A stretch of DNA of 64,000 nucleotides. Origin: Hyphomicrobiales bacterium (lineage in GTDB: Bacteria > Pseudomonadota > Alphaproteobacteria > Rhizobiales > Rhizobiaceae). Shown here piece after piece: positions 1 through 64,000 of the stretch (positions are counted from its first letter, which is position 1; each line of letters opens with the position of its first letter). The translations under genes and the position numbers were made by a program. The DNA lies in the NCBI GenBank assembly GCA_900472605.1, contig UCJD01000049.1, positions 1-64,000 of the forward strand. The letters run 5' to 3'. Under the pieces are notes generated by a model that searched no databases, had not been told where the DNA came from, and saw nothing but the letters and a program-made list of their open reading frames with translations.

Positions 1-56
1 CCACTCACACAGCCCGCGAGAACGGATAATCCGGCAAGAATTGCTATGCGGCGCAT
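1..56 (-). CDS. Lipoprotein, N-terminal fragment (continues beyond window)
   Basis: Reading the minus strand from an ATG at 56, the visible codons give MRRIAILAGLSVLAGCVSG. This is a short basic N-terminus, a hydrophobic stretch and a lipobox ending in LAGC, so the protein is probably a lipid-anchored envelope protein. Only 18 complete codons are inside the window and the family cannot be named. It is divergent from the MarR gene. An outer-membrane efflux lipoprotein would suit the neighbouring export operon, but that is only a guess. Confidence 0.55.
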   Translation of the reverse strand, partial: MRRIAILAGLSVLAGCVS

Positions 57-86
57 AAAATCTCCATAGGCGATAACCGCAAGGCG

Positions 87-227
87 GTTCGCTAACAAAC
101 TATTATCGCTTATGGTTAATTTTTACTTTCCATGTCGCATAGCAAGTTCGCATGGCAGGCGTTGCCGAGAGAGGATCGGTGCTTGGAAGGGGAGCACCGG
201 ATCATGGGCGGATAAGAGTTCGCTAAC
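87..227. promoter_or_regulatory. Divergent intergenic region with a repeated 10-mer, candidate MarR operators
   Basis: The 10-mer GTTCGCTAAC occurs at 87-96 and again at 218-227, both between the divergent lipoprotein and marR genes. Its outer triplets (GTT/AAC) are palindromic. A further imperfect palindrome, GATAGGATGTTATC, lies at 270-283 across the possible marR start. MarR proteins usually repress their own divergent promoter region, so these are candidate operators. No binding evidence exists in the sequence itself. Confidence 0.4.
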
Positions 228-275
228 TATCGAATGGCAGCTATGCAGCAATATCATTGAATTCAAATCGATAGG

Positions 276-764
276 ATGTTATCTAATTCCATGACAACGA
301 ACATGAAGAAGAGCTGGACCGAGTTCGCACCGTTGCTGATGATCTGCGGGCGTGGATGGCGCCGTGCGCTCAACGCCGTTTTGACCGACCACAAACTATC
401 CGATGCCAGCGCAGCACCGCTTATCGCGTTGCTGCGCCACGGCGACCGGATTCCACAGAATGTGCTGGCCGAGCGGGTAGGCGTGGAAGGCCCGACGCTG
501 GTGCGCGTGCTCGACAGTTTGGAGAATGATGGCCTGATTTGCCGGGTCGCCGATGAGGCGGACCGGAGGATCAAGCTGGTGCAGCTTACCGGAGAGGGCA
601 CAACGGTCGCCGAGCGCGCCGAACGTTGTGCGGCAAAGTTGCGAGAGCAAATCCTTGGCGATCTCGATCCCGAACAGGTCGATGCCGCTATCGAGGTTTT
701 GCGCGCCGTCGCGGATAGGACCGCGGCGATAACCGGAACGCAGGATAATGACGAGCAGCCATAA
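276..764 (+). CDS. MarR-family transcriptional regulator
   Basis: A 162-residue protein of MarR length. The winged helix is visible: recognition-helix region around residues 62-84 (NVLAERVGVEGPTLVRVLDSL) and the wing around 88-104 containing the family DRR motif (EADRRIKLVQLT). It probably binds a small aromatic or toxic ligand and represses the export operon that follows. Its 3' end overlaps the FUSC gene by 17 bases, so the two are co-transcribed. The start is uncertain: ATG at 276 is next to AGGA with too little spacing, whereas ATG at 291 (MTTNMKK) has that AGGA about 14 bases upstream. Confidence 0.9.
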   Translation: MLSNSMTTNMKKSWTEFAPLLMICGRGWRRALNAVLTDHKLSDASAAPLIALLRHGDRIPQNVLAERVGVEGPTLVRVLDSLENDGLICRVADEADRRIKLVQLTGEGTTVAERAERCAAKLREQILGDLDPEQVDAAIEVLRAVADRTAAITGTQDNDEQP

Positions 765-2841
765 CACGATCGCCCCAAGCGTTTGGGATGTCGTTTTCTC
801 CATCAAAACCTTCATCGCAGCAATGCTGGCGCTTCTCATCGCGCTTTGCTTCGATCTGACGAACCCGTACTGGGCCGTCGGCACGGTCTATATCGTTGCG
901 CACCCGCTGTCGGGCGCAAGCACATCCAAGGCGATCTACCGGCTGATCGGTACCGCTGTCGGCGGCGCCATGACCATCATCCTGGTGCCCAATCTCGTCG
1001 ATTCGCCCGAGTTGCTGACGCTGGCGATCGCGCTCTGGATGGCGTTTTGTCTCGGTGTCAGCCTGCTCGACCGCACACCGCGCAGCTATTCCTTCATGCT
1101 GGCCGGCTACACGACGGCGCTTACCGGTTTTCCGATCGTCGCCAGCCCCGAAACCGCGTTCACCTATCCCGTTGCCCGCGTGGAGGAAATCGCGCTCGGC
1201 ATCATCTGCGCCGCGCTTGTCAGTCGTCTGGTCTTTCCACGCCATGCCGGTCCCGTGCTTGCCGCGCGTATCGACAGCTGGGTTCGCGATGTCGCGGCTC
1301 TTGCAACGAGCACGCTCAACAGCACTGACAAGAGCGACGCGCTTCACGCTGCCGCCCGCAAGCTGGCCGCCGACGCCGTCGATCTGCACAGCTTCACCAC
1401 GCACGTCGCCTACGACACATCGGGTCTGCGCGACATGGTCGGACGCACACGCACCTTGCAGCAGCGTATGGTCGCCATGCTGCCCGTCGTCTCCGGCCTT
1501 GCCGATCTCCTTCACGCCTTCCGCAAGGCGACCGACGGCAAGCTGACCGCTTCCGCCAACGAACTGATCCGTCGCGTGACGGAACTCCTGGCGAACGAGG
1601 CCTCCTATGGAGAGGTCGAGCGGCAGGAAATTCTCGCGCTGATGGAAAAAACCGAGAAGGAGGGCAGGGAGCAGCAGGAATGGAACGGCCTTCTCGCCCA
1701 TAACTTCACCTCCCGCCTGCGTGACCTCCTGCAGATCTGGAGCGACTGTCTGGCGCTGCGTGACGATATCGAAACAGGTGGCCGCCGCGAGCTGCGCTGG
1801 CAGCGTTTCGGTACGCTCTTCGATCGCGCGCCGATCCACCGCGACTACGGCATGGCGATCCATTCGGGTCTCTCGGTGATGCTGGCGACCTTTATCGCCG
1901 CAGCGCTCTGGATCTTCACTGGATGGTCACAGGGCAGTGCAGCGGCGATGATGGCAGGTGTGCTTTGCTGCATCTTCGCGACGATGGACGATCCGGCACC
2001 GATGATGCTGAAGTTCATGTATGTGTCGATCTTCGCGGTCGCCGTTGCCTTCGTCTTCCAGTTCGGTCTGTTGCCGCTCGTTCACGGCTACCTGCCGCTG
2101 GCTGCCGCTCTGGGCTTGTTGCTCATTCCTGCCGGCGTGTTGATGACAAAGCCTTCGCTGATGATCTACGGCCTTGGTTTCGGCGTCAATTTTCCCAACA
2201 TGCTTGCCCTGCAGGACCGGCTGAACCTGGACCTCAGCTCGTTCCTCAATTCCAACATGGCCATGGTGATAGGCCTGGTCATTGCCTGCGGCACCACGGT
2301 CCTGGTGCGCTCCGTCGGCGCCGAGTGGACGGCCTACCGCGTATTGCGCGCCGGCTGGGCAGATATCGTCGCCGTGGCACGCAAGTCGGATGCACCTGAC
2401 TTCGCGCGGATGCTCTACCGCATGGTGGATCGCTTCGGTCTGGTCGCGCCGCGCCTGGCGCGCATCCCGGTCGAATCGGCCGTCGCCCAGAACGATATCT
2501 TGGGCGATCTGCGCAATGGCCTGAACACGATGGAACTGCAGCGCCACCGTCAACTCTTGACCCGCGACAGCCGCGAGGATGTCAACGAGGTCCTGTCGGG
2601 TATTGCCGGGTTCTATCAGCAGAAACAAAGGCATGGCCACGCCCAGCCGGGCGAGGGCCTGCTGAAGGCGATCGATAAGTCATTGGCCGACCTTCTTCAC
2701 CAAAACCCGTCATCGGCCGTCGAGGGCGCACGCCGGGCCATCACGTCGCTTCGCTACAATCTGTATCCGGATGCGCACTTCGTGATGCCAGGCGCGACCA
2801 TTCAGACCGGCGAACAACTCGCAAAGGAGAATGCGGCATGA
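748..2841 (+). CDS. FUSC-family inner-membrane exporter (AaeB-like)
   Basis: A 697-residue membrane protein with the split FUSC layout: an N-terminal transmembrane bundle (about residues 10-150), a charged soluble central part (about 160-355) and a second transmembrane bundle (about 360-510), followed by a cytoplasmic tail. AaeB-type proteins export aromatic carboxylic acids. The gene starts inside the end of marR and its stop overlaps the start of the DUF1656 gene (ATGA at 2838-2841), so translation is coupled. The gene order regulator / FUSC / DUF1656 / HlyD is the usual one for this pump. The substrate cannot be read from sequence. Confidence 0.88.
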   Translation: MTSSHNTIAPSVWDVVFSIKTFIAAMLALLIALCFDLTNPYWAVGTVYIVAHPLSGASTSKAIYRLIGTAVGGAMTIILVPNLVDSPELLTLAIALWMAFCLGVSLLDRTPRSYSFMLAGYTTALTGFPIVASPETAFTYPVARVEEIALGIICAALVSRLVFPRHAGPVLAARIDSWVRDVAALATSTLNSTDKSDALHAAARKLAADAVDLHSFTTHVAYDTSGLRDMVGRTRTLQQRMVAMLPVVSGLADLLHAFRKATDGKLTASANELIRRVTELLANEASYGEVERQEILALMEKTEKEGREQQEWNGLLAHNFTSRLRDLLQIWSDCLALRDDIETGGRRELRWQRFGTLFDRAPIHRDYGMAIHSGLSVMLATFIAAALWIFTGWSQGSAAAMMAGVLCCIFATMDDPAPMMLKFMYVSIFAVAVAFVFQFGLLPLVHGYLPLAAALGLLLIPAGVLMTKPSLMIYGLGFGVNFPNMLALQDRLNLDLSSFLNSNMAMVIGLVIACGTTVLVRSVGAEWTAYRVLRAGWADIVAVARKSDAPDFARMLYRMVDRFGLVAPRLARIPVESAVAQNDILGDLRNGLNTMELQRHRQLLTRDSREDVNEVLSGIAGFYQQKQRHGHAQPGEGLLKAIDKSLADLLHQNPSSAVEGARRAITSLRYNLYPDAHFVMPGATIQTGEQLAKENAA

Positions 2842-3047
2842 GACCGGAACTCGATCTTTATGGCGTCTTCATACCGACGCTGGCGGCAATCGCCGTTGCG
2901 GCTTTCTTTCTCAACTCCATCCTGCGGCGGATCCTGGCCTTCATCGGATTCTATCGTCTCGTGTGGCATCGGCCACTGTTCGATACGGCCATGTACTTCT
3001 GCCTGCTCGGCGCGCTCGCGCTATCTTTGAACAAGGTGTCACTATGA
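2838..3047 (+). CDS. DUF1656 small membrane protein (AaeX-like)
   Basis: A 69-residue protein with two hydrophobic segments (about residues 11-32 and 47-66). Its N-terminus carries the DUF1656 pattern ELDLYGV followed by P. It sits between FUSC and HlyD genes and overlaps both by four bases, exactly as in AaeX-type operons. It is presumed to be an accessory inner-membrane subunit of the pump; the family has no established biochemical role. Confidence 0.85.
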   Translation: MRPELDLYGVFIPTLAAIAVAAFFLNSILRRILAFIGFYRLVWHRPLFDTAMYFCLLGALALSLNKVSL

Positions 3048-3910
3048 AATCGCTTCTTGCTTATTCCGGCCGCTTCCTTCTGACCGGCGTCGTCGTGGCG
3101 CTGGCGGGTGTGCTGGGCTGGCATCTCTGGGACTACTACATGAACGACCCGTGGACACGTGACGGCAAGGTACGCGCTGACGTCGTGCACCTCGCCTCCG
3201 ACGTTTCCGGAATCGTCAGCGAAGTCGACGCGACCGACAACCAGACGGTCAAGAAGGGCGACGTAATCTTCCGTATCGACCAGGCTCGATTTGCTCTCGC
3301 GCTGCGCCAGGCCGAGGCCCAGATGGAGAGCAGCAAGGCCGCGCTCGACATGGCCAGGAGCGATCTCGATCTCTATCGCAAGCTCGGCGAGAGTTCAGTG
3401 ACCCGGCAGAAGATCCAGCAGGCGGAGACCACGGTTCAGCAGGACGAGGCGACCTATAACCAGGCCGTCATCAGCCGCGACACCGCGCAGCTCAACCTTG
3501 ACCGCTCGGTCGTGCGCGCACCGGTCAACGGGGTGCTCACCAACTTCTCGATGCGTCCCGGCAACTACGTCACGGCGGGTAGTGCCGTAACGGCGCTGAT
3601 CGATACCGACTCCTACTACATCTCCGGCTATTTCGAGGAAAACAAGCTCGATCGCATCAAGATCGGCGATGAAGCGTTGGTCTATCTGATGGGCAGCGAA
3701 AAGCCGCTCAAAGGTCGCGTCACCGGTGTTGCCAGCGGTATCGAAGACCGCGAGCGCAGCGATACGGGTGCGCAGCTTGCCAACGTCACGCCGACCTTCA
3801 CCTGGGTTCGCCTGGCGCAGCGCGTACCGGTTCGGGTGACGCTCGACGGAACGCTTGAGGGTGCGGCGCTGGTCGCCGGCCGTACGGCAAGCGTGACGAT
3901 CATCGAGTGA
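3044..3910 (+). CDS. HlyD-family periplasmic adaptor of the FUSC pump
   Basis: A 288-residue membrane-fusion protein starting at ATG 3044, which overlaps the DUF1656 stop. One N-terminal membrane anchor (about residues 7-27) is followed by the first half of the biotinyl-lipoyl domain (DVSGIVSEVDATDNQTVKKGDVIFRID), an alpha-helical hairpin (about 85-150) and the second lipoyl half (VRAPVNGVLTNFSMRPGNYV). It would connect the FUSC exporter to an outer-membrane channel; no such channel gene is visible next to it, unless the lipoprotein at the window edge is one. Confidence 0.9.
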   Translation: MKSLLAYSGRFLLTGVVVALAGVLGWHLWDYYMNDPWTRDGKVRADVVHLASDVSGIVSEVDATDNQTVKKGDVIFRIDQARFALALRQAEAQMESSKAALDMARSDLDLYRKLGESSVTRQKIQQAETTVQQDEATYNQAVISRDTAQLNLDRSVVRAPVNGVLTNFSMRPGNYVTAGSAVTALIDTDSYYISGYFEENKLDRIKIGDEALVYLMGSEKPLKGRVTGVASGIEDRERSDTGAQLANVTPTFTWVRLAQRVPVRVTLDGTLEGAALVAGRTASVTIIE

Positions 3911-3997
3911 TCGACCAAGCGCGCGAGGCAGCCGGTTCGGCTCCTCGCACATTATTCCAACACGTTACGGCCCACGGGTCCTTCAAGGGCCGTGACG

Positions 3998-4032
3998 AGG
4001 CATGCGCGGATTAAGCCCGTCCGCGCATGCCT
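3998..4032. repeat. Perfect 13-bp inverted repeat between the pump operon and the cyclase gene
   Basis: AGGCATGCGCGGA at 3998-4010 is the exact reverse complement of 4020-4032, with a 9-base loop. It can form a strong RNA hairpin after the HlyD gene and could act as a terminator, although no T-run follows. It also contains the ATG at 4027 that would otherwise look like the cyclase start. Confidence 0.7.
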
Positions 4033-4083
4033 GAACCTACGAATGCCCGGTATTCGACGAGTAACTGGGATCAGGAGACATCC

Positions 4084-5289
4084 GTGGACGATCGCCACGT
4101 TATCGAAATTACCACATGGCTGATGCAGAGCGGGCTCAAAGGCCTCTCCGAGGCTGACCTGCTTGATGGCTTCTGTGAGCGCTGCGTCGCGAACGGCCTT
4201 CCGATCGGCCGGTCCGTCGCCGTCATCGACACGCTTCATCCACTGTACGAGGGACGTGCATTCCGGTGGGATTCCTGTCTGGCCGTGGAGCGTGTCTCGG
4301 CCTATGGCGTTGCCGGGGCGGGCAACTTCGCCGACAACTGGCTGCGATCGGCGTTTCACTATCTCGAGGTAGAGGGCGGCAACGAGGTTCGCCGCTCTTT
4401 CAACCGGGGCGATGCTGCCGATTTCTATCTTCTCGACGAATTGAAAGCCGCCGGTTTCACCGACTTCGTCGCCATGGCACATCGCTTCGGCGATGAGGGT
4501 GCGATCGGCGAGATCGACTGTTTCTTTTCGCATTTCGCCACACGCGCCGCCGCCGGCTTTTCGGCGTGGGATCTGGCGGCGTTGCGCGAGCTGCTTCCGT
4601 GTTTGGCATTGGCCGTCAAATGCGTGACCGTCAGCGGTGTCGCCGGAACGATTGCAAAGGTGTATCTGGGCGACGACGCCGCCAACCAGGTGCTGCACGG
4701 CAAGATCACGCGCGGACGCAGCGATCGGATTTCGGCGGCACTTTGGTTTTCCGACCTCGCCAATTTTACCCACATCTCCGATACGGTCGACCCGGAAGAA
4801 ATCATCCCGATGCTCAATGACTATGCCGACGCGGTAATCTCCTCGGTGCAGGAGGCCGGCGGAGAGGTGCTGAAACTGATGGGGGACGGCACGCTTGCGA
4901 TCTTCAAGGGGGAAAAGCCGAGCGACGTCTGCCTTTCGGCACTGAAGGCGCGGACGCTTCTCGACAAGCGGCTTTCCGACCTGACAGCGCAGCGCCGCAT
5001 CGAGGGCCGGCCGGTAACCGATGTCTATCTCGGCCTGCACATGGGCGATGTGTTCTACGGCAATATCGGAAGCAAGGACCGTCTCGATTTCACGGTTATC
5101 GGGCCTGCGGTCAACGAGGTGAGCCGTATCGTGTCGCTCTGTCGATCGCTGCAGCGCAAGGTGCTGATGTCGGCAAGCTTCGCGGCGATCGTTCCCTCGA
5201 CGCAGATCGACCTGATGTCGATCGGTCAGCACGCGTTGCGCGGCGTCAACCGCGCCCAGGAGCTTTTCACGCTTCTTCCCACGCTGTGA
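4084..5289 (+). CDS. Class III adenylate/guanylate cyclase
   Basis: A protein of about 401 residues with a C-terminal class III catalytic domain from about residue 210 to 375. Visible motifs are the first metal Asp in FSDLANFT, the second in LMGDGTLAIF, the loop GDVFYGNIG, and the transition-state Asn/Arg in VNEVSR. The usual IGDxVN is IGPAVN here, a variant I recall from rhizobial cyclases. The N-terminal 200 residues match no domain I can name. I place the start at GTG 4084, which has GGAG six bases upstream; the upstream in-frame ATG at 4027 lies inside a perfect inverted repeat and has no ribosome-binding site. Confidence 0.85.
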   Translation: MDDRHVIEITTWLMQSGLKGLSEADLLDGFCERCVANGLPIGRSVAVIDTLHPLYEGRAFRWDSCLAVERVSAYGVAGAGNFADNWLRSAFHYLEVEGGNEVRRSFNRGDAADFYLLDELKAAGFTDFVAMAHRFGDEGAIGEIDCFFSHFATRAAAGFSAWDLAALRELLPCLALAVKCVTVSGVAGTIAKVYLGDDAANQVLHGKITRGRSDRISAALWFSDLANFTHISDTVDPEEIIPMLNDYADAVISSVQEAGGEVLKLMGDGTLAIFKGEKPSDVCLSALKARTLLDKRLSDLTAQRRIEGRPVTDVYLGLHMGDVFYGNIGSKDRLDFTVIGPAVNEVSRIVSLCRSLQRKVLMSASFAAIVPSTQIDLMSIGQHALRGVNRAQELFTLLPTL

Positions 5290-5372
5290 CGGCGGCCGTT
5301 CTTAGGTCGCGCTTGACCAAATTAGACCTCGCAATGTAATTCGCCAGACTCTAAAACAACATATCCGTACAG

Positions 5373-5396
5373 CTGCCCCCTCAGCCGAGGAGGCAG
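5373..5396 (+). other. Hairpin in the leader of the acetyltransferase gene
   Basis: CTGCCCCCTC at 5373-5382 pairs with GAGGAGGCAG at 5387-5396 with one mismatch and a 4-base loop. It lies about 30 bases before the start at 5429 and could affect expression or end readthrough from the cyclase gene. Function unknown. Confidence 0.35.
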
Positions 5397-5428
5397 GGCC
5401 GCTTCATGTCGACAATGGGGAATTTTCG

Positions 5429-6091
5429 ATGGATCTCTCAAAGTGGAAGGGCGTGGAGCGCCCGGAGCGTATTGTTCTTGAGGGGCGATATGTCAGACTC
5501 GAGCCACTCGACGCCAGCCGCCACGGGCGCGACCTGCTTGCCTCGGCGCAGCAGCCCGGTGCCGACGATCGCTTCCGCTATCTCTTCGAGGATACGCCGG
5601 CCGACATGGCGGCGTTCGCGGCGTGGCTTGACAAGGCCGAGACATCGCCTGATCCGCTATTCTTCGCGGTCATCGACAAGCGCACAGGCCGAGCCGAAGG
5701 GCGTCAAGCGCTGATGCGCATCGATGCCGCGAATGGGGTGATCGAGATCGGCAGCATCCTGTGGGGTCCGGCGATCGCGCGATCGCGGATCACCACCGAG
5801 GCGCTCTATCTCTTCGCGAAGCTCGCGTTCGACACGCTCGGCTATCGCCGCTTCGAGTGGAAGTGCAACAGTTTGAACGAGCCATCGAAGAACGCCGCAC
5901 AGCGGTTCGGTTTTACCTTCGAAGGGGTCTTCCGCCAACATATGGTGGCGAAGGGAGAAAACCGCGATACCGCTTGGTTCGCGATGATCGATTCCGACTG
6001 GCCGAGGCTGAAGGCGGGCTACGAGGCCTGGCTTGATCCCGACAATTTCGACGATGCCGGGCAGCAGAAGAGCAAGCTGCGTTTCGACTGA
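5429..6091 (+). CDS. GNAT N-acetyltransferase, RimJ/RimL type
   Basis: A 220-residue protein with the layout of the RimJ/RimL acetyltransferase branch: an N-terminal beta strand LEGRYVRLEPL, a central core, and the C-terminal segment FAKLAFDTLGYRRFEWKCNSLNEPSKNAAQRFGFTFEGVFRQH, which carries the N..S..A..lGF..EG pattern of the family. It should transfer an acetyl group from acetyl-CoA to an amine, either a protein N-terminus or a small molecule; the substrate is not predictable. The start has GGGGAA at a workable distance. It stands alone on its strand. Confidence 0.85.
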   Translation: MDLSKWKGVERPERIVLEGRYVRLEPLDASRHGRDLLASAQQPGADDRFRYLFEDTPADMAAFAAWLDKAETSPDPLFFAVIDKRTGRAEGRQALMRIDAANGVIEIGSILWGPAIARSRITTEALYLFAKLAFDTLGYRRFEWKCNSLNEPSKNAAQRFGFTFEGVFRQHMVAKGENRDTAWFAMIDSDWPRLKAGYEAWLDPDNFDDAGQQKSKLRFD

Positions 6092-6189
6092 GCTTTGCTG
6101 ATGACTTCGAGCGTTTGTTGAATCGCTTACCAACGTGATTCCGAAATTATCGGCAATCCATTGATCTATAATAGCTATTTTTGACGTGC

Positions 6190-6216
6190 GCGGCGGCCGG
6201 GGGTTCTGGCCGCCGC
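6190..6216. terminator. GC-rich hairpin between convergent genes
   Basis: GCGGCGGCC at 6190-6198 and GGCCGCCGC at 6208-6216 form a perfect 9-bp stem with a 9-base loop, between the stops of the acetyltransferase (+) and the small gene (-). There is a T-rich run (TATTTTTGACG) only on its left side, so termination on either strand would be imperfectly canonical. Confidence 0.5.
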
Positions 6217-6224
6217 AATGCGTA

Positions 6225-6386
6225 TCATGCCGCGAGACGCCGCGCGGCCTTGTCGGACGCCTTGCGATCGTCGCCGTATTGCTCGATGATTTTCTTGGCA
6301 TCTTCGACCGAAATGCGGTGCTTCTTGGCAAGCGTGACCGCATCATAGGGTCCTTCTGACGCAGCCGTTCGTGTGGCTTGAGCCAT
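6225..6386 (-). CDS. Small basic conserved protein of unknown function
   Basis: A 53-residue protein, MAQATRTAASEGPYDAVTLA and onwards, with a helix-turn-like segment KKHRISVEDAKKIIEQYGDD and a basic C-terminus. The start at 6386 has GGAG a few bases upstream on the minus strand. The length and the 'LAKKHxIS..xAKxIIExxGDDR' pattern are, as far as I recall, typical of small rhizobial proteins without assigned function. No operon partner. Confidence 0.65.
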   Translation of the reverse strand: MAQATRTAASEGPYDAVTLAKKHRISVEDAKKIIEQYGDDRKASDKAARRLAA

Positions 6387-6582
6387 CCTTAGTCTCCAAT
6401 TCGTTGTGAGGGTTTTCGCGGAACGCGGATCGCGAGCCGGTCGCGATATCTGCTCCGTGGTCCAGACATATATGGGGATTGCCGGGGCCGGGTTCCAGAG
6501 AGGGCGGGTTGAAGCGAATTTGATGGCGTTGGCATGGAACTCATCGAGTCCTGCAGGTGTTTCCCTGCCAAAGGAGACCCGC

Positions 6583-7269
6583 ATGAAAAAGAAGTCGAAG
6601 CCCCCGATCGTCGAAGTCGCCGTCACATCGGAGGAAGGACGCGTGGCTGTCGGTATCATGAACGCCGAGCAGGCGCTGGAGCTTGCCGATAGCGTCGATG
6701 TCGAGGTGTCGCATCCCGATCACGAGGCGGGAGAGACCGATGTGTTTATCGCGGCTGAAGAACTTCGCGAGCATCCCTCCGTCGTCGCGTCATCGGCTGC
6801 TGCCGCGAAGACCAGCGAGGTCATCGGAGCCAAGACGGGCAAGCCGAAAGGGCTTGAGACGGAGGCAGAGTTGCAGGAACACCTGGCTGCGCTCGACGCT
6901 GACGCGCCCGCCGAAGAGGATTCGAAAGGACCGCCGGCCGATTATGTGCTCGACGATGATTACGTCGTCGAGGAAGACATCCTCGACGAAGAAGGATCGC
7001 TGCGGCGGCTGCAGGAAGAGATCGACAATCTACGTGCGCGGCTTCACGTCATCCGAGAGCAGGCGGGTACCGTTGTCAGCGCAAACGCCAAATGGGCGGA
7101 TGCCAGCGCTCATGAGCAACTCGGCGCCTATCCATGGGCGAAGCTTGCCGGCGCCATGGCTTTTGCCTTCGTTGCAACCAGATTGCTGCGGCGATTGCCG
7201 CTCGGCACGGTGGCGAGCGCTGCCCTGCCTCTGGCGGCGGCCGAAATGCGTCGGCGCTACGACCGCTAG
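6583..7269 (+). CDS. Hypothetical acidic protein with C-terminal membrane segment
   Basis: A 228-residue protein beginning MKKKSKPPIVEVAV, with AAGGAG six bases before the ATG. The middle is very acidic (about residues 105-150, DDDYVVEEDILDEEG), followed by a short coiled-coil candidate (LRRLQEEIDNLRARLHVIREQ, about 146-166) and a hydrophobic helix near residues 186-203. The coiled coil plus C-terminal anchor recalls DUF883/YqjD-like membrane-anchored proteins, but the match is weak. No function is assigned. Confidence 0.7.
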   Translation: MKKKSKPPIVEVAVTSEEGRVAVGIMNAEQALELADSVDVEVSHPDHEAGETDVFIAAEELREHPSVVASSAAAAKTSEVIGAKTGKPKGLETEAELQEHLAALDADAPAEEDSKGPPADYVLDDDYVVEEDILDEEGSLRRLQEEIDNLRARLHVIREQAGTVVSANAKWADASAHEQLGAYPWAKLAGAMAFAFVATRLLRRLPLGTVASAALPLAAAEMRRRYDR

Positions 7270-7293
7270 CGACGCTATTCCATGGTGCTGAGG

Positions 7294-7905
7294 TCAGGGC
7301 CGCAACAGGGGAACGTGCGGAGCGGCTGTCTCCGGCATATGGCCGGATAGGCGTGGGTCGTCGATGACCTCGACCAGAAATGCATAGGGTTTGAAGCCCG
7401 CCTTCTGGTAGAAGAAGATGGCCGATGGATGATCGAAGTGGCAGGTATGCAGCCAGAAGCGACTGATTGGGCGGGCCCATGCGCGGGCAACGGCCTGCGT
7501 GATCAAAAGCTTTCCGGCGCCCTGGCCGATCGCATCAGGGACAAGGCCGCAGAACACCAGTTCGCATTCGCCTTGCTCGCGAAAATCGAGCTCAAGCAGG
7601 CCAATCCGGCGGCCTTCTTCCGATACGATCACGTAAATCTCGACATCCGGATCATGGATGATCGCTTCGAGCGCTTCGTCGCTGATGAGCAGTCGCGACA
7701 GCCAGAGCCAATTCTCACCCACTTCGCGAAACAGCTTGCGATAGTCGTCGAGCGCGGGGACATGCCAGCGTTCGAAACGCAAGCCCCGCGGGGCGGGCAC
7801 GCTGACGTCGGGCTTCTCGCGCATCTCCAGGCAGGTCACGACGTTGGCGAGCTTGCCACGCGGAAGCTCGGAATAGCCCATCGGCAGCGGCGGATTGGTC
7901 TTCAT
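7294..7905 (-). CDS. GNAT-family N-acetyltransferase
   Basis: A 203-residue protein. The acetyl-CoA binding region is clear: FCGLVPDAIGQGAGKLLITQAV (motif A, with the Q-G-x-G-x-G/A-type loop near residues 117-130), followed by FWLHTCHFDHPSAIFFYQKAGFKPY, the C-terminal GNAT strand-helix unit. The start at 7905 has AAGGA about nine bases upstream. It is monocistronic. The substrate is unknown. Confidence 0.85.
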   Translation of the reverse strand: MKTNPPLPMGYSELPRGKLANVVTCLEMREKPDVSVPAPRGLRFERWHVPALDDYRKLFREVGENWLWLSRLLISDEALEAIIHDPDVEIYVIVSEEGRRIGLLELDFREQGECELVFCGLVPDAIGQGAGKLLITQAVARAWARPISRFWLHTCHFDHPSAIFFYQKAGFKPYAFLVEVIDDPRLSGHMPETAAPHVPLLRP

Positions 7906-8064
7906 TCAAGGCGTCCTTGCTGTTCGTATGTCGACGCCTGCAAGTGCTGGCGGGACCCACCGATCTCGCATTGTCGCCCAGCCGTTGGCAACAGTATTTT
8001 CAGCGACCACTTCCCTTCCTCGGGCTTTCGGCCTTACACTGTTTGTCTATCTCCCGCTGGATGA

Positions 8065-8364
8065 ATGCTCATGCTGTGCAATAGGACAGTATCGCTTACA
8101 TCATTCGTCATCGCCGCCGCGATCGCGGGCCAGGCATCGCCGCTGTTGGCGCAGGAGAAAGCGGCCGGACGCACGCCGCCGGGCGCCATGATTTCCGTTC
8201 GCGACGTCATCAAGGTCAATCCGCACGACGGCGCGCTCGTCCCACCCGTCTTGTCCAATACCTGGTGGAACCGGATGGGGGCGGCGCAACAGCGCGTTGT
8301 CCAGCCTTCAGGACGCAACGGAGAGACTGTTCGGCACGCCAGCCCGGCCGATACGGCGCCGTAA
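8065..8364 (+). CDS. Putative short secreted protein, unknown
   Basis: A 99-residue reading frame whose first 30 residues look like a Sec signal peptide (MLMLCNRTVSLTSFVIAAAI then AGQASPLLAQ), cleaved after LLAQ. The remainder is short, Arg/Pro rich and not recognised. The ribosome-binding site is weak; the start could also be the ATG at 8071. Because a truncated gene lies immediately downstream on the other strand, this may be a relic of a once longer gene. Confidence 0.4.
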   Translation: MLMLCNRTVSLTSFVIAAAIAGQASPLLAQEKAAGRTPPGAMISVRDVIKVNPHDGALVPPVLSNTWWNRMGAAQQRVVQPSGRNGETVRHASPADTAP

Positions 8365-8412
8365 CATCAGCGCCCAATGGCGTTGCTGTGGCCTGCTTGG
8401 ATCGGCGTTTCG

Positions 8413-8595
8413 CTATTCCGTCGGTTTCTGGATCGGGAACTGAAAGTTCATCCCCGCGAAGTTTTGCCAGTGCGGCGCGCCGGCCCCGGCGTGCCACACG
8501 GTGTATTGCGGCTCGATGAAGGCGTTCATGGTTATGCGCTTTTCGAGCGGGATCACCTTGCCGACACCGAAGCCGATGCGGGCATCGTGCGCGGG
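8413..8595 (-). pseudogene. C-terminal fragment of an outer-membrane beta-barrel protein
   Basis: The minus-strand frame ending at 8413 encodes GFGVGKVIPLEKRITMNAFI and onward to ...WQNFAGMNFQFPI. Alternating hydrophobic residues, aromatic girdle residues and a final strand ending in FQF are typical of the last strands of an outer-membrane barrel. There is no signal peptide and no upstream barrel: the frame is cut by the inverted repeat that begins at 8596. The intact barrel gene at 10950 is a different family member. I read this as the remnant of a gene whose first three quarters were deleted. Confidence 0.55.
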
Positions 8596-8623
8596 AGTAC
8601 GCAACGGTAAACGGAAGCGTAAA
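8596..8623 (-). promoter_or_regulatory. Regulon element copy A-left (points at the barrel remnant)
   Basis: On the minus strand this reads TTTAC, seven bases, then TTTACCGTTGCGTACT. It is one arm of a perfect 19-bp inverted repeat (8596-8614 with 8650-8668). It points into the truncated barrel gene, leaving essentially no leader, as expected if a deletion has joined the element to the gene's 3' part. Confidence 0.7.
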
Positions 8624-8649
8624 CGTGCGCCCACGGGCGTAACGGCGGG

Positions 8650-8670
8650 CCGTTTACCGTTGCGTACTTA
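8650..8670 (+). promoter_or_regulatory. Regulon element copy A-right (upstream of the gene at 8732)
   Basis: CCGTTTACCGTTGCGTACTT on the plus strand, the exact mirror of copy A-left. It ends 62 bases before the ATG at 8732. A CTCTAGT at 8688-8694, also found at similar distance after copy C, might be part of a promoter. The upstream TTTAC of the other copies is not conserved here. Confidence 0.65.
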
Positions 8671-8731
8671 CGCCAGCGGATCGCTGTCTCTAGTCTTGCT
8701 CGATTACCCTTGCGCGGAGGTCTTCACGACG

Positions 8732-9022
8732 ATGAGCAGGCAGGGATCGGCAGGCGGAACGACCAGCGACACGGCGCGACGCGGGCTGGCGCGGTTGATG
8801 CTGAAGCTGCCCGCCTTGCGCGCGGGATTGCAAGACGCTGCATCGCAGTCGCGTGCCCTGGACGAACTCTTCGAAGCTTACGAAATCGCCGCCGTTGCGC
8901 TTGAGACATTTCGCAGAGGTGGTGACCGGGTGCGGACCGGCGAATATGAAGGGCTCTGTACCGGGATCGAGGATGATGTGACCCAGCACATCCTACGCAC
9001 GAATTCACCTAAACGAAAATGA
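8732..9022 (+). CDS. Small hypothetical protein, first gene after regulon element A
   Basis: A 96-residue protein (MSRQGSAGGTTSDTARRGLA...) rich in Ala, Leu, Arg and Glu and probably all-helical, without signal peptide or membrane segment. GGAGG lies 11 bases before the ATG. No family recognised. It lies just upstream of the regulator at 9147 on the same strand, separated by 124 bases that hold an 11-bp inverted repeat, and its own promoter region carries the shared regulon element, so it is probably part of the sulfatase locus. Confidence 0.55.
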   Translation: MSRQGSAGGTTSDTARRGLARLMLKLPALRAGLQDAASQSRALDELFEAYEIAAVALETFRRGGDRVRTGEYEGLCTGIEDDVTQHILRTNSPKRK

Positions 9023-9036
9023 CGCGCGCCTGTCTC

Positions 9037-9106
9037 GAAAACTATCATTTATTGGGTTTGTTAGCGTTTCGTGTTGCAACTTAATGTTAAGTGAGTGATA
9101 GTTTTC
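9037..9106. promoter_or_regulatory. Inverted operator pair upstream of the winged-helix regulator
   Basis: GAAAACTATCA at 9037-9047 and its exact reverse complement at 9096-9106 flank a 48-base AT-rich spacer; the similarity continues degenerately inward (ATCAYTYAYT on each arm). The pair sits about 40-110 bases before the ATG at 9147. It differs from the TTTACCGTTGCGTACTT element, so a second DNA-binding protein or autoregulation by a different mode is possible. Confidence 0.5.
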
Positions 9107-9146
9107 CTGTTCTGCTTTAGTGACCAGTGCGTACAGGGGGCGGCCC

Positions 9147-10847
9147 ATGAGTGCTGAAGTACACGGTGAGGGAGCATGTGAAGTCAGCCTTGACGACGCC
9201 GAGGCGGAGCTGGAACGGCTTCTCGCGGATAGTCGCTTCAGGGTATCGGACCGGCAGCGCGACATATTGCGCTATCTCGCCGAACGACGGTTTGGCGGCT
9301 GCACCGAAGGCATAAAAGCCTACTCTATCGCGATAGACGTGCTCGGGCGCTCCAGCAATTTCGATGCATCCATCGATCCGATCGTGAGGATCGAGATCAG
9401 CCGTCTCAGAGCGGCGCTCGATGGCTACTATGCCGCGTTCGGCGCCGAACTCGGCGTCTCCGTCCATATTCCAAAGGGCAGCTACGTCGCGCTGTTTCTG
9501 CAGAGCGATGTCAGCGGCAGCGGACAGGTTTCGCCATCGCCGCTTGCTCATCGTCCGGATCCAACACTTGCCGATGGGGCGCTGGAAGGCCCCGCCATGG
9601 TGGCGGCGTCGCTTCCGCCAACGTTGCGACGGTGGATGCCGGCGGCTCTGTGTGTCGCTCTGCTCGTTCTCGCTGGCGTGGCAGCTTGGAAATCCATCGA
9701 TCGTCCCATCGTGACGCTGAAGCCCGCCGTGACCATTCTTATGAGCGCAGCCTCGCCTGACATGGCGGGCGAGGCAAGCGTCGCCCGGGACACGCTGCTT
9801 ACCGCTCTCTCCGCGTTCAACACGATCGTGGTGACAAGGCCCGGCTCGCCGACGCAGCCGGAGCGCCGAGGCTACGAGGTCGATCTCAAATATTATGCGG
9901 ATAGCGATGATCGCTCGGTGTGGTGGCAGGTTGTCGATAGCGCGAGTGGCACATTGCTCAAATCGGGGTTGGAGCGGGTCGAGACCGAGGGTAAGGAACC
10001 GGCCACGATCAGGCTCGAAATCGCCGGCGCGGTGGCACGGCAGATTGCGTCGTCGCGGGGCGTGATCAACGCGCTGGAGGCGAGATCTGCTCCCCCAGAT
10101 GCTTTGGGAAATGCCTGCGTTGCCAAGGCAGAATTCATGCTCGACGGCAGTGAGAGCGGCGGCGGACAGGGGTTGCCAGGATGCCTGGAGCGGACGCTGG
10201 CGGGGGATCCCGATGACGCCGATACGACCGCGATGCTGGCACGGCTCTATGCCCGCGATACGGCAACGGTCCCGCAGGCCCTCGACATGGCGAAGGCTGC
10301 GGTGTCCATTGCGCCACTTTCAGATCGCGCGCAGGGCGCGCTGATGGTGGCGCGCTTCGCCAACGGACGGCTGGACGCGGCGATCGATGCCGGAAACAGG
10401 GCGATGGCGCTTAATCCTAACAATTCGGCGAATGCTGCGTCGCTCAGCCTGGTGTTGTTTGCCGCCGGTTACTTCAAGGCGGCGAACGATCTTGCGCGGG
10501 AGGCTGTCGCGATGGAGGAAACGCCGCCGCGCGACGCCTCGCTGGTGATCGCGCTGGACGCTTACCGGAACGGGCGGTGGTCGGAGGCGTCCCTGTCGGC
10601 CGAGCAGGCCGTCGGCAACGATATGCTGACGCTTGCCATTCGCGTGGCCGCGCTTGGCGAGCTCGGCGCGGATGGCGCGAGGCAGCGTCTTGGAGAGGCG
10701 GCGCCGGACCGGGTGGCTTTCGTTGCCGCATTCCGGCAGGCGGCGAAAATGGCACAGCTTCGGCCTGAACTCGTCGCCAGCCTGGAGACGGGACTTGGAA
10801 AAGCGGATGCTAGTTTCGAGGCCGTAGCGAGCATCGCGGGGCAGTGA
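9147..10847 (+). CDS. Membrane-spanning winged-helix/TPR regulator (CadC-like architecture)
   Basis: A 566-residue protein. Residues about 15-115 (RVSDRQRDILRYLAER ... DPIVRIEISRLRAALDGYY ... VHIPKGSYVALF) have the order of a winged-helix DNA-binding domain ending in a beta-hairpin wing, similar to the CadC/OmpR C-terminal type. A single transmembrane helix follows at about 163-184, and the C-terminal two thirds contain TPR-like helical pairs (about 340-470). This is a one-component sensor: DNA-binding in the cytoplasm and a periplasmic sensor. I choose ATG 9147, with CAGGGGG six bases upstream, over the GTG at 9120. It is the natural candidate to bind the repeated element of this locus. Confidence 0.75.
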   Translation: MSAEVHGEGACEVSLDDAEAELERLLADSRFRVSDRQRDILRYLAERRFGGCTEGIKAYSIAIDVLGRSSNFDASIDPIVRIEISRLRAALDGYYAAFGAELGVSVHIPKGSYVALFLQSDVSGSGQVSPSPLAHRPDPTLADGALEGPAMVAASLPPTLRRWMPAALCVALLVLAGVAAWKSIDRPIVTLKPAVTILMSAASPDMAGEASVARDTLLTALSAFNTIVVTRPGSPTQPERRGYEVDLKYYADSDDRSVWWQVVDSASGTLLKSGLERVETEGKEPATIRLEIAGAVARQIASSRGVINALEARSAPPDALGNACVAKAEFMLDGSESGGGQGLPGCLERTLAGDPDDADTTAMLARLYARDTATVPQALDMAKAAVSIAPLSDRAQGALMVARFANGRLDAAIDAGNRAMALNPNNSANAASLSLVLFAAGYFKAANDLAREAVAMEETPPRDASLVIALDAYRNGRWSEASLSAEQAVGNDMLTLAIRVAALGELGADGARQRLGEAAPDRVAFVAAFRQAAKMAQLRPELVASLETGLGKADASFEAVASIAGQ

Positions 10848-10876
10848 TTTACGGGCGCATTTACCGTTGCGTACTT
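10848..10876 (+). promoter_or_regulatory. Regulon element copy B (upstream of the outer-membrane channel gene)
   Basis: TTTAC at 10848, seven bases, then TTTACCGTTGCGTACTT ending at 10876. The element starts on the base after the regulator's stop codon and ends 73 bases before the ATG at 10950. The two TTTAC units are 12 bp apart, about one helical turn. Confidence 0.75.
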
Positions 10877-10949
10877 GCGACGGCGAATGGGGGGATTGAA
10901 GGTGCCAGGGCAGCCGAGAGGCCGGTCGGGGACGAATGAGGGGAAGAGC

Positions 10950-11927
10950 ATGAGACTGAGATTTTCGACCGGAGCGCTTGTTGCCGGCGCATTGATGCTT
11001 GCCTGCACTCAGATGGCCACTGCTGCCGAACGGGGAGCCGGCTTCTACCTGCTCGGTTCCAAGGGGCCGGCCGCGGGCATTCTGCCGCCACCGGGCGTTT
11101 TCCTGCAGAACGACATCTGGATTTACAACGGCGACCTCGGCGGCGGCAAGCAGCTCCCGACCGGCGGCCGCGTCGCCGTCGGCGTCGAGGGCAAGGTGGT
11201 TCTGGCCGCCCCGACGGTTCTCTGGGTTCTCCCCGAAGAGGTGATGGGCGGACGGCTTGGGCTCGGCGTGACCATCCCCGTTGGCTGGCAGGAGACCATT
11301 GCCGATCTCACGCTTTCAGGTGCGGGCGGCGGCGTGCTTTCCGGCGCCACGAAGGACACGGTCTTCACCATCGGCGATCCGCTCGTCAGCGGCACGCTCG
11401 GCTGGGACGCCGGCAACTTCCATTGGAGCACGGGCGTTCTCGTCAACATCCCGATCGGCGACTATCAGGACGGCGAGATTTCGAATATCGCCTTCCACCG
11501 TTGGGGCGCCGATGTCAGCGCTGCCGGAACATGGCTCGATCCGGAGATAGGGCTCGATCTCTCGGCAGCGATCGGCGTGACCTTCAACGGCGAGAACCCG
11601 GACACGAACTATCGCACCGGCACCGAATTCCATTTCGAATGGGCCGCCGTTCAGCACTTCAACGAGCAGTTTGATGCGGGTCTGGTCGGCTACTATTACG
11701 ACCAGCTGACAGGGGATAGCGGCGAGGGCGCGATTGGTCCGTTCAAGGGACGGGTGGCCGCGATCGGCGCGACGATCGGCTGGAACTTCAAGGCTGGCGA
11801 ACTGCCAATCTCGGCCCGGATCAAGTATTTTCACGAGTTCGCCGCCGAGAACCGCGCGGAGGGAGATTCCGTGTTTTTGACGATCTCCATGCCGCTCTCG
11901 ATCACCAAGCCGGTGGCGGTGCAGTAG
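10950..11927 (+). CDS. Outer-membrane channel, Phenol_MetA_deg / SphA-like family
   Basis: A 325-residue protein starting at ATG 10950 behind GAGGGG. It has a Sec signal peptide (cleavage after about ATAA, residue 25), then a sequence full of alternating amphipathic strands. The N-terminal segment GAGFYLLGSKGPAAGILPPP followed by GVFLQNDIWIYNGDLGGGK matches the 'MetA-pathway of phenol degradation' barrel family, used for uptake of hydrophobic or aromatic compounds. A substrate channel beside a periplasmic sulfatase could admit a sulfated ester. It is monocistronic, convergent with the HAD gene. Confidence 0.8.
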   Translation: MRLRFSTGALVAGALMLACTQMATAAERGAGFYLLGSKGPAAGILPPPGVFLQNDIWIYNGDLGGGKQLPTGGRVAVGVEGKVVLAAPTVLWVLPEEVMGGRLGLGVTIPVGWQETIADLTLSGAGGGVLSGATKDTVFTIGDPLVSGTLGWDAGNFHWSTGVLVNIPIGDYQDGEISNIAFHRWGADVSAAGTWLDPEIGLDLSAAIGVTFNGENPDTNYRTGTEFHFEWAAVQHFNEQFDAGLVGYYYDQLTGDSGEGAIGPFKGRVAAIGATIGWNFKAGELPISARIKYFHEFAAENRAEGDSVFLTISMPLSITKPVAVQ

Positions 11928-11948
11928 GGCGGTCATCGCCACTTTGGA

Positions 11949-12943
11949 TCACTGGTCGAAGGCGTAAATCTTCTTCCAGTCGCTCTTCATGTCAACGACG
12001 AGCCAGTTGCGACGTTCGGCTTCATCCAGCGCCTTGTCGAGCTTGCCGAAAGCTGATTGGCGGTCATAGGCATATTCGCGGGTCCCATCGGTATGGTGGA
12101 CGATGAGGGCAAAGCCCGGCTTCCTGGCTGTGACCCAGCGCAGCATTTCATAATCGCCATCTGAATTGCCGGCCACGAAGATCGGCTTGCGGCCGATGAA
12201 CCTGTTGATGCCGGAAGGTTTGCCGGGGCCATCATCGATGAAATCGATCTTCGGCAGGCGCTTCAGCACCGGCACATCGCCGACGACGGCATACTGCGTG
12301 GCGATGGTGCTGCCGACAACCTGTTGCGCCGGGATGCCATAGAGCTTTTCCGTCACCGGTCGCATGAACTCGACGCCGCCGCCGGAGACGATGTAGGTCG
12401 CGAAACCGTTGGCGCGTAAATAATCCAGTAGTTCGCGCATCGGCAGAAAGGTCATCTCCGTGTAGAGCCGGCCGGATCTCGGGTGCTTCGCGGTCGCGAA
12501 CCAGTCGGTCACGATCTTTGCGAACTCATCCGTCGTCATGCCCGCGTGCGTTGCCATGCCGAGTTCGACGATACCCTTCTCGCCGCCTCGGGCGATTCCC
12601 TTCAAATCGCCATTCAAGATGCTGGCGAAGGGTTCCTTCGTCTTCCATTCCGGATGCTCGGGTGCCAGCGCCTTCACCCGGTCGAGCATGAAGCCGAGCT
12701 GGATATAGAAGGGCTGTTCAGTCCACAGCGTGCCGTCATTGTCGAAGACGGCGATACGATCATCAGGAGCAACGAAACCATCGCTGCCCTCGGTGGTGGT
12801 GGCTTTCACGAAATCCATGATCCTTTGCCGGGCGGGCGTGTCGTTCCACGAGGCCAACGGTTCCTGCGCGAGCGCGGGCGCAGCGAGCAGCGCGACTGCG
12901 AGGAGCAAGGTGCACAGGGCGCGTGACAATGTTTCCATCATGT

Positions 12944-12947
<4 letters not shown>
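11949..12947 (-). CDS. Periplasmic HAD-superfamily phosphatase
   Basis: A 332-residue protein with a signal peptide (SRALCTLLLAVALLAAPALA, cleaved near residue 25). HAD motif I is FDNDGTLW (nucleophile Asp), motif II is IVSGGG, and motif IV is AGNSDGDYEML. These are the residues of the phosphoserine-phosphatase type branch. It would hydrolyse a phosphomonoester in the periplasm. Its ATG overlaps the FGE stop (12944-12947), so it is translationally coupled with the FGE gene. Earlier in-frame codons up to 13070 are inside the FGE gene and are not used. Confidence 0.85.
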
Positions 12948-13921
<974 letters not shown>

Positions 13922-13931
13922 GCCTTCCTCC

Positions 13932-15344
13932 TCAACGTTGCTTCACGGCTTCGACGTCGGGCAGCACCCATTTCTTGGCGAAGAATTCTTCGGTTGGCCC
14001 ATAGGCCCGGAACATCAGCTCGAACTTGCGCTTGCCATCCGTCGGGATCCAGTTCGCATCCTTGCCCTTTGGTGCTTTCGGACCAAAGTAGAGATCGATC
14101 GAGCCGTCCTGGTTTTTCGCGAGCTCTGGGATTTGCGATGAGCGGCTGGCCCGTGGCATGTTCTTGATAAGCGCATGGGTCTCACGGTCGTATGCGGTCA
14201 CCGACCAGTATTGCTGCACGGGAACGTTGGCCGGCACCCGCAAGCGATACGACTTGCCGCCCTCGAAGTCGCGGCCGTCCTTGTCACGAATCGAGATCGA
14301 GTAGAATTGGCCGGCACCCAGTCGTTTGATGCCGATATAGGCGTAGTGATACGCAACGCCGCGGTCATCCACCGGATAGGCATCTGGCTCCTTGAAGTCC
14401 GCGGAAGCCGCCTTTACCAGGCTTGGATAGGCCGGCAGTGTCCAGCGGCTCCTGTCGGAAAAGAACGGCGGAAGGCCTGCATCATACCTGGCAGCGAGAA
14501 GGGCATGGGCTTCCTTCGCAGCCCTGTCGAGCAGGGGCTGCGTGCGTGCGCCCTTGGCGAATGGCTTGCCTTTCTCGATGCCTATTGTCCTCAGCTTGTC
14601 GATCATGATCTTGTCGCGCTCGATCCACGGCTCCTCCTGGACGACCCTGTCGAGATTGTCGAAGAAGCTCGCATCCCATTTGATGGTGCTATCGAACATG
14701 ATGTCCTTCACGTCGGAGAACACGGTCTCAGGAGGGTTTTGAGCCGCCGACAGAGGATAGACCTTCATCTTCCTGCCGTAGGCGATGGAGGCTTCCACGT
14801 CCGCATCGGAATGGCTGGCGAGGTTGGAGCGCAGGAGCATGTAGCCGCCGTAGACCTCCGACTTCAGTGGCGTGAAGCCATCGGGAACGGCCCCCGTGAA
14901 GTCGGGAGGCAGGATCACGAACTTGGCGCCCTTGCCCTTGTCGGCGCCGAGCAATCCCGCATCCTCCAGCGGAATCTGCCATGCCGTCACGATGTTGCCG
15001 TTGAACGAGGCGCCGCCATCGGCTGCGGGTAGGTCTAGAACGACAGGTCCGTCCTTCGTGTTGAAAAAGGCCATGAAGTAGAGTGCATCGGGATTGGGCG
15101 TCAGCGTCTGGTTCTTCCAATCCAGCGGATGTCCCCAATAGATGACGCCACCGACCTTGCCGGGTGTCTTGGTGAGCATTTCCTGGCGCATGAGATCATA
15201 GTTGACGGCAGGCATGCCCCAGATCACCGCCTCAACGGCAGCGCGCTCCAACTCCGCGTCGAAAATCTTGCGGACGCGGTTGTCGGCCGCCGCGAGAGGC
15301 GTGGCGAGAAGGAGCGTGAAGAAGGCGATCGCCAGAAATCTCAT
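13932..15344 (-). CDS. DUF1254/DUF1214 periplasmic protein
   Basis: A 470-residue protein with a Sec signal peptide (MRFLAIAFFTLLLATPLAAA). The N-terminal part (about 40-165; AVEAVIWGMPAVNYDLM, LTPNPDALYFMAFFNTKDGP) is DUF1254; the C-terminal part (about 340-450; NVPVQQYWSVTAYDRETHAL, DGSIDLYFGP, WIPT) is DUF1214. The two domains usually occur together in exported proteins whose chemistry is unknown. It is the first gene of a DUF1254-FGE-HAD transcription unit; the FGE gene follows after 10 bases. Regulon element C lies 58 bases upstream of its start. Confidence 0.88.
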   Translation of the reverse strand: MRFLAIAFFTLLLATPLAAADNRVRKIFDAELERAAVEAVIWGMPAVNYDLMRQEMLTKTPGKVGGVIYWGHPLDWKNQTLTPNPDALYFMAFFNTKDGPVVLDLPAADGGASFNGNIVTAWQIPLEDAGLLGADKGKGAKFVILPPDFTGAVPDGFTPLKSEVYGGYMLLRSNLASHSDADVEASIAYGRKMKVYPLSAAQNPPETVFSDVKDIMFDSTIKWDASFFDNLDRVVQEEPWIERDKIMIDKLRTIGIEKGKPFAKGARTQPLLDRAAKEAHALLAARYDAGLPPFFSDRSRWTLPAYPSLVKAASADFKEPDAYPVDDRGVAYHYAYIGIKRLGAGQFYSISIRDKDGRDFEGGKSYRLRVPANVPVQQYWSVTAYDRETHALIKNMPRASRSSQIPELAKNQDGSIDLYFGPKAPKGKDANWIPTDGKRKFELMFRAYGPTEEFFAKKWVLPDVEAVKQR

Positions 15345-15402
15345 CGCACGTAGCCCCGCACTTGTTGCTTTTGCACTAGAGGCTGGTCACGCGTGCGTGC
15401 GT

Positions 15403-15431
15403 AAGTACGCAACGGTAAATCAGCGCGTAAA
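15403..15431 (-). promoter_or_regulatory. Regulon element copy C (upstream of the DUF1254-FGE-HAD unit)
   Basis: On the minus strand: TTTAC, seven bases, TTTACCGTTGCGTACTT, ending 58 bases before the ATG at 15344. A GCCCACG element lies just upstream, as at copies A and D. The element fills the gap between the BatD stop (15433) and the DUF1254 gene, marking a separate promoter inside a long run of minus-strand genes. Confidence 0.75.
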
Positions 15432-15432
15432 T

Positions 15433-16716
15433 TTACGCCCCGTGGGCGGGGTTTAGCGGCGGCAGCGGTGAAGCTGGGGGAGCGCGCAGGGGAGTGCTTG
15501 CTTGTGTAAGCACGGTTGCTGCCACCTTTCGGTCGAACGATTGCTCGCCGGTCGCGGCGAAAAGCGAAGCCTCCAGATCGCGAATGACGTCCTTTGCGAT
15601 GGCGCCGCGCGTGTCGCCCCAAGCATCCAGCGTGCGAAAACCCTCCGACATCGCCCAAGCCTGCAGGGCGGCATAGACCTCGGGAAGCGCCGCCGTCAGG
15701 ATCGTCTTGCGTAGGCGATGAAGGCGGAACCGGCGGGCGTTTCGCAGGCGGCCGATCGCGGCGCGGAGATGCCGCAGTGCTGCGGCAGGAAGGCGACGGG
15801 CGCTCCATGTGGCTGCGATGGCGGCTAGCGCCAGCAGGATCGCCAGCGAGAGTTTTCGCCTGCCTTCGAAAGTGGTGGATCGCGAGATTGGTTGCTGCGG
15901 CGCTATACCGTTGCGCGCGGCTGCTGCGGCCGCTTCGACCGACGTGGCGGGTAACATGGCAGCGGTCGCCGCTGCGGCGTCGATGTCGAACCAGGGGTAG
16001 CGGATCGCGGGCAGGACGAAGCTTCCGGCCTGCGAGACCGTATAGACGACCGTGTCGGTGCGCCGGCTGAGCATATCGCCTCTTGCCGCGGAGATGCCGT
16101 CTTCCAGCTTTGGCGGCTTGGCGTATTGCGCCAGTCCCGGCGCGTTCCCCGCCTGCACCGGCGGCATCAGCATCGCCTGCGTTTCCCGTGCGGTGATGGT
16201 GATGGTGCGGACCAGCGCATCGCCGACGTGCAGGCTTTTTGGATCGCGATCGAAAGACTGGGCGATCTCCAGCTGGTGGGCGGAAAATGGCATGCTGCCG
16301 TCGCCAAGACCTGTCACTTCGAAGTTCGTCGCCCCGGTGGAGACAGAAGCCTTTGCCGCCGCACCGCCGGACGAATAGGAGAACGCGATCACGATCGGCG
16401 GCACCGCAAAGGAACCCGCACGCTCCGGTACAATGGCGTATTGCCGGCGTATGCCTGTGAATTCGACGCCATCGATCGTCTGCGTGAGGTTGCTCGCGCG
16501 CTCCTCGGGAAGGGTGACGAGTGCGTCGGGGATGTCGAACAGCGGCAGTTGCGGTGGGGAGGTGAAGAAGCCGGGCGCAAAGACGTCGACGGTAAGGTGA
16601 AGCTGTTGCCCGGGGACGAGCTGGCCGCCTTCCTCCAGCGATGCGCGGGCGAATGGCTCCGCCGCGACAGCCGGCAGCGAGACGAGTATAGCAAGAAGCG
16701 CCAGCACTGTTCTCAT
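15433..16716 (-). CDS. BatD-like membrane-anchored protein
   Basis: A 427-residue protein: signal peptide MRTVLALLAILVSLPAVAAE, then beta-rich periplasmic domains typical of BatD (PGQQLHLTVDVFAPGFFTSP; the YAIVPERAGSFAVPPIVI strand), a transmembrane helix around residues 295-315 (LAILLALAAIAATWSA) and a cytoplasmic tail. Bat proteins work with MoxR ATPases in a membrane-associated complex of poorly defined, chaperone-like role. It is the last gene of the cluster; its start overlaps the preceding gene's stop by four bases. Confidence 0.82.
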   Translation of the reverse strand: MRTVLALLAILVSLPAVAAEPFARASLEEGGQLVPGQQLHLTVDVFAPGFFTSPPQLPLFDIPDALVTLPEERASNLTQTIDGVEFTGIRRQYAIVPERAGSFAVPPIVIAFSYSSGGAAAKASVSTGATNFEVTGLGDGSMPFSAHQLEIAQSFDRDPKSLHVGDALVRTITITARETQAMLMPPVQAGNAPGLAQYAKPPKLEDGISAARGDMLSRRTDTVVYTVSQAGSFVLPAIRYPWFDIDAAAATAAMLPATSVEAAAAAARNGIAPQQPISRSTTFEGRRKLSLAILLALAAIAATWSARRLPAAALRHLRAAIGRLRNARRFRLHRLRKTILTAALPEVYAALQAWAMSEGFRTLDAWGDTRGAIAKDVIRDLEASLFAATGEQSFDRKVAATVLTQASTPLRAPPASPLPPLNPAHGA

Positions 16717-18242
16717 GGCGCTCGTCTCTCCGCCTCAATGGCGAACTTCCGGGCCATGAGGTCGGCCGGGCTCGCCTGGATGTTCTTGATCCACATTTCG
16801 GAGGTCTGTTCGGCCATGTCGATCTGTCCGGCCTTGCCCTTCTTGCCCTTGTCGTCGAACTGGATGCTGTCGGGTTTCTCGTTCGGTTGCTCCGGCTGGC
16901 TTTCCTCGTCCTGCTGCTGCTTGAGAAGCGTTCTCGCCAGCGCAAGGTTTGCCTGCGCCTCCGGCCAGTCCGGGCGTTTGGCGAGAGCGTTGCCATAAGC
17001 GGTGATGGCATCCTCGAACTGGGCGAGATGCATCAGCGCGTTCGCCTGATCGAACCAGCCTTCCTCGGTGTCGGAGAGCGCGAAGGCATTGACCGCTTCC
17101 TGGAAGCGGCCGGCGTGGTAGAACGCCGTGCCTTTCCACATCGGATCGTGGAAAAGGGTGGCGGCGGCAGCGAACTCGCCGTGCTCGAAGGCAAGCCGGC
17201 CCTGTTGGTCCGCCGTCAGCCACATGTCCGCGAGACTGCCTGCTTGGGCTGATGGCGGCGAGAAGAATGGCAGGACGAAGATGAGCACCGCGACCTTCAT
17301 CACCCAGCCGCGCCGAAACGAGAGCGCGAAGAAGAGGGCGACGGGTATAATCAGCCACCAGCCGAGATCGCGCCAGCGATCTCCATCCGATGCCGTCTGC
17401 TGGGTGAAATTCGTCGCGACGCGCTCAGTTATCCATCGAATATCGGCATCGTCGTCGGTGATGGTCGCGACAGCGGCGCCGGTTTGCCTACCGAAGTCCT
17501 TCAGCGCGGTGAGATCGAGCTTCGAGACGCCGGCCGTGCCGCCGCCATTCGCCGACTTGATAGCGCCCCCTTGCTCCGTGCCGACGCCGAGTACCACGAG
17601 GCTGCCGATGTCGCTGGCAGCCTGTATGGCCTGCTCTTCCGCGCCGTCGGTCATCAGCAGGATCGTGCCCGACGCGCCATCCGATCTCAGCAGCTGGTCG
17701 GCGAGGCGAAGGGCCGCTGCCGTGTCCTTGCCGGGCTTCGGCATCAGCGGTGTCGCCAGCGCGTCGGTGTAGCTCTGGATGAGGGCCGCGTCGTCCGTCA
17801 GCGGCACGACGAGATGCGCCGTGCCGGAATAGGCCACGACGGCCGAGCGGGCACCCGGTCGGGCGGCAAGGATGTCGTGGATTTTCAGCTTCACGCGCTC
17901 GATCCGGCTTGGGGTGATGTCGGTCGCGTCCATGGAGGGCGAGAGATCGACGGCGATGACGAGCGAAGCGGTGTCGGAGACGAATGGCGGCGGCTCGCGC
18001 TGCCACGTTGGTCCGGCGACACCGATGACCGCGATCGTCAACACGAGCGCGAGAAGCCAGGCCGGTTTCATGTGGTTGCGATGATCGGGCTCGACAATCA
18101 GGCTTTCCATCAGGTGTGGCGCGATCATCCCTGTCCATCGCCCCCGGATGTCGCCCGCGCGCGCCGAGAGCCAGACAATCAGAGGCGGGAGCAGCAAAGC
18201 CAGCAGCCACCAGGGGCGGAGGAAGTGAAAATCTGACATCAT
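16713..18242 (-). CDS. BatB/BatC fusion: membrane vWA domain plus TPR
   Basis: A 509-residue protein. Two N-terminal membrane helices (about 8-25, 60-78) precede a von Willebrand A domain with an intact metal-ion site (VIAVDLSPSMDATD, the DxSxS motif, about residue 95). A third helix lies near 300-325, and the C-terminal part (about 350-450) has TPR units (FYHAGRFQEAVNAFALSDTE; AYGNALAKRPDWPEAQANLALA) and a Gln/Glu-rich tail. BatB and BatC are often separate genes; here they form one chain. Overlaps both neighbours by four bases. Confidence 0.85.
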   Translation of the reverse strand: MMSDFHFLRPWWLLALLLPPLIVWLSARAGDIRGRWTGMIAPHLMESLIVEPDHRNHMKPAWLLALVLTIAVIGVAGPTWQREPPPFVSDTASLVIAVDLSPSMDATDITPSRIERVKLKIHDILAARPGARSAVVAYSGTAHLVVPLTDDAALIQSYTDALATPLMPKPGKDTAAALRLADQLLRSDGASGTILLMTDGAEEQAIQAASDIGSLVVLGVGTEQGGAIKSANGGGTAGVSKLDLTALKDFGRQTGAAVATITDDDADIRWITERVATNFTQQTASDGDRWRDLGWWLIIPVALFFALSFRRGWVMKVAVLIFVLPFFSPPSAQAGSLADMWLTADQQGRLAFEHGEFAAAATLFHDPMWKGTAFYHAGRFQEAVNAFALSDTEEGWFDQANALMHLAQFEDAITAYGNALAKRPDWPEAQANLALARTLLKQQQDEESQPEQPNEKPDSIQFDDKGKKGKAGQIDMAEQTSEMWIKNIQASPADLMARKFAIEAERRAP

Positions 18243-19234
18243 GCGGCCGTCCTCCGCCGTCGCTCGATCAAGCCCACGATGCCGGCAAGAGCATACCAGG
18301 CGCCGAGGAGCGCCATGGCCGCCGCCAGCGGCCAGTGAAACAGCTCGATCCGGGGCCGCCAGGAGAGCTCCTTCTGATCTTCGGGGGTGATCGCGTCGAG
18401 CACGTCATAGATCGCCGCGAGTTCCTCCTGGCTGCCGCCGAAGAAGTAGCGGCCACCGGTATCGGAGGCGATCTTCTGCAACGTCGCGACATCGAGCTTG
18501 TCTTCACCGGTGGCGGCGGGGTCGCCGATGCCGACAGTGTGGACGACGATCGCCTTGTCCTTGGCGATTTCCGCTGCCTTCAGCGGTGGCATCCTGCTTG
18601 CCGTGTCGTTGCCGTCGGTCAGGACGATCATCACCTTCTCGGGAACGGACGTCTTTTCGAACATGCGGAGCGCAAGGCCAAGCGTATCGCCGAGCGAGGT
18701 TCTGGGCCCGGCGATGCCGGGCAACAGGTTGTCGATCATCGAGCGGACCAGCGCGTGATCCATGGTGAATGGCGCCAGAGGGTAGGGGGCGTCGCCGAAG
18801 GCGATCAGGCCGATCCTGTCGCCCGCACGCCTGGCTACAAAATCGGAGACCACGCTTCGCACCGCATCGACGCGTGCCTGCGTCGCCCCATCGGGCGTGC
18901 GGAAATCCTTCGTCTCCATGGATTGCGAGAGATCGAGCGCGAGCAGGATATCGCGCTGCGGTTCATGCTTCTCGATCGGCGGCTCGACGAATTGCGGGCG
19001 TGCGAGCGCCAGCACGATCAGGACCCAGGCCAGCGCCTCGACCACGGCTTGCGGCCACGAGCGGCGCGCGATCACCGACCCCTCGGTCGGATCGATGCCA
19101 GCGGCTTGCGCCACCTGATCGAAGAAGGGCAGGCGGATCGAGGCGGAAACTTCGCGGCGTGGCGGCAGCAGCCACCAGACGAGAAGCGGCAGCGGGAGAA
19201 GGATCAGCAGCCAGGGCAGGTCAAGGCGATACAT
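18239..19234 (-). CDS. BatA-like membrane vWA protein
   Basis: A 331-residue protein: an N-terminal helix (LPWLLILLPLPLLVWWLLPP), a second near residue 60, a vWA domain with MIDAS motif LLALDLSQSMETKD and the later VLTDGNDT, and a C-terminal helix (WPLAAAMALLGAWYALAGIVG). It should sit in the inner membrane with the vWA domain on the periplasmic or cytoplasmic face according to topology, forming a complex with BatB and MoxR. Its stop overlaps BatBC; its start overlaps the DUF4381 gene by 14 bases. Confidence 0.87.
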   Translation of the reverse strand: MYRLDLPWLLILLPLPLLVWWLLPPRREVSASIRLPFFDQVAQAAGIDPTEGSVIARRSWPQAVVEALAWVLIVLALARPQFVEPPIEKHEPQRDILLALDLSQSMETKDFRTPDGATQARVDAVRSVVSDFVARRAGDRIGLIAFGDAPYPLAPFTMDHALVRSMIDNLLPGIAGPRTSLGDTLGLALRMFEKTSVPEKVMIVLTDGNDTASRMPPLKAAEIAKDKAIVVHTVGIGDPAATGEDKLDVATLQKIASDTGGRYFFGGSQEELAAIYDVLDAITPEDQKELSWRPRIELFHWPLAAAMALLGAWYALAGIVGLIERRRRTAA

Positions 19235-19763
19235 GATGCCTCTCGATCCACCGCCGCGCGGCCGCGATCATCTCATCTCCGCTGTTCAACGCGAGTGTGT
19301 CGAGGGTTCGCCTGTCGCGATATTCACTGTCGGCCAGCAGGGCCTCGAGCGCCCGATCCGCCTCGTCCTTGGATGCGTGCTCGACAAAGGCGGCCCAAGG
19401 CCTGCCCGTCATCGAGGCGACGTCGGCGCGAGGCCAGGCCGCCAGCGCGGTGCGCTTGATCAACTCGGCAAGCGTACGCAAGGCTTCGGTTCGAGACGAT
19501 GGCGCGTGCATGTTTTCTTGAACGGCATTCAGCAGGCGCAGTGCTTCGCGGCGATAGGCATTGCGGCGATAGTTGCGCAAGGCGACGGCGATCCAGGCGA
19601 TGAGGGCGCAGGCGAGGATGCCGGCAACGGCGACCCAACCCCAGGTCTGCGGGAACCAGGATATGGGCGCTGGGTCGACGATGTCGTGCAGGCTGCGCAG
19701 CGCGGATTCAGTCGCGGGATCGAGCTTCGGGGCCGGGTCCATCAGCGCCTCCGTTGCCGCCAC
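19221..19763 (-). CDS. DUF4381 membrane protein of the MoxR/Bat cluster
   Basis: A 180-residue protein with the DUF4381 layout: N-terminal LHDIVDPAPISWFPQTWGWV, one transmembrane helix (about residues 46-67) and a cytoplasmic helical C-terminus with RREALRLLNAVQE. The position between DUF58 and BatA genes is the standard one for this family. It is thought to be an adaptor in the membrane complex, without known activity. Overlaps its neighbours on both sides (22 bases with DUF58). Confidence 0.82.
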   Translation of the reverse strand: MAATEALMDPAPKLDPATESALRSLHDIVDPAPISWFPQTWGWVAVAGILACALIAWIAVALRNYRRNAYRREALRLLNAVQENMHAPSSRTEALRTLAELIKRTALAAWPRADVASMTGRPWAAFVEHASKDEADRALEALLADSEYRDRRTLDTLALNSGDEMIAAARRWIERHHVSP

Positions 19764-20692
19764 GCCGATTGCTCCAGCAAGCGGCGGAGCTGTGGGGCGG
19801 TTTCTTCAGCAGCCGAGACCGGCAGCATGGGCAGGCCTAGCTCCAGCTGCCAGGCGCGCAACTCCCGTCCGCGCTCCCGTGCGAAGCTGTCGATCGCACC
19901 GCGAACAGAGCGTTCACCGAAGGAAAGCTCCGCCTGCAGGTCGCCACCGCTGACGACAATCTCGCCCGATTTCGGAAGCTCCAGCAGAAAGGGATCGTAG
20001 ATGAGCAGGCAGATGACATCGTTGTTGGCGGAGAGCCGCAACAACGTGTCGCGGGTGATGGCATCGTGGCCGTTCAGGTCGCTGGCGAGAATGATGAGGT
20101 TGTCATGGTGCGCGATGTTTTCGGCGCGCTGCAAGACATCGTTGAGAGCCTCCGGCGAAGGCCTTGTGGCGTAGGTGGCGCAAAGGGCCTCGTTCTTTCT
20201 CGATATCCTGTCGGCAAGCGCGATCACGGCGTTGCGGCTGCGGTGCGGCTTGATCTCGTCAATCCCATCGTCGCCGAAGACGAAACCGCCGATGCGATCG
20301 CCGGAGCCCAGGATACGCCAGGCACAGAGCATGGCGGCTTCCGCTGCCGCGACCGATTTCATGGCGCGGCGGCTGCCGAAGAACATGTTGATGCGCTGGT
20401 CGACAAGAAGCAGAGCCGGTCGTTCCTTCTCCTCGCCATAGATCCGCACCACCGGCTTGCCGGTTCGCGCCGTGACGCGCCAGTCGATGGAACGGATGTC
20501 GTCGCCGGGGAGATAGTCGCGCAGTTCCTCGAAGATCAGGCCGCGACCGCGCATCGACGATTGCATGCGCCCGGCAAGCTGTTGATGGCTGGCGGTTTTC
20601 TGCACGAACGAGAGATCGCGGGCACGGGCTTCGAGCGCGACCAGCTGCTCCGTCGTCGCATGGATGCCATCGCTTGTCGTGCCCGGTTTCAT
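19742..20692 (-). CDS. DUF58-domain protein
   Basis: A 316-residue soluble protein containing the DUF58 hallmark GLIFEELRDYLPGDDIRSID followed by WRVTARTGKPVVRIYGEEKERPALLLVDQ. DUF58 resembles a degenerate vWA domain and is almost always adjacent to a MoxR ATPase, as here. It has no signal peptide. The start overlaps the MoxR stop by four bases (20689-20692). Confidence 0.88.
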   Translation of the reverse strand: MKPGTTSDGIHATTEQLVALEARARDLSFVQKTASHQQLAGRMQSSMRGRGLIFEELRDYLPGDDIRSIDWRVTARTGKPVVRIYGEEKERPALLLVDQRINMFFGSRRAMKSVAAAEAAMLCAWRILGSGDRIGGFVFGDDGIDEIKPHRSRNAVIALADRISRKNEALCATYATRPSPEALNDVLQRAENIAHHDNLIILASDLNGHDAITRDTLLRLSANNDVICLLIYDPFLLELPKSGEIVVSGGDLQAELSFGERSVRGAIDSFARERGRELRAWQLELGLPMLPVSAAEETAPQLRRLLEQSAWRQRRR

Positions 20693-21666
20693 GAAACGGC
20701 CACCAGTGAGATGATCCGATCGATCACCTGATCGGCGCTCGTGCTCGATGCATGTGCGTCGTAGGAGAGGATGAGCCGGTGGCGGAAGACGTCATGAACC
20801 ACGGCTTTGACGTCATCGGGCGTGACATAGTCGCGGCCCTTGAGCCAGGCATAGGCGCGCGAGACCTTGTCGATGCCGATCGCCCCTCGCGGGCTGACGC
20901 CGACCTGCAGCAGCCTGGCGAGATCCTTGTCATAGCGATCAGGATAGCGCGTGGCGAAGACGAGTGCGACGATGTATTTTTCGACCGGTTCGGACACGGT
21001 GACGGCGCCGATTTCCTTGCGGGCATCGAAGACGGCCTGCGGATCGAGCCTCTCCTGGGGTGTGGGCGAAGCGATCCCGTCTACCGCGTTTTCCTCATCC
21101 CGGTTGAGGCGCATGATCGCGGCCTCGGACGTCTCGTCGGGATAGCCCACCTCGACATGCATCAGGAAGCGGTCGAGCTGGGCTTCAGGAAGCGGGTAGG
21201 TGCCTTCCTGTTCGATCGGGTTCTGGGTCGCCATCACCATGAAGAGTTCGGGAAGGGGATAGCTCTTGCCGCCCACCGTGACCTGCCGCTCCTCCATTGC
21301 TTCCAGCAGCGCCGATTGCACCTTGGCCGGCGCGCGGTTGATCTCGTCGGCAAGGATCAGGTTGGCGAAGATCGGGCCCTGCTGAAACGTGAACGCGCCC
21401 TTTCCGGCGTCCGAGACATAGATTTCCGATCCGGTGATATCGGCGGGCAGCAGATCAGGCGTAAACTGCACGCGCGATAGCTCGGCTTGAAGATTTTTTG
21501 CCAGGCTCTTGATCGCGCGTGTCTTTGCCAGGCCCGGCAGGCCCTCGACAAGCAGATGGCCGTTGGCCAGAAGGCCGAGCAGCAGCCGTTCCACCATGGC
21601 GTCCTGGCCGATGATGGATTGGCCGATGCGCTGGCCAAGCGCAAGGATATCGTCACGTGCCGTCAT
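20689..21666 (-). CDS. MoxR-family AAA+ ATPase
   Basis: A 325-residue AAA+ protein with the MoxR form of Walker A (VEGLPGLAKTRAIKSLA, about 37-53), Walker B and following motif (LILADEINRAPAKVQSALLEAM) and sensor 1 (VMATQNPIEQEGTYPLPEAQLDRF). MoxR proteins act as ATP-driven chaperones that help insert metals or cofactors or assemble protein complexes. It follows the sulfatase gene on the same strand after a 67-base gap with a strong hairpin, and starts the MoxR-to-BatD cluster. Confidence 0.93.
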   Translation of the reverse strand: MTARDDILALGQRIGQSIIGQDAMVERLLLGLLANGHLLVEGLPGLAKTRAIKSLAKNLQAELSRVQFTPDLLPADITGSEIYVSDAGKGAFTFQQGPIFANLILADEINRAPAKVQSALLEAMEERQVTVGGKSYPLPELFMVMATQNPIEQEGTYPLPEAQLDRFLMHVEVGYPDETSEAAIMRLNRDEENAVDGIASPTPQERLDPQAVFDARKEIGAVTVSEPVEKYIVALVFATRYPDRYDKDLARLLQVGVSPRGAIGIDKVSRAYAWLKGRDYVTPDDVKAVVHDVFRHRLILSYDAHASSTSADQVIDRIISLVAVS

Positions 21667-21689
21667 TTGCGCTCCGCGATTGAATGGAC

Positions 21690-21717
21690 GCCAGCCACGA
21701 TCCCGATCGTGGCTGGC
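21690..21717 (-). terminator. Strong hairpin between sulfatase and moxR genes (attenuator candidate)
   Basis: GCCAGCCACGATC at 21690-21702 is the exact reverse complement of 21705-21717, allowing a 12-13 bp stem with a 2-4 base loop. On the minus strand no T-run follows, so it is more likely a partial terminator or an mRNA-stabilising element leaving the sulfatase more abundant than the downstream Bat proteins. Confidence 0.6.
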
Positions 21718-21733
21718 CTTTTCCTTCGTAAGG

Positions 21734-23368
21734 TTACTTCGCTCCTGCGGGTGTCTGGTCCAGCGAACGCATCAGCGCCTCGATCATCTGGTCGACGCTG
21801 AAGCTCGCCACGCGCTGGCTTGGCGGATATTCGCGGAAGGTCTGCAGGAAGGGCGCCACGCGCCAGACGCCGTATTGCAAGATGTAGGCGTTCTTGGCGT
21901 ACCAGTCGTAATACTGATCGGAGACGATGTCGGCCCGCTCGTAGGGGTCCATGCGAAGGTTGAAGAATTTCGGCGCTCTCAGGCAGGTGAAGGGATTGGC
22001 CCAGACCTGCAAGCCGCCGGGTTCTCGCTGTTCGCAGAAGACCAGCTTCCAGTCATTGTAGCGATAGGCGACGAGATTGCCGTCATCGTCGAAATAATAG
22101 AAATCGGATCGCGCCGACTTGTCGTCCTTGCCGGTCAGGTAGGCCAGCTGGTTGTAGCCGTCGAGATGGACCTTGAACTGGTTTCCGCCAATCGTCGTGC
22201 CCTTGGCGAGCTTGTCCTTGATATCCGCGTCGCCTGCCGCCGCGAGCAGGGTCGGGAACCAGTCGAGACCGGATACCATCTGGTTGGAGACTTCGCCGGC
22301 CTTGACGTGGCCCGGCCAGCGAATGAGCGCCGGCACGCGGAAGGCGCCCTCCCAGTTGGTGTCCTTTTCGCTGCGGAACGGCGTCGTCGCGGCGTCCGGC
22401 CAGGACCACTGGTTCGGCCCATTGTCGGTGGTGTAGACGACGATCGTGTTGTCGGCGATCTTCAGATCATCGAGCGCTTTCAAGAGCTTGCCAACGTCAC
22501 CGTCGTGCTCGATCATGCCGTCGGCATAATCGTTGCCCTTCATGCCGCTCTGGCCCTTCATGCTGTCGCGCACATGGGTGAAGGCGTGCATGCGCGTCGT
22601 GTTCATCCAGGTGAAGAACGGCTTGCCGGCCTTGGCCTGGCGGTTGATGAAATCGACGGCGGCATCGGTCGTCTCGTCATCGATGGTTTCCATGCGCTTG
22701 GCATTCAGCGCACCGGTGTCCTCGATCTTGCCGTCAGCCGACGCCTTAAGCACGCCGCGCGGCGAGTTGGTGCGGACGAATTCCTCGTCGTCTGAAGGAT
22801 AGTAGGGCCGCTCCGGCTCTTCCTCTGCATTCAAGTGGTAGAGGTTGCCGTAGAATTCGTCGAAGCCATGCTTGGTCGGCAGGAATTCGTCGCGGTCACC
22901 CAGGTGGTTCTTGCCGAATTGTCCGGTGGCGTAGCCAAGCGGCTTGAGGGCCTGGGCGATCGTGATGTCGCGCGCCTGCAGGCCGACGGTGGCGCCGGGA
23001 ATGCCAACCTTGCAGAGTCCGGTCCGAAGGCACACCTGGCCGGTGATGAAGGTCGAGCGACCAGCGGTGCAGGAGTTCTCCGCGTAATAGTCGGTGAACA
23101 TCAGGCCTTCCTTGGCGATGCGATCGATGTTCGGCGTCTTGTAGCCGAGCACGCCGAAGGAATAGGCGCTGATATTGGTCTGGCCGACGTCGTCGCCGAA
23201 GATGACCAGGATATTGGGCTTGGATGTGTCTTGTGTAGCCGCAGAATCCGCGGCGGGCGCGGGCGTTGCTTGCTGGGCTCTGGCCGGAGAGAGGAATGTG
23301 GTCGATGTCAGCGCCATCGCGACCGCGACCGTTGCCGAGAACAGCTTCTTTGGGAGGAAGTTTGTCAT
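21734..23368 (-). CDS. Secreted Cys-type sulfatase (arylsulfatase family)
   Basis: A 544-residue protein with a signal peptide cleaved after SPARA (about residue 31). Alkaline-phosphatase-superfamily residues are present: metal ligands D59-D60 (VIFGDDVG), the modification site C100-T-A-G-R104-S (Cys to be converted to formylglycine), K153/H155 in FGKNHLGD, and D315-N316 in YTTDNGPNQ. CxAxR is the less common variant of the CxPxR signature. It should hydrolyse a sulfate ester in the periplasm. It heads the minus-strand series ending with the FGE gene, and regulon element D lies 126 bases upstream. Confidence 0.92.
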   Translation of the reverse strand: MTNFLPKKLFSATVAVAMALTSTTFLSPARAQQATPAPAADSAATQDTSKPNILVIFGDDVGQTNISAYSFGVLGYKTPNIDRIAKEGLMFTDYYAENSCTAGRSTFITGQVCLRTGLCKVGIPGATVGLQARDITIAQALKPLGYATGQFGKNHLGDRDEFLPTKHGFDEFYGNLYHLNAEEEPERPYYPSDDEEFVRTNSPRGVLKASADGKIEDTGALNAKRMETIDDETTDAAVDFINRQAKAGKPFFTWMNTTRMHAFTHVRDSMKGQSGMKGNDYADGMIEHDGDVGKLLKALDDLKIADNTIVVYTTDNGPNQWSWPDAATTPFRSEKDTNWEGAFRVPALIRWPGHVKAGEVSNQMVSGLDWFPTLLAAAGDADIKDKLAKGTTIGGNQFKVHLDGYNQLAYLTGKDDKSARSDFYYFDDDGNLVAYRYNDWKLVFCEQREPGGLQVWANPFTCLRAPKFFNLRMDPYERADIVSDQYYDWYAKNAYILQYGVWRVAPFLQTFREYPPSQRVASFSVDQMIEALMRSLDQTPAGAK

Positions 23369-23714
23369 GACGGCCTCCCCACGGATGGATCGTTCAACAT
23401 TGCGGTCTCCCTTGTGCCGGGCGGCCGGTGCCGCCGGATCTCGATCGTCGTCAGCCGACGCGTGGGGAGCCTTTCGCTTTATGCGGGCGCGGGTAAGTAC
23501 GTAACAGTAAATGGCGGTGTAACGGGCGCGTAAACGGCAGGCCGCGTGGGCGGCATTTTACGCCAATGCCGAAGCCCGGGGGCTGAGTTTCACGATATGC
23601 ATCCCGGATGCAACACAGCCTCGGGACAGCTTAGGCAGCTAAGGCAAGCGCAGCTACGATGCCCGTTTTAGTCGTCGAATGCGCGCAATTGCCGTCTAAC
23701 AAGCTGGTGTCTAA
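23369..23714. other. Divergent intergenic region (346 bases) with regulon element D
   Basis: Between the divergent sulfatase and the gene at 23715. It holds regulon element D (23495-23523), an upstream GCCCACG-type block and further TTAC units on the minus strand spaced 11-12 bp, and a short palindrome CTTAGGCAGCTAAG around 23630-23643. I see no open frame of interest. Confidence 0.6.
23495..23523 (-). promoter_or_regulatory. Regulon element copy D (upstream of the sulfatase)
   Basis: On the minus strand: GTTAC, seven bases, then TTTACTGTTACGTACTT, two differences from the consensus TTTACCGTTGCGTACTT. It is followed after 126 bases by the sulfatase ATG. More TTAC units lie upstream at 11-12 bp steps, suggesting tandem binding. 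Confidence 0.7.
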
Positions 23715-24575
23715 ATGGACAGATTACTTTTCTCGATCATCGCCGATGGCAGCTCGGAAACGCTTGAACGCCAGATTTCGGCAATCAATCGTTTCGCGCC
23801 GGGTTCTGTTGTCTGCATCCATCATCCAAAGGATGCGATGTCTTCGCAAGTGGAGCTCCTCGATCGCAGCGGCGCCGACAATGTCTTGATCAATCCCAAT
23901 TCCTATGTGATCCGACCGCAGGAAGGCGTCTTGCACGCCCATGTCGGTAATTTTCAACATGCCGTTGCCCAGTCCGTCGAGTTCGACAAGATCGTGCTTT
24001 TTTCTGCGCAGGAACTGCTCATAAAGCCAGGATTGGGCGAGTACACAAAGCGGTTCACAATCGGTGCGCAAACCGAGCTATACGAAAATATCGAGACGGC
24101 GAACAATTGGGCCGGGTTTCGGCCGGAGGTCTTGAATTTCCCCGGCGTCAAACGCGTCCTCTCGCTTCTCGGGCTTCCTCTTTTTGCCGCCGGGCAGGCG
24201 GAAGGGCAGTTCTTCAGCCGTGATGTCTTCGCCCATTTGGAGCGCGTCTTCACGGAAGCGTTTCCGATGGAGCCTTGCGGATTTCCAACCGAGCAGATCG
24301 TGCCTGCAACGCTTGCCATGCGCCACGGTTTTGCCGGCATGAATATTTCCCTGCCGATCACCTTCACGGCGGGCAACGCCCAGCTGGAGGTTTCCGAAGG
24401 GGTTCTTCATCAGCTCAAGAGAGGCGATGGCGCGCTCCACGCACGCGCAAGGCCAGGTGCGCTGCGGCCGGCTCATCTCGGCGCATGCGTGCTGAAGAAT
24501 GTATACGCCGTCAGTTTGCCGGCCGACCGATATGAAACCTGGAGCAAGGTCATGGGGCCGCTGGAAAACAGCTGA
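23715..24575 (+). CDS. Unrecognised protein, glycosyltransferase-like, paralogue 1
   Basis: A 286-residue soluble protein, no signal peptide. Its beginning (MDRLLFSIIADGSSETLERQ ... SVVCIHHP) has the strand-helix-strand form of nucleotide-sugar transferases, and the sequence faintly recalls the core-2/I-branching (GT14) type, but I see no definite motif. It shares a set of blocks with the next gene: NVLINPNSY, HAHVGNF, FDKIVLFSAQELLIKPGLGEY, AAGQAEGQFF and FPMEPCGFPTEQIVP. Start at 23715 has no strong ribosome-binding site. Function unknown. Confidence 0.65.
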   Translation: MDRLLFSIIADGSSETLERQISAINRFAPGSVVCIHHPKDAMSSQVELLDRSGADNVLINPNSYVIRPQEGVLHAHVGNFQHAVAQSVEFDKIVLFSAQELLIKPGLGEYTKRFTIGAQTELYENIETANNWAGFRPEVLNFPGVKRVLSLLGLPLFAAGQAEGQFFSRDVFAHLERVFTEAFPMEPCGFPTEQIVPATLAMRHGFAGMNISLPITFTAGNAQLEVSEGVLHQLKRGDGALHARARPGALRPAHLGACVLKNVYAVSLPADRYETWSKVMGPLENS

Positions 24576-24627
24576 GCCGCCCCTCGTTTCATTCCACGCC
24601 GTCAATTCTCCAAGCCTGGGCCTGTTC

Positions 24628-25476
24628 ATGACAAATGTTCTATTTTCTTTGCCAGTGCACGAAATGCCCGCCATCGTGCGGGACCAGATCGAAAACATAA
24701 ATTACTTCTGCCCCAATTCCACGATCGCCATCCACATATCGGCGGGTGCGTCTGCGCTGGAAGACGAATTTCGGCGGCAGTGCGATTTTCCGAATGTCCT
24801 GATCAATCCGAGCTCCTACGAGACGAGATGGAATGAAGGCATCTTCCATACCCACGTCAGCAACTATCTCTATGCGCTTGAGCGCGGCGTGGCCTTCGAT
24901 CGCATCGTTCTGCTATCCTCCAACGAGCTTCTCGTAAAACCCGGCCTTGCGGAATACATGTCGAAGTTCGCCATGGGTAGCCATGTGCAGGTCTACGACC
25001 TTGCTGCCGATTGGGGAGGGTTTCGCACCGATGTGGCGAGCGACCGGTCCGTGCGCAAATTCGTCGCCAGCCTCGGGCTGACATCCTACTTCGCGGGGCA
25101 GGCGGAGGGGCAGTTCTTCAATGAGCGCATCTTCGCCCGCATCGTTCGGCTGTTCGTCGAGAATTTTCCGATGGCGCCTTGCGGGTTCAACAGCGAAGAG
25201 GTGATCCCGCCCACCGTCGCGGCCAGCCTTTCCATGGCAGGGGTCAGCTACGCGCATCCGATCACCTTCTGCGACTACTCGACGGCGATCAGGATGACGC
25301 CGGAGTTGATCGACCAGATCCGATCGGGAAAAGGTACGGTCTACGCGCAGCGCGTACCGAGATCGATGCGCTCGCCGCATATCGGCGTCTCGACCTTCGA
25401 GGGGATCTTCAGCGTCAAGCGCGTGCCGCGCGAGGACTGTGAGTTGCGGCGCTATGTGCGCGGGTTGATGGTTTGA
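24628..25476 (+). CDS. Unrecognised protein, glycosyltransferase-like, paralogue 2
   Basis: A 282-residue paralogue of the preceding gene. Shared blocks appear in the same order: NVLINPSSY, HTHVSNY, FDRIVLLSSNELLVKPGLAEY, YFAGQAEGQFF and FPMAPCGFNSEEVIPPT. The conserved E-L-L-x-K-P-G-L-x-E-Y and G-Q-A-E-G-Q-F-F would be the places to look for an active site. I choose ATG 24628 (MTNVLFSLPVHE), which aligns with the start of paralogue 1; upstream in-frame codons back to 24499 overlap that gene. The 52-base gap suggests one transcript. Confidence 0.65.
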   Translation: MTNVLFSLPVHEMPAIVRDQIENINYFCPNSTIAIHISAGASALEDEFRRQCDFPNVLINPSSYETRWNEGIFHTHVSNYLYALERGVAFDRIVLLSSNELLVKPGLAEYMSKFAMGSHVQVYDLAADWGGFRTDVASDRSVRKFVASLGLTSYFAGQAEGQFFNERIFARIVRLFVENFPMAPCGFNSEEVIPPTVAASLSMAGVSYAHPITFCDYSTAIRMTPELIDQIRSGKGTVYAQRVPRSMRSPHIGVSTFEGIFSVKRVPREDCELRRYVRGLMV

Positions 25477-25836
25477 GGCGGTGGCGCACCAATCAGGATG
25501 AAAATGAAAACACATATGTTATTGAAATAGAAAAATAATTTTAAAAACCCTAGCAAAGAAGGCCGACGACGTAGTGTGCGAGTTATAGGGCTTACACAGA
25601 GACGCGGATCACAATGCGCGAGAGGAGGTATTCACCGGATTGGACTTGGAGCCCCAGAGCCCTTCACAATCAAACGTCGTGCCGCACTGCGCTGGCGGGT
25701 TTTACAGCGTCAGGACGGCATCAGACAACAAACGCCGCATATTTGCAGATCCATCAATAGCTAGCGATAACGGTCATCATCGCCAATGACAAATCGAAAC
25801 CGACGGGTCAGAACCCGCCGGCTTTTCCTCTGGAAA
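25477..25836. other. Intergenic region (360 bases) with an AT-rich patch
   Basis: A stretch from about 25495 to 25560 (GAAAATGAAAACACATATG..., AATAATTTTAAAAACCC) is strikingly AT-rich compared with everything around it. The rest is unremarkable. Short frames here lack a ribosome-binding site and look random. The composition change fits a junction of transferred DNA or a promoter region for a lost gene. Confidence 0.5.
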
Positions 25837-26100
25837 TTATCTTAGCTTGCCGCACCGGACCGATTGTACCGGTGGTATATAGCTGCCGCCTGAAGCCTCT
25901 TCCCGAGCAAGCTTTTTGGCTTCTCGCTCTTTGATCACCCCGCACGCGTCTTGAAGCCAGCCCGGCTGCATTGGGTCGGCGTCTTGAGGCGCTTGCTGTA
26001 CTTTATCAAGGAGGTCGCGATATTCTGAATCACTCATGTCAGCAGCAAATGCAGGTGCAGCGAGAAGGGCGACGGCACTTATGGCCAGCAGAAATTTCAT
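25837..26100 (-). CDS. Small secreted protein, unknown
   Basis: An 87-residue protein: signal peptide MKFLLAISAVALLAAPAFAA, then a short acidic/helical mature part with two Cys (QDACGVIKE and SVRCGK) that may form a disulfide bond. AGGA lies eight bases before the ATG at 26100. Not recognised. It is isolated next to the recombinase remnant. Confidence 0.65.
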   Translation of the reverse strand: MKFLLAISAVALLAAPAFAADMSDSEYRDLLDKVQQAPQDADPMQPGWLQDACGVIKEREAKKLAREEASGGSYIPPVQSVRCGKLR

Positions 26101-26293
26101 GGAATAGATCCTGGTCGTTGACAATACCCGGGATATACGGCGTGGGGTATTAGCGAACCTGCCGAGAAATGTTTCAATTGTTACCGTTTTGCGTGGTAGC
26201 GATGATCTCGGGTATCAGGGCGGATCCGGAAGCGGCAGGCTTGAAGGTGTCGGCTTATGGTGTTCTTTGGGGCTCCTCTAGACCCTTTTGATA

Positions 26294-26556
26294 CTCAAAG
26301 AAAACCGTCGCCAGCATGGTCTTTGAACCGATCTGCTCGGCGAACATAGGTTTCAACAGTCCGCGGATCCCGGTGTCTGGCCACTTCCATTATACGGTTG
26401 ATCGAGGCGCGGCTTTCGGCAGCCGATGTCACGAAGCCAGCGCGCAGCGAATGGCCAGACAGAGCTTACCCCATCTGTCTTGACCTGAGGATTTTCATCG
26501 TCGTTGGAATCGATGGTGATTGAATCGAGGGGGATTTTCCCGAGCCAGTGGGCCAC
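26294..26556 (-). pseudogene. Tyrosine recombinase (integrase) C-terminal remnant, frameshifted
   Basis: The minus strand encodes AHWLGKIPLDSITID... in one frame and then, after a frameshift near 26465, [20 protein letters not shown] followed by [20 protein letters not shown], ending at the stop at 26294. H-x-x-R (GHSLR), the later RH (second catalytic His region) and the Tyr nucleophile (ETYVRRA) are those of a phage-type integrase C-terminus. The N-terminal and core-binding parts are missing. It lies 250 bases from the 3' end of tRNA-Arg on the same strand, as expected for an element that once integrated there. Confidence 0.8.
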
Positions 26557-26801
26557 GGCGTGACCCGCCTCGTGGTGCGCGATGATTTTTTCTTACTTCT
26601 CATTCAACCCTCTGGAGCCACGTTTTCAGTTAATTTTGCCCAGGGCCCGCCGATGATCGGCGCGAACCACCGGGAGGAAAAAGTTGTGAGGTGTCCTGCA
26701 AGGTCCGACACATTCCGAAAGTTATTGGGGGGAAAAATGGAGGATGCGATTAAGTGCTAAGGTGAGTTATATAACAAATTCAGGCATTTAGTTGAGAATT
26801 A

Positions 26802-26878
26802 TGGCGCACCCGACAGGATTCGAACCTGTGACCTTTGGAATCGGAATCCAACACTCTATCCAGCTGAGCTACGGGTGC
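26802..26878 (-). tRNA. tRNA-Arg (anticodon CCG)
   Basis: The minus strand gives a complete 77-base cloverleaf including an encoded CCA: acceptor GCACCCG paired with CGGGTGC, D-arm AGCTCAGCTGGATAGAGT, anticodon stem TTGGA/TCCAA around the loop TTCCGAT (anticodon CCG, reading CGG), and T-arm with GGTTCGAATCC. The gene's 3' end faces the integrase remnant, making it a probable former attachment site. Confidence 0.97.
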
Positions 26879-26957
26879 ATGCCTGAGGCGGGTTTGAATC
26901 GCCTGTCCGATGAAGGGTTCTTAGCCTAGCTTGTGGCCGGCTTCAATGACCAAAATG

Positions 26958-26991
26958 AAAAGTCCGCCGTTCTCTCGCGCGGCGGACTTTA
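26958..26991 (-). terminator. Rho-independent terminator of the xylFHG operon
   Basis: AAAGTCCGCCG and CGGCGGACTTT form an 11-bp stem, with a T-rich tail on the minus strand. It lies about 33 bases beyond the stop of the ATP-binding gene. Confidence 0.8.
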
Positions 26992-27023
26992 TTGTCGTCG
27001 GTTTCTGTTGCTCAGACCTGCAT

Positions 27024-27824
27024 CTACACCTGCATGGCGCCGGGGCCGGGGATGGCTTTGGGGGGAACCTTGCCGAGGATGATCATGCCGAGCACCTCGT
27101 CCTTGGTCACGTCTTCGGTGCGGGCATGGCCGACGACCTGGCCGTTCTTCATCACCGATACGCGGTCGGCGAGGTCGAAGACGTCGTGGATGTCATGGCT
27201 GATCAGGAAGATGCCGATGCCTTCCTTCTTCAATTGCTTGATCAGCTCGCCCACCTGCGCGGTCTCCTGCGGTCCAAGCGCTGCCGTCGGCTCGTCCATG
27301 ATCAGGATGCGGGCGTTGAAGAGGATGGCGCGGGCGATCGCCACCGACTGCCGCTGGCCGCCCGAAAGCGCCTTCACCGGCTCCTTGAAGCGGCGGAAGT
27401 TCGGGTTGAGGCGGCCCATCACTTCGCGCGTCGAGGCCTCCATGGCGACGTCGTCGAGCGTGCCCCACTTGGTGCGGATCTCGCGTCCCAAATAGAGGTT
27501 GGCGGCGGCGTCGACATTGTCGGCGACGGCGAGCGTCTGGTAGATCGTCTCGATGCCGTATTTCTTGGCGTCGCGCGGGTTTCTGATATCGGCGGGTTCG
27601 CCTTCGATCAGGATCTCGCCGCTGTCGCGCTTGTAGGCGCCCGACAGGATCTTGATGAGCGTCGACTTGCCGGCGCCGTTGTGGCCGAGCAATGCCACGA
27701 CTTCGCCGGGGTAGAGATCGACCGAGGCATTGTCCACGGCGTGGATGCCGCCGAAGGAGATCGAGATGTTCTTCAGTTCCACGAGAGGAGTGTTCGGGCT
27801 TGGGGAAGTGCGTTGATCAGTCAT
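27024..27824 (-). CDS. xylG: Sugar ABC transporter ATP-binding protein
   Basis: A 266-residue single-domain ATPase: Walker [10 protein letters not shown], signature [14 protein letters not shown], Walker [12 protein letters not shown], and switch His in LISHDIHDV. Sugar importers of the CUT2 group usually have a double-length ATPase of about 500 residues; this one has only a single cassette, which is the form seen in rhizobial XylF/FrcA-type systems. It should energise import of the ligand of the binding protein at 29401. The start 27824 has GAGGAG upstream; it follows the permease by 13 bases. Confidence 0.88.
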
Positions 27825-27837
27825 ATCCAGGCTCCTC

Positions 27838-29148
27838 TTACTTCGACCGCGAGCGATAGACGGTGTCGAGCCAGACGGCAACGACGAGAACCGCGCCCAC
27901 GACGACGTTCTGTATGGGGGTATCGACATTGGCGAGACCCATGCCCGACTGCAGCGACTGCATGACGAGCGCGCCGAGCATGGCGCCGGCAATCGTGCCG
28001 GTACCGCCGGCAAGCGACGTGCCGCCGATGACGGCTGCCGCGATGGTGTAGAGCTCGTAGGTCGTGCCTTGCGAGTTGGCGGCGGCGTTGAGGCGGGCGG
28101 TGGAAATCGCCGCGGCCACGGCTGCCAGGAAGCCCATCAGCGCGAAGATGCGCACCGTGACCCAGCGGGTCTTGATGCCGGCGAGTTCGGCCGCCTCAGG
28201 GTTGCCGCCGATCGCGAAGACATAGCGGCCGAAGCGCAGGCGGGTGGCGATGAAGGTCATCACGATGCCGACGAGAACGGCGATCAGGACAGGCACGGCG
28301 ATGCCATAGGAGATGAAGAGCCCCGTTTCCGGCCAGGCGATAGCGTTGGCTTCGGCGTATTTCTTGGCGATCGCGACCGGCCAGTAATAGATGGTCGAGA
28401 CCCAGATGGCGCCGAGCACCAGCGCGCAGCCGAGAACAACAAGGAAGTATTCGGCCCAGAGCGGCCGGCGCGGGAAGTTGAAGCGCTTGCGCTGGCGGCG
28501 CGAGCCGATGATGCCGACGATGATCAGCACGCAGGCGACCAGGCCGATGATCCAGCTCCATGTCGCGCCGACGGAGCCTTCAGCACCGCCGCCCATGATG
28601 CGGAAGGTGGTGTCGAGGGGGGCGACCGTCTGGCCCGAGGTGACGTACCAGGCAAGACCGCGCCAGGCGAGAAAGCCGCCGAGCGTGACGATAAAGGAGG
28701 GGACGCCCAGGAAGGCGATGATGACGCCCTGGAAGAGGCCGATCAGCGTTCCGGCGACCAGGCCCGCGATCAGCGTGATCAGCCATGTCCAGGAATTGTC
28801 GAAGCCGAGATATTGCGGCAGGAACTTCGCCTGGACGACGCCCATGATCATGGCGACAAGGCCGAGCATCGAGCCGATCGACAGGTCGATGTTGCGGGTG
28901 ACGATGACGAGCACCATGCCGGTCGCGAGAACCGCGATCTCGGTGGTCTGGACCGAGAGGTTCCAGAGGTTGCGGGGGGTCAGGAAGAGCCCGCCGGTAT
29001 AGAGATGAAAGCCGATCCAGATGACCAGCAGCGCCGCGACCATGCCGAGCAGGCGCGTGTCGATCTCGGTTGCGCGCAGGAAGCGCGTGAAAGCGTTACC
29101 CTCCGCCGAGCGCGGATGGCTCGATGAGGATTGCGTGATGTTTGCCAT
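27838..29148 (-). CDS. xylH: Sugar ABC transporter permease
   Basis: A 436-residue integral membrane protein with about ten to twelve hydrophobic segments and the BPD_transp_2 sequences [15 protein letters not shown] and [28 protein letters not shown]. The length and an unusually long central cytoplasmic insertion (around [16 protein letters not shown]) match XylH. Start at 29148 (MANITQS); the in-frame codons further upstream belong to the gap. It forms the pore of the pentose importer. Confidence 0.88.
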
Positions 29149-29345
29149 GGGTTTGCCGTTTCCCCCATTGTTTGGGCTCTGGCGCGGGCGCCCGAAAGCC
29201 CTTGCCGAGGTGCCCTGTTCTTCAAATCGACCACCGAGAGACTTCCGAAGCGGCCGCGTGGGGTGCGGCATCGTTGCGGCAGGGAATCAAAGCGTTCGCG
29301 GTGCGTTGCGAGGCGGGGAGCGCTTCAGGAGGGCTCCATCCGCAT

Positions 29346-29377
29346 CCGGCGCCGCGGCGAAATCGCCACGGCGCCGG
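29346..29377 (-). other. Intra-operon hairpin between xylF and xylH
   Basis: CCGGCGCCGCGGCG at 29346-29359 pairs with 29364-29377 with a single mismatch and a 4-base loop. It begins 23 bases downstream of the xylF stop. A stem of this kind can protect the upstream binding-protein mRNA from 3' decay, so that more binding protein than permease is made. Confidence 0.6.
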
Positions 29378-29400
29378 TGTGTTGGTTCAGCCAGCGAGGA

Positions 29401-30441
29401 TTAGTCGCAAGCCTTGACGCTGCCGGCCTTGACGCCCTGGCAAGCTTCAGCCTTGGTGATCCAGCCTGCGTCGATAACGACGTTCAGGTTGTCCTTGGTG
29501 ATGGCCTGCGGCTTCAGGAAGATCGACTGCATCTTCACCTTCTTCGGACCGCCTTCGAAGGCGGTTACGCCGTCGATCTTGTCCATGGTCTTGCCGCCAG
29601 CGAGGTCAAGCGCGATTTCAGCTGCGCGCTTGCCGAGTTCGCGGCTATCCTTCCAGACGGAAACCGTCTGCGTGCCGAGCGCGATGCGGTTGAGCGCCGC
29701 CTTGTCGGCGTCCTGGCCGGAAACCGGAACGGTGCCCGCCATGCCCTGCGCGTCGAGTGCCGCGACAGCGCCGCCCGCGGTGCCGTCGTTGGAAGCAACA
29801 ACGGCGTCGACCTTGTTGTTGTTGGCGGTCAGGAACTGTTCCATGTTGCGTTGCGCGTTCTGCGGCAGCCAGCCGTCGGTGTAGGCTTCGCCGACGTTCT
29901 TGATCTTGCCCGCGTCAACGGCAGCCTTCAGAACTTCCATCTGGCCGGCGAACAGGAAGTCCGCGTTCGGGTCGGAAGATGAGCCCTTGATGAAGACGTA
30001 GTTGCCTTCGGGCTTGACCTTGAAGACGCCTTCAGCCTGCAGGCGGCCGACTTCCTTGTTGTCGAAGGTGATGTAGAACGCAGCCGGGTTTTCGATCAGG
30101 CGGTCATAGCCGACGACCGGAATGCCTTCAGCGGCGGCCTTTTCGATGGCCGGGCCGATGGCGTCCGAATCCTGCGCGAGAACGATGAGTGCGTTGGCGC
30201 CCTGCGAGATCAGCGATTCGACGTCGGTCAGCTGCTTTGCGGCGGACGACTGGGCGTCGGCGGAAATGTATTTCGCGCCCTTGGCTTCGAGCGCCTTCTT
30301 GATGGCAGCTTCGTCGGTCTTCCAGCGCTCTTCCTGGAAGTTCGACCACGACACGCCGACGACGAGGTCGGCGGCCATTGCGGCCGTATGCACCGACACG
30401 AGGATGGCAGCACCTGCCATCAGCTTCATAACATGCTTCAT
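29401..30441 (-). CDS. xylF: D-xylose-type sugar-binding protein
   Basis: A 346-residue periplasmic binding protein: signal peptide [20 protein letters not shown] ending at MAA, then the mature start [20 protein letters not shown], which is characteristic of XylF-like proteins. Further family marks are [20 protein letters not shown] and [13 protein letters not shown]. It should bind D-xylose or a related sugar and deliver it to XylGH. Promoter region contains the ROK-type palindrome at 30528. Confidence 0.9.
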
Positions 30442-30527
30442 AATATCCTCCCGAATAGAATGCGGCCAGCCCCAGCCAGTGGTTCCTCCGGCCGCCGCGA
30501 TGTGCTGTCAGAAAAGGTTTTGATTAT

Positions 30528-30546
30528 TTTCTCGACAGTCGAGAAA
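30528..30546. promoter_or_regulatory. Palindrome upstream of xylF, candidate ROK operator
   Basis: TTTCTCGACAGTCGAGAAA is a perfect 9+1+9 palindrome about 87 bases upstream of the xylF ATG and about 125 bases upstream of the divergent ROK gene. AT-rich flanks with a central GC-containing dyad are typical of ROK (NagC/Mlc/XylR) operators. Confidence 0.65.
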
Positions 30547-30670
30547 TTAAGTGTCAGAGATTTTTTCAACTGTCAACACCGCACTACCTGTGAATGATCT
30601 CTCACGTGGAGGTTGTTGGAGATGCGGTGTGAACGAGGGGTGGAATGCACGCGGGAATAGGGCGGCCTTC

Positions 30671-31885
30671 ATGCTGACCAGATCGAGCACGGAACTGGTG
30701 CGCCAGCGCAACAGCGTGCTGGTGCTTGCCGCGCTGCGGCGCCACGGCGCACTGTCCCATACCGAAATATCTGATTTCACCGGGCTTTCCTCGGCCACCA
30801 TTTCAGCGATCACCGCCGATCTCGAGAAGGGCGGGGTCATCGAAAAATCCGAGCAGCAGGCGGCGAGCGGCCGAGGACGGCCGCGCGTGCAGTTCCGCCA
30901 GCGGCGCGATAGCGGCTATCTGATCGTCGTCATCATTTCGTCCGATGGGGTGCAATATTCGCTGGTGGATTATGCCGGCACGCTGATCGACCGGTTCGGT
31001 GAGGACCGGTCGCACGATCCCGACGGCGCGGCGCGATTCGTGGATGCGATCGGCGAGGGACTTGAAAGGTTGCTCGAACGCTCGCGCCTGTCGCGGACCG
31101 AGATCAAGCTGATCTCGATCAGCAGCAAGGGGTTGGTCAGTTCCGATGATGCCGTGCTCCTGTGGTCGCCGATCTTCGGCAGCGACCGGATCGATTTCGA
31201 GGCGGCGCTGAGGCCCGCATGGCAGGCGAAGATCATTCTCGACAACGAGACGCTGCTGGTTGCCGCAGCGCTTGGCGCGCGCGAGGATGCGGGCAGTCCG
31301 GACGGGCTGCGGTCGCTGGCGGCGCTGTCGTTGGGCCACAGTATCGGGCTCGGGATCGTGAGAAACGCCGGGCCGGCGGAACGGGAGATCTCGGCGCCCA
31401 ATTTCGGGCATATGCTCCATGTGGCCAATGGCGGGCTTTGCCGGTGCGGGAGCAGGGGCTGCATCGAAGCCTATGCCGGGTTCTACGCGATCCTGCGCAT
31501 GGCCTTCGAAGTGCCTGACGATACGATCCCGGCGAAGTTCGTGCCCGTCGGCGAGCTCGACAAGATCGCGGCACGGGCGCGCCAGGGTCACCGGATGTCG
31601 GCCTTTGCGTTTCGGCAGGCGGGCCTGGCGCTCGGAAACGGGCTGTCGCGGCTGCTCAGCCTCACCGAACGGATGCCGGTCGCGATCACCGGTCCCGGCA
31701 CGCGCTATTACGACCTTCTGAGGCCCGGTATCGAGGAGGGGCTTGCCCAGTCGCACATGGTCAGGATGCAGGGCATGCCGGAGCTGCGGGTCGTGTTCGA
31801 CGAGCCGCTTTTGGTGTTCGAGGGGCACTTGAACCGGGCGCTGTCGGTCATGGACGGCGATATTGTTCAGGGCGGGCTGGGCTAG
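30671..31885 (+). CDS. ROK-family transcriptional regulator (XylR-like)
   Basis: A 404-residue protein: N-terminal HTH (RRHGALSHTEISDFTGLSSATISAITADLEKGG, about 20-60) followed by a ROK sugar-kinase-like domain with the ROK zinc motif HVANGGLCRCGSRGCIEAYA (C-x-C-x4-C). It is divergent from xylF and probably represses it until sugar is bound. I prefer ATG 30671 (MLTRSSTELVRQRN), because the family begins just before the HTH. The stop directly abuts the stop of the convergent acyltransferase gene. Confidence 0.85.
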   Translation: MLTRSSTELVRQRNSVLVLAALRRHGALSHTEISDFTGLSSATISAITADLEKGGVIEKSEQQAASGRGRPRVQFRQRRDSGYLIVVIISSDGVQYSLVDYAGTLIDRFGEDRSHDPDGAARFVDAIGEGLERLLERSRLSRTEIKLISISSKGLVSSDDAVLLWSPIFGSDRIDFEAALRPAWQAKIILDNETLLVAAALGAREDAGSPDGLRSLAALSLGHSIGLGIVRNAGPAEREISAPNFGHMLHVANGGLCRCGSRGCIEAYAGFYAILRMAFEVPDDTIPAKFVPVGELDKIAARARQGHRMSAFAFRQAGLALGNGLSRLLSLTERMPVAITGPGTRYYDLLRPGIEEGLAQSHMVRMQGMPELRVVFDEPLLVFEGHLNRALSVMDGDIVQGGLG

Positions 31886-33031
31886 CTAAGCGGCAGATGT
31901 CCTGCGCCGGGTGAGCGTCCTGCCGATCTTCTGCCCCTGCATCTCGATGAGTTTGTGCCCCACCGCCGACAGCGCATATGTGATCGGGATGGTGATTGCT
32001 ATCGAGAGCAGGAAGCGCTGGAAGTCGCTGATGTCGTGGCCATGCGCCCTGATCAGGTAGGCGATGACGGGCTGCATGACCAGCAGGTGGATGAGGTAGG
32101 CGCCAAAGGAGAGTTCGCCGAGCTCGTGGCAGAATTTGTTGCCCATGAAATCGGAAACCCGGTTGAGCGGGTTTGCCAGCGGGCGTGGCAGATGCGCGTG
32201 GAAGATCAGCGCAAAGAAGGCCACCACAAGTCCGAGGCGTACCACCTCGCGCAAAACAGTCATGCCGCCGCCGATCGGCAGTGCCACAAAGGCCAGCGCC
32301 AGCAGGAAGTGCACCAGGGCGCGTGGGGTCGAGGCGTTGAGCGCGCCGGCCAGCAGCATGCCTGATGCGAAAACATGCATCTTCAGCGGCAGGAAGGCCG
32401 GCATCGGGAAATTGATGCCGACGAGGCGCAACGCCATGGCGATCGCAACGCCTGTCACAACGACGCCGATGCTCCCCCGCAGCCATCCGAGCCTGTGGAT
32501 GAAGAGCATCAGGAAGGGCAGAACGGCGTAGAACTGCATCTCGAGGCTGATGCTCCAATCCGGCAGCGGCGTGCGGAAAGCGTGCGCCGGTGAAAGGCCG
32601 AAGAGGAAGCTCACATGCAGCAGCACATTCTCAAGGCTGCCGTCCAGATAGCGTTCGGGCTGCTGCGGCGCGACCTCAAGGAAGTGGTCGATCACCATCC
32701 TGCTTTCGAAAATGACGGGGCCGAGCGCGATGGCGATCGCCAGCATCACGTAATAGAGCGGGGCGATGCGGAAGAAGCGGCGGGTCCAGAAATTCGACCA
32801 TGTCGAGATCTCCGACCACGGCTCCTTGTCCTGGCGTAGCTGATAGTGAAACACCATCAGGAAGCCGGAGAGCATGATGAAGAGATCGACGCCCAGATCG
32901 GGGTCGCCGATCAGCGGCAGATGCCATCCGGTGAGCAGCATTGCGTGCCCGATCAGCACCCATAAAGCGGCGATGCCACGCAAGCCGTCGAGACTGCCAA
33001 TTCGCCCCGAAGAGCCCGATCCGTCCGCCAT
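31886..33031 (-). CDS. Acyltransferase 3 family membrane protein
   Basis: A 381-residue protein with ten or so membrane helices and the family's catalytic opening motif SLDGLRGIAALWVLIGHAML (H in the first helix) and later WTRRFFRIAPLYYVML (the conserved R-x-x-R). Such proteins transfer acyl groups to extracytoplasmic sugars of surface polysaccharides, lipopolysaccharide or Nod factors. I take ATG 33031 (MADGSGSSG); the longer frame upstream lacks a plausible start. Monocistronic. Confidence 0.85.
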   Translation of the reverse strand: MADGSGSSGRIGSLDGLRGIAALWVLIGHAMLLTGWHLPLIGDPDLGVDLFIMLSGFLMVFHYQLRQDKEPWSEISTWSNFWTRRFFRIAPLYYVMLAIAIALGPVIFESRMVIDHFLEVAPQQPERYLDGSLENVLLHVSFLFGLSPAHAFRTPLPDWSISLEMQFYAVLPFLMLFIHRLGWLRGSIGVVVTGVAIAMALRLVGINFPMPAFLPLKMHVFASGMLLAGALNASTPRALVHFLLALAFVALPIGGGMTVLREVVRLGLVVAFFALIFHAHLPRPLANPLNRVSDFMGNKFCHELGELSFGAYLIHLLVMQPVIAYLIRAHGHDISDFQRFLLSIAITIPITYALSAVGHKLIEMQGQKIGRTLTRRRTSAA

Positions 33032-33275
33032 CCATTGATCACCTGGTTCATCGGAGGTGGCATAAATGGCCCGAAAGCTGAAGGAATCCAATGGCAATTC
33101 GGAGGTCGCAGGCTTTGTAACACAAGCCAAGCGTCCGAAAAAATCGCTAATATTGCAGCGCAACCAACACACTTGCGAGGTGCGTGCACCAGACGTCTTT
33201 GTGATCGGAACGAGGGAATGTTACAGGCGGCTGGAGGCGGCAGGCGTGATGGCGGCGACGTGGATCGTGCCAAAA

Positions 33276-33310
33276 AGAGAAATGGCCGGGTTCGGGCCCG
33301 GCCATCTCTT
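33276..33310 (-). terminator. Terminator after the inositol dehydrogenase gene
   Basis: ATGGCCGGG at 33282-33290 pairs exactly with CCCGGCCAT at 33297-33305, loop six bases; on the minus strand the run TTTCTCTTTTT follows. It lies about 33 bases past the stop at 33338. Confidence 0.8.
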
Positions 33311-33337
33311 ATGCGGCTTTCGGTCGGGAGAAAACCG

Positions 33338-34330
33338 TTAGCCGATCTTGATCAGCTTGCCTTCCTTGACAGACTGGACAGCCGCGTCGGCGAGCACCAG
33401 GGCGGCGAGGCCATCGGTGCCCGAGGGGGAGATCTTGGCGCCTTTTTCGATGGCGGCGATGAAGCTCGCGATCTCGTTGGCATAGGCTTCGGTGTAGCGG
33501 GTCATGAAGAAGTCGTGCAACGGCGGGCGGGTGTAGCCTTCGCCGTTGGCGACTTCGATCGAGACGGCGCGCTGGTTTTCGGCCGAGACCATGCCCTTGG
33601 ACCCATGCACCTCGATGCGTTGGTCGTAGCCGTAGGTCGCGCGGCGGGAGTTGGAGATGATCGCCTGCTTGCCCGATTTGGTCTGCAGAATGACCGAGAC
33701 GCTGTCGTAATCGCCGGCTTCGCCGATCGCCTTGTCGACGAGGACGGCGGCCGTTGCGGTGACGGCGATCGGCTCTTCGCCCAGCAGGAAGCGGGCCATG
33801 TCGAAATCGTGGATCGTCATGTCGCGGAAGATGCCGCCGGAGCGCTTGATATAATCGACCGGCGGGGCGCCCGGATCGCGCGAGGTGATGGTCACCATCT
33901 CAACGTCGCCGATGCGGCCGTCGTCGATCGCGCTGCGCACGGCCATGAAGTGCGGGTCGAAGCGGCGGTTGAAGCCGACCATCAGCTTGCCCTTGGTCTC
34001 CTCCACCACCTTGATGCACGCCTTGACGCGCTCCACGCTCAGATCGACGGGCTTTTCGCAGAAGATTGCCTTGCCTGCGCGGGCGAAACGCTCGATCAGG
34101 TCCGCATGGGTGTCGGTCGGCGTGCAGATGACGACGGCGTCGATATCCTTGGCGGCTTCGATCGCCTCGATGGTGCGGACTTCGCAGCCGTAAGCGGACG
34201 CGATGGCGTCGGCGGCTTGCGGAAAGGCATCGGCGACGGCGACGAGCGTCGCGTTCGCATCGGCGCTGACCGCCTTGGCGTGAACCTTGCCGATACGACC
34301 GGCGCCCAGAAGACCAAATCTGACTGTCAT
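33338..34330 (-). CDS. iolG: myo-Inositol 2-dehydrogenase
   Basis: A 330-residue NAD-dependent GFO/IDH/MocA oxidoreductase. The Rossmann motif is GLLGAGRIG at the N-terminus; EKPVDLSVERVKACI carries the EKP Lys; the C-terminal half contains the substrate-side GGIFRDMTIHDFDMARFLLG (with D and H of the catalytic triad). These sequences are those of rhizobial inositol dehydrogenase (Idh/IolG), which makes 2-keto-myo-inositol from myo-inositol. It stands alone here and has an IolR-like site upstream. Confidence 0.9.
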   Translation of the reverse strand: MTVRFGLLGAGRIGKVHAKAVSADANATLVAVADAFPQAADAIASAYGCEVRTIEAIEAAKDIDAVVICTPTDTHADLIERFARAGKAIFCEKPVDLSVERVKACIKVVEETKGKLMVGFNRRFDPHFMAVRSAIDDGRIGDVEMVTITSRDPGAPPVDYIKRSGGIFRDMTIHDFDMARFLLGEEPIAVTATAAVLVDKAIGEAGDYDSVSVILQTKSGKQAIISNSRRATYGYDQRIEVHGSKGMVSAENQRAVSIEVANGEGYTRPPLHDFFMTRYTEAYANEIASFIAAIEKGAKISPSGTDGLAALVLADAAVQSVKEGKLIKIG

Positions 34331-34394
34331 GACTTCCTCCCTTGAATTCGGCCCACCTTCTCACGGAATGTATGAGCCAAATTTATCTCCTTGT

Positions 34395-34408
34395 GGAATT
34401 TTCATTCC
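34395..34408. promoter_or_regulatory. GGAA-N6-TTCC site, IolR-like operator
   Basis: GGAATTTTCATTCC lies 65 bases upstream of the inositol dehydrogenase ATG. GGAA-N6-TTCC is the motif reported for the RpiR-type repressor IolR in Sinorhizobium meliloti, so the site suggests derepression by inositol. Confidence 0.65.
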
Positions 34409-34498
34409 ATTTTATGTGCGCGTCGTCAAGGCCGTGGGCCTTTCACATTTCAAGAAACCACCTTAAAGACGTGTAACAGTTTTACATGTGGGAATGAG

Positions 34499-34765
34499 AT
34501 GCAGCTGATCGATCCAAACCATCCGGCCTACCGCGCGCTGTGGGTGCGCGTTCTCATCGTCGCGGTCTGCTTTGGCTGGACCGGGATCGAGGCCTTATGG
34601 GGCGATCCCTTCTGGGCGGTGCTGGCGGCCGGTGCCGGCGCCTACGCTGCCTACGTGCTGCTGTGGACCTATAAGCCGGCGGAACCCACCGAGGAAAAAG
34701 CGGCTGTCGAGGACAAGGCTGCTGAAGCTTCCGAAACGCAGGACGCTCCCAAGAACGACGCGTAA
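34499..34765 (+). CDS. Small membrane protein, unknown
   Basis: An 88-residue protein starting MQLIDPNHPAYRALWVRVLI with two hydrophobic helices (about 14-32 and 37-56) and a charged Ala/Glu/Lys-rich cytoplasmic tail. GGGA precedes the ATG at 34499. Not a recognised family. Confidence 0.65.
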   Translation: MQLIDPNHPAYRALWVRVLIVAVCFGWTGIEALWGDPFWAVLAAGAGAYAAYVLLWTYKPAEPTEEKAAVEDKAAEASETQDAPKNDA

Positions 34766-35269
34766 TCAGCGCTTGGAAAATCTCGTCTTGCGGCGGATGG
34801 CTTCGTCGATCAGTTGATTGGCAAGGGTCATGCGCTTGGTGGCGTTGTCGCGAAACAGCGGGTGGACGCGATCGGGGTGATTCGCCTTCGCAAAGCCGCG
34901 GCGCTTGTCGCTAAGGCTCTGGATGGCGTCATTTGGAGAAATGGCCAGCTCCGCGGCGATCTCCGACAGTGCCGTGCGGGCGAGATGCTCAGGCATGACA
35001 GGCTCGATCTCGGGGATTGGCTCGGCCGCGGGCTCGGGCGGTAGAGCGGCATCGGTTGTCTCGCGAGGCGGTGCGAAGTCCAGATTGTCGAAATAGGCCT
35101 GGCCGGGCCGCGCCGATGGGGCGGACACGCCCTCCATCACGTCGAAGGCGAGGCCAGTCGTGAAGCCCGGCATACGATGCAAGACGGGAGCGGCGTCCTC
35201 AGCGGTGTCGCCGTCCTCTTCCTTCAGGCGATCGAGGACAGACTGGAACACCGATTGTCCGAATAGCAT
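34766..35269 (-). CDS. Protein with C-terminal J-domain-like segment
   Basis: A 167-residue protein starting MLFGQSVFQSVLDRLKEEDG at ATG 35269. The N-terminal part is Pro/Glu rich and probably unstructured; the C-terminal 60 residues (LSDKRRGFAKANHPDRVHPL...NATKRMTLANQLIDEAIRR) contain the HPD tripeptide and following helix of a J domain. It probably stimulates an Hsp70 partner. Its stop abuts the convergent gene at 34765. No zinc or C-terminal DnaJ domain is present. Confidence 0.7.
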   Translation of the reverse strand: MLFGQSVFQSVLDRLKEEDGDTAEDAAPVLHRMPGFTTGLAFDVMEGVSAPSARPGQAYFDNLDFAPPRETTDAALPPEPAAEPIPEIEPVMPEHLARTALSEIAAELAISPNDAIQSLSDKRRGFAKANHPDRVHPLFRDNATKRMTLANQLIDEAIRRKTRFSKR

Positions 35270-35343
35270 GGAGCCTCCCTTGCGCGAATGCGCATATGAC
35301 GCGACCAAGATGGCGTGGGGCTTGTGAGGCCCCAGCCAGACAA

Positions 35344-36348
35344 TCAGGTCCCGACCTTCCTGCTCTCGGCCAGAACAAGATCATAAAGCAGCCGCGCGCT
35401 CGGGGGCAGGGCGCGCTCCCTTGCGGTGATCAGGCTGTAGGGCCGGACATTGATCTCGAATTCGATCGGCAGCACGCGCACATCCGACGCGCGCGAGCGC
35501 TGCGCCGCCAGGAAGTGGGCGACGTCGATCGCGATGGGGGCGATCGCGTCGGTCTGGCAAATGATCGCGCAGGTGAGCAGCAGCGACGAGGTGTTGACGA
35601 TGTTGTCAGGCACGGCAACGCCGCGCGACAGGAAAAGATCCTCGATCGTGCGTCTCAATAATGTGCCGGGTGGCTGGAAGACCCAATCATATTCCGTCAG
35701 GTCGGCCATGGTAGCCACACCCTTCTGTAATAGAGGGTGGCCGCTGCGCACGATCAGGCAGGCGCGCTCGACGCCGATCTCCTGCACCTCGAAAAGCCGC
35801 GGGTTGAGGTCGTCGGGGATGCGGCTGATGATGAAGTCGTGGCGGGCGGCCAGAAGCTCGCGGGCCAGCACGTTGCTGGTCTCGACCTGTATGTTGACCT
35901 CGATGCCGGGAAGCGCCGTGCGAATCTGCTTGATGGCGGGAACGACGAGGCTCATGGCGGGCGCCGTCACCGCGCCGATGAACACCGATCCGCCCTTGCC
36001 GGATCTCAGCTCCGCGATCTCGCGGCTTGCCTCCCTGAGTTCCAACATGATCTTGCGCGCACGCCTTGCGAGTGCTTCGCCGAAGGTGGTGAGCACCACG
36101 CCGCGAGCGACGCGCTCATAAAGCGGAGTCTTAACAATGGTCTCCATTTCCGACAACATTCGCGACGCGGCGGGCTGCGAAATGTTGAGCGCCTCGGCAG
36201 CGGCCGAAATCTGGCCGCTATCTTCGATTGCGACGATCATGCGCAGGTGATTCAGCTTGAGTCCCGCCCGCAGAAGGCCGTCATCCCCAAAAATCTCGGT
36301 CTGTATATCCACGTTTTCTAATGCCACATGCCCTGAATTGCTCGACAT
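35344..36348 (-). CDS. gbpR: LysR-type regulator of the chvE operon
   Basis: A 334-residue LysR-family protein: HTH LRMIVAIEDSGQISAAAEALNISQPAASRMLSEME (about 35-70) and an effector domain. It lies divergent to chvE, which is the position of GbpR (galactose-binding-protein regulator) in Agrobacterium. It should activate chvE in response to arabinose, galactose or fucose. I choose ATG 36348 because GGGGAGG lies eight bases upstream on the minus strand; earlier in-frame codons (36375-36378) have no such site. Confidence 0.88.
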   Translation of the reverse strand: MSSNSGHVALENVDIQTEIFGDDGLLRAGLKLNHLRMIVAIEDSGQISAAAEALNISQPAASRMLSEMETIVKTPLYERVARGVVLTTFGEALARRARKIMLELREASREIAELRSGKGGSVFIGAVTAPAMSLVVPAIKQIRTALPGIEVNIQVETSNVLARELLAARHDFIISRIPDDLNPRLFEVQEIGVERACLIVRSGHPLLQKGVATMADLTEYDWVFQPPGTLLRRTIEDLFLSRGVAVPDNIVNTSSLLLTCAIICQTDAIAPIAIDVAHFLAAQRSRASDVRVLPIEFEINVRPYSLITARERALPPSARLLYDLVLAESRKVGT

Positions 36349-36617
36349 GGTTGCAACCTCCCCACTGCTCTCCATCAAAAGTAATACTTTTTAACGATAT
36401 ACCAAATTTGTTATGCCTTTTGCCACTTATTCTATTTGACAGTTATAGGAATCCATACCAGTTTGCCGCCGTGTGCTGGTTGGCACTCAACACGTGTGAG
36501 AGCGTGGAGGAGACCTACTTCGTTTCTCGCTATTGAAGTATTATCCAATACGAAACCCGCCACAGTTCGGGGTGGGCGAGGAGTCGCCCGCGCATTTATT
36601 AACTTAGGGAGAGAGAG

Positions 36618-37682
36618 ATGAAATCCATTATCTCATTGATGGCAGCTGCCGCGTTCGGCGTTGCTTCGTTCGTTATGCCGGCTGTTGCCGCTGACAAGGG
36701 TCTCGTCGGTATTGCCATGCCGACCAAGTCGTCCGCTCGCTGGATCGACGACGGCAACAACATCGTCAAGCAGCTCCAGGACGCCGGTTACACGACCGAC
36801 CTGCAGTATGCCGACGACGACATTCCGAACCAGCTGTCTCAGATCGAGAACATGGTCACGAAGGGCGCAAAGGTTCTCGTCATCGCTTCGATCGACGGCA
36901 CCACGCTGTCGGACGTGCTGCAGAAGGCTGCTGACGCCGGCATCAAGGTCATCGCTTATGACCGCCTGATCCGCGATTCGGCCAATGTCAGCTACTACGC
37001 AACCTTCGACAACTTCCAGGTCGGCGTTCTTCAGGCCGGTACGATCGTCGACAAGCTCGGCCTCAAGGATGGCAAGGGCCCGTTCAACATCGAGCTCTTC
37101 GGCGGTTCGCCGGACGACAACAACGCCTTCTTCTTCTATGACGGCGCAATGTCGGTCCTGCAGCCTTACATCGACTCCGGCAAGCTCGTCGTAAAGTCCG
37201 GCCAGACCGGCATGGACAAGGTCGGCACGCTGCGTTGGGATCCGGCAACGGCCCAGGCTCGCATGGACAACCTGCTGTCGGCTAACTACACCGACGCCAA
37301 GGTTGACGCCGTTCTGTCGCCTTACGATGGTCTGTCCATCGGCATCATCTCCTCGCTCAAGGGCGTAGGCTATGGTTCTGGCGATCAGCCGCTCCCGGTC
37401 GTTTCCGGCCAGGACTCGGAAGTTCCTTCCGTCAAGTCGATCATCGCAGGCGAGCAGTATTCCACGATCTTCAAGGATACCCGCGAACTGGCGAAGGTTA
37501 CCGTTGCCATGGTTGATGCCGTCATGTCCGGCAAGGAGCCTGAGGTCAACGACACCAAGACCTACGACAACGGCGTAAAGGTCGTTCCGTCCTACCTGCT
37601 GAAGCCGGTTGCCGTCACCAAGGACAACTACAAGACCGTCCTCATCGACAGCGGCTACTACAAAGAAGACCAGCTGAAGTAA
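36618..37682 (+). CDS. chvE: Multiple-sugar-binding periplasmic protein ChvE
   Basis: A 354-residue binding protein with signal peptide [20 protein letters not shown] ending near PAVAA. Mature start [20 protein letters not shown], then [22 protein letters not shown] and [20 protein letters not shown], are the hallmarks of ChvE/GguABC binding proteins. It binds arabinose, galactose, glucose and glucuronate, and in Agrobacterium also signals to the virulence sensor VirA. GGGAGAGAG precedes the ATG. First gene of the chvE-ggu transcript. Confidence 0.95.
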
Positions 37683-37693
37683 TCTGACGAACG

Positions 37694-37737
37694 CCGGAAT
37701 CCGCGCCTCTGCGCGCGGGTTCCGGTTTCCGATTTTT
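37694..37737 (+). terminator. Attenuator hairpin between chvE and gguA
   Basis: CCGGAATCCGCGC (37694-37706) pairs with GCGCGCGGGTTCCGG (37711-37725); TTTCC and ATTTTT follow. Located 12 bases after the chvE stop, it is likely a partial terminator that keeps ChvE in excess over GguAB. Confidence 0.65.
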
Positions 37738-37781
37738 AGAACGCCAGGCCGATCTTACGGCCACGGCGCTGGATTTTGATC

Positions 37782-39320
37782 ATGGAAAATACACTCCTCG
37801 AAATGCGGAACATCACCAAGACGTTCCCGGGCGTGAAGGCGCTCGAGAATGTGAACCTCAAGGTTCGCCAGGGTGAGATTCACGCAGTTGTGGGGGAAAA
37901 CGGGGCCGGCAAGTCGACCCTGATGAAGGTTCTTTCCGGTGTCTACCCCTCGGGCACCTATGATGGAGAGATCTTCTACGACGGCGACGTCCGCAATTTC
38001 AAAGTCCTGAAGGACTCCGAAGAAATCGGCATCGTCATCATTCACCAGGAACTGGCGCTCGTACCGCTGCTCTCGATCGGGGAAAACATCTTCCTCGGCA
38101 ACGAGAATGCGAAGAGCGGCGTCATCAGCTGGGAAACCACCTTCAACCGCACCAAGCAGCTGCTCGCCAAGGTGGGCCTGCGCGAATCCCCGAACACGCT
38201 CGTGACCGACATCGGCGTCGGCAAGCAGCAGCTCGTCGAAATCGCCAAGGCTCTGTCGAAGAGCGTGAAGCTGCTCATCCTCGATGAACCGACCGCTTCG
38301 CTCAACGAAAGCGATTCCGATGCGCTGCTGAACCTCCTGATGGAGTTCCGCAAGCAGGGCATCACGTCGATCATCATCTCGCACAAGCTCAACGAGATCC
38401 GCAAGGTCGCCGACCAGATCACCGTTCTGCGCGACGGCATGACGGTCAAGACGATGGACTGTCACAAGGAAGAGATCAGCGAGGACACCATCATCCGAAA
38501 CATGGTGGGCCGCGATCTCGAAGACCGCTATCCGCCACGCTCGGTGCCGATCGGCGAAACCATCTTCGAAGTGAAGAACTGGAATGCGTTTCACCAGCAG
38601 CATCGCGACCGCCAGGTTCTGCACGACATCAATGTCAACGTCCGCAAGGGCGAGGTCGTCGGCATTGCCGGCCTGATGGGTGCCGGCCGCACCGAGTTCG
38701 CGATGAGCGTTTTCGGCAAGGCCTATGGCCACAAGATCAGCGGCGAAGTCTATGTCGACGGCAAGCAGGTGGACACCAGCACCGTGCGCAAGGCGATCGA
38801 TGCCGGTCTTGCCTATGTGACCGAGGACCGCAAGCATCTGGGCCTCGTGCTCGCAGACAACATCATGCACAACACGTCGCTCGCCAACCTGGCGGGTATT
38901 TCGAACAGCACCGTCATCGACGGCATCAAGGAAAGCCGGGTTGCGACCGACTATCGGTCGAAGCTGCGCATCCGTTCGTCGGGCATCTACCAGGAGACGG
39001 TCAATCTCTCGGGCGGGAACCAGCAGAAGGTGGTTCTGTCCAAGTGGCTGTTCTCCGATCCCGACGTGCTGATCCTCGACGAGCCGACCCGCGGTATCGA
39101 CGTGGGTGCAAAATATGAAATTTATACTATCATCAACCAGCTTGCTGCCGATGGAAAAGGCGTTCTGATGATCTCGTCGGAAATGCCGGAACTGCTTGGC
39201 AACTGCGACCGCATCTATGTGATGAACGAAGGTCGCATCGTCGCTGAACTGCCGAAGGGCGAAGCGAGCCAAGAAACCATCATGCGCGCCATCATGCGCT
39301 CTGGGGAGAAGAAACAATGA
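37782..39320 (+). CDS. gguA: Sugar ABC transporter ATPase GguA
   Basis: A 512-residue double-cassette ATPase. First cassette: Walker [10 protein letters not shown], Walker [12 protein letters not shown]; second: signature [16 protein letters not shown] with [13 protein letters not shown]. This is the CUT2 form used with ChvE. It powers uptake of arabinose, galactose and related monosaccharides. ATG 37782 ([10 protein letters not shown]) is the natural start; a TTG six bases upstream is in frame. It overlaps gguB by four bases. Confidence 0.95.
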
Positions 39321-40525
39321 CTCCTGTCAACCCGACCAGTCACGAGGAAAGCAACGTCGTTTCCGTCGTCGATTACATCCGCGGCAACATTCGTGAATAC
39401 GGCATGCTCATCGCGCTCGTCGCGATCATGGTGTTCTTCCAGTTCTACACCGGCGGCATCCTGTTCAAGCCGGTCAACCTGACGAACCTCGTTCTCCAGA
39501 ACTCGTTCATCGTCATCATGGCGCTCGGCATGCTGCTGGTCATCGTGGCCGGGCATATCGACCTTTCCGTCGGCTCCATCGTCGCCTTCGTCGGCGCGCT
39601 GGCGGCAATCTTCACCGTCTCCTGGGGCATGAACTTCTGGCTCGCGGCGGTGCTTTGTCTCATTGTCGGCGGCATCATCGGTGCCGCGCAGGGCTATTTC
39701 ATCGCCTATCACCGCATTCCGTCGTTCATCGTGACGCTTGCCGGCATGCTGGTGTTTCGCGGCCTGACGCTGACGGTTCTCGGCGGCAAGAACATCGGTC
39801 CTTTCCCGAAGGAATTCCAGATCATTTCCACCGGCTTCCTTCCCGGCGACATGGTCGATATCTTCGGTGTTCCGACGCAGCTCACCTCGCTGGTGCTCTC
39901 GGTCATCCTGCCGGTGGTCCTTTTCTATCTCGCATGGCGTCGCCGCAAGGTGAACGAGAGCCATGGCATCGATGTTGAGCCGATGGGCTTCTTCATCGCG
40001 CAGAACGTCATCGTTTCGCTGGCGATCGTTGCACTCGGCTACCTGCTGTCGACTTATCGCGGCCTGCCGAACGTTCTGATCGTCATGTTGGTGCTGATCG
40101 CGATCTACAGCTTCGTGACCCGCAAGACGACGATCGGCCGCCGCATCTACGCCATGGGCGGCAACGAAAAGGCGACCAAGCTTTCGGGTATCAACACCGA
40201 GCGCCTGAGCTTCTTCACCTTCGTCAACATGGGTGTTCTGGCCGGTCTTGCCGGGATGATCATCGCGCTTCGCCTGAACTCGGCAACGCCGAAGGCCGGC
40301 GTCGGCTTCGAGCTCGACGTCATCGCGGCCTGCTTTATCGGCGGAGCTTCGGCATCCGGCGGCGTTGGCAAGATCACCGGTGCCGTCATCGGCGCGTTCA
40401 TCATGGGCGTCATGAACAACGGCATGTCGATCGTCGGTCTCGGCATCGACTTCCAGCAGATGGTCAAGGGTCTCGTGCTGCTCGCAGCCGTCTTCTTCGA
40501 CGTCTACAACAAGAACAAGGGCTAA
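39317..40525 (+). CDS. gguB: Sugar ABC transporter permease GguB
   Basis: A 402-residue membrane protein, about ten helices, with the BPD_transp_2 motifs [15 protein letters not shown] and [20 protein letters not shown]. It forms the pore for the ChvE system. Its start is inside the end of gguA (ATGA). It resembles the xylH product of this window in length and motif placement, indicating common ancestry. Confidence 0.95.
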
Positions 40526-40572
40526 GCGCTTCGGCGCTAACCCACGTATTCGCAGTCACATGAACTTGTAAT

Positions 40573-40592
40573 CCGGCTCCCTCGGGAGCCGG
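40573..40592 (+). other. Perfect hairpin between gguB and gguC
   Basis: CCGGCTCCCTCGGGAGCCGG: 8-bp stem, CTCG loop, with no T-run. It lies about 50 bases after the gguB stop. It includes the GGAG that would otherwise serve as ribosome-binding site for an ATG at 40594. Confidence 0.65.
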
Positions 40593-40626
40593 AATGGCGG
40601 AGCACATTCCGCGCAATCGAAAAAGG

Positions 40627-41631
40627 ATGAAGACCGTGCTTATTTCGCAGATCAAGGGTTCGAACGGAGAGATCGTCGTCGCCGTGCGCGAGCCGGGCGG
40701 TACCGCGAAAGCCGTCAACAATGCCGGCAGCGTCTATGCGCTCGCCATGGAAGCCGCAAACGGCGGCAAGTCGCTAGCATCGGTCATCGAAGCGCATGGC
40801 CTGGGTGAGGCCGTCGATCTCGAAAAGGCGTATGCCGAAGGCCGCTTCCTGGCCCCGATGACGCATCCTGACGCCGCGCACCTGCATCTGACCGGCACGG
40901 GCCTGACGCATCTCGGCTCCGCCGCGACGCGTGACAGCATGCACAAGAAGACCTCCGAGGCCGCCGAAGAGACGCTGACGGACTCGATGAAGATGTTCAA
41001 AATGGGCATCGAGAACGGCAAGCCGAAAGCCGGCGAAAAGGGCGTTCAGCCCGAGTGGTTCTACAAGGGCAACGGCTATGGCGCGGCGGCTCCGGGCGCT
41101 GCACTCGTTTCCCCCTCGTTTGCGCTCGATGGTGGCGAAGAGCCCGAAATGGCAGGCATCTACGTGATATCAGAGGACGGCACGCCGTTCCGCATCGGTT
41201 TCGCGCTCTCCAACGAGTTTTCCGACCACGTCACCGAGCGCCAGAACTATCTCTACCTCGCGCATTCCAAGCTGCGTCCGGCAAGCTTCGGCCCCGAGAT
41301 CCGGATCGGCGCGGCACCGGAGGATATCCGCGGTACCTCGCGCATCAAGCGCGGCGACAAGGTGATCTTCGAGAAGCCGTTCCTGTCGGGGGAGGCGAAC
41401 ATGTCGCACACCTTCGCCAACCTCGAATACCACCACTTCAAGTACGGCCTGTTCCGCGTCCCCGGCGATGTTCACGTCCACATGTTCGGCACGGCGACGC
41501 TGTCGTTTGCCGAAGGCATCAAGACAGAAGAGGGCGACGTGTTCGAAATCGAAGTTGCCGAATTCGGCCTGCCGCTGCGCAATCCGCTGAAGATCGACGC
41601 CGAAGAAGAGATTGTCGTCAAGCAACTCTAA
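40627..41631 (+). CDS. gguC: GguC: AraD1/FAH-family sugar-acid dehydratase
   Basis: A protein of about 334 residues related to the FAH-fold group that includes L-2-keto-3-deoxyarabonate dehydratase (AraD1 in other proteobacteria). Conserved patches are VREPGG, WFYKGNGYGAAAPGAALVSPSF and DHVTERQNYLYLAHSKLRPASFGPE. In the ggu operon of Agrobacterium its role was long unknown; the company of an aldehyde dehydrogenase and a sugar-acid dehydratase makes a dehydratase of 2-keto-3-deoxy sugar acids likely. Start is uncertain: ATG 40594 (hairpin-embedded GGAG), ATG 40627, or GTG 40636 (VLISQIKG). Confidence 0.85.
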   Translation: MKTVLISQIKGSNGEIVVAVREPGGTAKAVNNAGSVYALAMEAANGGKSLASVIEAHGLGEAVDLEKAYAEGRFLAPMTHPDAAHLHLTGTGLTHLGSAATRDSMHKKTSEAAEETLTDSMKMFKMGIENGKPKAGEKGVQPEWFYKGNGYGAAAPGAALVSPSFALDGGEEPEMAGIYVISEDGTPFRIGFALSNEFSDHVTERQNYLYLAHSKLRPASFGPEIRIGAAPEDIRGTSRIKRGDKVIFEKPFLSGEANMSHTFANLEYHHFKYGLFRVPGDVHVHMFGTATLSFAEGIKTEEGDVFEIEVAEFGLPLRNPLKIDAEEEIVVKQL

Positions 41632-41637
41632 TCTCTC

Positions 41638-41670
41638 ATGGCCCGGCAGCTTCGCGGTCGGGCCATTCTT
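41638..41670 (+). terminator. Hairpin after gguC
   Basis: ATGGCCCGGC (41638-41647) pairs with GTCGGGCCAT (41657-41666) with one G-T wobble, followed by TCTTTC. Probably a partial terminator between gguC and the aldehyde dehydrogenase gene. Confidence 0.6.
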
Positions 41671-41701
41671 TCATAAGCGGTAAAGGAGGCTTGTAGGGCC
41701 C

Positions 41702-43135
41702 ATGACCATTTATCAGAACCTGATCGCCGGCGAATGGATCGGCGCGGACGCGACCAAAAACATCAATCCGTCGGATACGAACGAAGTCGTCGGCCTCTAT
41801 GCCGATGGTTCGGCCGAAGACACGAAGAACGCCATTGCCGCCGCCAAGGCCGCATTCCCGGCTTGGTCGCGCTCCGGCATCTGGGAACGCCACGTCATCC
41901 TGAAGAAGGCCGGCGACGAGATCATGGCCCGCAAGGACGAGCTCGGCGCGCTGCTGGCGCGCGAGGAAGGCAAGACGCTGCCGGAAGCGATCGGCGAGAC
42001 CATCCGCGCCAGCCAAATCTTCGAATTCTTTGCAGGCGAAGTCCTGCGCCTTGCCGGCGAGACCATCCCGTCGGTTCGCCCGAACATCGGCGTCGAAATC
42101 ACCCGCGACCCGCTCGGCGTCATCGGCATCATCACGCCCTGGAACTTCCCGATCGCCATTCCGGCCTGGAAGATCGCGCCGGCGCTCTGCTACGGCAACA
42201 CCATCGTCTTCAAGCCGGCCGAGCTGGTTCCGGCCTGCTCCTGGGCGATCGTCGATATCCTCCACCGCGCCGGCTTGCCGAAGGGCGTGCTCAACCTCGT
42301 CATGGGCAAGGGCTCGGTCGTCGGCCAGGCCATGCTCGACAGCCCCGATGTCGCCGGCATCACCTTTACCGGCTCCACCGGGACCGGCAAGCGGGTCGCT
42401 GCCGCTTCGCTCGAGCATAACCGCAAGTTCCAGCTGGAAATGGGCGGCAAGAACCCGATGGTCGTTCTCGACGACGCCGACCTCAATGTCGCCGTCGAAG
42501 CCGCCGCAAACTCCGGCTTCTTCTCGACCGGCCAGCGCTGCACCGCGTCCTCGCGCCTGATCGTCACCGAAGCCATCCACGACAAGTTCGTGGCAGCGCT
42601 TACGGCCAAGCTCGAGACGCTTATCGTCGACAACGCCATGAAATCCGGCACCCATATCGGCCCCGTGGTCGATGAGAAGCAGCTGAAGACCGACACCGAC
42701 TATATCGAGATCGGCAAAAAGGAAGGCGCCAAGCTTGCCTTCGGCGGCGAGCTCCTGAAGCGCGATACGCCCGGCTTCTATCTGCAGCCGACGCTGTTTA
42801 CCGAGGCCACCAACCAGATGCGCATCTCGCGCGAAGAGATCTTCGGACCCGTCGTCTCGGTCATCCGCGTCAAGGATTACGAGGAAGCGCTGGCGACCGC
42901 CAACGACACGCCGTTCGGCCTGTCCTCCGGCATCGCGACCACAAGCCTCAAGCATGCGACGCACTTCAAGCGCAACGCCGAAGCCGGCATGGTGATGGTC
43001 AACCTGCCGACGGCGGGTGTCGATTTCCACGTTCCGTTCGGCGGCCGCAAGGGCTCTTCCTACGGCCCGCGCGAGCAGGGCAAGTACGCCGCCGAATTCT
43101 ACACATCCGTCAAGACCAGCTACACGCTGGCCTGA
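41702..43135 (+). CDS. Aldehyde dehydrogenase, probably 2-oxoglutarate semialdehyde dehydrogenase
   Basis: A 477-residue NAD(P)-dependent aldehyde dehydrogenase. Catalytic residues: Asn in PWNFPIAIPAWK, the general base Glu in ELGGKNP-like LEMGGKNPM, and the nucleophile Cys in FFSTGQRCTASSRL. Its place after gguC and before a sugar-acid dehydratase points to 2-oxoglutarate semialdehyde oxidation, the last step of the oxidative arabinose/xylose/glucarate pathways. Other semialdehydes cannot be excluded from sequence. Confidence 0.88.
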   Translation: MTIYQNLIAGEWIGADATKNINPSDTNEVVGLYADGSAEDTKNAIAAAKAAFPAWSRSGIWERHVILKKAGDEIMARKDELGALLAREEGKTLPEAIGETIRASQIFEFFAGEVLRLAGETIPSVRPNIGVEITRDPLGVIGIITPWNFPIAIPAWKIAPALCYGNTIVFKPAELVPACSWAIVDILHRAGLPKGVLNLVMGKGSVVGQAMLDSPDVAGITFTGSTGTGKRVAAASLEHNRKFQLEMGGKNPMVVLDDADLNVAVEAAANSGFFSTGQRCTASSRLIVTEAIHDKFVAALTAKLETLIVDNAMKSGTHIGPVVDEKQLKTDTDYIEIGKKEGAKLAFGGELLKRDTPGFYLQPTLFTEATNQMRISREEIFGPVVSVIRVKDYEEALATANDTPFGLSSGIATTSLKHATHFKRNAEAGMVMVNLPTAGVDFHVPFGGRKGSSYGPREQGKYAAEFYTSVKTSYTLA

Positions 43136-43198
43136 CGTCAAAATAGCGATACGGGCCGTCGCGAGGACGGCTCGGCATCCCTCAAAAGGCAGAAGACA

Positions 43199-44938
43199 AT
43201 GTTTAAAAAAGCGGAATGGCCGCGCAAGCTTCGATCGCAGGAATGGTACGGCGGTACCAGCCGTGACGTCATCTATCACCGCGGCTGGATGAAGAACCAG
43301 GGTTACCCGCACGACCTGTTCGACGGACGCCCCGTGATCGGCATTCTCAACACCTGGTCGGACATGACGCCGTGCAACGGCCATCTGCGCGAACTGGCGG
43401 AGAAGGTGAAGGCCGGCATCTGGGAGGCCGGCGGTTTCCCGATGGAAGTGCCGGTGTTCTCGGCCTCCGAAAACACCTTCCGTCCGACGGCGATGATGTA
43501 CCGCAACCTCGCGGCGCTCTCGATCGAGGAAACCATTCGCGGCCAGCCGATGGACGGCTGCGTGCTGATGGTCGGCTGTGACAAGACCACGCCGTCGCTG
43601 ATCATGGCGGCCGCCTCGGTCGATCTGCCGTCGATCGTCGTCACCGGTGGCCCGATGCTAAACGGCTATTTCCGCGGCGAGCGCGTCGGCTCCGGCACGC
43701 ATCTGTGGAAGTTCTCCGAAATGGTGAAGGCCGGCGAGATGACGCAGGCCGAATTCCTCGAGGCCGAGGCCTCGATGAGCCGTTCGTCTGGCACCTGCAA
43801 CACGATGGGCACCGCGTCCACGATGGCGTCGATGGCCGAAGCGCTCGGCATGGCGCTGTCGGGCAATGCCGCGATCCCCGGTGTCGATAGCCGCCGCAAG
43901 GTGATGGCGCAGCTGACCGGCCGCCGCATCGTGCAGATGGTCAAGGACGACCTGAAGCCCTCCGACATCATGACCAAGCAGGCCTTCGAAAACGCCATCC
44001 GCACAAATGCGGCGATCGGCGGTTCGACCAATGCCGTCATCCACCTGCTGGCCATGGCGGGTCGCGTCGGCATCGACCTGACGCTCGACGACTGGGATCG
44101 TTGCGGCCGCGACGTGCCGACCATCGTCAACCTGATGCCATCCGGCAAGTACCTCATGGAAGAGTTCTTCTATGCCGGCGGCCTGCCTGTCGTCATCAAG
44201 CGCCTCGGCGAAGCCGGTCTGTTGCACAAGGATGCGCTGACCGTTTCGGGCGAGACCATGTGGGACGAGGTCAAGGACGTCGTCAACTGGAACGAAGACG
44301 TCATCCTGCCGGCCGAGAAGGCGCTCACGCAGTCGGGCGGTATCGTCGTTCTGCGCGGCAACATGGCGCCGAAGGGTGCGGTTCTGAAGCCGTCTGCCGC
44401 TTCGCCGCATCTGCTTACGCATCGCGGCCGCGCCGTGGTGTTCGAGGATATCGACGACTACAAGGCGAAGATCAACGACGACAATCTCGACATCGACGAG
44501 ACCTGCGTCATGGTCATGAAGAATTGTGGACCCAAGGGCTACCCCGGCATGGCCGAAGTCGGCAACATGGGTCTGCCGCCGAAGGTCTTGAAGAAGGGCA
44601 TCACCGACATGGTGCGCATCTCGGATGCCCGCATGTCCGGTACCGCGTACGGCACGGTTGTCCTGCACACCTCGCCGGAAGCTGCCGTCGGCGGTCCGCT
44701 CGCCGTCATCCAGAATGGCGACATGATCGAGCTCGACGTGCCTAACCGCCGTCTGCACGTCGATATCTCCGACGAAGAGATGGCGCGCCGCCTGGCCGCG
44801 TGGAAGCCGCAGCACGAGCTGCCGACCTCCGGTTACGCCTTCCTGCATCAGAACCACGTCGAAGGTGCCGACACCGGCGCCGACCTCGACTTCCTCAAGG
44901 GATGTCGCGGCAGCGCGGTTGGCAAGGACAGCCACTAA
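43199..44938 (+). CDS. IlvD/Edd-family sugar-acid dehydratase (L-arabinonate dehydratase candidate)
   Basis: A 579-residue protein of the dihydroxyacid/phosphogluconate dehydratase family. Fe-S ligands are recognisable in MTPCNGHLRELA, LMVGCDKTTPS and SSGTCNTMGTAS. The opening MFKKAEWPRKLRSQEWYGGT and the length of about 580 residues are typical of the pentonate/sugar-acid branch rather than of IlvD proper. It should convert L-arabonate (or a related aldonate) to 2-keto-3-deoxy acid, the substrate for GguC. Last gene of the chvE-ggu transcript, followed by a strong terminator. Confidence 0.88.
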   Translation: MFKKAEWPRKLRSQEWYGGTSRDVIYHRGWMKNQGYPHDLFDGRPVIGILNTWSDMTPCNGHLRELAEKVKAGIWEAGGFPMEVPVFSASENTFRPTAMMYRNLAALSIEETIRGQPMDGCVLMVGCDKTTPSLIMAAASVDLPSIVVTGGPMLNGYFRGERVGSGTHLWKFSEMVKAGEMTQAEFLEAEASMSRSSGTCNTMGTASTMASMAEALGMALSGNAAIPGVDSRRKVMAQLTGRRIVQMVKDDLKPSDIMTKQAFENAIRTNAAIGGSTNAVIHLLAMAGRVGIDLTLDDWDRCGRDVPTIVNLMPSGKYLMEEFFYAGGLPVVIKRLGEAGLLHKDALTVSGETMWDEVKDVVNWNEDVILPAEKALTQSGGIVVLRGNMAPKGAVLKPSAASPHLLTHRGRAVVFEDIDDYKAKINDDNLDIDETCVMVMKNCGPKGYPGMAEVGNMGLPPKVLKKGITDMVRISDARMSGTAYGTVVLHTSPEAAVGGPLAVIQNGDMIELDVPNRRLHVDISDEEMARRLAAWKPQHELPTSGYAFLHQNHVEGADTGADLDFLKGCRGSAVGKDSH

Positions 44939-44969
44939 GCGGTCGTTTCGATCGGGTGAATTGACGAGG

Positions 44970-44995
44970 AGGCGGGGCGAAAGCTCCGCCTTTTT
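44970..44995 (+). terminator. Rho-independent terminator of the chvE-ggu-catabolic operon
   Basis: GGCGGGGC, GAAA loop, GCTCCGCC followed by TTTTT; one G-T pair. It lies about 32 bases past the stop at 44938. Confidence 0.9.
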
Positions 44996-45103
44996 CGTAT
45001 GCGAGGGCACCGGCGTTTCGGGCGCGGGGTGGGAACTTATAGTTAAAGATTTAATAAAATCGTGTTAGTTTTGCCTCGCACTGCAACGACGACGAGGCCA
45101 GAC

Positions 45104-45358
45104 ATGCGCAAGCCCGCGCCGAACACCGCCCACCACGACGCCGACGGGACCGAGACGGAAGACAATCGCCAGCTGGTGAATCGTCTCCTCGAGAACGCGC
45201 AGCGTGAGGTGAGGGCGGAGGTGCCCGTGGTTGTCGAAGATGTCCGCGAGATGCGCCATTCGATGCTCGAAATCGCCGTTCTCGTCTGCTTCATCCCGTT
45301 CTACTGGCTCTATTCGCTGGCGACCCGCCGCACGGCGGAAAACTACGAGAGCCTCTGA
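45104..45358 (+). CDS. Small membrane-anchored protein, unknown
   Basis: An 84-residue protein: a charged N-terminal part with coiled-coil tendency (NRQLVNRLLENAQREVRAEV) and one hydrophobic helix (MLEIAVLVCFIPFYWLYSLA, about 53-73). GAGG is six bases before the ATG at 45104. Not recognised. Confidence 0.65.
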   Translation: MRKPAPNTAHHDADGTETEDNRQLVNRLLENAQREVRAEVPVVVEDVREMRHSMLEIAVLVCFIPFYWLYSLATRRTAENYESL

Positions 45359-45460
45359 ACCCGCCTTCACGATCCGCTCCGAAGAGACCGTTGCGCTGGT
45401 CAACTCGCGTCGCTGCCTTATGTGTCCTGGCATAGGAAACGAATGCGGGAGGAGCGCGTC

Positions 45461-45934
45461 ATGGCAAAGAACACGATCTGCGTATGGTACGACAAGGATG
45501 CGGAGGAGGCAGCGCGCTTCTACGCGAAGACGTTTCCCGACAGTTCGGTCGGCGCGATCACCCGTGCGCCGGGAGATTATCCCTCAGGCAAGGAGGGCCA
45601 GGTGCTCGTTGTCGAGTTCACGGTCGCAGGCGTTGCCTGCATCGGCCTCAATGGCGGCCCCACGTTCAAGCACAGCGAGGCCTTCTCCTTCCAGATTTCC
45701 ACCGAGGACCAGGAAGAGACCGACCGCTATTGGAACGCGATCGTCGGTAATGGCGGCGAGGAGAGCGCCTGCGGTTGGTGCAAGGACAAGTGGGGCGTAT
45801 CGTGGCAGATCACGCCGCGTGTGCTGACGGAGGCGATGGCGGCCGGCGGCGCCGAGGCCAAGCGCGCATTCGATGCGATGATGGACATGGGCAAGATCGA
45901 CGTTGCGGCGATCGAGGCTGCCCGCAGGGGCTGA
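45461..45934 (+). CDS. PhnB-like VOC-superfamily protein
   Basis: A 157-residue protein with the glyoxalase/VOC fold pattern of the 3-dmu-9_3-mt (PhnB-like) family: AARFYAKTFPDSSVGAITRA, GLNGGPTFKHSEAFSFQIST, and W..SWQITPRVL. Such proteins often bind a metal, but activity is unassigned. GGAGG lies eight bases before the ATG. Confidence 0.85.
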   Translation: MAKNTICVWYDKDAEEAARFYAKTFPDSSVGAITRAPGDYPSGKEGQVLVVEFTVAGVACIGLNGGPTFKHSEAFSFQISTEDQEETDRYWNAIVGNGGEESACGWCKDKWGVSWQITPRVLTEAMAAGGAEAKRAFDAMMDMGKIDVAAIEAARRG

Positions 45935-46032
45935 GCGATTGCTGAGTCATCTCGGCCATATTTCTTCTCCAGACCGCCCGCTCTCAGGAACGAAATCGGG
46001 CGTCCTGCCGTTATCGCCGCAGGAGAGCATCA

Positions 46033-46275
46033 ATGCCAGGAGTGCGGAAATTGATTGTGCTGAGCGCGTTCAACATCGATGATAGCGGCGCTCTTGTTCA
46101 TGCGTTCGAACCTCGCCGGATGAAGGGCGAGGATACGGCTGTCTATGTGGCCGAGACGATGGTCAACGATTATGCCGGCGTGGTCGTCTGGTGCCGAGAG
46201 GCCAATGTCACGGTCGGCGAGCAGGGGCCATCGGTCATTCTTTTTCAGTCGGGGCAAGTTCCGGAGTTCGATTAG
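46033..46275 (+). CDS. Small conserved hypothetical protein
   Basis: An 80-residue protein MPGVRKLIVLSAFNIDDSGA... with GGAG seven bases upstream of its ATG. The FEPRRMKGEDTAV region and several Trp/Val strands suggest a small beta-rich domain. It lies 50 bases upstream of the first transglutaminase gene and may be co-transcribed with it. Not recognised. Confidence 0.65.
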   Translation: MPGVRKLIVLSAFNIDDSGALVHAFEPRRMKGEDTAVYVAETMVNDYAGVVVWCREANVTVGEQGPSVILFQSGQVPEFD

Positions 46276-46325
46276 CAGAATTCGATAGCAGGGCGTCCGC
46301 CCAGACCGCGACGGGCGAGGGCAGC

Positions 46326-47201
46326 ATGACCATTTATTCCGTCAGGCATATCACTCAATACAGCTACAAGCGCCCGGTCACGTTCGGCCAGCATCGGGTG
46401 TTGTTTCGCCCGCGCGACAGCTTCGATCAGCGACTGCTCGACGCGACAATGGTGATCGAGCCGACGCCGGCGCGGGTGCGCTGGATCCACGACGTGTTCG
46501 GCAATTGCATCGCGCTCGTCGATATGGCGGGCGCGTCCGATCATCTCCGTTTCGAAACGAATATCCGGCTGGATCATACGCCCGAAGTGCCTGTCGAGTT
46601 CGAGATGGACAGCGAGGCTTTGACCTATCCGTTTTCTTATGACGCCGACGAGCTTCCCGATCTCAGCTGTACCATAGCCCGCTCCTATGACGATCCCGAT
46701 GGTGCGGTGGCGCAATGGGCGCGGCAGTTCACCAGTGCAGGCGCTTCCGTGCAGACCGGCCATATCCTGATGACGCTCTGCTTTTCGATCCGCCAGAGCT
46801 TCGTCTATGCGCGCCGCGTCGAGAGGGGTACGCAAACGCCCTTGGAGACGTTGCAGTTGCGGCAGGGGACCTGCCGGGATTTCGCGCTTCTGATGATGGA
46901 GGCGGCGCGGTCTCTCGGCTTCGCCGCGCGTTTCGTGACCGGCTACATCTATGTGCCCGATCGCGACGGATCGCGCACGCTTGGTGGCGGATCGACGCAT
47001 GCCTGGTGCCAGGTCTATCTGCCGGGAGCAGGTTGGGTCGAGTTCGACCCGACCAACGGCATCGTCGGCAATCAGGACCTCATCCGTGTCGGCGTTGCCC
47101 GCGACCCGCGCCAGGCGATCCCGCTCTGGGGGAGCTATGATGGCAGCAGCGACGACTTCGGCGACATGGTCGTGCAGGTCAATGTGACCACCAAAACCTG
47201 A
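46326..47201 (+). CDS. Transglutaminase-like cysteine peptidase family protein 1
   Basis: A 291-residue protein: N-terminal beta domain (Bact_transglu_N; HITQYSYKRPVTFGQHRVLF), then the transglutaminase core with Cys in LRQGTCRDFALLMMEAARSL, His in GGGSTHAWCQVYLPG and Asp in WVEFDPTNG. Proteins of this kind are cytosolic peptidases or transferases, often encoded beside ATP-grasp and alpha-E genes. GAGGGC precedes the ATG at 46326. Confidence 0.88.
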   Translation: MTIYSVRHITQYSYKRPVTFGQHRVLFRPRDSFDQRLLDATMVIEPTPARVRWIHDVFGNCIALVDMAGASDHLRFETNIRLDHTPEVPVEFEMDSEALTYPFSYDADELPDLSCTIARSYDDPDGAVAQWARQFTSAGASVQTGHILMTLCFSIRQSFVYARRVERGTQTPLETLQLRQGTCRDFALLMMEAARSLGFAARFVTGYIYVPDRDGSRTLGGGSTHAWCQVYLPGAGWVEFDPTNGIVGNQDLIRVGVARDPRQAIPLWGSYDGSSDDFGDMVVQVNVTTKT

Positions 47202-47300
47202 TGTTATGGTCTGGCGGTTGCGGTTGGAACCGATCGGTGTCCATGGCGTTCCCTCATGGCCGACAGCTTCGGCTTCACCCCGCTTTGCAAAGGATGCACC

Positions 47301-48218
47301 ATGAAGATCCATGCCGGTTTCACGATAGGCTATGAATGCGTGCAACCAACGCCGATGCTTCTGGTTCTCAATATCCATCCCTCGCGGCGTGTCGATCTCT
47401 TGACCGAGCAGGTTCTGACCTTCAATCAGCCGATCGACGCTTGGGGCTATACCGACGATTTCGGCAATGCCTGCACCCGTATCGTGGCGCCGGCGGGGAT
47501 CACCACCATCTCGACGAGCTTTGACATTTACGACAGCGGTCAGCCGGATGTCGTGCCTTACGATGCCGTGCAACACGAGATCAAGGATCTACCCGACGAA
47601 GTCTTGGTGTTCCTGCTCGGCAGCCGCTACTGCGACACGGACCGGCTTGCCGATTTCGCCTGGAAGACGTTCTCGGCCACCCAGCCGGGTTGGACCCGCG
47701 TGCAGGCGATCGCCGATTTCGTGCACGGACATATCCGCTTCGACTACATGAACGCCGATCTCCTGCGCACCGCGCATGGCGGCTACACGGACAGAACCGG
47801 CGTTTGCCGGGATTTCGCGCATCTGGCGATCACGCTTTGCCGCTGCATGAACATCCCGGCGCGCTATTGCACCGGCTATCTCGGCGATATCGGGGTTCCC
47901 AAGGATCCGGCGCCGATGGATTTCAGCGCCTGGTTCGAGGTCTATCTCGGCGGCCACTGGCACACGGTGGATGCTCGCCACAACACGCCGCGCATCGGCC
48001 GCATCCTGATGGCGACCGGGCGTGATGCCACCGATGTCGCGATCTCAACCGCATTCGGTCCGGCGCGGCTGGCGCAGTTCGAGGTCGTCACCGACGAGAT
48101 CTCCGCCAGCGATATCGCTGCCGGTGACACGGTGCCGCCGAGGCCGTTCAGTCCTCAGTCCGTCACTGCCTCTAGCTCTGGGACTGACTCTGAGATTGTC
48201 CCTGGTCCGCGACCTTGA
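47301..48218 (+). CDS. Transglutaminase-like cysteine peptidase family protein 2
   Basis: A 305-residue protein with the catalytic residues C (RTGVCRDFAHLAITLC), H (in the equivalent position, MDFSAWFEVYLGGHWHTVDARHN; the His is displaced relative to paralogue 1) and D (HTVDARHN). It has AAAGGA six bases before the ATG. It follows the first paralogue by 100 bases. Its last 47 bases overlap the 3' end of the convergent minus-strand transglutaminase gene, including a Ser-rich tail. Confidence 0.82.
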   Translation: MKIHAGFTIGYECVQPTPMLLVLNIHPSRRVDLLTEQVLTFNQPIDAWGYTDDFGNACTRIVAPAGITTISTSFDIYDSGQPDVVPYDAVQHEIKDLPDEVLVFLLGSRYCDTDRLADFAWKTFSATQPGWTRVQAIADFVHGHIRFDYMNADLLRTAHGGYTDRTGVCRDFAHLAITLCRCMNIPARYCTGYLGDIGVPKDPAPMDFSAWFEVYLGGHWHTVDARHNTPRIGRILMATGRDATDVAISTAFGPARLAQFEVVTDEISASDIAAGDTVPPRPFSPQSVTASSSGTDSEIVPGPRP

Positions 48219-48996
48219 CGATCACCTGCAGCTTCTCGCCTGGTGTCCCGATACGCATGCCGGATACAGGGGCGGCGTCCTTGTAGGAAAGGCCGGTGGC
48301 GATGCGGACATAGCGCTCATCCGGGCAGATCTTGTTGGCGGGATCGAAACCGACCCAGCCGAGACCCGGAATATGCGCTTCGGCCCAGGCGTGGGTTGCC
48401 GCCTGCTCGATCTTTTCTTCCATCATCAGGTAGCCCGAAACATAGCGCGCGGGAACGCCGAGCGCATGGGCTGCGGCGACGAAGATGTGGGCATGGTCCT
48501 GGCAGACGCCGGTCTTTTTTTCCAGCGCCTGTTCCGCCGTCGTTTCAACGTCGCTGGTGCCGGGCTGGTAGTTCACCGTCTCGTGGATGGCTTCCATCAG
48601 CGCATGCATGCGACCAAGCTCGTTTTCGCCGCTGACGCTCTTGATCAGCTCCTTCACCAGCTTGCCGGGCTTGGTGAGTGGCGTGTCGCGCAGGAACAGC
48701 CAGAGCGGGCAGAAGCCAGTGTGAACACCGATGACACCGTTGCGATCCTCCGTCTCGACCTCGCCTTCAGCGACGATGCGTGTCACCTGCTGCTCGCCCT
48801 GCAGCGAGACGAGGTTGACGTGGTTGCCGAACTGGTCGTCATACTCGACTTCAGGCTTGGCGCCCTCGACGTTGAGCGACCAGTTGAGCACTGTCTGGCC
48901 CGGCACGGTCGGCGGTGTCAGGCGCAGGCGCTGCAGCGAAAAGGCCGTCGGTTCGTCGTAGCGGTATTCGGTGACGTGGCTAATCTTCAGTTTCAT
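48172..48996 (-). CDS. Transglutaminase-like protein 3, ending in a Gln-Ser repeat
   Basis: A 274-residue protein: VTEYRYDEPTAFSLQRLRLT (Bact_transglu_N) followed by a core with C (KKTGVCQDHAHIFVAAAHAL), H (AATHAWAEAHIPG) and D (WVGFDPANK). The C-terminus is the repeat QSQSQSQS encoded by a short tandem DNA repeat. It is the third gene of an operon with ATP-grasp and alpha-E partners (12-base gap to alpha-E), the arrangement predicted by comparative genomics to form or modify peptides by amide ligation. Confidence 0.88.
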   Translation of the reverse strand: MKLKISHVTEYRYDEPTAFSLQRLRLTPPTVPGQTVLNWSLNVEGAKPEVEYDDQFGNHVNLVSLQGEQQVTRIVAEGEVETEDRNGVIGVHTGFCPLWLFLRDTPLTKPGKLVKELIKSVSGENELGRMHALMEAIHETVNYQPGTSDVETTAEQALEKKTGVCQDHAHIFVAAAHALGVPARYVSGYLMMEEKIEQAATHAWAEAHIPGLGWVGFDPANKICPDERYVRIATGLSYKDAAPVSGMRIGTPGEKLQVIVKVADQGQSQSQSQS

Positions 48997-49008
48997 GTCT
49001 CGACCCGC

Positions 49009-49950
49009 CTATACGTAAAACCGGTAACCGTCGGAAATTTGCTGCCCGAGCTGGTTGTTGCGTGAGACGAAGTCCTCGAGGAATTCGTGCAGGCCCTGAT
49101 CCATGATATCCTTGATCGCCTGCTTCTTCAGCGACTTGCGGATCGCATCCGCGGTCTCGTGGGCCGGCAGCCGTTCGCCGTAATCGGTGGCGAGGTGGCC
49201 GAGTTCGCTGGTGATCTTCTCATAGCAATAGGCCAGCGAACGCGGCATCTGGCCGTTGAGGATCAGGAAGTCGGCGATGTTCATCGCACGGTACTCGCCG
49301 TCATAGGCCCAGCTGTAGGAGCGGTGGGCGGAGACGGAGCGCAGGATCGATTCCCACTGCACATTGTCGATCGAGGTGCCGACGGCGGAGACGGCCGGCA
49401 GCAGCACGTAATACTTGACGTCCAAGATGCGGCTGGTGTTGTCGGCGCGCTCGATGAAGGTGCCGATGCGGGCGAAGTTGTAGAGTTCGTTGCGCAGCAT
49501 CGAGCCGTGAAGCGCGCCGCGGATCAGCCCTGCGCGATGCTTGATGACGTCGATCGCCTGCGGCAGGTCGGCAGGCTTCAGCCGCTTCGAGAGCAGATCC
49601 TTGAGCTCGATCCAAAACTCGTTCGTTGCTTCCCAGGTCTCGCGGGTGAGCGCCGTGCGCACCATGCGGGCGTTGTTGCGGCCGGAATCGACGCACGACA
49701 TGACGCTCGATGGATTGTTTCGGTCGCGCAGCAGGTAGTCGATCGCGTCGGCGCCGGTCAGCTTGGCATGGCCCTCGTCGAAGGCCTCGCGGACGCCGGC
49801 GCTTTGCAGCACGCCGTCCCAATTGTCGTCGCTGCCGCTGCTTCGTGTCAGCGACATGCGGATACCGGCGTCGATCAGGCGCGCGATGTTTTCGGCGCGC
49901 TCGATGTAACGGAACATCCAGTAGAGGCCGTTTGCGGTTCTTCCGAGCAT
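49009..49950 (-). CDS. Alpha-E domain protein
   Basis: A 313-residue, almost entirely helical protein with the alpha-E opening MLGRTANGLYWMFRYIERAENIARLIDAGIRM and the later NFARIGTFIERADNTSRILDVKYY. It has Glu-rich helices and is found with circularly permuted ATP-grasp and transglutaminase genes. Its role is unproven, perhaps as a scaffold or second catalytic component. It is 4 bases downstream of the ATP-grasp stop. Confidence 0.9.
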   Translation of the reverse strand: MLGRTANGLYWMFRYIERAENIARLIDAGIRMSLTRSSGSDDNWDGVLQSAGVREAFDEGHAKLTGADAIDYLLRDRNNPSSVMSCVDSGRNNARMVRTALTRETWEATNEFWIELKDLLSKRLKPADLPQAIDVIKHRAGLIRGALHGSMLRNELYNFARIGTFIERADNTSRILDVKYYVLLPAVSAVGTSIDNVQWESILRSVSAHRSYSWAYDGEYRAMNIADFLILNGQMPRSLAYCYEKITSELGHLATDYGERLPAHETADAIRKSLKKQAIKDIMDQGLHEFLEDFVSRNNQLGQQISDGYRFYV

Positions 49951-49954
49951 CAGA

Positions 49955-51364
49955 TCAATCCTCCAATACCCAGGTGTCTTTGGTGCCGCCGCCCTGGCTG
50001 GAGTTGACCACCAGCGATCCCTGCTTCAGCGCCACGCGGGTGAGGCCGCCGGGGATGATCTGCACCTTGTCGGAGACCAGCACGTAGGGGCGGAGATCGA
50101 CGTGGCGGGGCGCGATGCCCTTGTTGACGAGGATCGGCACGGTCGATAGCGCCAGCGTCGGCTGGGCGATGTAGTTGTTGGGCTTGGCGCGCAGCTTGTC
50201 GGCGAAATCGGCGCGCTCCTTCTTGGATGCCGTCGGTCCCACAAGCATGCCGTAGCCGCCGGAACCGTGGACTTCCTTGACGACCAGCTCTTCCAGATGC
50301 TCCAGCACGTATTTCAGGCTGGACGCCTCGGAACAGCGCCAGGTGGGCACGTTTTCCAAGAGCGCCTTGCGGCCGGTGTAGAACTCGACGATCTCGGGCA
50401 TGTAGGAATAGATCGCCTTGTCGTCGCAAATCCCGGTGCCCGGCGCGTTGGCGATGGTGATGTTGCCGGAGCGGTAGACATCCATGATACCGGGAATGCC
50501 GAGCGCCGAATCCGGGCGGAAGGTGAGGGGATCGAGGAAGTCGTCGTCGACGCGGCGGTAGAGCACGTCGATCGCCTCGTAGCCGCGCGTGGTGCGCATC
50601 TTCACCTTGCCGTCGATGACCCGCAGATCCGAGCCCTCGACCAGCTCGACGCCCATGGTGTCGGCGAGGAACGAGTGCTCGTAATAGGCGGAGTTGTAGA
50701 TGCCGGGTGTCAGCACCGCGACGCGGGGCTTGCCCTTGCAGCCGGGAGGGGCAAGCGAGGCGAGCGACTGGCGCAGCAGATAGGGATAGTCCTCGACCGG
50801 GCGCACCTTGTTCTCGTGGAACAGCTCCGGGAACATGTGCATCATCGTTTCGCGGTTTTCCAGCATGTAGCTGACACCCGACGGCGTGCGCGCATTGTCT
50901 TCGAGAACGTAGAACTGATCTTCGCCTGTTCGTACGATGTCGGTGCCGACGATGTGGGTGTAGACGCCGCCCGGTGGGCGGAAGCCGATCATCTCGGGCA
51001 GGAAGGCGTCGTTCTTCTCGATCAATTCGCGCGGGATACGGCCGGCGCGGATGATTTCCTGCTTGTGATAGATATCGTCGAGAAAGGCGTTGAGCGCGAT
51101 CACCCGCTGCTCGATGCCTTGGGCCAGCTTGCGCCATTCGCGGCCGGAGATGACGCGCGGGATGATGTCGAAGGGGATGAGCTTTTCGGAGGAGTCTTCG
51201 TGGCCGTAGACCGCGAAGGTGATGCCGGTCTTGCGGAAAATGTTTTCCGCGTCCCGGGACTTGGCGATCAGATGGGCTCGATCCTGATTATTGTACCACT
51301 CAAAGTATTTTCCATATGGCTGTCGAGGGCTTTCGTCCCCGGTGATCATTTCGTCAAATGCCAA
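49955..51364 (-). CDS. Circularly permuted ATP-grasp protein
   Basis: A 469-residue protein starting, in my reading, at TTG 51364 (MAFDEMITGDESPRQPYGKY). GGGGAG lies eight bases upstream of that TTG and the family commonly begins with a similar AFDEM; the frame stays open for 79 further codons upstream (ATGs at 51424 and 51490), but without good ribosome-binding sites. Recognisable parts are RKTGITFAVYG, EDNARTPSGVSYMLENR and VVKEVHGSGGYGMLVGP (ATP-binding loop). It would ligate an amino acid or peptide to an acceptor. Confidence 0.9.
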   Translation of the reverse strand: MAFDEMITGDESPRQPYGKYFEWYNNQDRAHLIAKSRDAENIFRKTGITFAVYGHEDSSEKLIPFDIIPRVISGREWRKLAQGIEQRVIALNAFLDDIYHKQEIIRAGRIPRELIEKNDAFLPEMIGFRPPGGVYTHIVGTDIVRTGEDQFYVLEDNARTPSGVSYMLENRETMMHMFPELFHENKVRPVEDYPYLLRQSLASLAPPGCKGKPRVAVLTPGIYNSAYYEHSFLADTMGVELVEGSDLRVIDGKVKMRTTRGYEAIDVLYRRVDDDFLDPLTFRPDSALGIPGIMDVYRSGNITIANAPGTGICDDKAIYSYMPEIVEFYTGRKALLENVPTWRCSEASSLKYVLEHLEELVVKEVHGSGGYGMLVGPTASKKERADFADKLRAKPNNYIAQPTLALSTVPILVNKGIAPRHVDLRPYVLVSDKVQIIPGGLTRVALKQGSLVVNSSQGGGTKDTWVLED

Positions 51365-51775
51365 AGGTGTGGCTCCCCTTTTTTCTTCATTTGAGTACAA
51401 CGCAGGAAGCAATGCAAGAACCATGCTCAGTTCACGCGGAAGATTTATAAAATCATAGCTATCGGCGAAAAGAGCCGAAAAACTGAGCATTTCCGAGAAG
51501 GTAGCGCCGAAGCTTCGAACGGCAATTGTATCTCGCCGCTCAAAACATGAGCATGTGATTATTTTCCACGCGCGACGCGATTCATTTTCGGGCGATCGCA
51601 ATGCTGAAGCGGTTTCTCGACGGCTTCAATGAAACTGACAATAAACATCAGCGCTTCGCCTTTGACTGCCGGCAGGCGTGCGGCTATTTCGGCGTTTTCC
51701 TGTGTTTGTTTTGCAGCATGTCTTCATCCCGAAAGTGTCGGCCACCTTCGAGAGATATGCTTCAGAGGGCCGCCA

Positions 51776-52675
51776 ATGTCGCTCGATCGCCTCGCACCCG
51801 CCATCTTCGTTCTGCTGTGGTCCACCGGCTGGGTGGTGGCGAAATACGCGGCCATCCATTCCGAGCCCTTCACCTTTCTCGCCATTCGTTTCGCGCTCTC
51901 CGCGCTCGCCTTCCTCGCGCTGTGTCTCGTGCTCAGGGTTCAGTGGCCGGATAGGGTCGTGATGTGGAGAGCGGTCTATTCGGGGCTGTTCCTGCACGGC
52001 TTTTATCTCGGCGGCCTGTGGTGGGCGATCGCCAAGGGCGTGCCGGCCGGTATCTCCGGCATCATCGCGGCGCTGCAGCCGCTTCTGACGGCGCTGGCGG
52101 CACCGCTGCTGATCGGCGAAAGGCTGCAGCCGATGCAGAAGGCCGGGTTGCTGCTGGGCTTCGTCGGCATCGCGATCGCCATCTCCCCGAAGCTCTTCGA
52201 TCCCGCAAACGCCAGTCTCGCTCATGCCCTCGTGCCGCTCGCCATCAACCTCCTGGCGATGGCTTCGGTGACCTATGGAACGCTCTACCAGAAGAAACAC
52301 CTGCAGACAGGCAATCTGCCCGCGATCGCGACGCTGCAATATGTGGGAGCGCTCATCGTCAGCGTGCCGCTGATGCTTGGTTTCGAGCGCATGCATTTCG
52401 ACGGGTCGGCAACGGCGGTTGCTGCCCTCGTGTGGTCGGTGTTTGGTCTCTCGATGGGTGGGGTCGGGCTGCTGCTTTATCTGATCCGGCGCGGGCAGGT
52501 GTCGCGCGCGGCGTCGCTGATCTACCTGATGCCGCCGGCCGTGGCGCTGGAGGCCTTTAGCGCCTTCGGCGAACCGCTGACCGTGCCACTTGTTGTCGGC
52601 ACCATCGTGGTCGTCACTGGCGTCTACCTGACCAACCGGCAGGCGGCCGCGTCGATGCGCGAACAGGCGCAATAA
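51776..52675 (+). CDS. EamA-family drug/metabolite exporter
   Basis: A 299-residue protein with ten hydrophobic helices in the duplicated EamA pattern (first half ending ...IGERLQPMQKAGLLLGFVGI; second half ...FGEPLTVPLVVGTIVVVTGVYLT). The family exports amino acids or other metabolites, but no specificity is visible. ATG 51776 follows AGAGGG; the N-terminal extension of the open frame is not used. It ends in a bidirectional terminator. Confidence 0.87.
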   Translation: MSLDRLAPAIFVLLWSTGWVVAKYAAIHSEPFTFLAIRFALSALAFLALCLVLRVQWPDRVVMWRAVYSGLFLHGFYLGGLWWAIAKGVPAGISGIIAALQPLLTALAAPLLIGERLQPMQKAGLLLGFVGIAIAISPKLFDPANASLAHALVPLAINLLAMASVTYGTLYQKKHLQTGNLPAIATLQYVGALIVSVPLMLGFERMHFDGSATAVAALVWSVFGLSMGGVGLLLYLIRRGQVSRAASLIYLMPPAVALEAFSAFGEPLTVPLVVGTIVVVTGVYLTNRQAAASMREQAQ

Positions 52676-52676
52676 A

Positions 52677-52703
52677 AAACGGCGGGATCTCTCCCGCCGT
52701 TTG
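52677..52703. terminator. Bidirectional terminator between EamA and DEAD-box genes
   Basis: AACGGCGGGA (52678-52687) and TCCCGCCGTT (52692-52701) form a perfect 10-bp stem with a TCTC loop; A-runs on the left and T on the right allow termination from either side. Confidence 0.92.
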
Positions 52704-52724
52704 CTGTTCCATCGCGTCTAAGAA

Positions 52725-54413
52725 TTACGCGCGTTCGCGGCGCTGGCCGCCATTGCCGCCGCGCGAGGGGCCGCCGCGGCGGTTGCCGCCGTTGCCTTCG
52801 CGACGTTCGCCACCGGCATTGGCTTGCGCGCCACGGTCTTCGCCAGGCTTGCGGGCCGGACGGCCCTGGCCGTTGCGGGGCGCATTGCGGGCGCCGCCGC
52901 CGGGCTGGTGACGGTTGGCGTCGCCATGGGCGTGGTTACCATGCTGCGGGCGCTGCTGCTTGCGAGCCGGGCCGGCACCACGGAAATCCGAGGTCGATGC
53001 GAGATCGTTGTCGGGGCCCGCCGTTACGGGTGCGGCCTCGCCACGGCGCTGGCCGCGGAAGTCCTCGTTGCGTTCGGTGCGACGCTCCGGACGGGGAGCG
53101 CGTTCGCGGCGCTCCTCGTTGGCGCGGACTTCGTTGCCGGCTTCTGGACGCGGGCGACGTTCCGGGCGTCCGGCGCGGGCGCCGCCACGGCCTTCAGCGT
53201 TACGGCCTTCGCCGCCACGACCCTGGCCCTGGCCGCGGTGACCGTTGCCATTGCCGCGCTTCGGCGCCGCATTCATGTTGGCCGGCGCTTCGCCGCTGGC
53301 AACCGCGATGTTGATGCTCATCAGGCGCTCGATGTCCCGCAGCAGACGGGTTTCATCCGGTGCGCAGAAGGCGATCGCGATACCGTCGCGACCGGCACGG
53401 GCAGTACGGCCGATGCGGTGGACGTAGGCTTCGGCAACCTCGGGCAGGTCGTAGTTGTAGACGTGGCTGACAGCAGGGATGTCGATGCCGCGGGCAGCGA
53501 CGTCGGTGGCGATCAGCGTCTTGATGTCGCCGTCCTTGAAGGCCTTCAGCGCGCGCTCGCGCTGACCCTGGCTCTTGTTGCCGTGGATCGAGGCGACGGA
53601 ATAGCCGACGGTTTCGAGATGCTTCATGAGCTTCTCGGCGCCGTGCTTGGTGCGCAGGAAGACGATGGCGCGGCCATCGGGGTTCTCGGAGAGCGACTTC
53701 TTCAGGAGGTCGGTCTTGTCGTTCTTGCCGTTGACGAAGTGAACATACTGTTCGACCTTGTCGGCAGCCTTGCCCGGAGGCGTCACTTCGACCTTGACCG
53801 GATCGGTCAGGAAGTCGGCGGCGAGGTCGGCGATCGCCTTCGGCATGGTGGCCGAAAACAGCATGGTCTGGCGGCGCTTCGGCACCATCTTGGAAATCTT
53901 GCGCAGGTCGTGCACGAAACCGAGGTCGAGCATCTGGTCTGCTTCGTCGAGCACGAGATAGCGCACGGCGGTCAGGCCGATGGCGCGGCGGTTGACGAGG
54001 TCGAGCAGGCGGCCTGGGGTGGCGACCAGAATGTCGGTGCCCTTTTCAAGCTGCAGCTGCTGCTTGTTGATCGATACGCCGCCGACGACGACGTTGATGC
54101 GCAGATGCGACTTGCGCAGGAAGTTCTTCAGGTTCTGGGCGATCTGGTTCACCAGTTCGCGGGTCGGCGCCAGGATCAGCGTACGGGTGGTACGGTTGTC
54201 GGGGCGGCGTTCTTCCGGGATCAGCTTTTCGATCAGCGGCAGGCCGAAGGCGGCCGTCTTGCCGGTGCCGGTCTGGGCGAGGCCGATGAGGTCACGGCCT
54301 TCGAGGAGAAGCGGGATCGCCTTTTCCTGGATAGGGGTCGGCGTCTCGATGCCGAGCTGGAACAATGTGGCGACGATCGGCTTGGAGACACCAAGCGATT
54401 CAAAATTGGTCAA
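52725..54413 (-). CDS. DEAD-box RNA helicase, RhlE type, with Arg/Gly-rich tail
   Basis: A 562-residue helicase: Q motif (PTPIQEKAIPLLLEGRDLIG), Walker A AQTGTGKTAA, DEAD box VLDEADQML, SAT (LFSATMP), and motif VI HRIGRTARAG. The final 170 residues are a low-complexity tail of Gly, Arg, Asn and Glu, similar to RNA-binding RGG tails. Start is TTG 54413 (LTNFESLGVSKP), with AAAAGG seven bases upstream. It unwinds structured RNA, probably in cold or in mRNA decay/ribosome assembly. Confidence 0.93.
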   Translation of the reverse strand: MTNFESLGVSKPIVATLFQLGIETPTPIQEKAIPLLLEGRDLIGLAQTGTGKTAAFGLPLIEKLIPEERRPDNRTTRTLILAPTRELVNQIAQNLKNFLRKSHLRINVVVGGVSINKQQLQLEKGTDILVATPGRLLDLVNRRAIGLTAVRYLVLDEADQMLDLGFVHDLRKISKMVPKRRQTMLFSATMPKAIADLAADFLTDPVKVEVTPPGKAADKVEQYVHFVNGKNDKTDLLKKSLSENPDGRAIVFLRTKHGAEKLMKHLETVGYSVASIHGNKSQGQRERALKAFKDGDIKTLIATDVAARGIDIPAVSHVYNYDLPEVAEAYVHRIGRTARAGRDGIAIAFCAPDETRLLRDIERLMSINIAVASGEAPANMNAAPKRGNGNGHRGQGQGRGGEGRNAEGRGGARAGRPERRPRPEAGNEVRANEERRERAPRPERRTERNEDFRGQRRGEAAPVTAGPDNDLASTSDFRGAGPARKQQRPQHGNHAHGDANRHQPGGGARNAPRNGQGRPARKPGEDRGAQANAGGERREGNGGNRRGGPSRGGNGGQRRERA

Positions 54414-54722
54414 GTCATAACCTTTTTAGGGCGCGCCAAATCAAAATCGCCGGAGCGCGGGTTGCGGTCCGGTGTTGTTCTGGCGTCAAGCACCCCGCGT
54501 GAAGTGGGAACTTGTCTTGTTGGAAAAACTTTCCAGCGCTTCTGCCGCATCCTGGATGCGGTCTATTCGAAATGCGCTTTTGTCCTTCTTCCTGCATCCT
54601 ATTTGCTGGCAGGGGCACGCTCACGCGGCGGCCGGAAGGTGAAAGCTGGCCTGCATTTGGTCTAGTTCGGCCGGAAAGTCAAGTGGCCGGGACGGAAAAG
54701 GCGGCGCGGCAGGCGCGGTGCT
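54414..54722. other. Intergenic region (309 bases), long leader of the helicase gene
   Basis: Between the DEAD-box start and the stop of the Tyr-rich gene, both on the minus strand. No open frame looks real. DEAD-box helicase genes often have long, structured 5' leaders that respond to cold; this stretch could be such a leader, but no specific motif is visible. Confidence 0.4.
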
Positions 54723-55094
54723 TCAGTAAGGGCAGACGCGGACGCGGTAGGCTTCGCCCCACCCGTTGCGTCGCCATTCGACATGGCAGCGGCGGTACGG
54801 CTGGACATAGTATGCGCGGTAAGCCGGATAGGCGCGGTAGGGCCGGTATGCCCGGTAGGGGTATCCGTAGCGATAGCCATAGGCATAGGGATAACCGTAA
54901 CCATCGGGATAGCCATAGGTGTATGGGTAGGGGCGCAGCGCCTGCGACAGCAGCACGCCGCCCACGAAGCCGGCGGCCGCCCCACCCCAGGCGTAATGCT
55001 CATGCGCCATCGCCGGCTGGCCCGATGCCAGCGTCGCCGCTGCGAGCGTGAATAGGATAGAGCCGGTCGCCATGCTTTTGTGAAGTACGGGCAT
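54723..55094 (-). CDS. Secreted Tyr/Pro-rich small protein
   Basis: A 123-residue protein: signal peptide (MATGSILFTLAAATLASGQPAMAHE), a glycine-rich hydrophobic segment (GGAAAGFVGGVLLSQ) and a long Tyr/Pro/Gly/Arg low-complexity region with repeating YPY, YGY and YRAY units. AGGAGG precedes the ATG at 55094. Two Cys near the C-terminus (RRCHVEW, VRVCPY) may pair. Similar envelope proteins are known in rhizobia without function. Confidence 0.75.
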   Translation of the reverse strand: MPVLHKSMATGSILFTLAAATLASGQPAMAHEHYAWGGAAAGFVGGVLLSQALRPYPYTYGYPDGYGYPYAYGYRYGYPYRAYRPYRAYPAYRAYYVQPYRRCHVEWRRNGWGEAYRVRVCPY

Positions 55095-55292
55095 GTTCGC
55101 CTCCTGTGACGGATAAGTTCTTCTTGGCGTCGGCAGCAGAAGATCGCGGTGGCGCCAAGAAATGGCTGCGATTTTAGCACGATTTCCAGGGTTTTGCTTG
55201 GTCATGACATGGAGCACCAGAGCTGCAACCGCGCATGCGCTGCTTCTACACTTCTCAATCTGTAGCGTTATTTTTGTTTCGCCGGGTCATGG

Positions 55293-55307
55293 TTAATGCG
55301 TTGTTAA
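55293..55307 (+). promoter_or_regulatory. CtrA-type box upstream of the hybrid kinase
   Basis: TTAATGCGTTGTTAA fits TTAA-N7-TTAA exactly. It is centred about 55 bases before the ATG at 55356. In alphaproteobacteria this motif recruits the cell-cycle regulator CtrA. Confidence 0.55.
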
Positions 55308-55355
55308 ACGCCTGTCGGCTATGGTCGAGGACGTAGCAATTTGCCTAGTGTTTTC

Positions 55356-58300
55356 ATGGTGGAGCAGGTGTTTTTGGGACCGAACGGGGACATTCTCGAA
55401 CTGGCATGCCGCCGGATCGCGGATCTGGACAACCCTGCCTATGTCAAGAACAGCGAACTGCGCTATGTCGCGGTCAACCAAGCCTATGCGGATTTCTTCC
55501 AAAAGGAGATTTCGGATTTCATCGGCCGGCGCAGCCGCGAGTTGTTCGACCGCCCGGAAGAGCAGGACCGCGAGGACAAGGAACGTCGCGCGCTGGTTTT
55601 CGGCAGCGAGGAAAGCACCTTGTGTTTCGACGCAACAGGCGATGTCCATGACCGCGTGCGGATCGAGAGCTTCGCGCTGTCGGAGGAGCGGATCTACGTG
55701 CTCGGCATGTTCGAAGAGGCGCGCAAGGCGGCGCGGCCGAAATGGCCGGCGACGCGGGCGCTCGGTGAAAACAGCACCGATATCGATTTTCTGCGCCATG
55801 TGATCGAAGCGCTCCCGGTCGCCGCCTTCGTGCGCGACGAGGATCACCGTCTGGTCTATGCCAATGCGTCTTACGAACAGCTGACGGGTCTGCCGCGGGC
55901 AGAGGCGCTGGGCAAGACCGAGCGCGAGATGTTCGGCAAGGCGGCCGGCGACATGGTGAGCCGTGGCCATGTGCAGGCGCTCGCCAAGGGGGAGGCTCGC
56001 GATATCGAGAGCCTGGTTCCCGGTGCCAAAGGCGGGGTCTACCCGATCCTCGCGCAGATCAACCGGATCAATGGCGACGACGGCCGGCCCTATACCGTCG
56101 GGTCCTTCTCGGATGTCTCGTTGCTGAAGGAGCGCGAAAGCGCGCTCATCGCCGCGCAGGCCCATACGGAAATTCTCCATCGCGATATGGCGAGGGTGCT
56201 GAATTCGCTGCCCGTCGGTGTTCTGATCCTCGAGAGCGATCTCACGATCCGCTATGGCAACCAAGCATTCTATACGATCTCGGAGCTGCCCGAGGGCCTG
56301 TTCGACGGCAAGGGCTTTGCCGAGCTTGTCGAATACAATCACACGCTGGGGCGCTATCCGCCCGGCGTGACGGCCGAGGAGATCCTGGCGCGGCGCACCG
56401 ATCAGTTCCGCTCCGAGCAGCCGGCGGCGGCCGAGATCAACTGGGGCGACAAGTTCCTCCTGGTCGATAGCCGCAAGATCTCCACGGACCGCATTCTGCT
56501 GACCTATGCCGACGTTTCGGCCGTGCGTCGGCATGAGCGCGAAATCCACGCCGCCCGCGAGGAACTCGAAAACCTCGGCGAGCTGATGGGCGATGCGACG
56601 CATGCGATGTCGCAGGGCCTGCTCGTGCTGCAGGACGGTGAAATCCTGCTCAGCAACGATGCGCTGGCCGGTATGCTGGACCTTTCCTCCGAACGCGTCG
56701 CGGTCGGGCGCGACTGGCGCGAGATGCTGTCATTTTGCGCTGCGCGTGGGGATTTCCCTGAGGGTGCCGATCTGGTGCTCAACGATATCGGGCAGGCACT
56801 TGCCGATGGCCGCCCGGCGTCGCGTCTGTTTCGCGTGCCCGATGGCCGCTGGGTGCAGATGGACGTCATGGTCAGCGCGCGCCGGCATTGGGTGGTGTTG
56901 TTTACCGACATTTCAGTGATGAAGATCCGCGAAGGCGATCTTGAGAACCTGCTCGAACGCGCCGAAGTCGCCGATCGGGTGAAGTCGGAATTCCTGGCCA
57001 ATATGAGCCATGAAATCCGCACGCCGATGAACGGTGTTCTCGGCATGGCCGAACTGCTTTCTAAGACCAATCTCGATACGCGCCAGAAGACCTTCATCGA
57101 TATCATCACCAAGTCGGGCAACGCGCTGATGACCATCATCAACGATATTCTCGACTTCTCGAAGATCGATTCCGGGCAGATGACCCTGCGCCGTGTGACG
57201 TTCGATCCGGTGGAGGCCGTCGAGGACGTGGTGATGCTGCTGTCGTCGCTGGCGGCGGAAAAGAGCATCGAGCTTCTGGTGCGCGTGACGCCTGACATGC
57301 CGGCCGCCATCATCGGCGATGCCGGGCGGTTTCGCCAGATCGTCACCAATCTTGTCGGCAATGCCGTCAAGTTCACCGAGCGGGGACATGTGCTGGTCGA
57401 GCTCGGCTATATCGCGGGGGCGGCCGACGAGATCATGGCGACGCTGCGTATCGAGGATACCGGGATCGGCATGCCGAGAGATCGGCTGGACCAGATCTTC
57501 GGCAAGTTCTCGCAGATCGATTCCTCCTCGACGCGGCGCCACGAGGGCACCGGGCTGGGGCTGGCGATCACCGCGGGTCTCGTCGATCTGTTCGGCGGTT
57601 ATATAGAAGTCGACAGCGCTGTCGGAGAAGGCTCGGTCTTCACCGTCACCCTGCCGTTCACCGTCGGCGCCAAGCGGGCGGAACCGCGGCCGCTACCGGT
57701 CAATGTGCGCGGCGCACGCGTGCTTGTCATCGACGACAATGCGGTCAATCGTCAAATCCTAACCGAGCAGCTTGCGCAATGGGGCTTCGATGGCGCGGCT
57801 GCCGAGGACGGCGTCGAGGGGCTCGCCATTCTCGAGGAGGCCTTTGCGCTCGGCGTTTCCATCGATGCGCTGGTGCTCGACTACCAGATTCCGGGGATGA
57901 ACGGCGCCGACATCGCCCGCCTGTTGCGTGCCGATGAACGGTTCAGCGACCTGCCGATCATCTTTCTGACGTCGATGGATATTTCCGGCACCGAGAAGGA
58001 GTTCGCGGCGCTGAACGGCCAGGCGCATCTGATGAAGCCGGCGCGGGCCAATGTGCTGCGCAATACCATCGTCGATGTCGTGCGCACCAACCGGATCAGG
58101 TTGGCGCCGACGCTCCGTGCAGTCATCGAGGCGCCGCCGCTCGAACCTGAATTGCTGCCGGGCGCACTCAGCGAAAGAGCGCTGCCGTCCTTCATCGACG
58201 TGCTCGTCGCCGAGGACAATGAGGTCAACCAGATCGTCTTCACGCAAATCCTGCAGGCGACCGGTCTGAACTTCCTCGTCGTCAAGAACGGGGAGGAGGC

Positions 58301-58592
58301 CGTCGAGGCCTGGGAGGCCTATACGCCACGCATCATCATGATGGACGTGTCGATGCCGATCATGAACGGCCACGACGCGGCGCGGCGTATCCGCGAGCTC
58401 GAACGCGGGCAAGGGCACCGGGTGCCGATCATCGGCGTCACCGCGCATGCGCTCGACGCCGACCGCGATCTCTGCCTCGACGCCGGCATGGACGACTACA
58501 TGGCCAAGCCGATCAGCCCGGAGCTGCTGGAAGAAAAGATCGCGCTCTGGCTCGGCAAGGAAGGCCGCACGAGCGGCATTTCGCTGAGCTGA
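55356..58592 (+). CDS. Large hybrid sensor histidine kinase with PAS domains and two receivers
   Basis: A 1078-residue cytosolic protein without membrane helices. PAS-like regions: about residues 5-130, 145-250 (FVRDEDHRLVYANASYEQLTG), 285-390 and 420-530. Then HisKA with the phospho-His in NMSHEIRTPMNG (about 551), HATPase (N box NLVGNAVKFTE; IEDTGIGMP; GTGLGLAITAGL), and two receivers: the first has the acceptor Asp in VLDYQIPGMNG (about 842), the second in MMDVSMPIMNG (about 994). Start ATG 55356; a TTG at 55341 is also in frame. Signal and output partner are unknown. Confidence 0.9.
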   Translation: MVEQVFLGPNGDILELACRRIADLDNPAYVKNSELRYVAVNQAYADFFQKEISDFIGRRSRELFDRPEEQDREDKERRALVFGSEESTLCFDATGDVHDRVRIESFALSEERIYVLGMFEEARKAARPKWPATRALGENSTDIDFLRHVIEALPVAAFVRDEDHRLVYANASYEQLTGLPRAEALGKTEREMFGKAAGDMVSRGHVQALAKGEARDIESLVPGAKGGVYPILAQINRINGDDGRPYTVGSFSDVSLLKERESALIAAQAHTEILHRDMARVLNSLPVGVLILESDLTIRYGNQAFYTISELPEGLFDGKGFAELVEYNHTLGRYPPGVTAEEILARRTDQFRSEQPAAAEINWGDKFLLVDSRKISTDRILLTYADVSAVRRHEREIHAAREELENLGELMGDATHAMSQGLLVLQDGEILLSNDALAGMLDLSSERVAVGRDWREMLSFCAARGDFPEGADLVLNDIGQALADGRPASRLFRVPDGRWVQMDVMVSARRHWVVLFTDISVMKIREGDLENLLERAEVADRVKSEFLANMSHEIRTPMNGVLGMAELLSKTNLDTRQKTFIDIITKSGNALMTIINDILDFSKIDSGQMTLRRVTFDPVEAVEDVVMLLSSLAAEKSIELLVRVTPDMPAAIIGDAGRFRQIVTNLVGNAVKFTERGHVLVELGYIAGAADEIMATLRIEDTGIGMPRDRLDQIFGKFSQIDSSSTRRHEGTGLGLAITAGLVDLFGGYIEVDSAVGEGSVFTVTLPFTVGAKRAEPRPLPVNVRGARVLVIDDNAVNRQILTEQLAQWGFDGAAAEDGVEGLAILEEAFALGVSIDALVLDYQIPGMNGADIARLLRADERFSDLPIIFLTSMDISGTEKEFAALNGQAHLMKPARANVLRNTIVDVVRTNRIRLAPTLRAVIEAPPLEPELLPGALSERALPSFIDVLVAEDNEVNQIVFTQILQATGLNFLVVKNGEEAVEAWEAYTPRIIMMDVSMPIMNGHDAARRIRELERGQGHRVPIIGVTAHALDADRDLCLDAGMDDYMAKPISPELLEEKIALWLGKEGRTSGISLS

Positions 58593-58604
58593 TCCGGCGC
58601 TTGA

Positions 58605-59345
58605 TTAGCTCTCGGCGGGCTTGACGCCGCACAGCATTTCGCGCTTGCCGGCAAAGCCGGGACGGCGCTCGACCACGAAGCCGGCGGCACCCAGATTGCG
58701 CCGGACGAAACCGGCGGCGGCATAGGTCGCGAAAGTCCCGCCTGGTGCTGTCTTTTCGCAGACCAGCGTCATCAGCTCCTGCGACCACATGTCAGCATTT
58801 CGCGATGGCGCGAAGCCATCCAGATACCAGGCATCGAAACCCGCCTCGGCGGCGGCAACGCCATCGAGCGCCCGGCCGCAGACGACGCTGAGCGTGGTCT
58901 GCTCGTCGAGCTTCAAGGACACGATGCCCTCGGGCACATTCGGCCAGGCGGCGGTGAGCGCGATACGCTCGGCATCGATCTCCGGCCAGTGCGACAGCGC
59001 GCGGTCGATTTCCGCGCGCCGCATCGGGTAGAGCTCGAAGGACATGAAGTGCAGCTGCTGGCCTTCGGTGCGCCTCAGCTTCCAGTTCCTGAAGGTCTCG
59101 GCGAAGTTCAGGCCGGTGCCGAAACCCAGCTCGCCGATCAGGAAGCTTTGCGCGTCAGCCCATCGCTCGGGCAGGCCGTTTCCTGCGAGGAAGACGTGGC
59201 CGCATTCGAGGCGGCCGTCGGTCTGGCAATAAAAATGGTCGCCAAAGGCCGGCGAATAGGGCATATCGCCGTCGCGCCATTCAAGCGGCCGGTTCGCCAT
59301 CTCAGCCTGCGCCGAATTACTCTGATCGGGATCGATGTCTGTCAT
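58605..59345 (-). CDS. mnmD: tRNA (mnm5s2U34) methyltransferase domain, MnmD
   Basis: A 246-residue protein with the MnmD fold: SAM-binding GELGFGTGLNFAETF, then WYLDGFAPSRNADMWSQELM, which is the family motif. It methylates the 5-aminomethyl group of U34 in tRNAs for Lys, Glu and Gln. In enterobacteria the domain is fused to the FAD oxidase in MnmC; here it stands alone. Its ATG (59343-59345) overlaps the divergent gene's start. Confidence 0.88.
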   Translation of the reverse strand: MTDIDPDQSNSAQAEMANRPLEWRDGDMPYSPAFGDHFYCQTDGRLECGHVFLAGNGLPERWADAQSFLIGELGFGTGLNFAETFRNWKLRRTEGQQLHFMSFELYPMRRAEIDRALSHWPEIDAERIALTAAWPNVPEGIVSLKLDEQTTLSVVCGRALDGVAAAEAGFDAWYLDGFAPSRNADMWSQELMTLVCEKTAPGGTFATYAAAGFVRRNLGAAGFVVERRPGFAGKREMLCGVKPAES

Positions 59346-60522
59346 GTCAACAGCCGATAGTCCGGCCTTGCCCTCGGGTCAATCGTCCACTGATCTGTTG
59401 ATCGTCGGCGGCGGCATCATGGGGCTTTGGGCGGCCGTCTACGCCGAGCGGATGGGGATCGACGCGGTGCTGATCGATGCCGGCGTGCTGGGCCAAGGAG
59501 CCAGCGGCGGCTTGCTCGGCGCGCTGATGCCGCACATGCCGGATAAATGGAACCCGAAGAAGCAGTTTCAGTTCGATGCGCTGGTGGCGCTGGAGGCGGA
59601 GGTCACGCGGCTGGAAAATGAGACGGGCCTCTCGACGGGCTACCGCCGTTCGGGTCGCCTGATCCCGCTTCCCAAGCCGCATCTGCGCGATATCGCGCTC
59701 GGGCACTCTGCCGATGCAGACAGCCATTGGCATAGCGGAGAGCGCCGCTTTCATTGGCATGTGATCGATACTCCTGACGTATCCGGCTGGCCGGATGCTG
59801 CCGATATGGAGGGCGGCTTCGTGCATGACACGCTGGCCGGCCGGGTGGCGCCGCGATCGCTGACGGGTGTGCTCGCTGCCTTTCTCCGCCGCGCCAAATA
59901 CGTCCGCATCGTCGAGAATTCGGTCGTTCGGGATATCGATGCCGGGCGCGGGATCGCCGAAACCGCTGCCGGGGCGATTGCCTTCGGACATTGCATCATC
60001 GCGGCCGGCCATCAGTCGTTTCCGCTTCTGGCGCGCGAGACATCAGGACTGACACAGCCGCTCGGCCAGCCGGTGAAGGGCCAGTCGGCGCTCTTGAAGG
60101 TCGATGTCGATCCTGGCTTGCCGACCATCTTTCGCGACGGGCTCTATGTGGTGGCACATGAGGGCGGGCATGTCGCGATCGGCAGCACCAGCGAGAACCG
60201 GTTCGACGCACCGTTTGCGACCGATGGGCAGCTGGATGTGCTGGTCGAGAAGGCGCGGGCGCTGGTGCCCCTGCTGCGCGACGCGCCCGTTATCGAGCGG
60301 TGGGCAGGACTGCGGCCCAAGGCGATCGACCGCGACCCGATGATCGGCCCGCATCCTGCGCATGAGAAGTTGCTGGCGCTGACCGGCGGCTTCAAGGTCA
60401 GCTTCGGCCTCGCGCACCGGCTGGCCGAGGCGGTGGTGCAGATGGCCGCGGGCAACCCGATCCCGTTTGCGGTGCCCGAGAGTTTTCACCTGATCAATCA
60501 TATTCACGTCGCTTCACGCTAG
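59335..60522 (+). CDS. FAD-dependent DAO-type oxidoreductase, MnmC2 (MnmC oxidase)-like
   Basis: A 395-residue protein with FAD-binding DLLIVGGGIMGLWAAVYAER, GASGGLLGALMPHMP and a C-terminal GGFKVSFGLAHRLAEAV. It is a glycine-oxidase-fold protein resembling the MnmC(o) domain, which removes the carboxymethyl group from cmnm5s2U34. It is divergent from mnmD with no spacer (start region CATG shared), so the two halves of MnmC are encoded head to head. Start may be 59335 (MSVM) or 59344. Confidence 0.75.
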   Translation: MSVMSTADSPALPSGQSSTDLLIVGGGIMGLWAAVYAERMGIDAVLIDAGVLGQGASGGLLGALMPHMPDKWNPKKQFQFDALVALEAEVTRLENETGLSTGYRRSGRLIPLPKPHLRDIALGHSADADSHWHSGERRFHWHVIDTPDVSGWPDAADMEGGFVHDTLAGRVAPRSLTGVLAAFLRRAKYVRIVENSVVRDIDAGRGIAETAAGAIAFGHCIIAAGHQSFPLLARETSGLTQPLGQPVKGQSALLKVDVDPGLPTIFRDGLYVVAHEGGHVAIGSTSENRFDAPFATDGQLDVLVEKARALVPLLRDAPVIERWAGLRPKAIDRDPMIGPHPAHEKLLALTGGFKVSFGLAHRLAEAVVQMAAGNPIPFAVPESFHLINHIHVASR

Positions 60523-60643
60523 TTCACGTTAAACGTGAATTAGCGTTCGCTACCCTTCGTCAATCTGTCATGCAAATCGCCTATCTGCTTGCAAAACGGC
60601 GGCGCGCTGACGAGTCGCGCCTGATGCCGACGGAGAAAATTGT

Positions 60644-61366
60644 ATGCGATACGCCATTTGTTTCACGCCTGCCGCGAATGACCCGCTGTCGCATGCGGCT
60701 GCCAATTGGCTTGGCCGAAACGTGTTTTCCGGCGAGATGGTGGAGCCCACGGCGATCCGCGGTCTCAGCATTCACGAGGTCGCCTTCCACACGGCGGTGC
60801 CCAGACGCTACGGCTTTCATGGCGCTTTGAAGGCACCATTTCGGCTTGCGGCCGATATGTCGGAGCCGCAACTCCTGCGGGAATTGATGCGCTTCTGCGG
60901 CACGCTGACGCCGTTTTCCATCCCGCGGCTTGAGGTTGCGCGCAGTGGTAGCATCTTCAGCCTGGTGCCGTCATTGCCCTGCGAAAACGTCCAGTATCTG
61001 GCGTCCTCGATCGTCCAGCAATTCGATCAGTTCCGGGCGCCGCTCAGCGATGCGGACATCGAGCGCAGCGATCCCGATGGGCTCTCGGCGGCGCAATTCG
61101 CCAATCTGCATCGCTGGGGATGCCCCTATGTGATGGACGAGTTCCGTTTCCACATGCCGTTGACCGGTCCGGTCAGCCTGATCGACATGCAACGCATCGA
61201 GCGCTCGCTGCGCAGCGTTTTCGAGCCGGTTCTCATCGATCCGGTGAAGATATCGAACGTGGCGCTGATGGTCGAAGAGGGCAATGGCGGGCCGTTCAGA
61301 GTGCATTCGCTGCATCCGATGGGCAAGGTCAGCGCGCGGCGCGAACGGGTTCCGGTTCCGGCCTAA
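60644..61366 (+). CDS. DUF1045 protein (2H phosphodiesterase-like)
   Basis: A 240-residue protein beginning MRYAICFTPAANDPLSHAAA, with two HxA/HxP segments (YGFHGALKAPF and FRFHMPLTGP) that resemble the two histidine motifs of 2H phosphoesterases. DUF1045 genes are best known from phosphonate (phn) operons, where they are thought to process cyclic phosphodiesters. Here it is instead upstream of the purine catabolism genes, 98 bases away on the same strand. Confidence 0.8.
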   Translation: MRYAICFTPAANDPLSHAAANWLGRNVFSGEMVEPTAIRGLSIHEVAFHTAVPRRYGFHGALKAPFRLAADMSEPQLLRELMRFCGTLTPFSIPRLEVARSGSIFSLVPSLPCENVQYLASSIVQQFDQFRAPLSDADIERSDPDGLSAAQFANLHRWGCPYVMDEFRFHMPLTGPVSLIDMQRIERSLRSVFEPVLIDPVKISNVALMVEEGNGGPFRVHSLHPMGKVSARRERVPVPA

Positions 61367-61464
61367 ACGATTGTGCGATAAGTGCAAAACGCCGTTGCGT
61401 CGTTTCCGTCTCGACATTCGCTCTCGAGGTGTTACCGTTCGCCGACTTTCTGGAAGGTGATTTC

Positions 61465-62388
61465 ATGGTATCCGAGACTTACCCGCGCAATCTCGTCGGC
61501 TATGGCCGCAACACCCCCGACCCGAAATGGCCCGGCGGCGCCAATATCGCCGTGCAGTTCGTCATCAACTACGAAGAGGGCGGCGAGAGCTGCATTCTGG
61601 ATGGCGACGCCGCGTCGGAAAACCTGCTGTCGGAGATCGTCGGCGCTGCGGCCTGGCCCGGCCAGCGCAATCTCAACATGGAATCGATCTACGAATACGG
61701 CTCGCGGGCCGGTTTCTGGCGGCTGTGGCGATTGTTCACCGAGCTCAAGGTGCAGGCAACCGTCTATGGCGTGACGCAGGCCATGGCGCGCAACCCCGAG
61801 GCGGTGGCGGCGATGAAGGAAGCCGGCTGGGAAATCGCCAGCCACGGCTACCGCTGGTTGGAATACAAGGATTTCCAAGAGGACCTGGAGCGCAAGCATA
61901 TTCTCGAAGCCGTGCGGCTGCACACCGAGCTTACCGGCGAGCGGCCCTACGGCATGTATCAGGGCAAGCCATCCGACAACACGCTGAGGCTGGTGCAGGA
62001 GGAGGGCGGTTTCCTCTACTCGTCGGACAGCTATGCCGACGATCTGCCTTTCTGGGTGAAGGGCGTGGACGACAAGCCGTTCCTGATCATCCCCTACACG
62101 CTCGAAACCAACGACATGCGCTTCGCCACGCCGCAGGGCTTCAACTCGGGTGACCAGTTTTTCACCTATCTCAAGGATGCCTTCGACACGCTCTATGAAG
62201 AGGGTGCTGCGGGCAGCCCGAAGATGATGTCGATCGGCCTGCATTGCCGCCTCGTCGGCCGTCCCGGCCGGGCCGCGGCGCTGAAGCGCTTCATGCAATA
62301 TGTGCTCGACCACGAAAAGGTGTGGATCCCGCGCCGCATCGAGATCGCCGAGCATTGGCACAAGCACCACAAGCCGGAGGCCATCTGA
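61465..62388 (+). CDS. puuE: Allantoinase PuuE (polysaccharide-deacetylase fold)
   Basis: A 307-residue protein of the NodB-like fold with the PuuE signature MVSETYPRNLVGYGRNTPDP at its start and VNYEEGGE, YEYGSRAGFWRL, EIASHGYRWLEY, and MSIGLHCRLVGRPGR. It hydrolyses allantoin to allantoate without cofactor. ATG 61465 has GGAAGGTG upstream; in-frame codons before it are spurious. Its stop overlaps the next start (TGATG). Confidence 0.92.
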   Translation: MVSETYPRNLVGYGRNTPDPKWPGGANIAVQFVINYEEGGESCILDGDAASENLLSEIVGAAAWPGQRNLNMESIYEYGSRAGFWRLWRLFTELKVQATVYGVTQAMARNPEAVAAMKEAGWEIASHGYRWLEYKDFQEDLERKHILEAVRLHTELTGERPYGMYQGKPSDNTLRLVQEEGGFLYSSDSYADDLPFWVKGVDDKPFLIIPYTLETNDMRFATPQGFNSGDQFFTYLKDAFDTLYEEGAAGSPKMMSIGLHCRLVGRPGRAAALKRFMQYVLDHEKVWIPRRIEIAEHWHKHHKPEAI

Positions 62389-62885
62389 TGATCGCGCGCG
62401 ACGAATTCATCTCCCGCTTCGGCGGCGTCTTCGAGCACTCGCCCTTCATCGCCGAGCGGGCCTATGACGACGGTTTCGTCGGCGAGACGCTCGATGTCGA
62501 TCGCGTGCACACCGCGCTGGTGGCGATCTTCCGCGCCGCGAGCCCTGAGGAGCGCCTCGGCGTGCTGCGCGCCCACCCCGACCTCGCCGGCCGCCTGGCG
62601 ATCGCGGGTGATCTCACCGACGACAGCAAAAAGGAACAGGCCGGCGCCGGCCTCGACCGCTTGAGCGCGCAAGAGCACCAGCGCTTCACGGAACTCAACA
62701 GCGCCTATGTCGAGAAATTCGGCTTTCCCTTCATCATCGCGGTAAAGGGTCTCGACAAGCGGGCGATCCTCGCTGCCTTTGAAAAGCGCATCGACAATGG
62801 CCGCGACGAGGAATTCGAAACGGCAACCGCGCAGGTGGAGCGCATTGCGCTCTTGAGGCTCGAGGCACTGCTGCCGACACGCTAA
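62388..62885 (+). CDS. uraD: OHCU decarboxylase (uraD)
   Basis: A 165-residue helical protein with RFGGVFEHSPFIAERA near the start and AHPDLAG followed by the ADLTDDS-like GDLTDDSKKEQAGAGLDRLS, the motif of 2-oxo-4-hydroxy-4-carboxy-5-ureidoimidazoline decarboxylase. It converts OHCU to S-allantoin, which PuuE then opens. Coupled to puuE by an overlapping stop/start. Confidence 0.92.
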   Translation: MIARDEFISRFGGVFEHSPFIAERAYDDGFVGETLDVDRVHTALVAIFRAASPEERLGVLRAHPDLAGRLAIAGDLTDDSKKEQAGAGLDRLSAQEHQRFTELNSAYVEKFGFPFIIAVKGLDKRAILAAFEKRIDNGRDEEFETATAQVERIALLRLEALLPTR

Positions 62886-62912
62886 GCGACACCGCTTTTC
62901 TCTTGTCCGCCC

Positions 62913-62959
62913 GCCGCTTATAGTCGTCGCCGAGGAGCAAAGACGATGAGACCATCCGA
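62913..62959 (+). repeat. Direct repeat copy 1: promoter and start of MNT gene
   Basis: 47 bases identical to 63636-63682, containing TTATAGT (a possible -10), the GAGGAG ribosome-binding site and the first codons of the nucleotidyltransferase. The duplication continues at high identity into both coding regions. Confidence 0.9.
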
Positions 62960-63239
62960 AGTGCTGGAGCAAAACAGGCAGGCGATCCGCGAGGCGACGA
63001 CACGCTTCAACGCGACGAACCCGCGTGTCTTCGGCTCGGTGGCGCGTGGCGAGGATCGGTTGGATAGCGATCTGGATATTCTGGTTGATGCGTTGCCAGG
63101 AAGCACGTTGCTGACGCTGGGTGGTTTGCAGGATGCACTAGATCAGATGATGCTGGGTACCGAGGTGCATTTGCTGACCCCCGGTGACTTTCCGGAAGAT
63201 GTGCGCCGTCAGGTTCTGAACGAAGCAAAGCCGATATGA
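62946..63239 (+). CDS. MNT-type nucleotidyltransferase antitoxin, copy 1
   Basis: A 97-residue minimal nucleotidyltransferase. Motif FGSVARGEDRLDSDLDILVD holds G30-S31 and the metal ligands D42 and D44. In MntA/HepT pairs such proteins adenylylate a tyrosine of HepT and thereby neutralise it. GAGGAG lies upstream; the stop overlaps the next gene. Confidence 0.9.
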   Translation: MRPSEVLEQNRQAIREATTRFNATNPRVFGSVARGEDRLDSDLDILVDALPGSTLLTLGGLQDALDQMMLGTEVHLLTPGDFPEDVRRQVLNEAKPI

Positions 63240-63598
63240 GCCCGGAGCGGATCGCCAAGCTTCTCGATCGAATGAGGCAGGCGGCGGCCGATGCCCATCG
63301 CATGATCGAAAACATCAGCAGGGAGGAATTCATCGATAATCTTGTCCTGCAACGGGCTGTGGGCATGAGCCTGTTGATGGCTTCGGAAATCGCATCGCAA
63401 CTTCTAAAAGCGCATCCGGAGTTTGTATCGGAACATCCTGAGTTCCCTTGGGCGGCAATGCGCGGAATGCGCAACCGCATTGCTCACGAATATTTCGATA
63501 TCGACTTGGACAAAGTTTGGGCAACCGCGAAGGACGATGTTCCCAATCTGCTGACCGCGCTCGATTCTGTTCGCAAGTGGCGAATTCAGGGTGAATAG
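63236..63598 (+). CDS. HEPN ribonuclease toxin, HepT-like, copy 1
   Basis: A 120-residue helical HEPN protein (DUF86). The catalytic RX4HXY motif is R79-x4-H84-x-Y86 within MRNRIAHEYF; Tyr86 would be the adenylylation target. It overlaps the MNT gene by four bases. Confidence 0.9.
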   Translation: MSPERIAKLLDRMRQAAADAHRMIENISREEFIDNLVLQRAVGMSLLMASEIASQLLKAHPEFVSEHPEFPWAAMRGMRNRIAHEYFDIDLDKVWATAKDDVPNLLTALDSVRKWRIQGE

Positions 63599-63635
63599 CC
63601 GGTGGGCAGAGAGCCCGCTTTTTTCTTTCTCGTCT

Positions 63636-63682
63636 GCCGCTTATAGTCGTCGCCGAGGAGCAAAGACGATGAGACCATCCGA
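63636..63682 (+). repeat. Direct repeat copy 2: promoter and start of second MNT gene
   Basis: Identical in all 47 bases to 62913-62959. It gives the second module its own promoter and ribosome-binding site. Divergence increases further into the gene, so the duplication is recent or the segment is maintained by gene conversion. Confidence 0.9.
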
Positions 63683-63962
63683 GGTGCTGGAGCAGAACAG
63701 GCAGGCGATCCGCGAGGCGACGAAGCGCTTCAATGCGGCGAACCCGCGTGTCTTCGGCTCGGTAGCGCGGGGGGAGGATCGGGCGGATAGCGATCTTGAT
63801 ATTCTGGTTGATACGCTGCCGGGGACGTCTCTTTTCGATCTCGGTGGATTGCTGGAAGAGTTGAAGGACATCATGCAGGGAACGGATATCCATCTCATGG
63901 TTCCCGGAGATTTTCCCGAGAGGGTACGCGCAAGCGTTCTCAGCGAGGCCAAGCCGATATGA
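63669..63962 (+). CDS. MNT-type nucleotidyltransferase antitoxin, copy 2
   Basis: A 97-residue paralogue of copy 1 (start MRPSEVLEQNRQAIREATKR) with the same GSVARGEDRADSDLDILVD active site. The second half is more divergent (LGGLLEELKDIMQGTDIHLM). ATG 63669 lies in the repeated leader, overlapped at its end by the next gene. Confidence 0.9.
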   Translation: MRPSEVLEQNRQAIREATKRFNAANPRVFGSVARGEDRADSDLDILVDTLPGTSLFDLGGLLEELKDIMQGTDIHLMVPGDFPERVRASVLSEAKPI

Positions 63963-64000
63963 ATTCGGATTGGCTGCGATCCTATCTCGACCAGATGGAA
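63959..64000 (+). CDS. HEPN toxin, HepT-like, copy 2 (cut by window end)
   Basis: ATG 63959 overlaps the copy-2 antitoxin stop (ATGA). The first 14 codons read MNSDWLRSYLDQME, like the N-terminus of DUF86 proteins. The rest is outside the window, so catalytic residues cannot be checked. Confidence 0.75.
   Translation, partial: MNSDWLRSYLDQME

Follow-up and report, generated by a model that had tools for sequence, protein, structure and literature searches.

The protein encoded immediately behind a conserved small gene in the window (the whole stretch of 64,000 nucleotides that was analysed) is probably a CadC-like, membrane-anchored one-component activator whose winged helix binds the operator TTTACNGTWRCGTACTTNC and whose targets are sulfatase and envelope genes. 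Computation provides the predicted architecture of the protein, the sequence, position and orientation of the operator, the co-occurrence of operator and regulator across genomes, and a sister regulator with a variant operator; the coordinates of the features are collected in Table 1.

The regulator gene named in a preliminary description of this DNA is real, and its translation gives 566 residues plus a stop codon. A GTG further upstream, at 9120, is open as an alternative start, but the matches to close relatives set in with the first residue encoded from 9147. Among the 225 relatives found in named records, 80 were kept, nearly all from Rhizobiales (Rhizobium, Neorhizobium, Phyllobacterium, Brucella/Ochrobactrum, Aureimonas and others); one locus (L161), on a contig of a MAG labelled Acidobacteriaceae and possibly mis-binned, carries a typical Rhizobiales cluster with sites. 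The full-length model, built with a 54-sequence alignment, has a mean pLDDT of 89 and a pTM of 0.71; it orders the chain as winged helix, low-confidence linker (residues 123-155), membrane helix, alpha/beta domain and TPR-type helices, and the architecture of this model is of a known kind. The winged helix, membrane helix and TPR repeats had already been read from the sequence, but the alpha/beta domain had been overlooked.

In the full model, the winged helix consists of helices 15-27, 35-49, 58-64 and 79-102, the last of which is the predicted recognition helix, and of a hairpin (104-107/116-119). The domain modelled in isolation (pLDDT 93.8, pTM 0.86) was compared with solved structures by VIA, in which rows 1-29 are all OmpR/PhoB-type DNA-binding domains; the best is PrrA (Z 8.6, rmsd 3.4, 88 aligned), and the others include SaeR (Z 8.3, rmsd 3.0, 86 aligned), GlnR (Z 8.3, rmsd 2.7, 85 aligned), PhoB (Z 7.8, rmsd 3.4, 87 aligned) and the Escherichia coli CadC DNA-binding domain 5ju7 (Z 7.3, rmsd 3.5, 86 aligned). 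These Z values are mostly below 8, near or below the tool's middling level, and the family matched is consistent; Foldseek also ranks the OmpR/PhoB-type family first, with weak E-values (best 0.016, probability 1.00). At the level of sequence the link is weak: the hhalign comparison with the OmpR-type domains of this genome is merely suggestive (E 4.5e-4, probability 33%), Pfam PF00486 (Trans_reg_C) does not match the window regulator at E up to 1, and this family is not among the best 25 of the 32 Pfam families for 54 regulator members (E up to 0.1). When the genome is scanned with Trans_reg_C, 15 other places pass and the place of the regulator is not among these. The N-terminal domain, which searches of Pfam, NCBIfam and PDB by sequence do not recognise, is an OmpR/PhoB-type winged helix by predicted fold, recognised through modelling and structural comparison, and the winged helix of the preliminary description is borne out.

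The single transmembrane helix proposed earlier is also found in the model, where it follows the DNA-binding domain and corresponds to a segment that is hydrophobic by sequence. It places the predicted TPR domain on the far side of the membrane helix from the winged helix, in agreement with what had been proposed. The Pfam TPR matches of the window regulator itself are sub-threshold; TPR_19 is matched in 47 of the 54 aligned members, and these matches, the profile matches of the regulator to solved TPR proteins and the helices of the model together uphold the TPR assignment. Foldseek, run on the whole model, places four CadC periplasmic domain entries at the top of its list (E 1.1e-6 to 3.3e-6), and as CadC is thus the best match of the extracytoplasmic half, the protein is called a CadC-like one-component regulator, with a predicted winged helix that Pfam's model misses. 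The alignments to CadC span 304-312 columns at 15% identity, with low TM-scores of 0.24-0.40 over the whole length and rmsd of 17-18, so that the orientation of the domains differs; CadC is not among the best 50 VIA rows for the whole model, which are other kinds of TPR protein. In the model, an alpha/beta domain followed by a helical TPR domain is present, the arrangement that marks the CadC subgroup. Two cysteines, C324 and C346, are present without exception in a diverse alignment of 20 regulators. The earlier argument that a TPR sensor points to a protein or peptide partner rather than a small ligand is not supported; the extracytoplasmic half resembles CadC, for which pH and, through LysP, lysine are the inputs described in PMC3096576.

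Table 1. Features of the window that bear on the regulator, its candidate operators and its predicted targets.
Feature	Positions	Strand	Basis or remark
Remnant (54 codons) of envelope-type gene	8416..8577	-	Divergent from regulator unit
Operator copy, 1 mismatch	8595..8611	-	Faces gene remnant
Operator copy, exact	8653..8669	+	62 bases before small gene
Conserved small protein, 96 aa	8732..9022	+	No Pfam/NCBIfam match
CadC-like membrane regulator	9147..10847	+	ORF translation and predicted model
OmpR/PhoB-type winged helix, residues 15-119	9189..9503	+	Full and isolated predicted models, fold comparison
Predicted membrane helix, residues 158-184	9618..9698	+	Model
Predicted extracytoplasmic alpha/beta domain, residues 194-301	9726..10049	+	Model, Foldseek
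TPR-type helical domain, residues 306-552	10062..10802	+	Model, Pfam, profile matches
Operator copy, exact	10860..10876	+	Before outer-membrane-type gene
Phenol_MetA_deg family protein, predicted target	10950..11927	+	Start chosen; ATG at 10887 also open
HAD-like hydrolase, predicted target, DUF1254-FGE unit	11949..13070	-	Start uncertain, overlaps FGE
FGE-sulfatase family enzyme, predicted target	12944..13921	-
DUF1254/DUF1214 protein, predicted target	13932..15344	-
Operator copy, exact	15403..15419	-	58 bases before DUF1254 gene
BatD, vWA+TPR, vWA, DUF4381, DUF58 and MoxR genes, predicted targets	15433..21666	-	Behind sulfatase gene
Sulfatase, predicted target	21734..23368	-
Operator copy, 2 mismatches to exact element	23495..23511	-	126 bases before sulfatase gene

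Five copies of the element TTTACCGTTGCGTACTT lie in the window at up to 3 mismatches, against 0.01 expected, and four of the five precede a gene that is read from the same strand as the copy. The first base of the copy behind the regulator is 13 bases beyond the end of the stop codon; this copy points at the next gene, of the outer-membrane type, and lies 73 bases before it if the chosen start is taken. The fifth copy faces what is left of an envelope-type gene: over 54 residues the remnant shares 87% identity with the C-terminal end of a gene that is intact in a relative (L116), and it still keeps its operator. The window together with 25 other stretches contains 76 element matches at up to 3 mismatches and 1 match to the reversed pattern, and the 80 named loci contain 263 at up to 2 mismatches against 4 for the reversed control, with at least one site in 72 of the 80. 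Five of the eight loci without a first-type site have the variant described below and three (L162, L179, L191) have neither; in L134, the single site is distant from the regulator and upstream of a sulfatase. Genome-wide, at up to 3 mismatches, the signal is weak by itself (20 matches versus 12 for the reversed pattern), and the comparisons between genomes used stricter element patterns. Two other candidates were rejected: an inverted repeat, GAAAACTATCA...TGATAGTTTTC, in the gap between the small gene and the regulator, considered as a second operator, is not conserved in 8 aligned relatives, and an operator common to the wider regulator family is not upheld by more distant loci, 3 of 15 of which (L044, L054 and L055, the last a regulator remnant) have a related core. 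Searches of open-licence literature with the letters of the element and of the domain motif returned no paper.

The link between the regulator and TTTACCGTTGCGTACTT made in the preliminary description gains backing from comparative genomics. Among the 148 genomes of the genus, all 50 holders of a subfamily A regulator have 4-20 sites (mean 10.2), whereas the 98 genomes without it have a mean of 0.35 sites and 2 of them have at least 4. Holders are those above 600 bits to the A1 profile, plus the split gene of G027, with a threshold set after the gap between 527.6 and 668.7 bits had been seen; nine first-look candidates were scored per genome, so that members could be missed among the 98 non-holders, and the six genomes with sites and no close regulator were re-searched with all candidates scored. 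One of the two exceptions, G032 (10 sites), has an apparent truncated regulator remnant amid its sites, as judged by eye; in the other, G160 (4 sites), no close regulator was found among all candidates, and the same is true of G136 (3 sites) and G016 (2 sites). G030, with 3 sites, has just a C-terminal regulator piece, beside a cluster with a single remaining site, and G009 has broken regulator pieces and zero sites. The association of holders with sites has a P value of 1.5e-37; since the genomes are related by descent, their counts are not independent of one another and this value overstates the independent evidence. Linkage is not a sufficient explanation of the pattern: of the 131 sites in 15 fully listed holders, 62 are either on contigs other than those of the regulators or separated from the regulators by 30 kb or more. 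Some of the sites in G160 (L219-L221) and G136 (L223) precede sulfatase-like genes. A second subfamily A regulator, 44% identical, is encoded on contig C76 of G000 (about 80218-82278, L075) and has its own small gene and nearby sites.

A sister subfamily, B, is represented by loci on contig C69 of the window genome (L080), in R. johnstonii 3841 (L187) and in L192; its neighbours encode an outer-membrane-type protein, MoxR, DUF58 and Bat proteins, and also a sulfatase in L187 and L192. The first operator is not found in these three loci at up to 2 mismatches, and a variant, GTWACNGTWACAWNCTYNC, occupies the positions equivalent to those of the first operator: some 470-535 bp ahead of the regulator match, shortly behind that match and, in L187, L188 and L192, in front of the sulfatase. 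In 29 loci the variant has 33 matches against 0 for the control, a count in which the G032 stretch enters twice and which takes in some sites of the first type that fit the pattern as well. At least two exact variant sites are present in 7 of 9 B-like holders (338-528 bits to the A1 profile, plus contig C69 of the window genome) and in 2 of 139 other genomes (G011, G029), and exact variant sites occur in none of the 49 genomes with subfamily A alone; because the pattern was derived from the B loci, the window's own genome included, the 7 of 9 fit partly by construction, which is not true of the separation from subfamily A. The variant is absent from the B-like holders G090, which has a partial gene, and G114. 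Seven variant sites lie outside the holders: four have a member of a third subfamily of the same regulator no more than about 310 bp downstream, and one is about 3 kb downstream of a third-subfamily regulator; the remaining two (L249, L251) are without such a neighbour in the stretch. Within the recognition helix, all 4 aligned B proteins carry E at residue 89, where the other 47 compared have S, A, T, N, G or L; position 93 of the same helix also separates subfamily B, as do positions outside the helix. The operator CGTACTT pairs mostly with S, A or T at residue 89, and the four aligned B proteins pair E at this position with CAWNCTT; such matched variants of regulator and operator offer a route to the determinants of specificity.

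The shape of the site was examined in 208 sites with dissimilar flanks, to which an initial 342 were reduced. Positions left free by the search pattern are conserved too, with C at +18 (74%) and at +5 (55%). Upstream there is a half-site, KWAC, whose first base is at -11 in 60 of the 208 sites, against 0-19 at the other 32 starts counted, and within -13 to -10 in 75, against 4 within -30 to -27. Downstream, A-N3-T is found at +38 or +39 in 135 of the 208 (other registers: mean 18.5, maximum 36) and, split by register, reads as a TAnnnT-type -10. The half-site is strict in just the 75 sites mentioned and the -10 signal is degenerate. A -35 hexamer placed 17-18 bp upstream of this -10 would coincide with the CTTNCN end of the site (operator positions 14-19); the -35 consensus is CTTGAC. 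The fixed distance of a -10-like element from the putative operator suggests activation, and the geometry would fit an activator that overlaps the -35 region.

The Bat, DUF1254 and sulfatase components, put forward earlier as possible partners of the TPR sensor, appear better explained as targets, since candidate operators precede their units. In relatives, the arrangement of operators recurs despite changes in gene order; in L061, L066, L071 and L072, for example, where FGE is not preceded by DUF1254, a site lies directly in front of FGE. In the loci sampled, 327 distinct ORFs follow sites with at most 1 mismatch: the small protein is the commonest (67), followed by FGE (51), sulfatase (45), DUF1254 (20), an MscS-type channel (17), Phenol_MetA_deg (16), a second barrel-like family (14), a glycine-betaine binding protein (OpuAC, 11), a third barrel-like family (10), MoxR (9), a DUF900 hydrolase (8), DUF3300 (5), groups of 4 comprising an SLT transglycosylase with SBP, an alkyl sulfatase and DUF2092, and then smaller groups. 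Clusters were identified as FGE, sulfatase, DUF1254, MoxR or small protein from those of their members that are also mapped genes, and the remaining ones were named by Pfam from one representative each, "barrel-like" being our reading of two families without Pfam matches. The ORFs were picked mechanically, with repeats dropped only if the first 60 residues were identical, and some are in the wrong frame (for example L067_11673m, L175_9314m and L223_11220m); as the sampled loci centre on regulators, the counts are not genome-wide. Most of the named families are presumably envelope proteins or proteins thought to mature them. The presence of two unrelated kinds of sulfatase in one predicted regulon suggests that sulfate esters or amphiphiles are part of the cue. 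The alkyl-sulfatase gene directly behind operator sites in L073 (about 16332-18464) is of the metallo-beta-lactamase type according to Pfam, and the situation is similar in L146, L164 and L231. A second sulfatase/MoxR/Bat/FGE cluster, with four sites, lies on contig C70 of G000 (4500-24400, L074), with no regulator match within the stretch fetched.

Taken as a mechanism, the cytoplasmic winged helix would bind the 17-19 bp operator, often together with a half-site about 12 bp upstream. The 3' end of the operator would overlap the -35 region, with a TAnnnT-type -10 17-18 bp further on, so that housekeeping RNA polymerase would be recruited in one fixed orientation. Activation would be controlled by the extracytoplasmic half, made of the alpha/beta and TPR domains, in response to an envelope or periplasmic cue. 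The regulator would act on the two-gene unit that encodes it and the small protein, on the sulfatase/MoxR/Bat and DUF1254-FGE-HAD units and, at distant sites, on outer-membrane-type and other envelope genes. Physical binding, activation over repression and the topology are what we infer from these data.

The same element could be bound by the regulator acting mainly as a repressor that a signal lifts, since the predicted overlap with the -35 is a position that repressors use too and the regulator's own unit carries a site, as in negative feedback; this is unlikely given that the presumed -35 is a poor match to the consensus, which fits a promoter that needs an activator, and that the sites inspected all have the same orientation towards their gene. 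CadC itself is described as an activator (PMC5430869). It is rather improbable that another factor, such as an alternative sigma factor or a different regulator, reads the element while the membrane protein merely travels with the cluster. Binding by the regulator is proposed from comparative genomics, the sites inspected lie on the strand of the following gene with a promoter-like downstream element at a fixed distance, in the manner of sigma promoters, and G160 and G136 retain a few sites without a close regulator. The conserved core is nevertheless made of 17 contiguous bases, which exceeds the length of the -35 elements known for sigma factors. Against a passenger role also stand the unlinked sites of the 15 holders, the joint change of sister regulator and variant operator, and the third subfamily of regulator that adjoins 4 of the 7 stray variant sites.

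The small protein might itself read the operator in place of the winged helix, and several features could be cited in its favour: it is conserved and uncharacterised, it is the commonest first ORF behind sites, and a homologue is encoded between the operator region and the regulator in 73 of the 80 loci, in subfamilies A and B alike (66 recognised by pattern and 7 by eye: L119, L137, L168, L172, L173, L174 and L189). This is nonetheless very improbable, as the regulator has a known DNA-binding fold and as the homologues, present in 109 of the 148 genomes, are more widespread than the first operator and occur in many genomes without sites, so that the small protein tracks the operator less than the regulator does. 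Four members scanned have zero Pfam or NCBIfam matches at E up to 1, and inspection of the sequence found no evident signal peptide or membrane helix. The window genome has four small-protein matches, and the three listed (C26, C76 and C69) are each directly upstream of a regulator paralogue. The earlier statement that the regulator is the only DNA-binding protein encoded in the 8.6-23.5 kb block is consistent with Pfam scans of 11 enzyme and envelope genes, an agreement that does not extend to the small protein, which is without a Pfam match. Our guess is that the small protein acts as a cytoplasmic partner or brake of the regulator.

With the regulator retained as the probable activator, a broader and speculative picture is possible, in which a Rhizobiales two-gene cassette, made of the small cytoplasmic protein and the CadC-like regulator, would sense sulfated amphiphiles or failed sulfatase maturation in the envelope and, through matched and diverging operators, switch on a programme of sulfatase production and envelope remodelling, with the small protein as a cytoplasmic brake or coupling factor. 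If this were true, the paralogous subfamilies of the cassette would amount to a naturally occurring set of orthogonal regulator-operator pairs. A family of DNA-binding domains that Pfam does not recognise gains a concrete candidate operator, regulon and promoter geometry, which makes this rhizobial class of membrane regulators testable by one gel shift and one deletion; a common control is proposed for sulfatase, formylglycine-generating-type enzyme and MoxR/Bat genes, and a conserved, uncharacterised small protein is brought to light. Among the matches listed from the open-licence literature, no title or abstract start appears to describe the operator, the regulon, the sister pair or the small neighbour.

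Several known systems combine similar parts. Regulators of the HilA/YgeH type are soluble proteins that carry an OmpR-type winged helix and TPR in one chain, as does the present regulator, in which, by contrast, the modelled membrane helix and alpha/beta domain separate the two parts and exclude it from the soluble class. ToxR/ToxS and VtrA/VtrC share with it a membrane-tethered winged-helix regulator beside a conserved small partner gene; their partners act through periplasmic components according to PMC9214523, whereas the small protein here is devoid of an evident signal peptide or membrane helix on inspection and the sensor half is of the CadC type. The closest comparison is with CadC, a ToxR-like membrane one-component activator of cadBA in Escherichia coli, in which an alpha/beta domain precedes a helical TPR domain in the extracytoplasmic part (PMC9214523). 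The modelled regulator likewise consists of an OmpR-type winged helix, a disordered linker, one membrane helix and alpha/beta then TPR domains, and its invariant cysteines recall, in a different place, the regulatory C208-C272 bond described for the extracytoplasmic half of CadC, where it serves as a switch (PMC3096576). It differs from CadC in the low identity of the Foldseek alignment, in a winged helix that Trans_reg_C does not recognise and in its candidate operator, which is long, specific and probably overlaps the -35, compared with the loose TTAxxxxT consensus reported for CadC in Cad1 at -153 to -113 (PMC5430869). It also differs in its predicted sulfatase and envelope regulon and in the conserved small gene that accompanies it.
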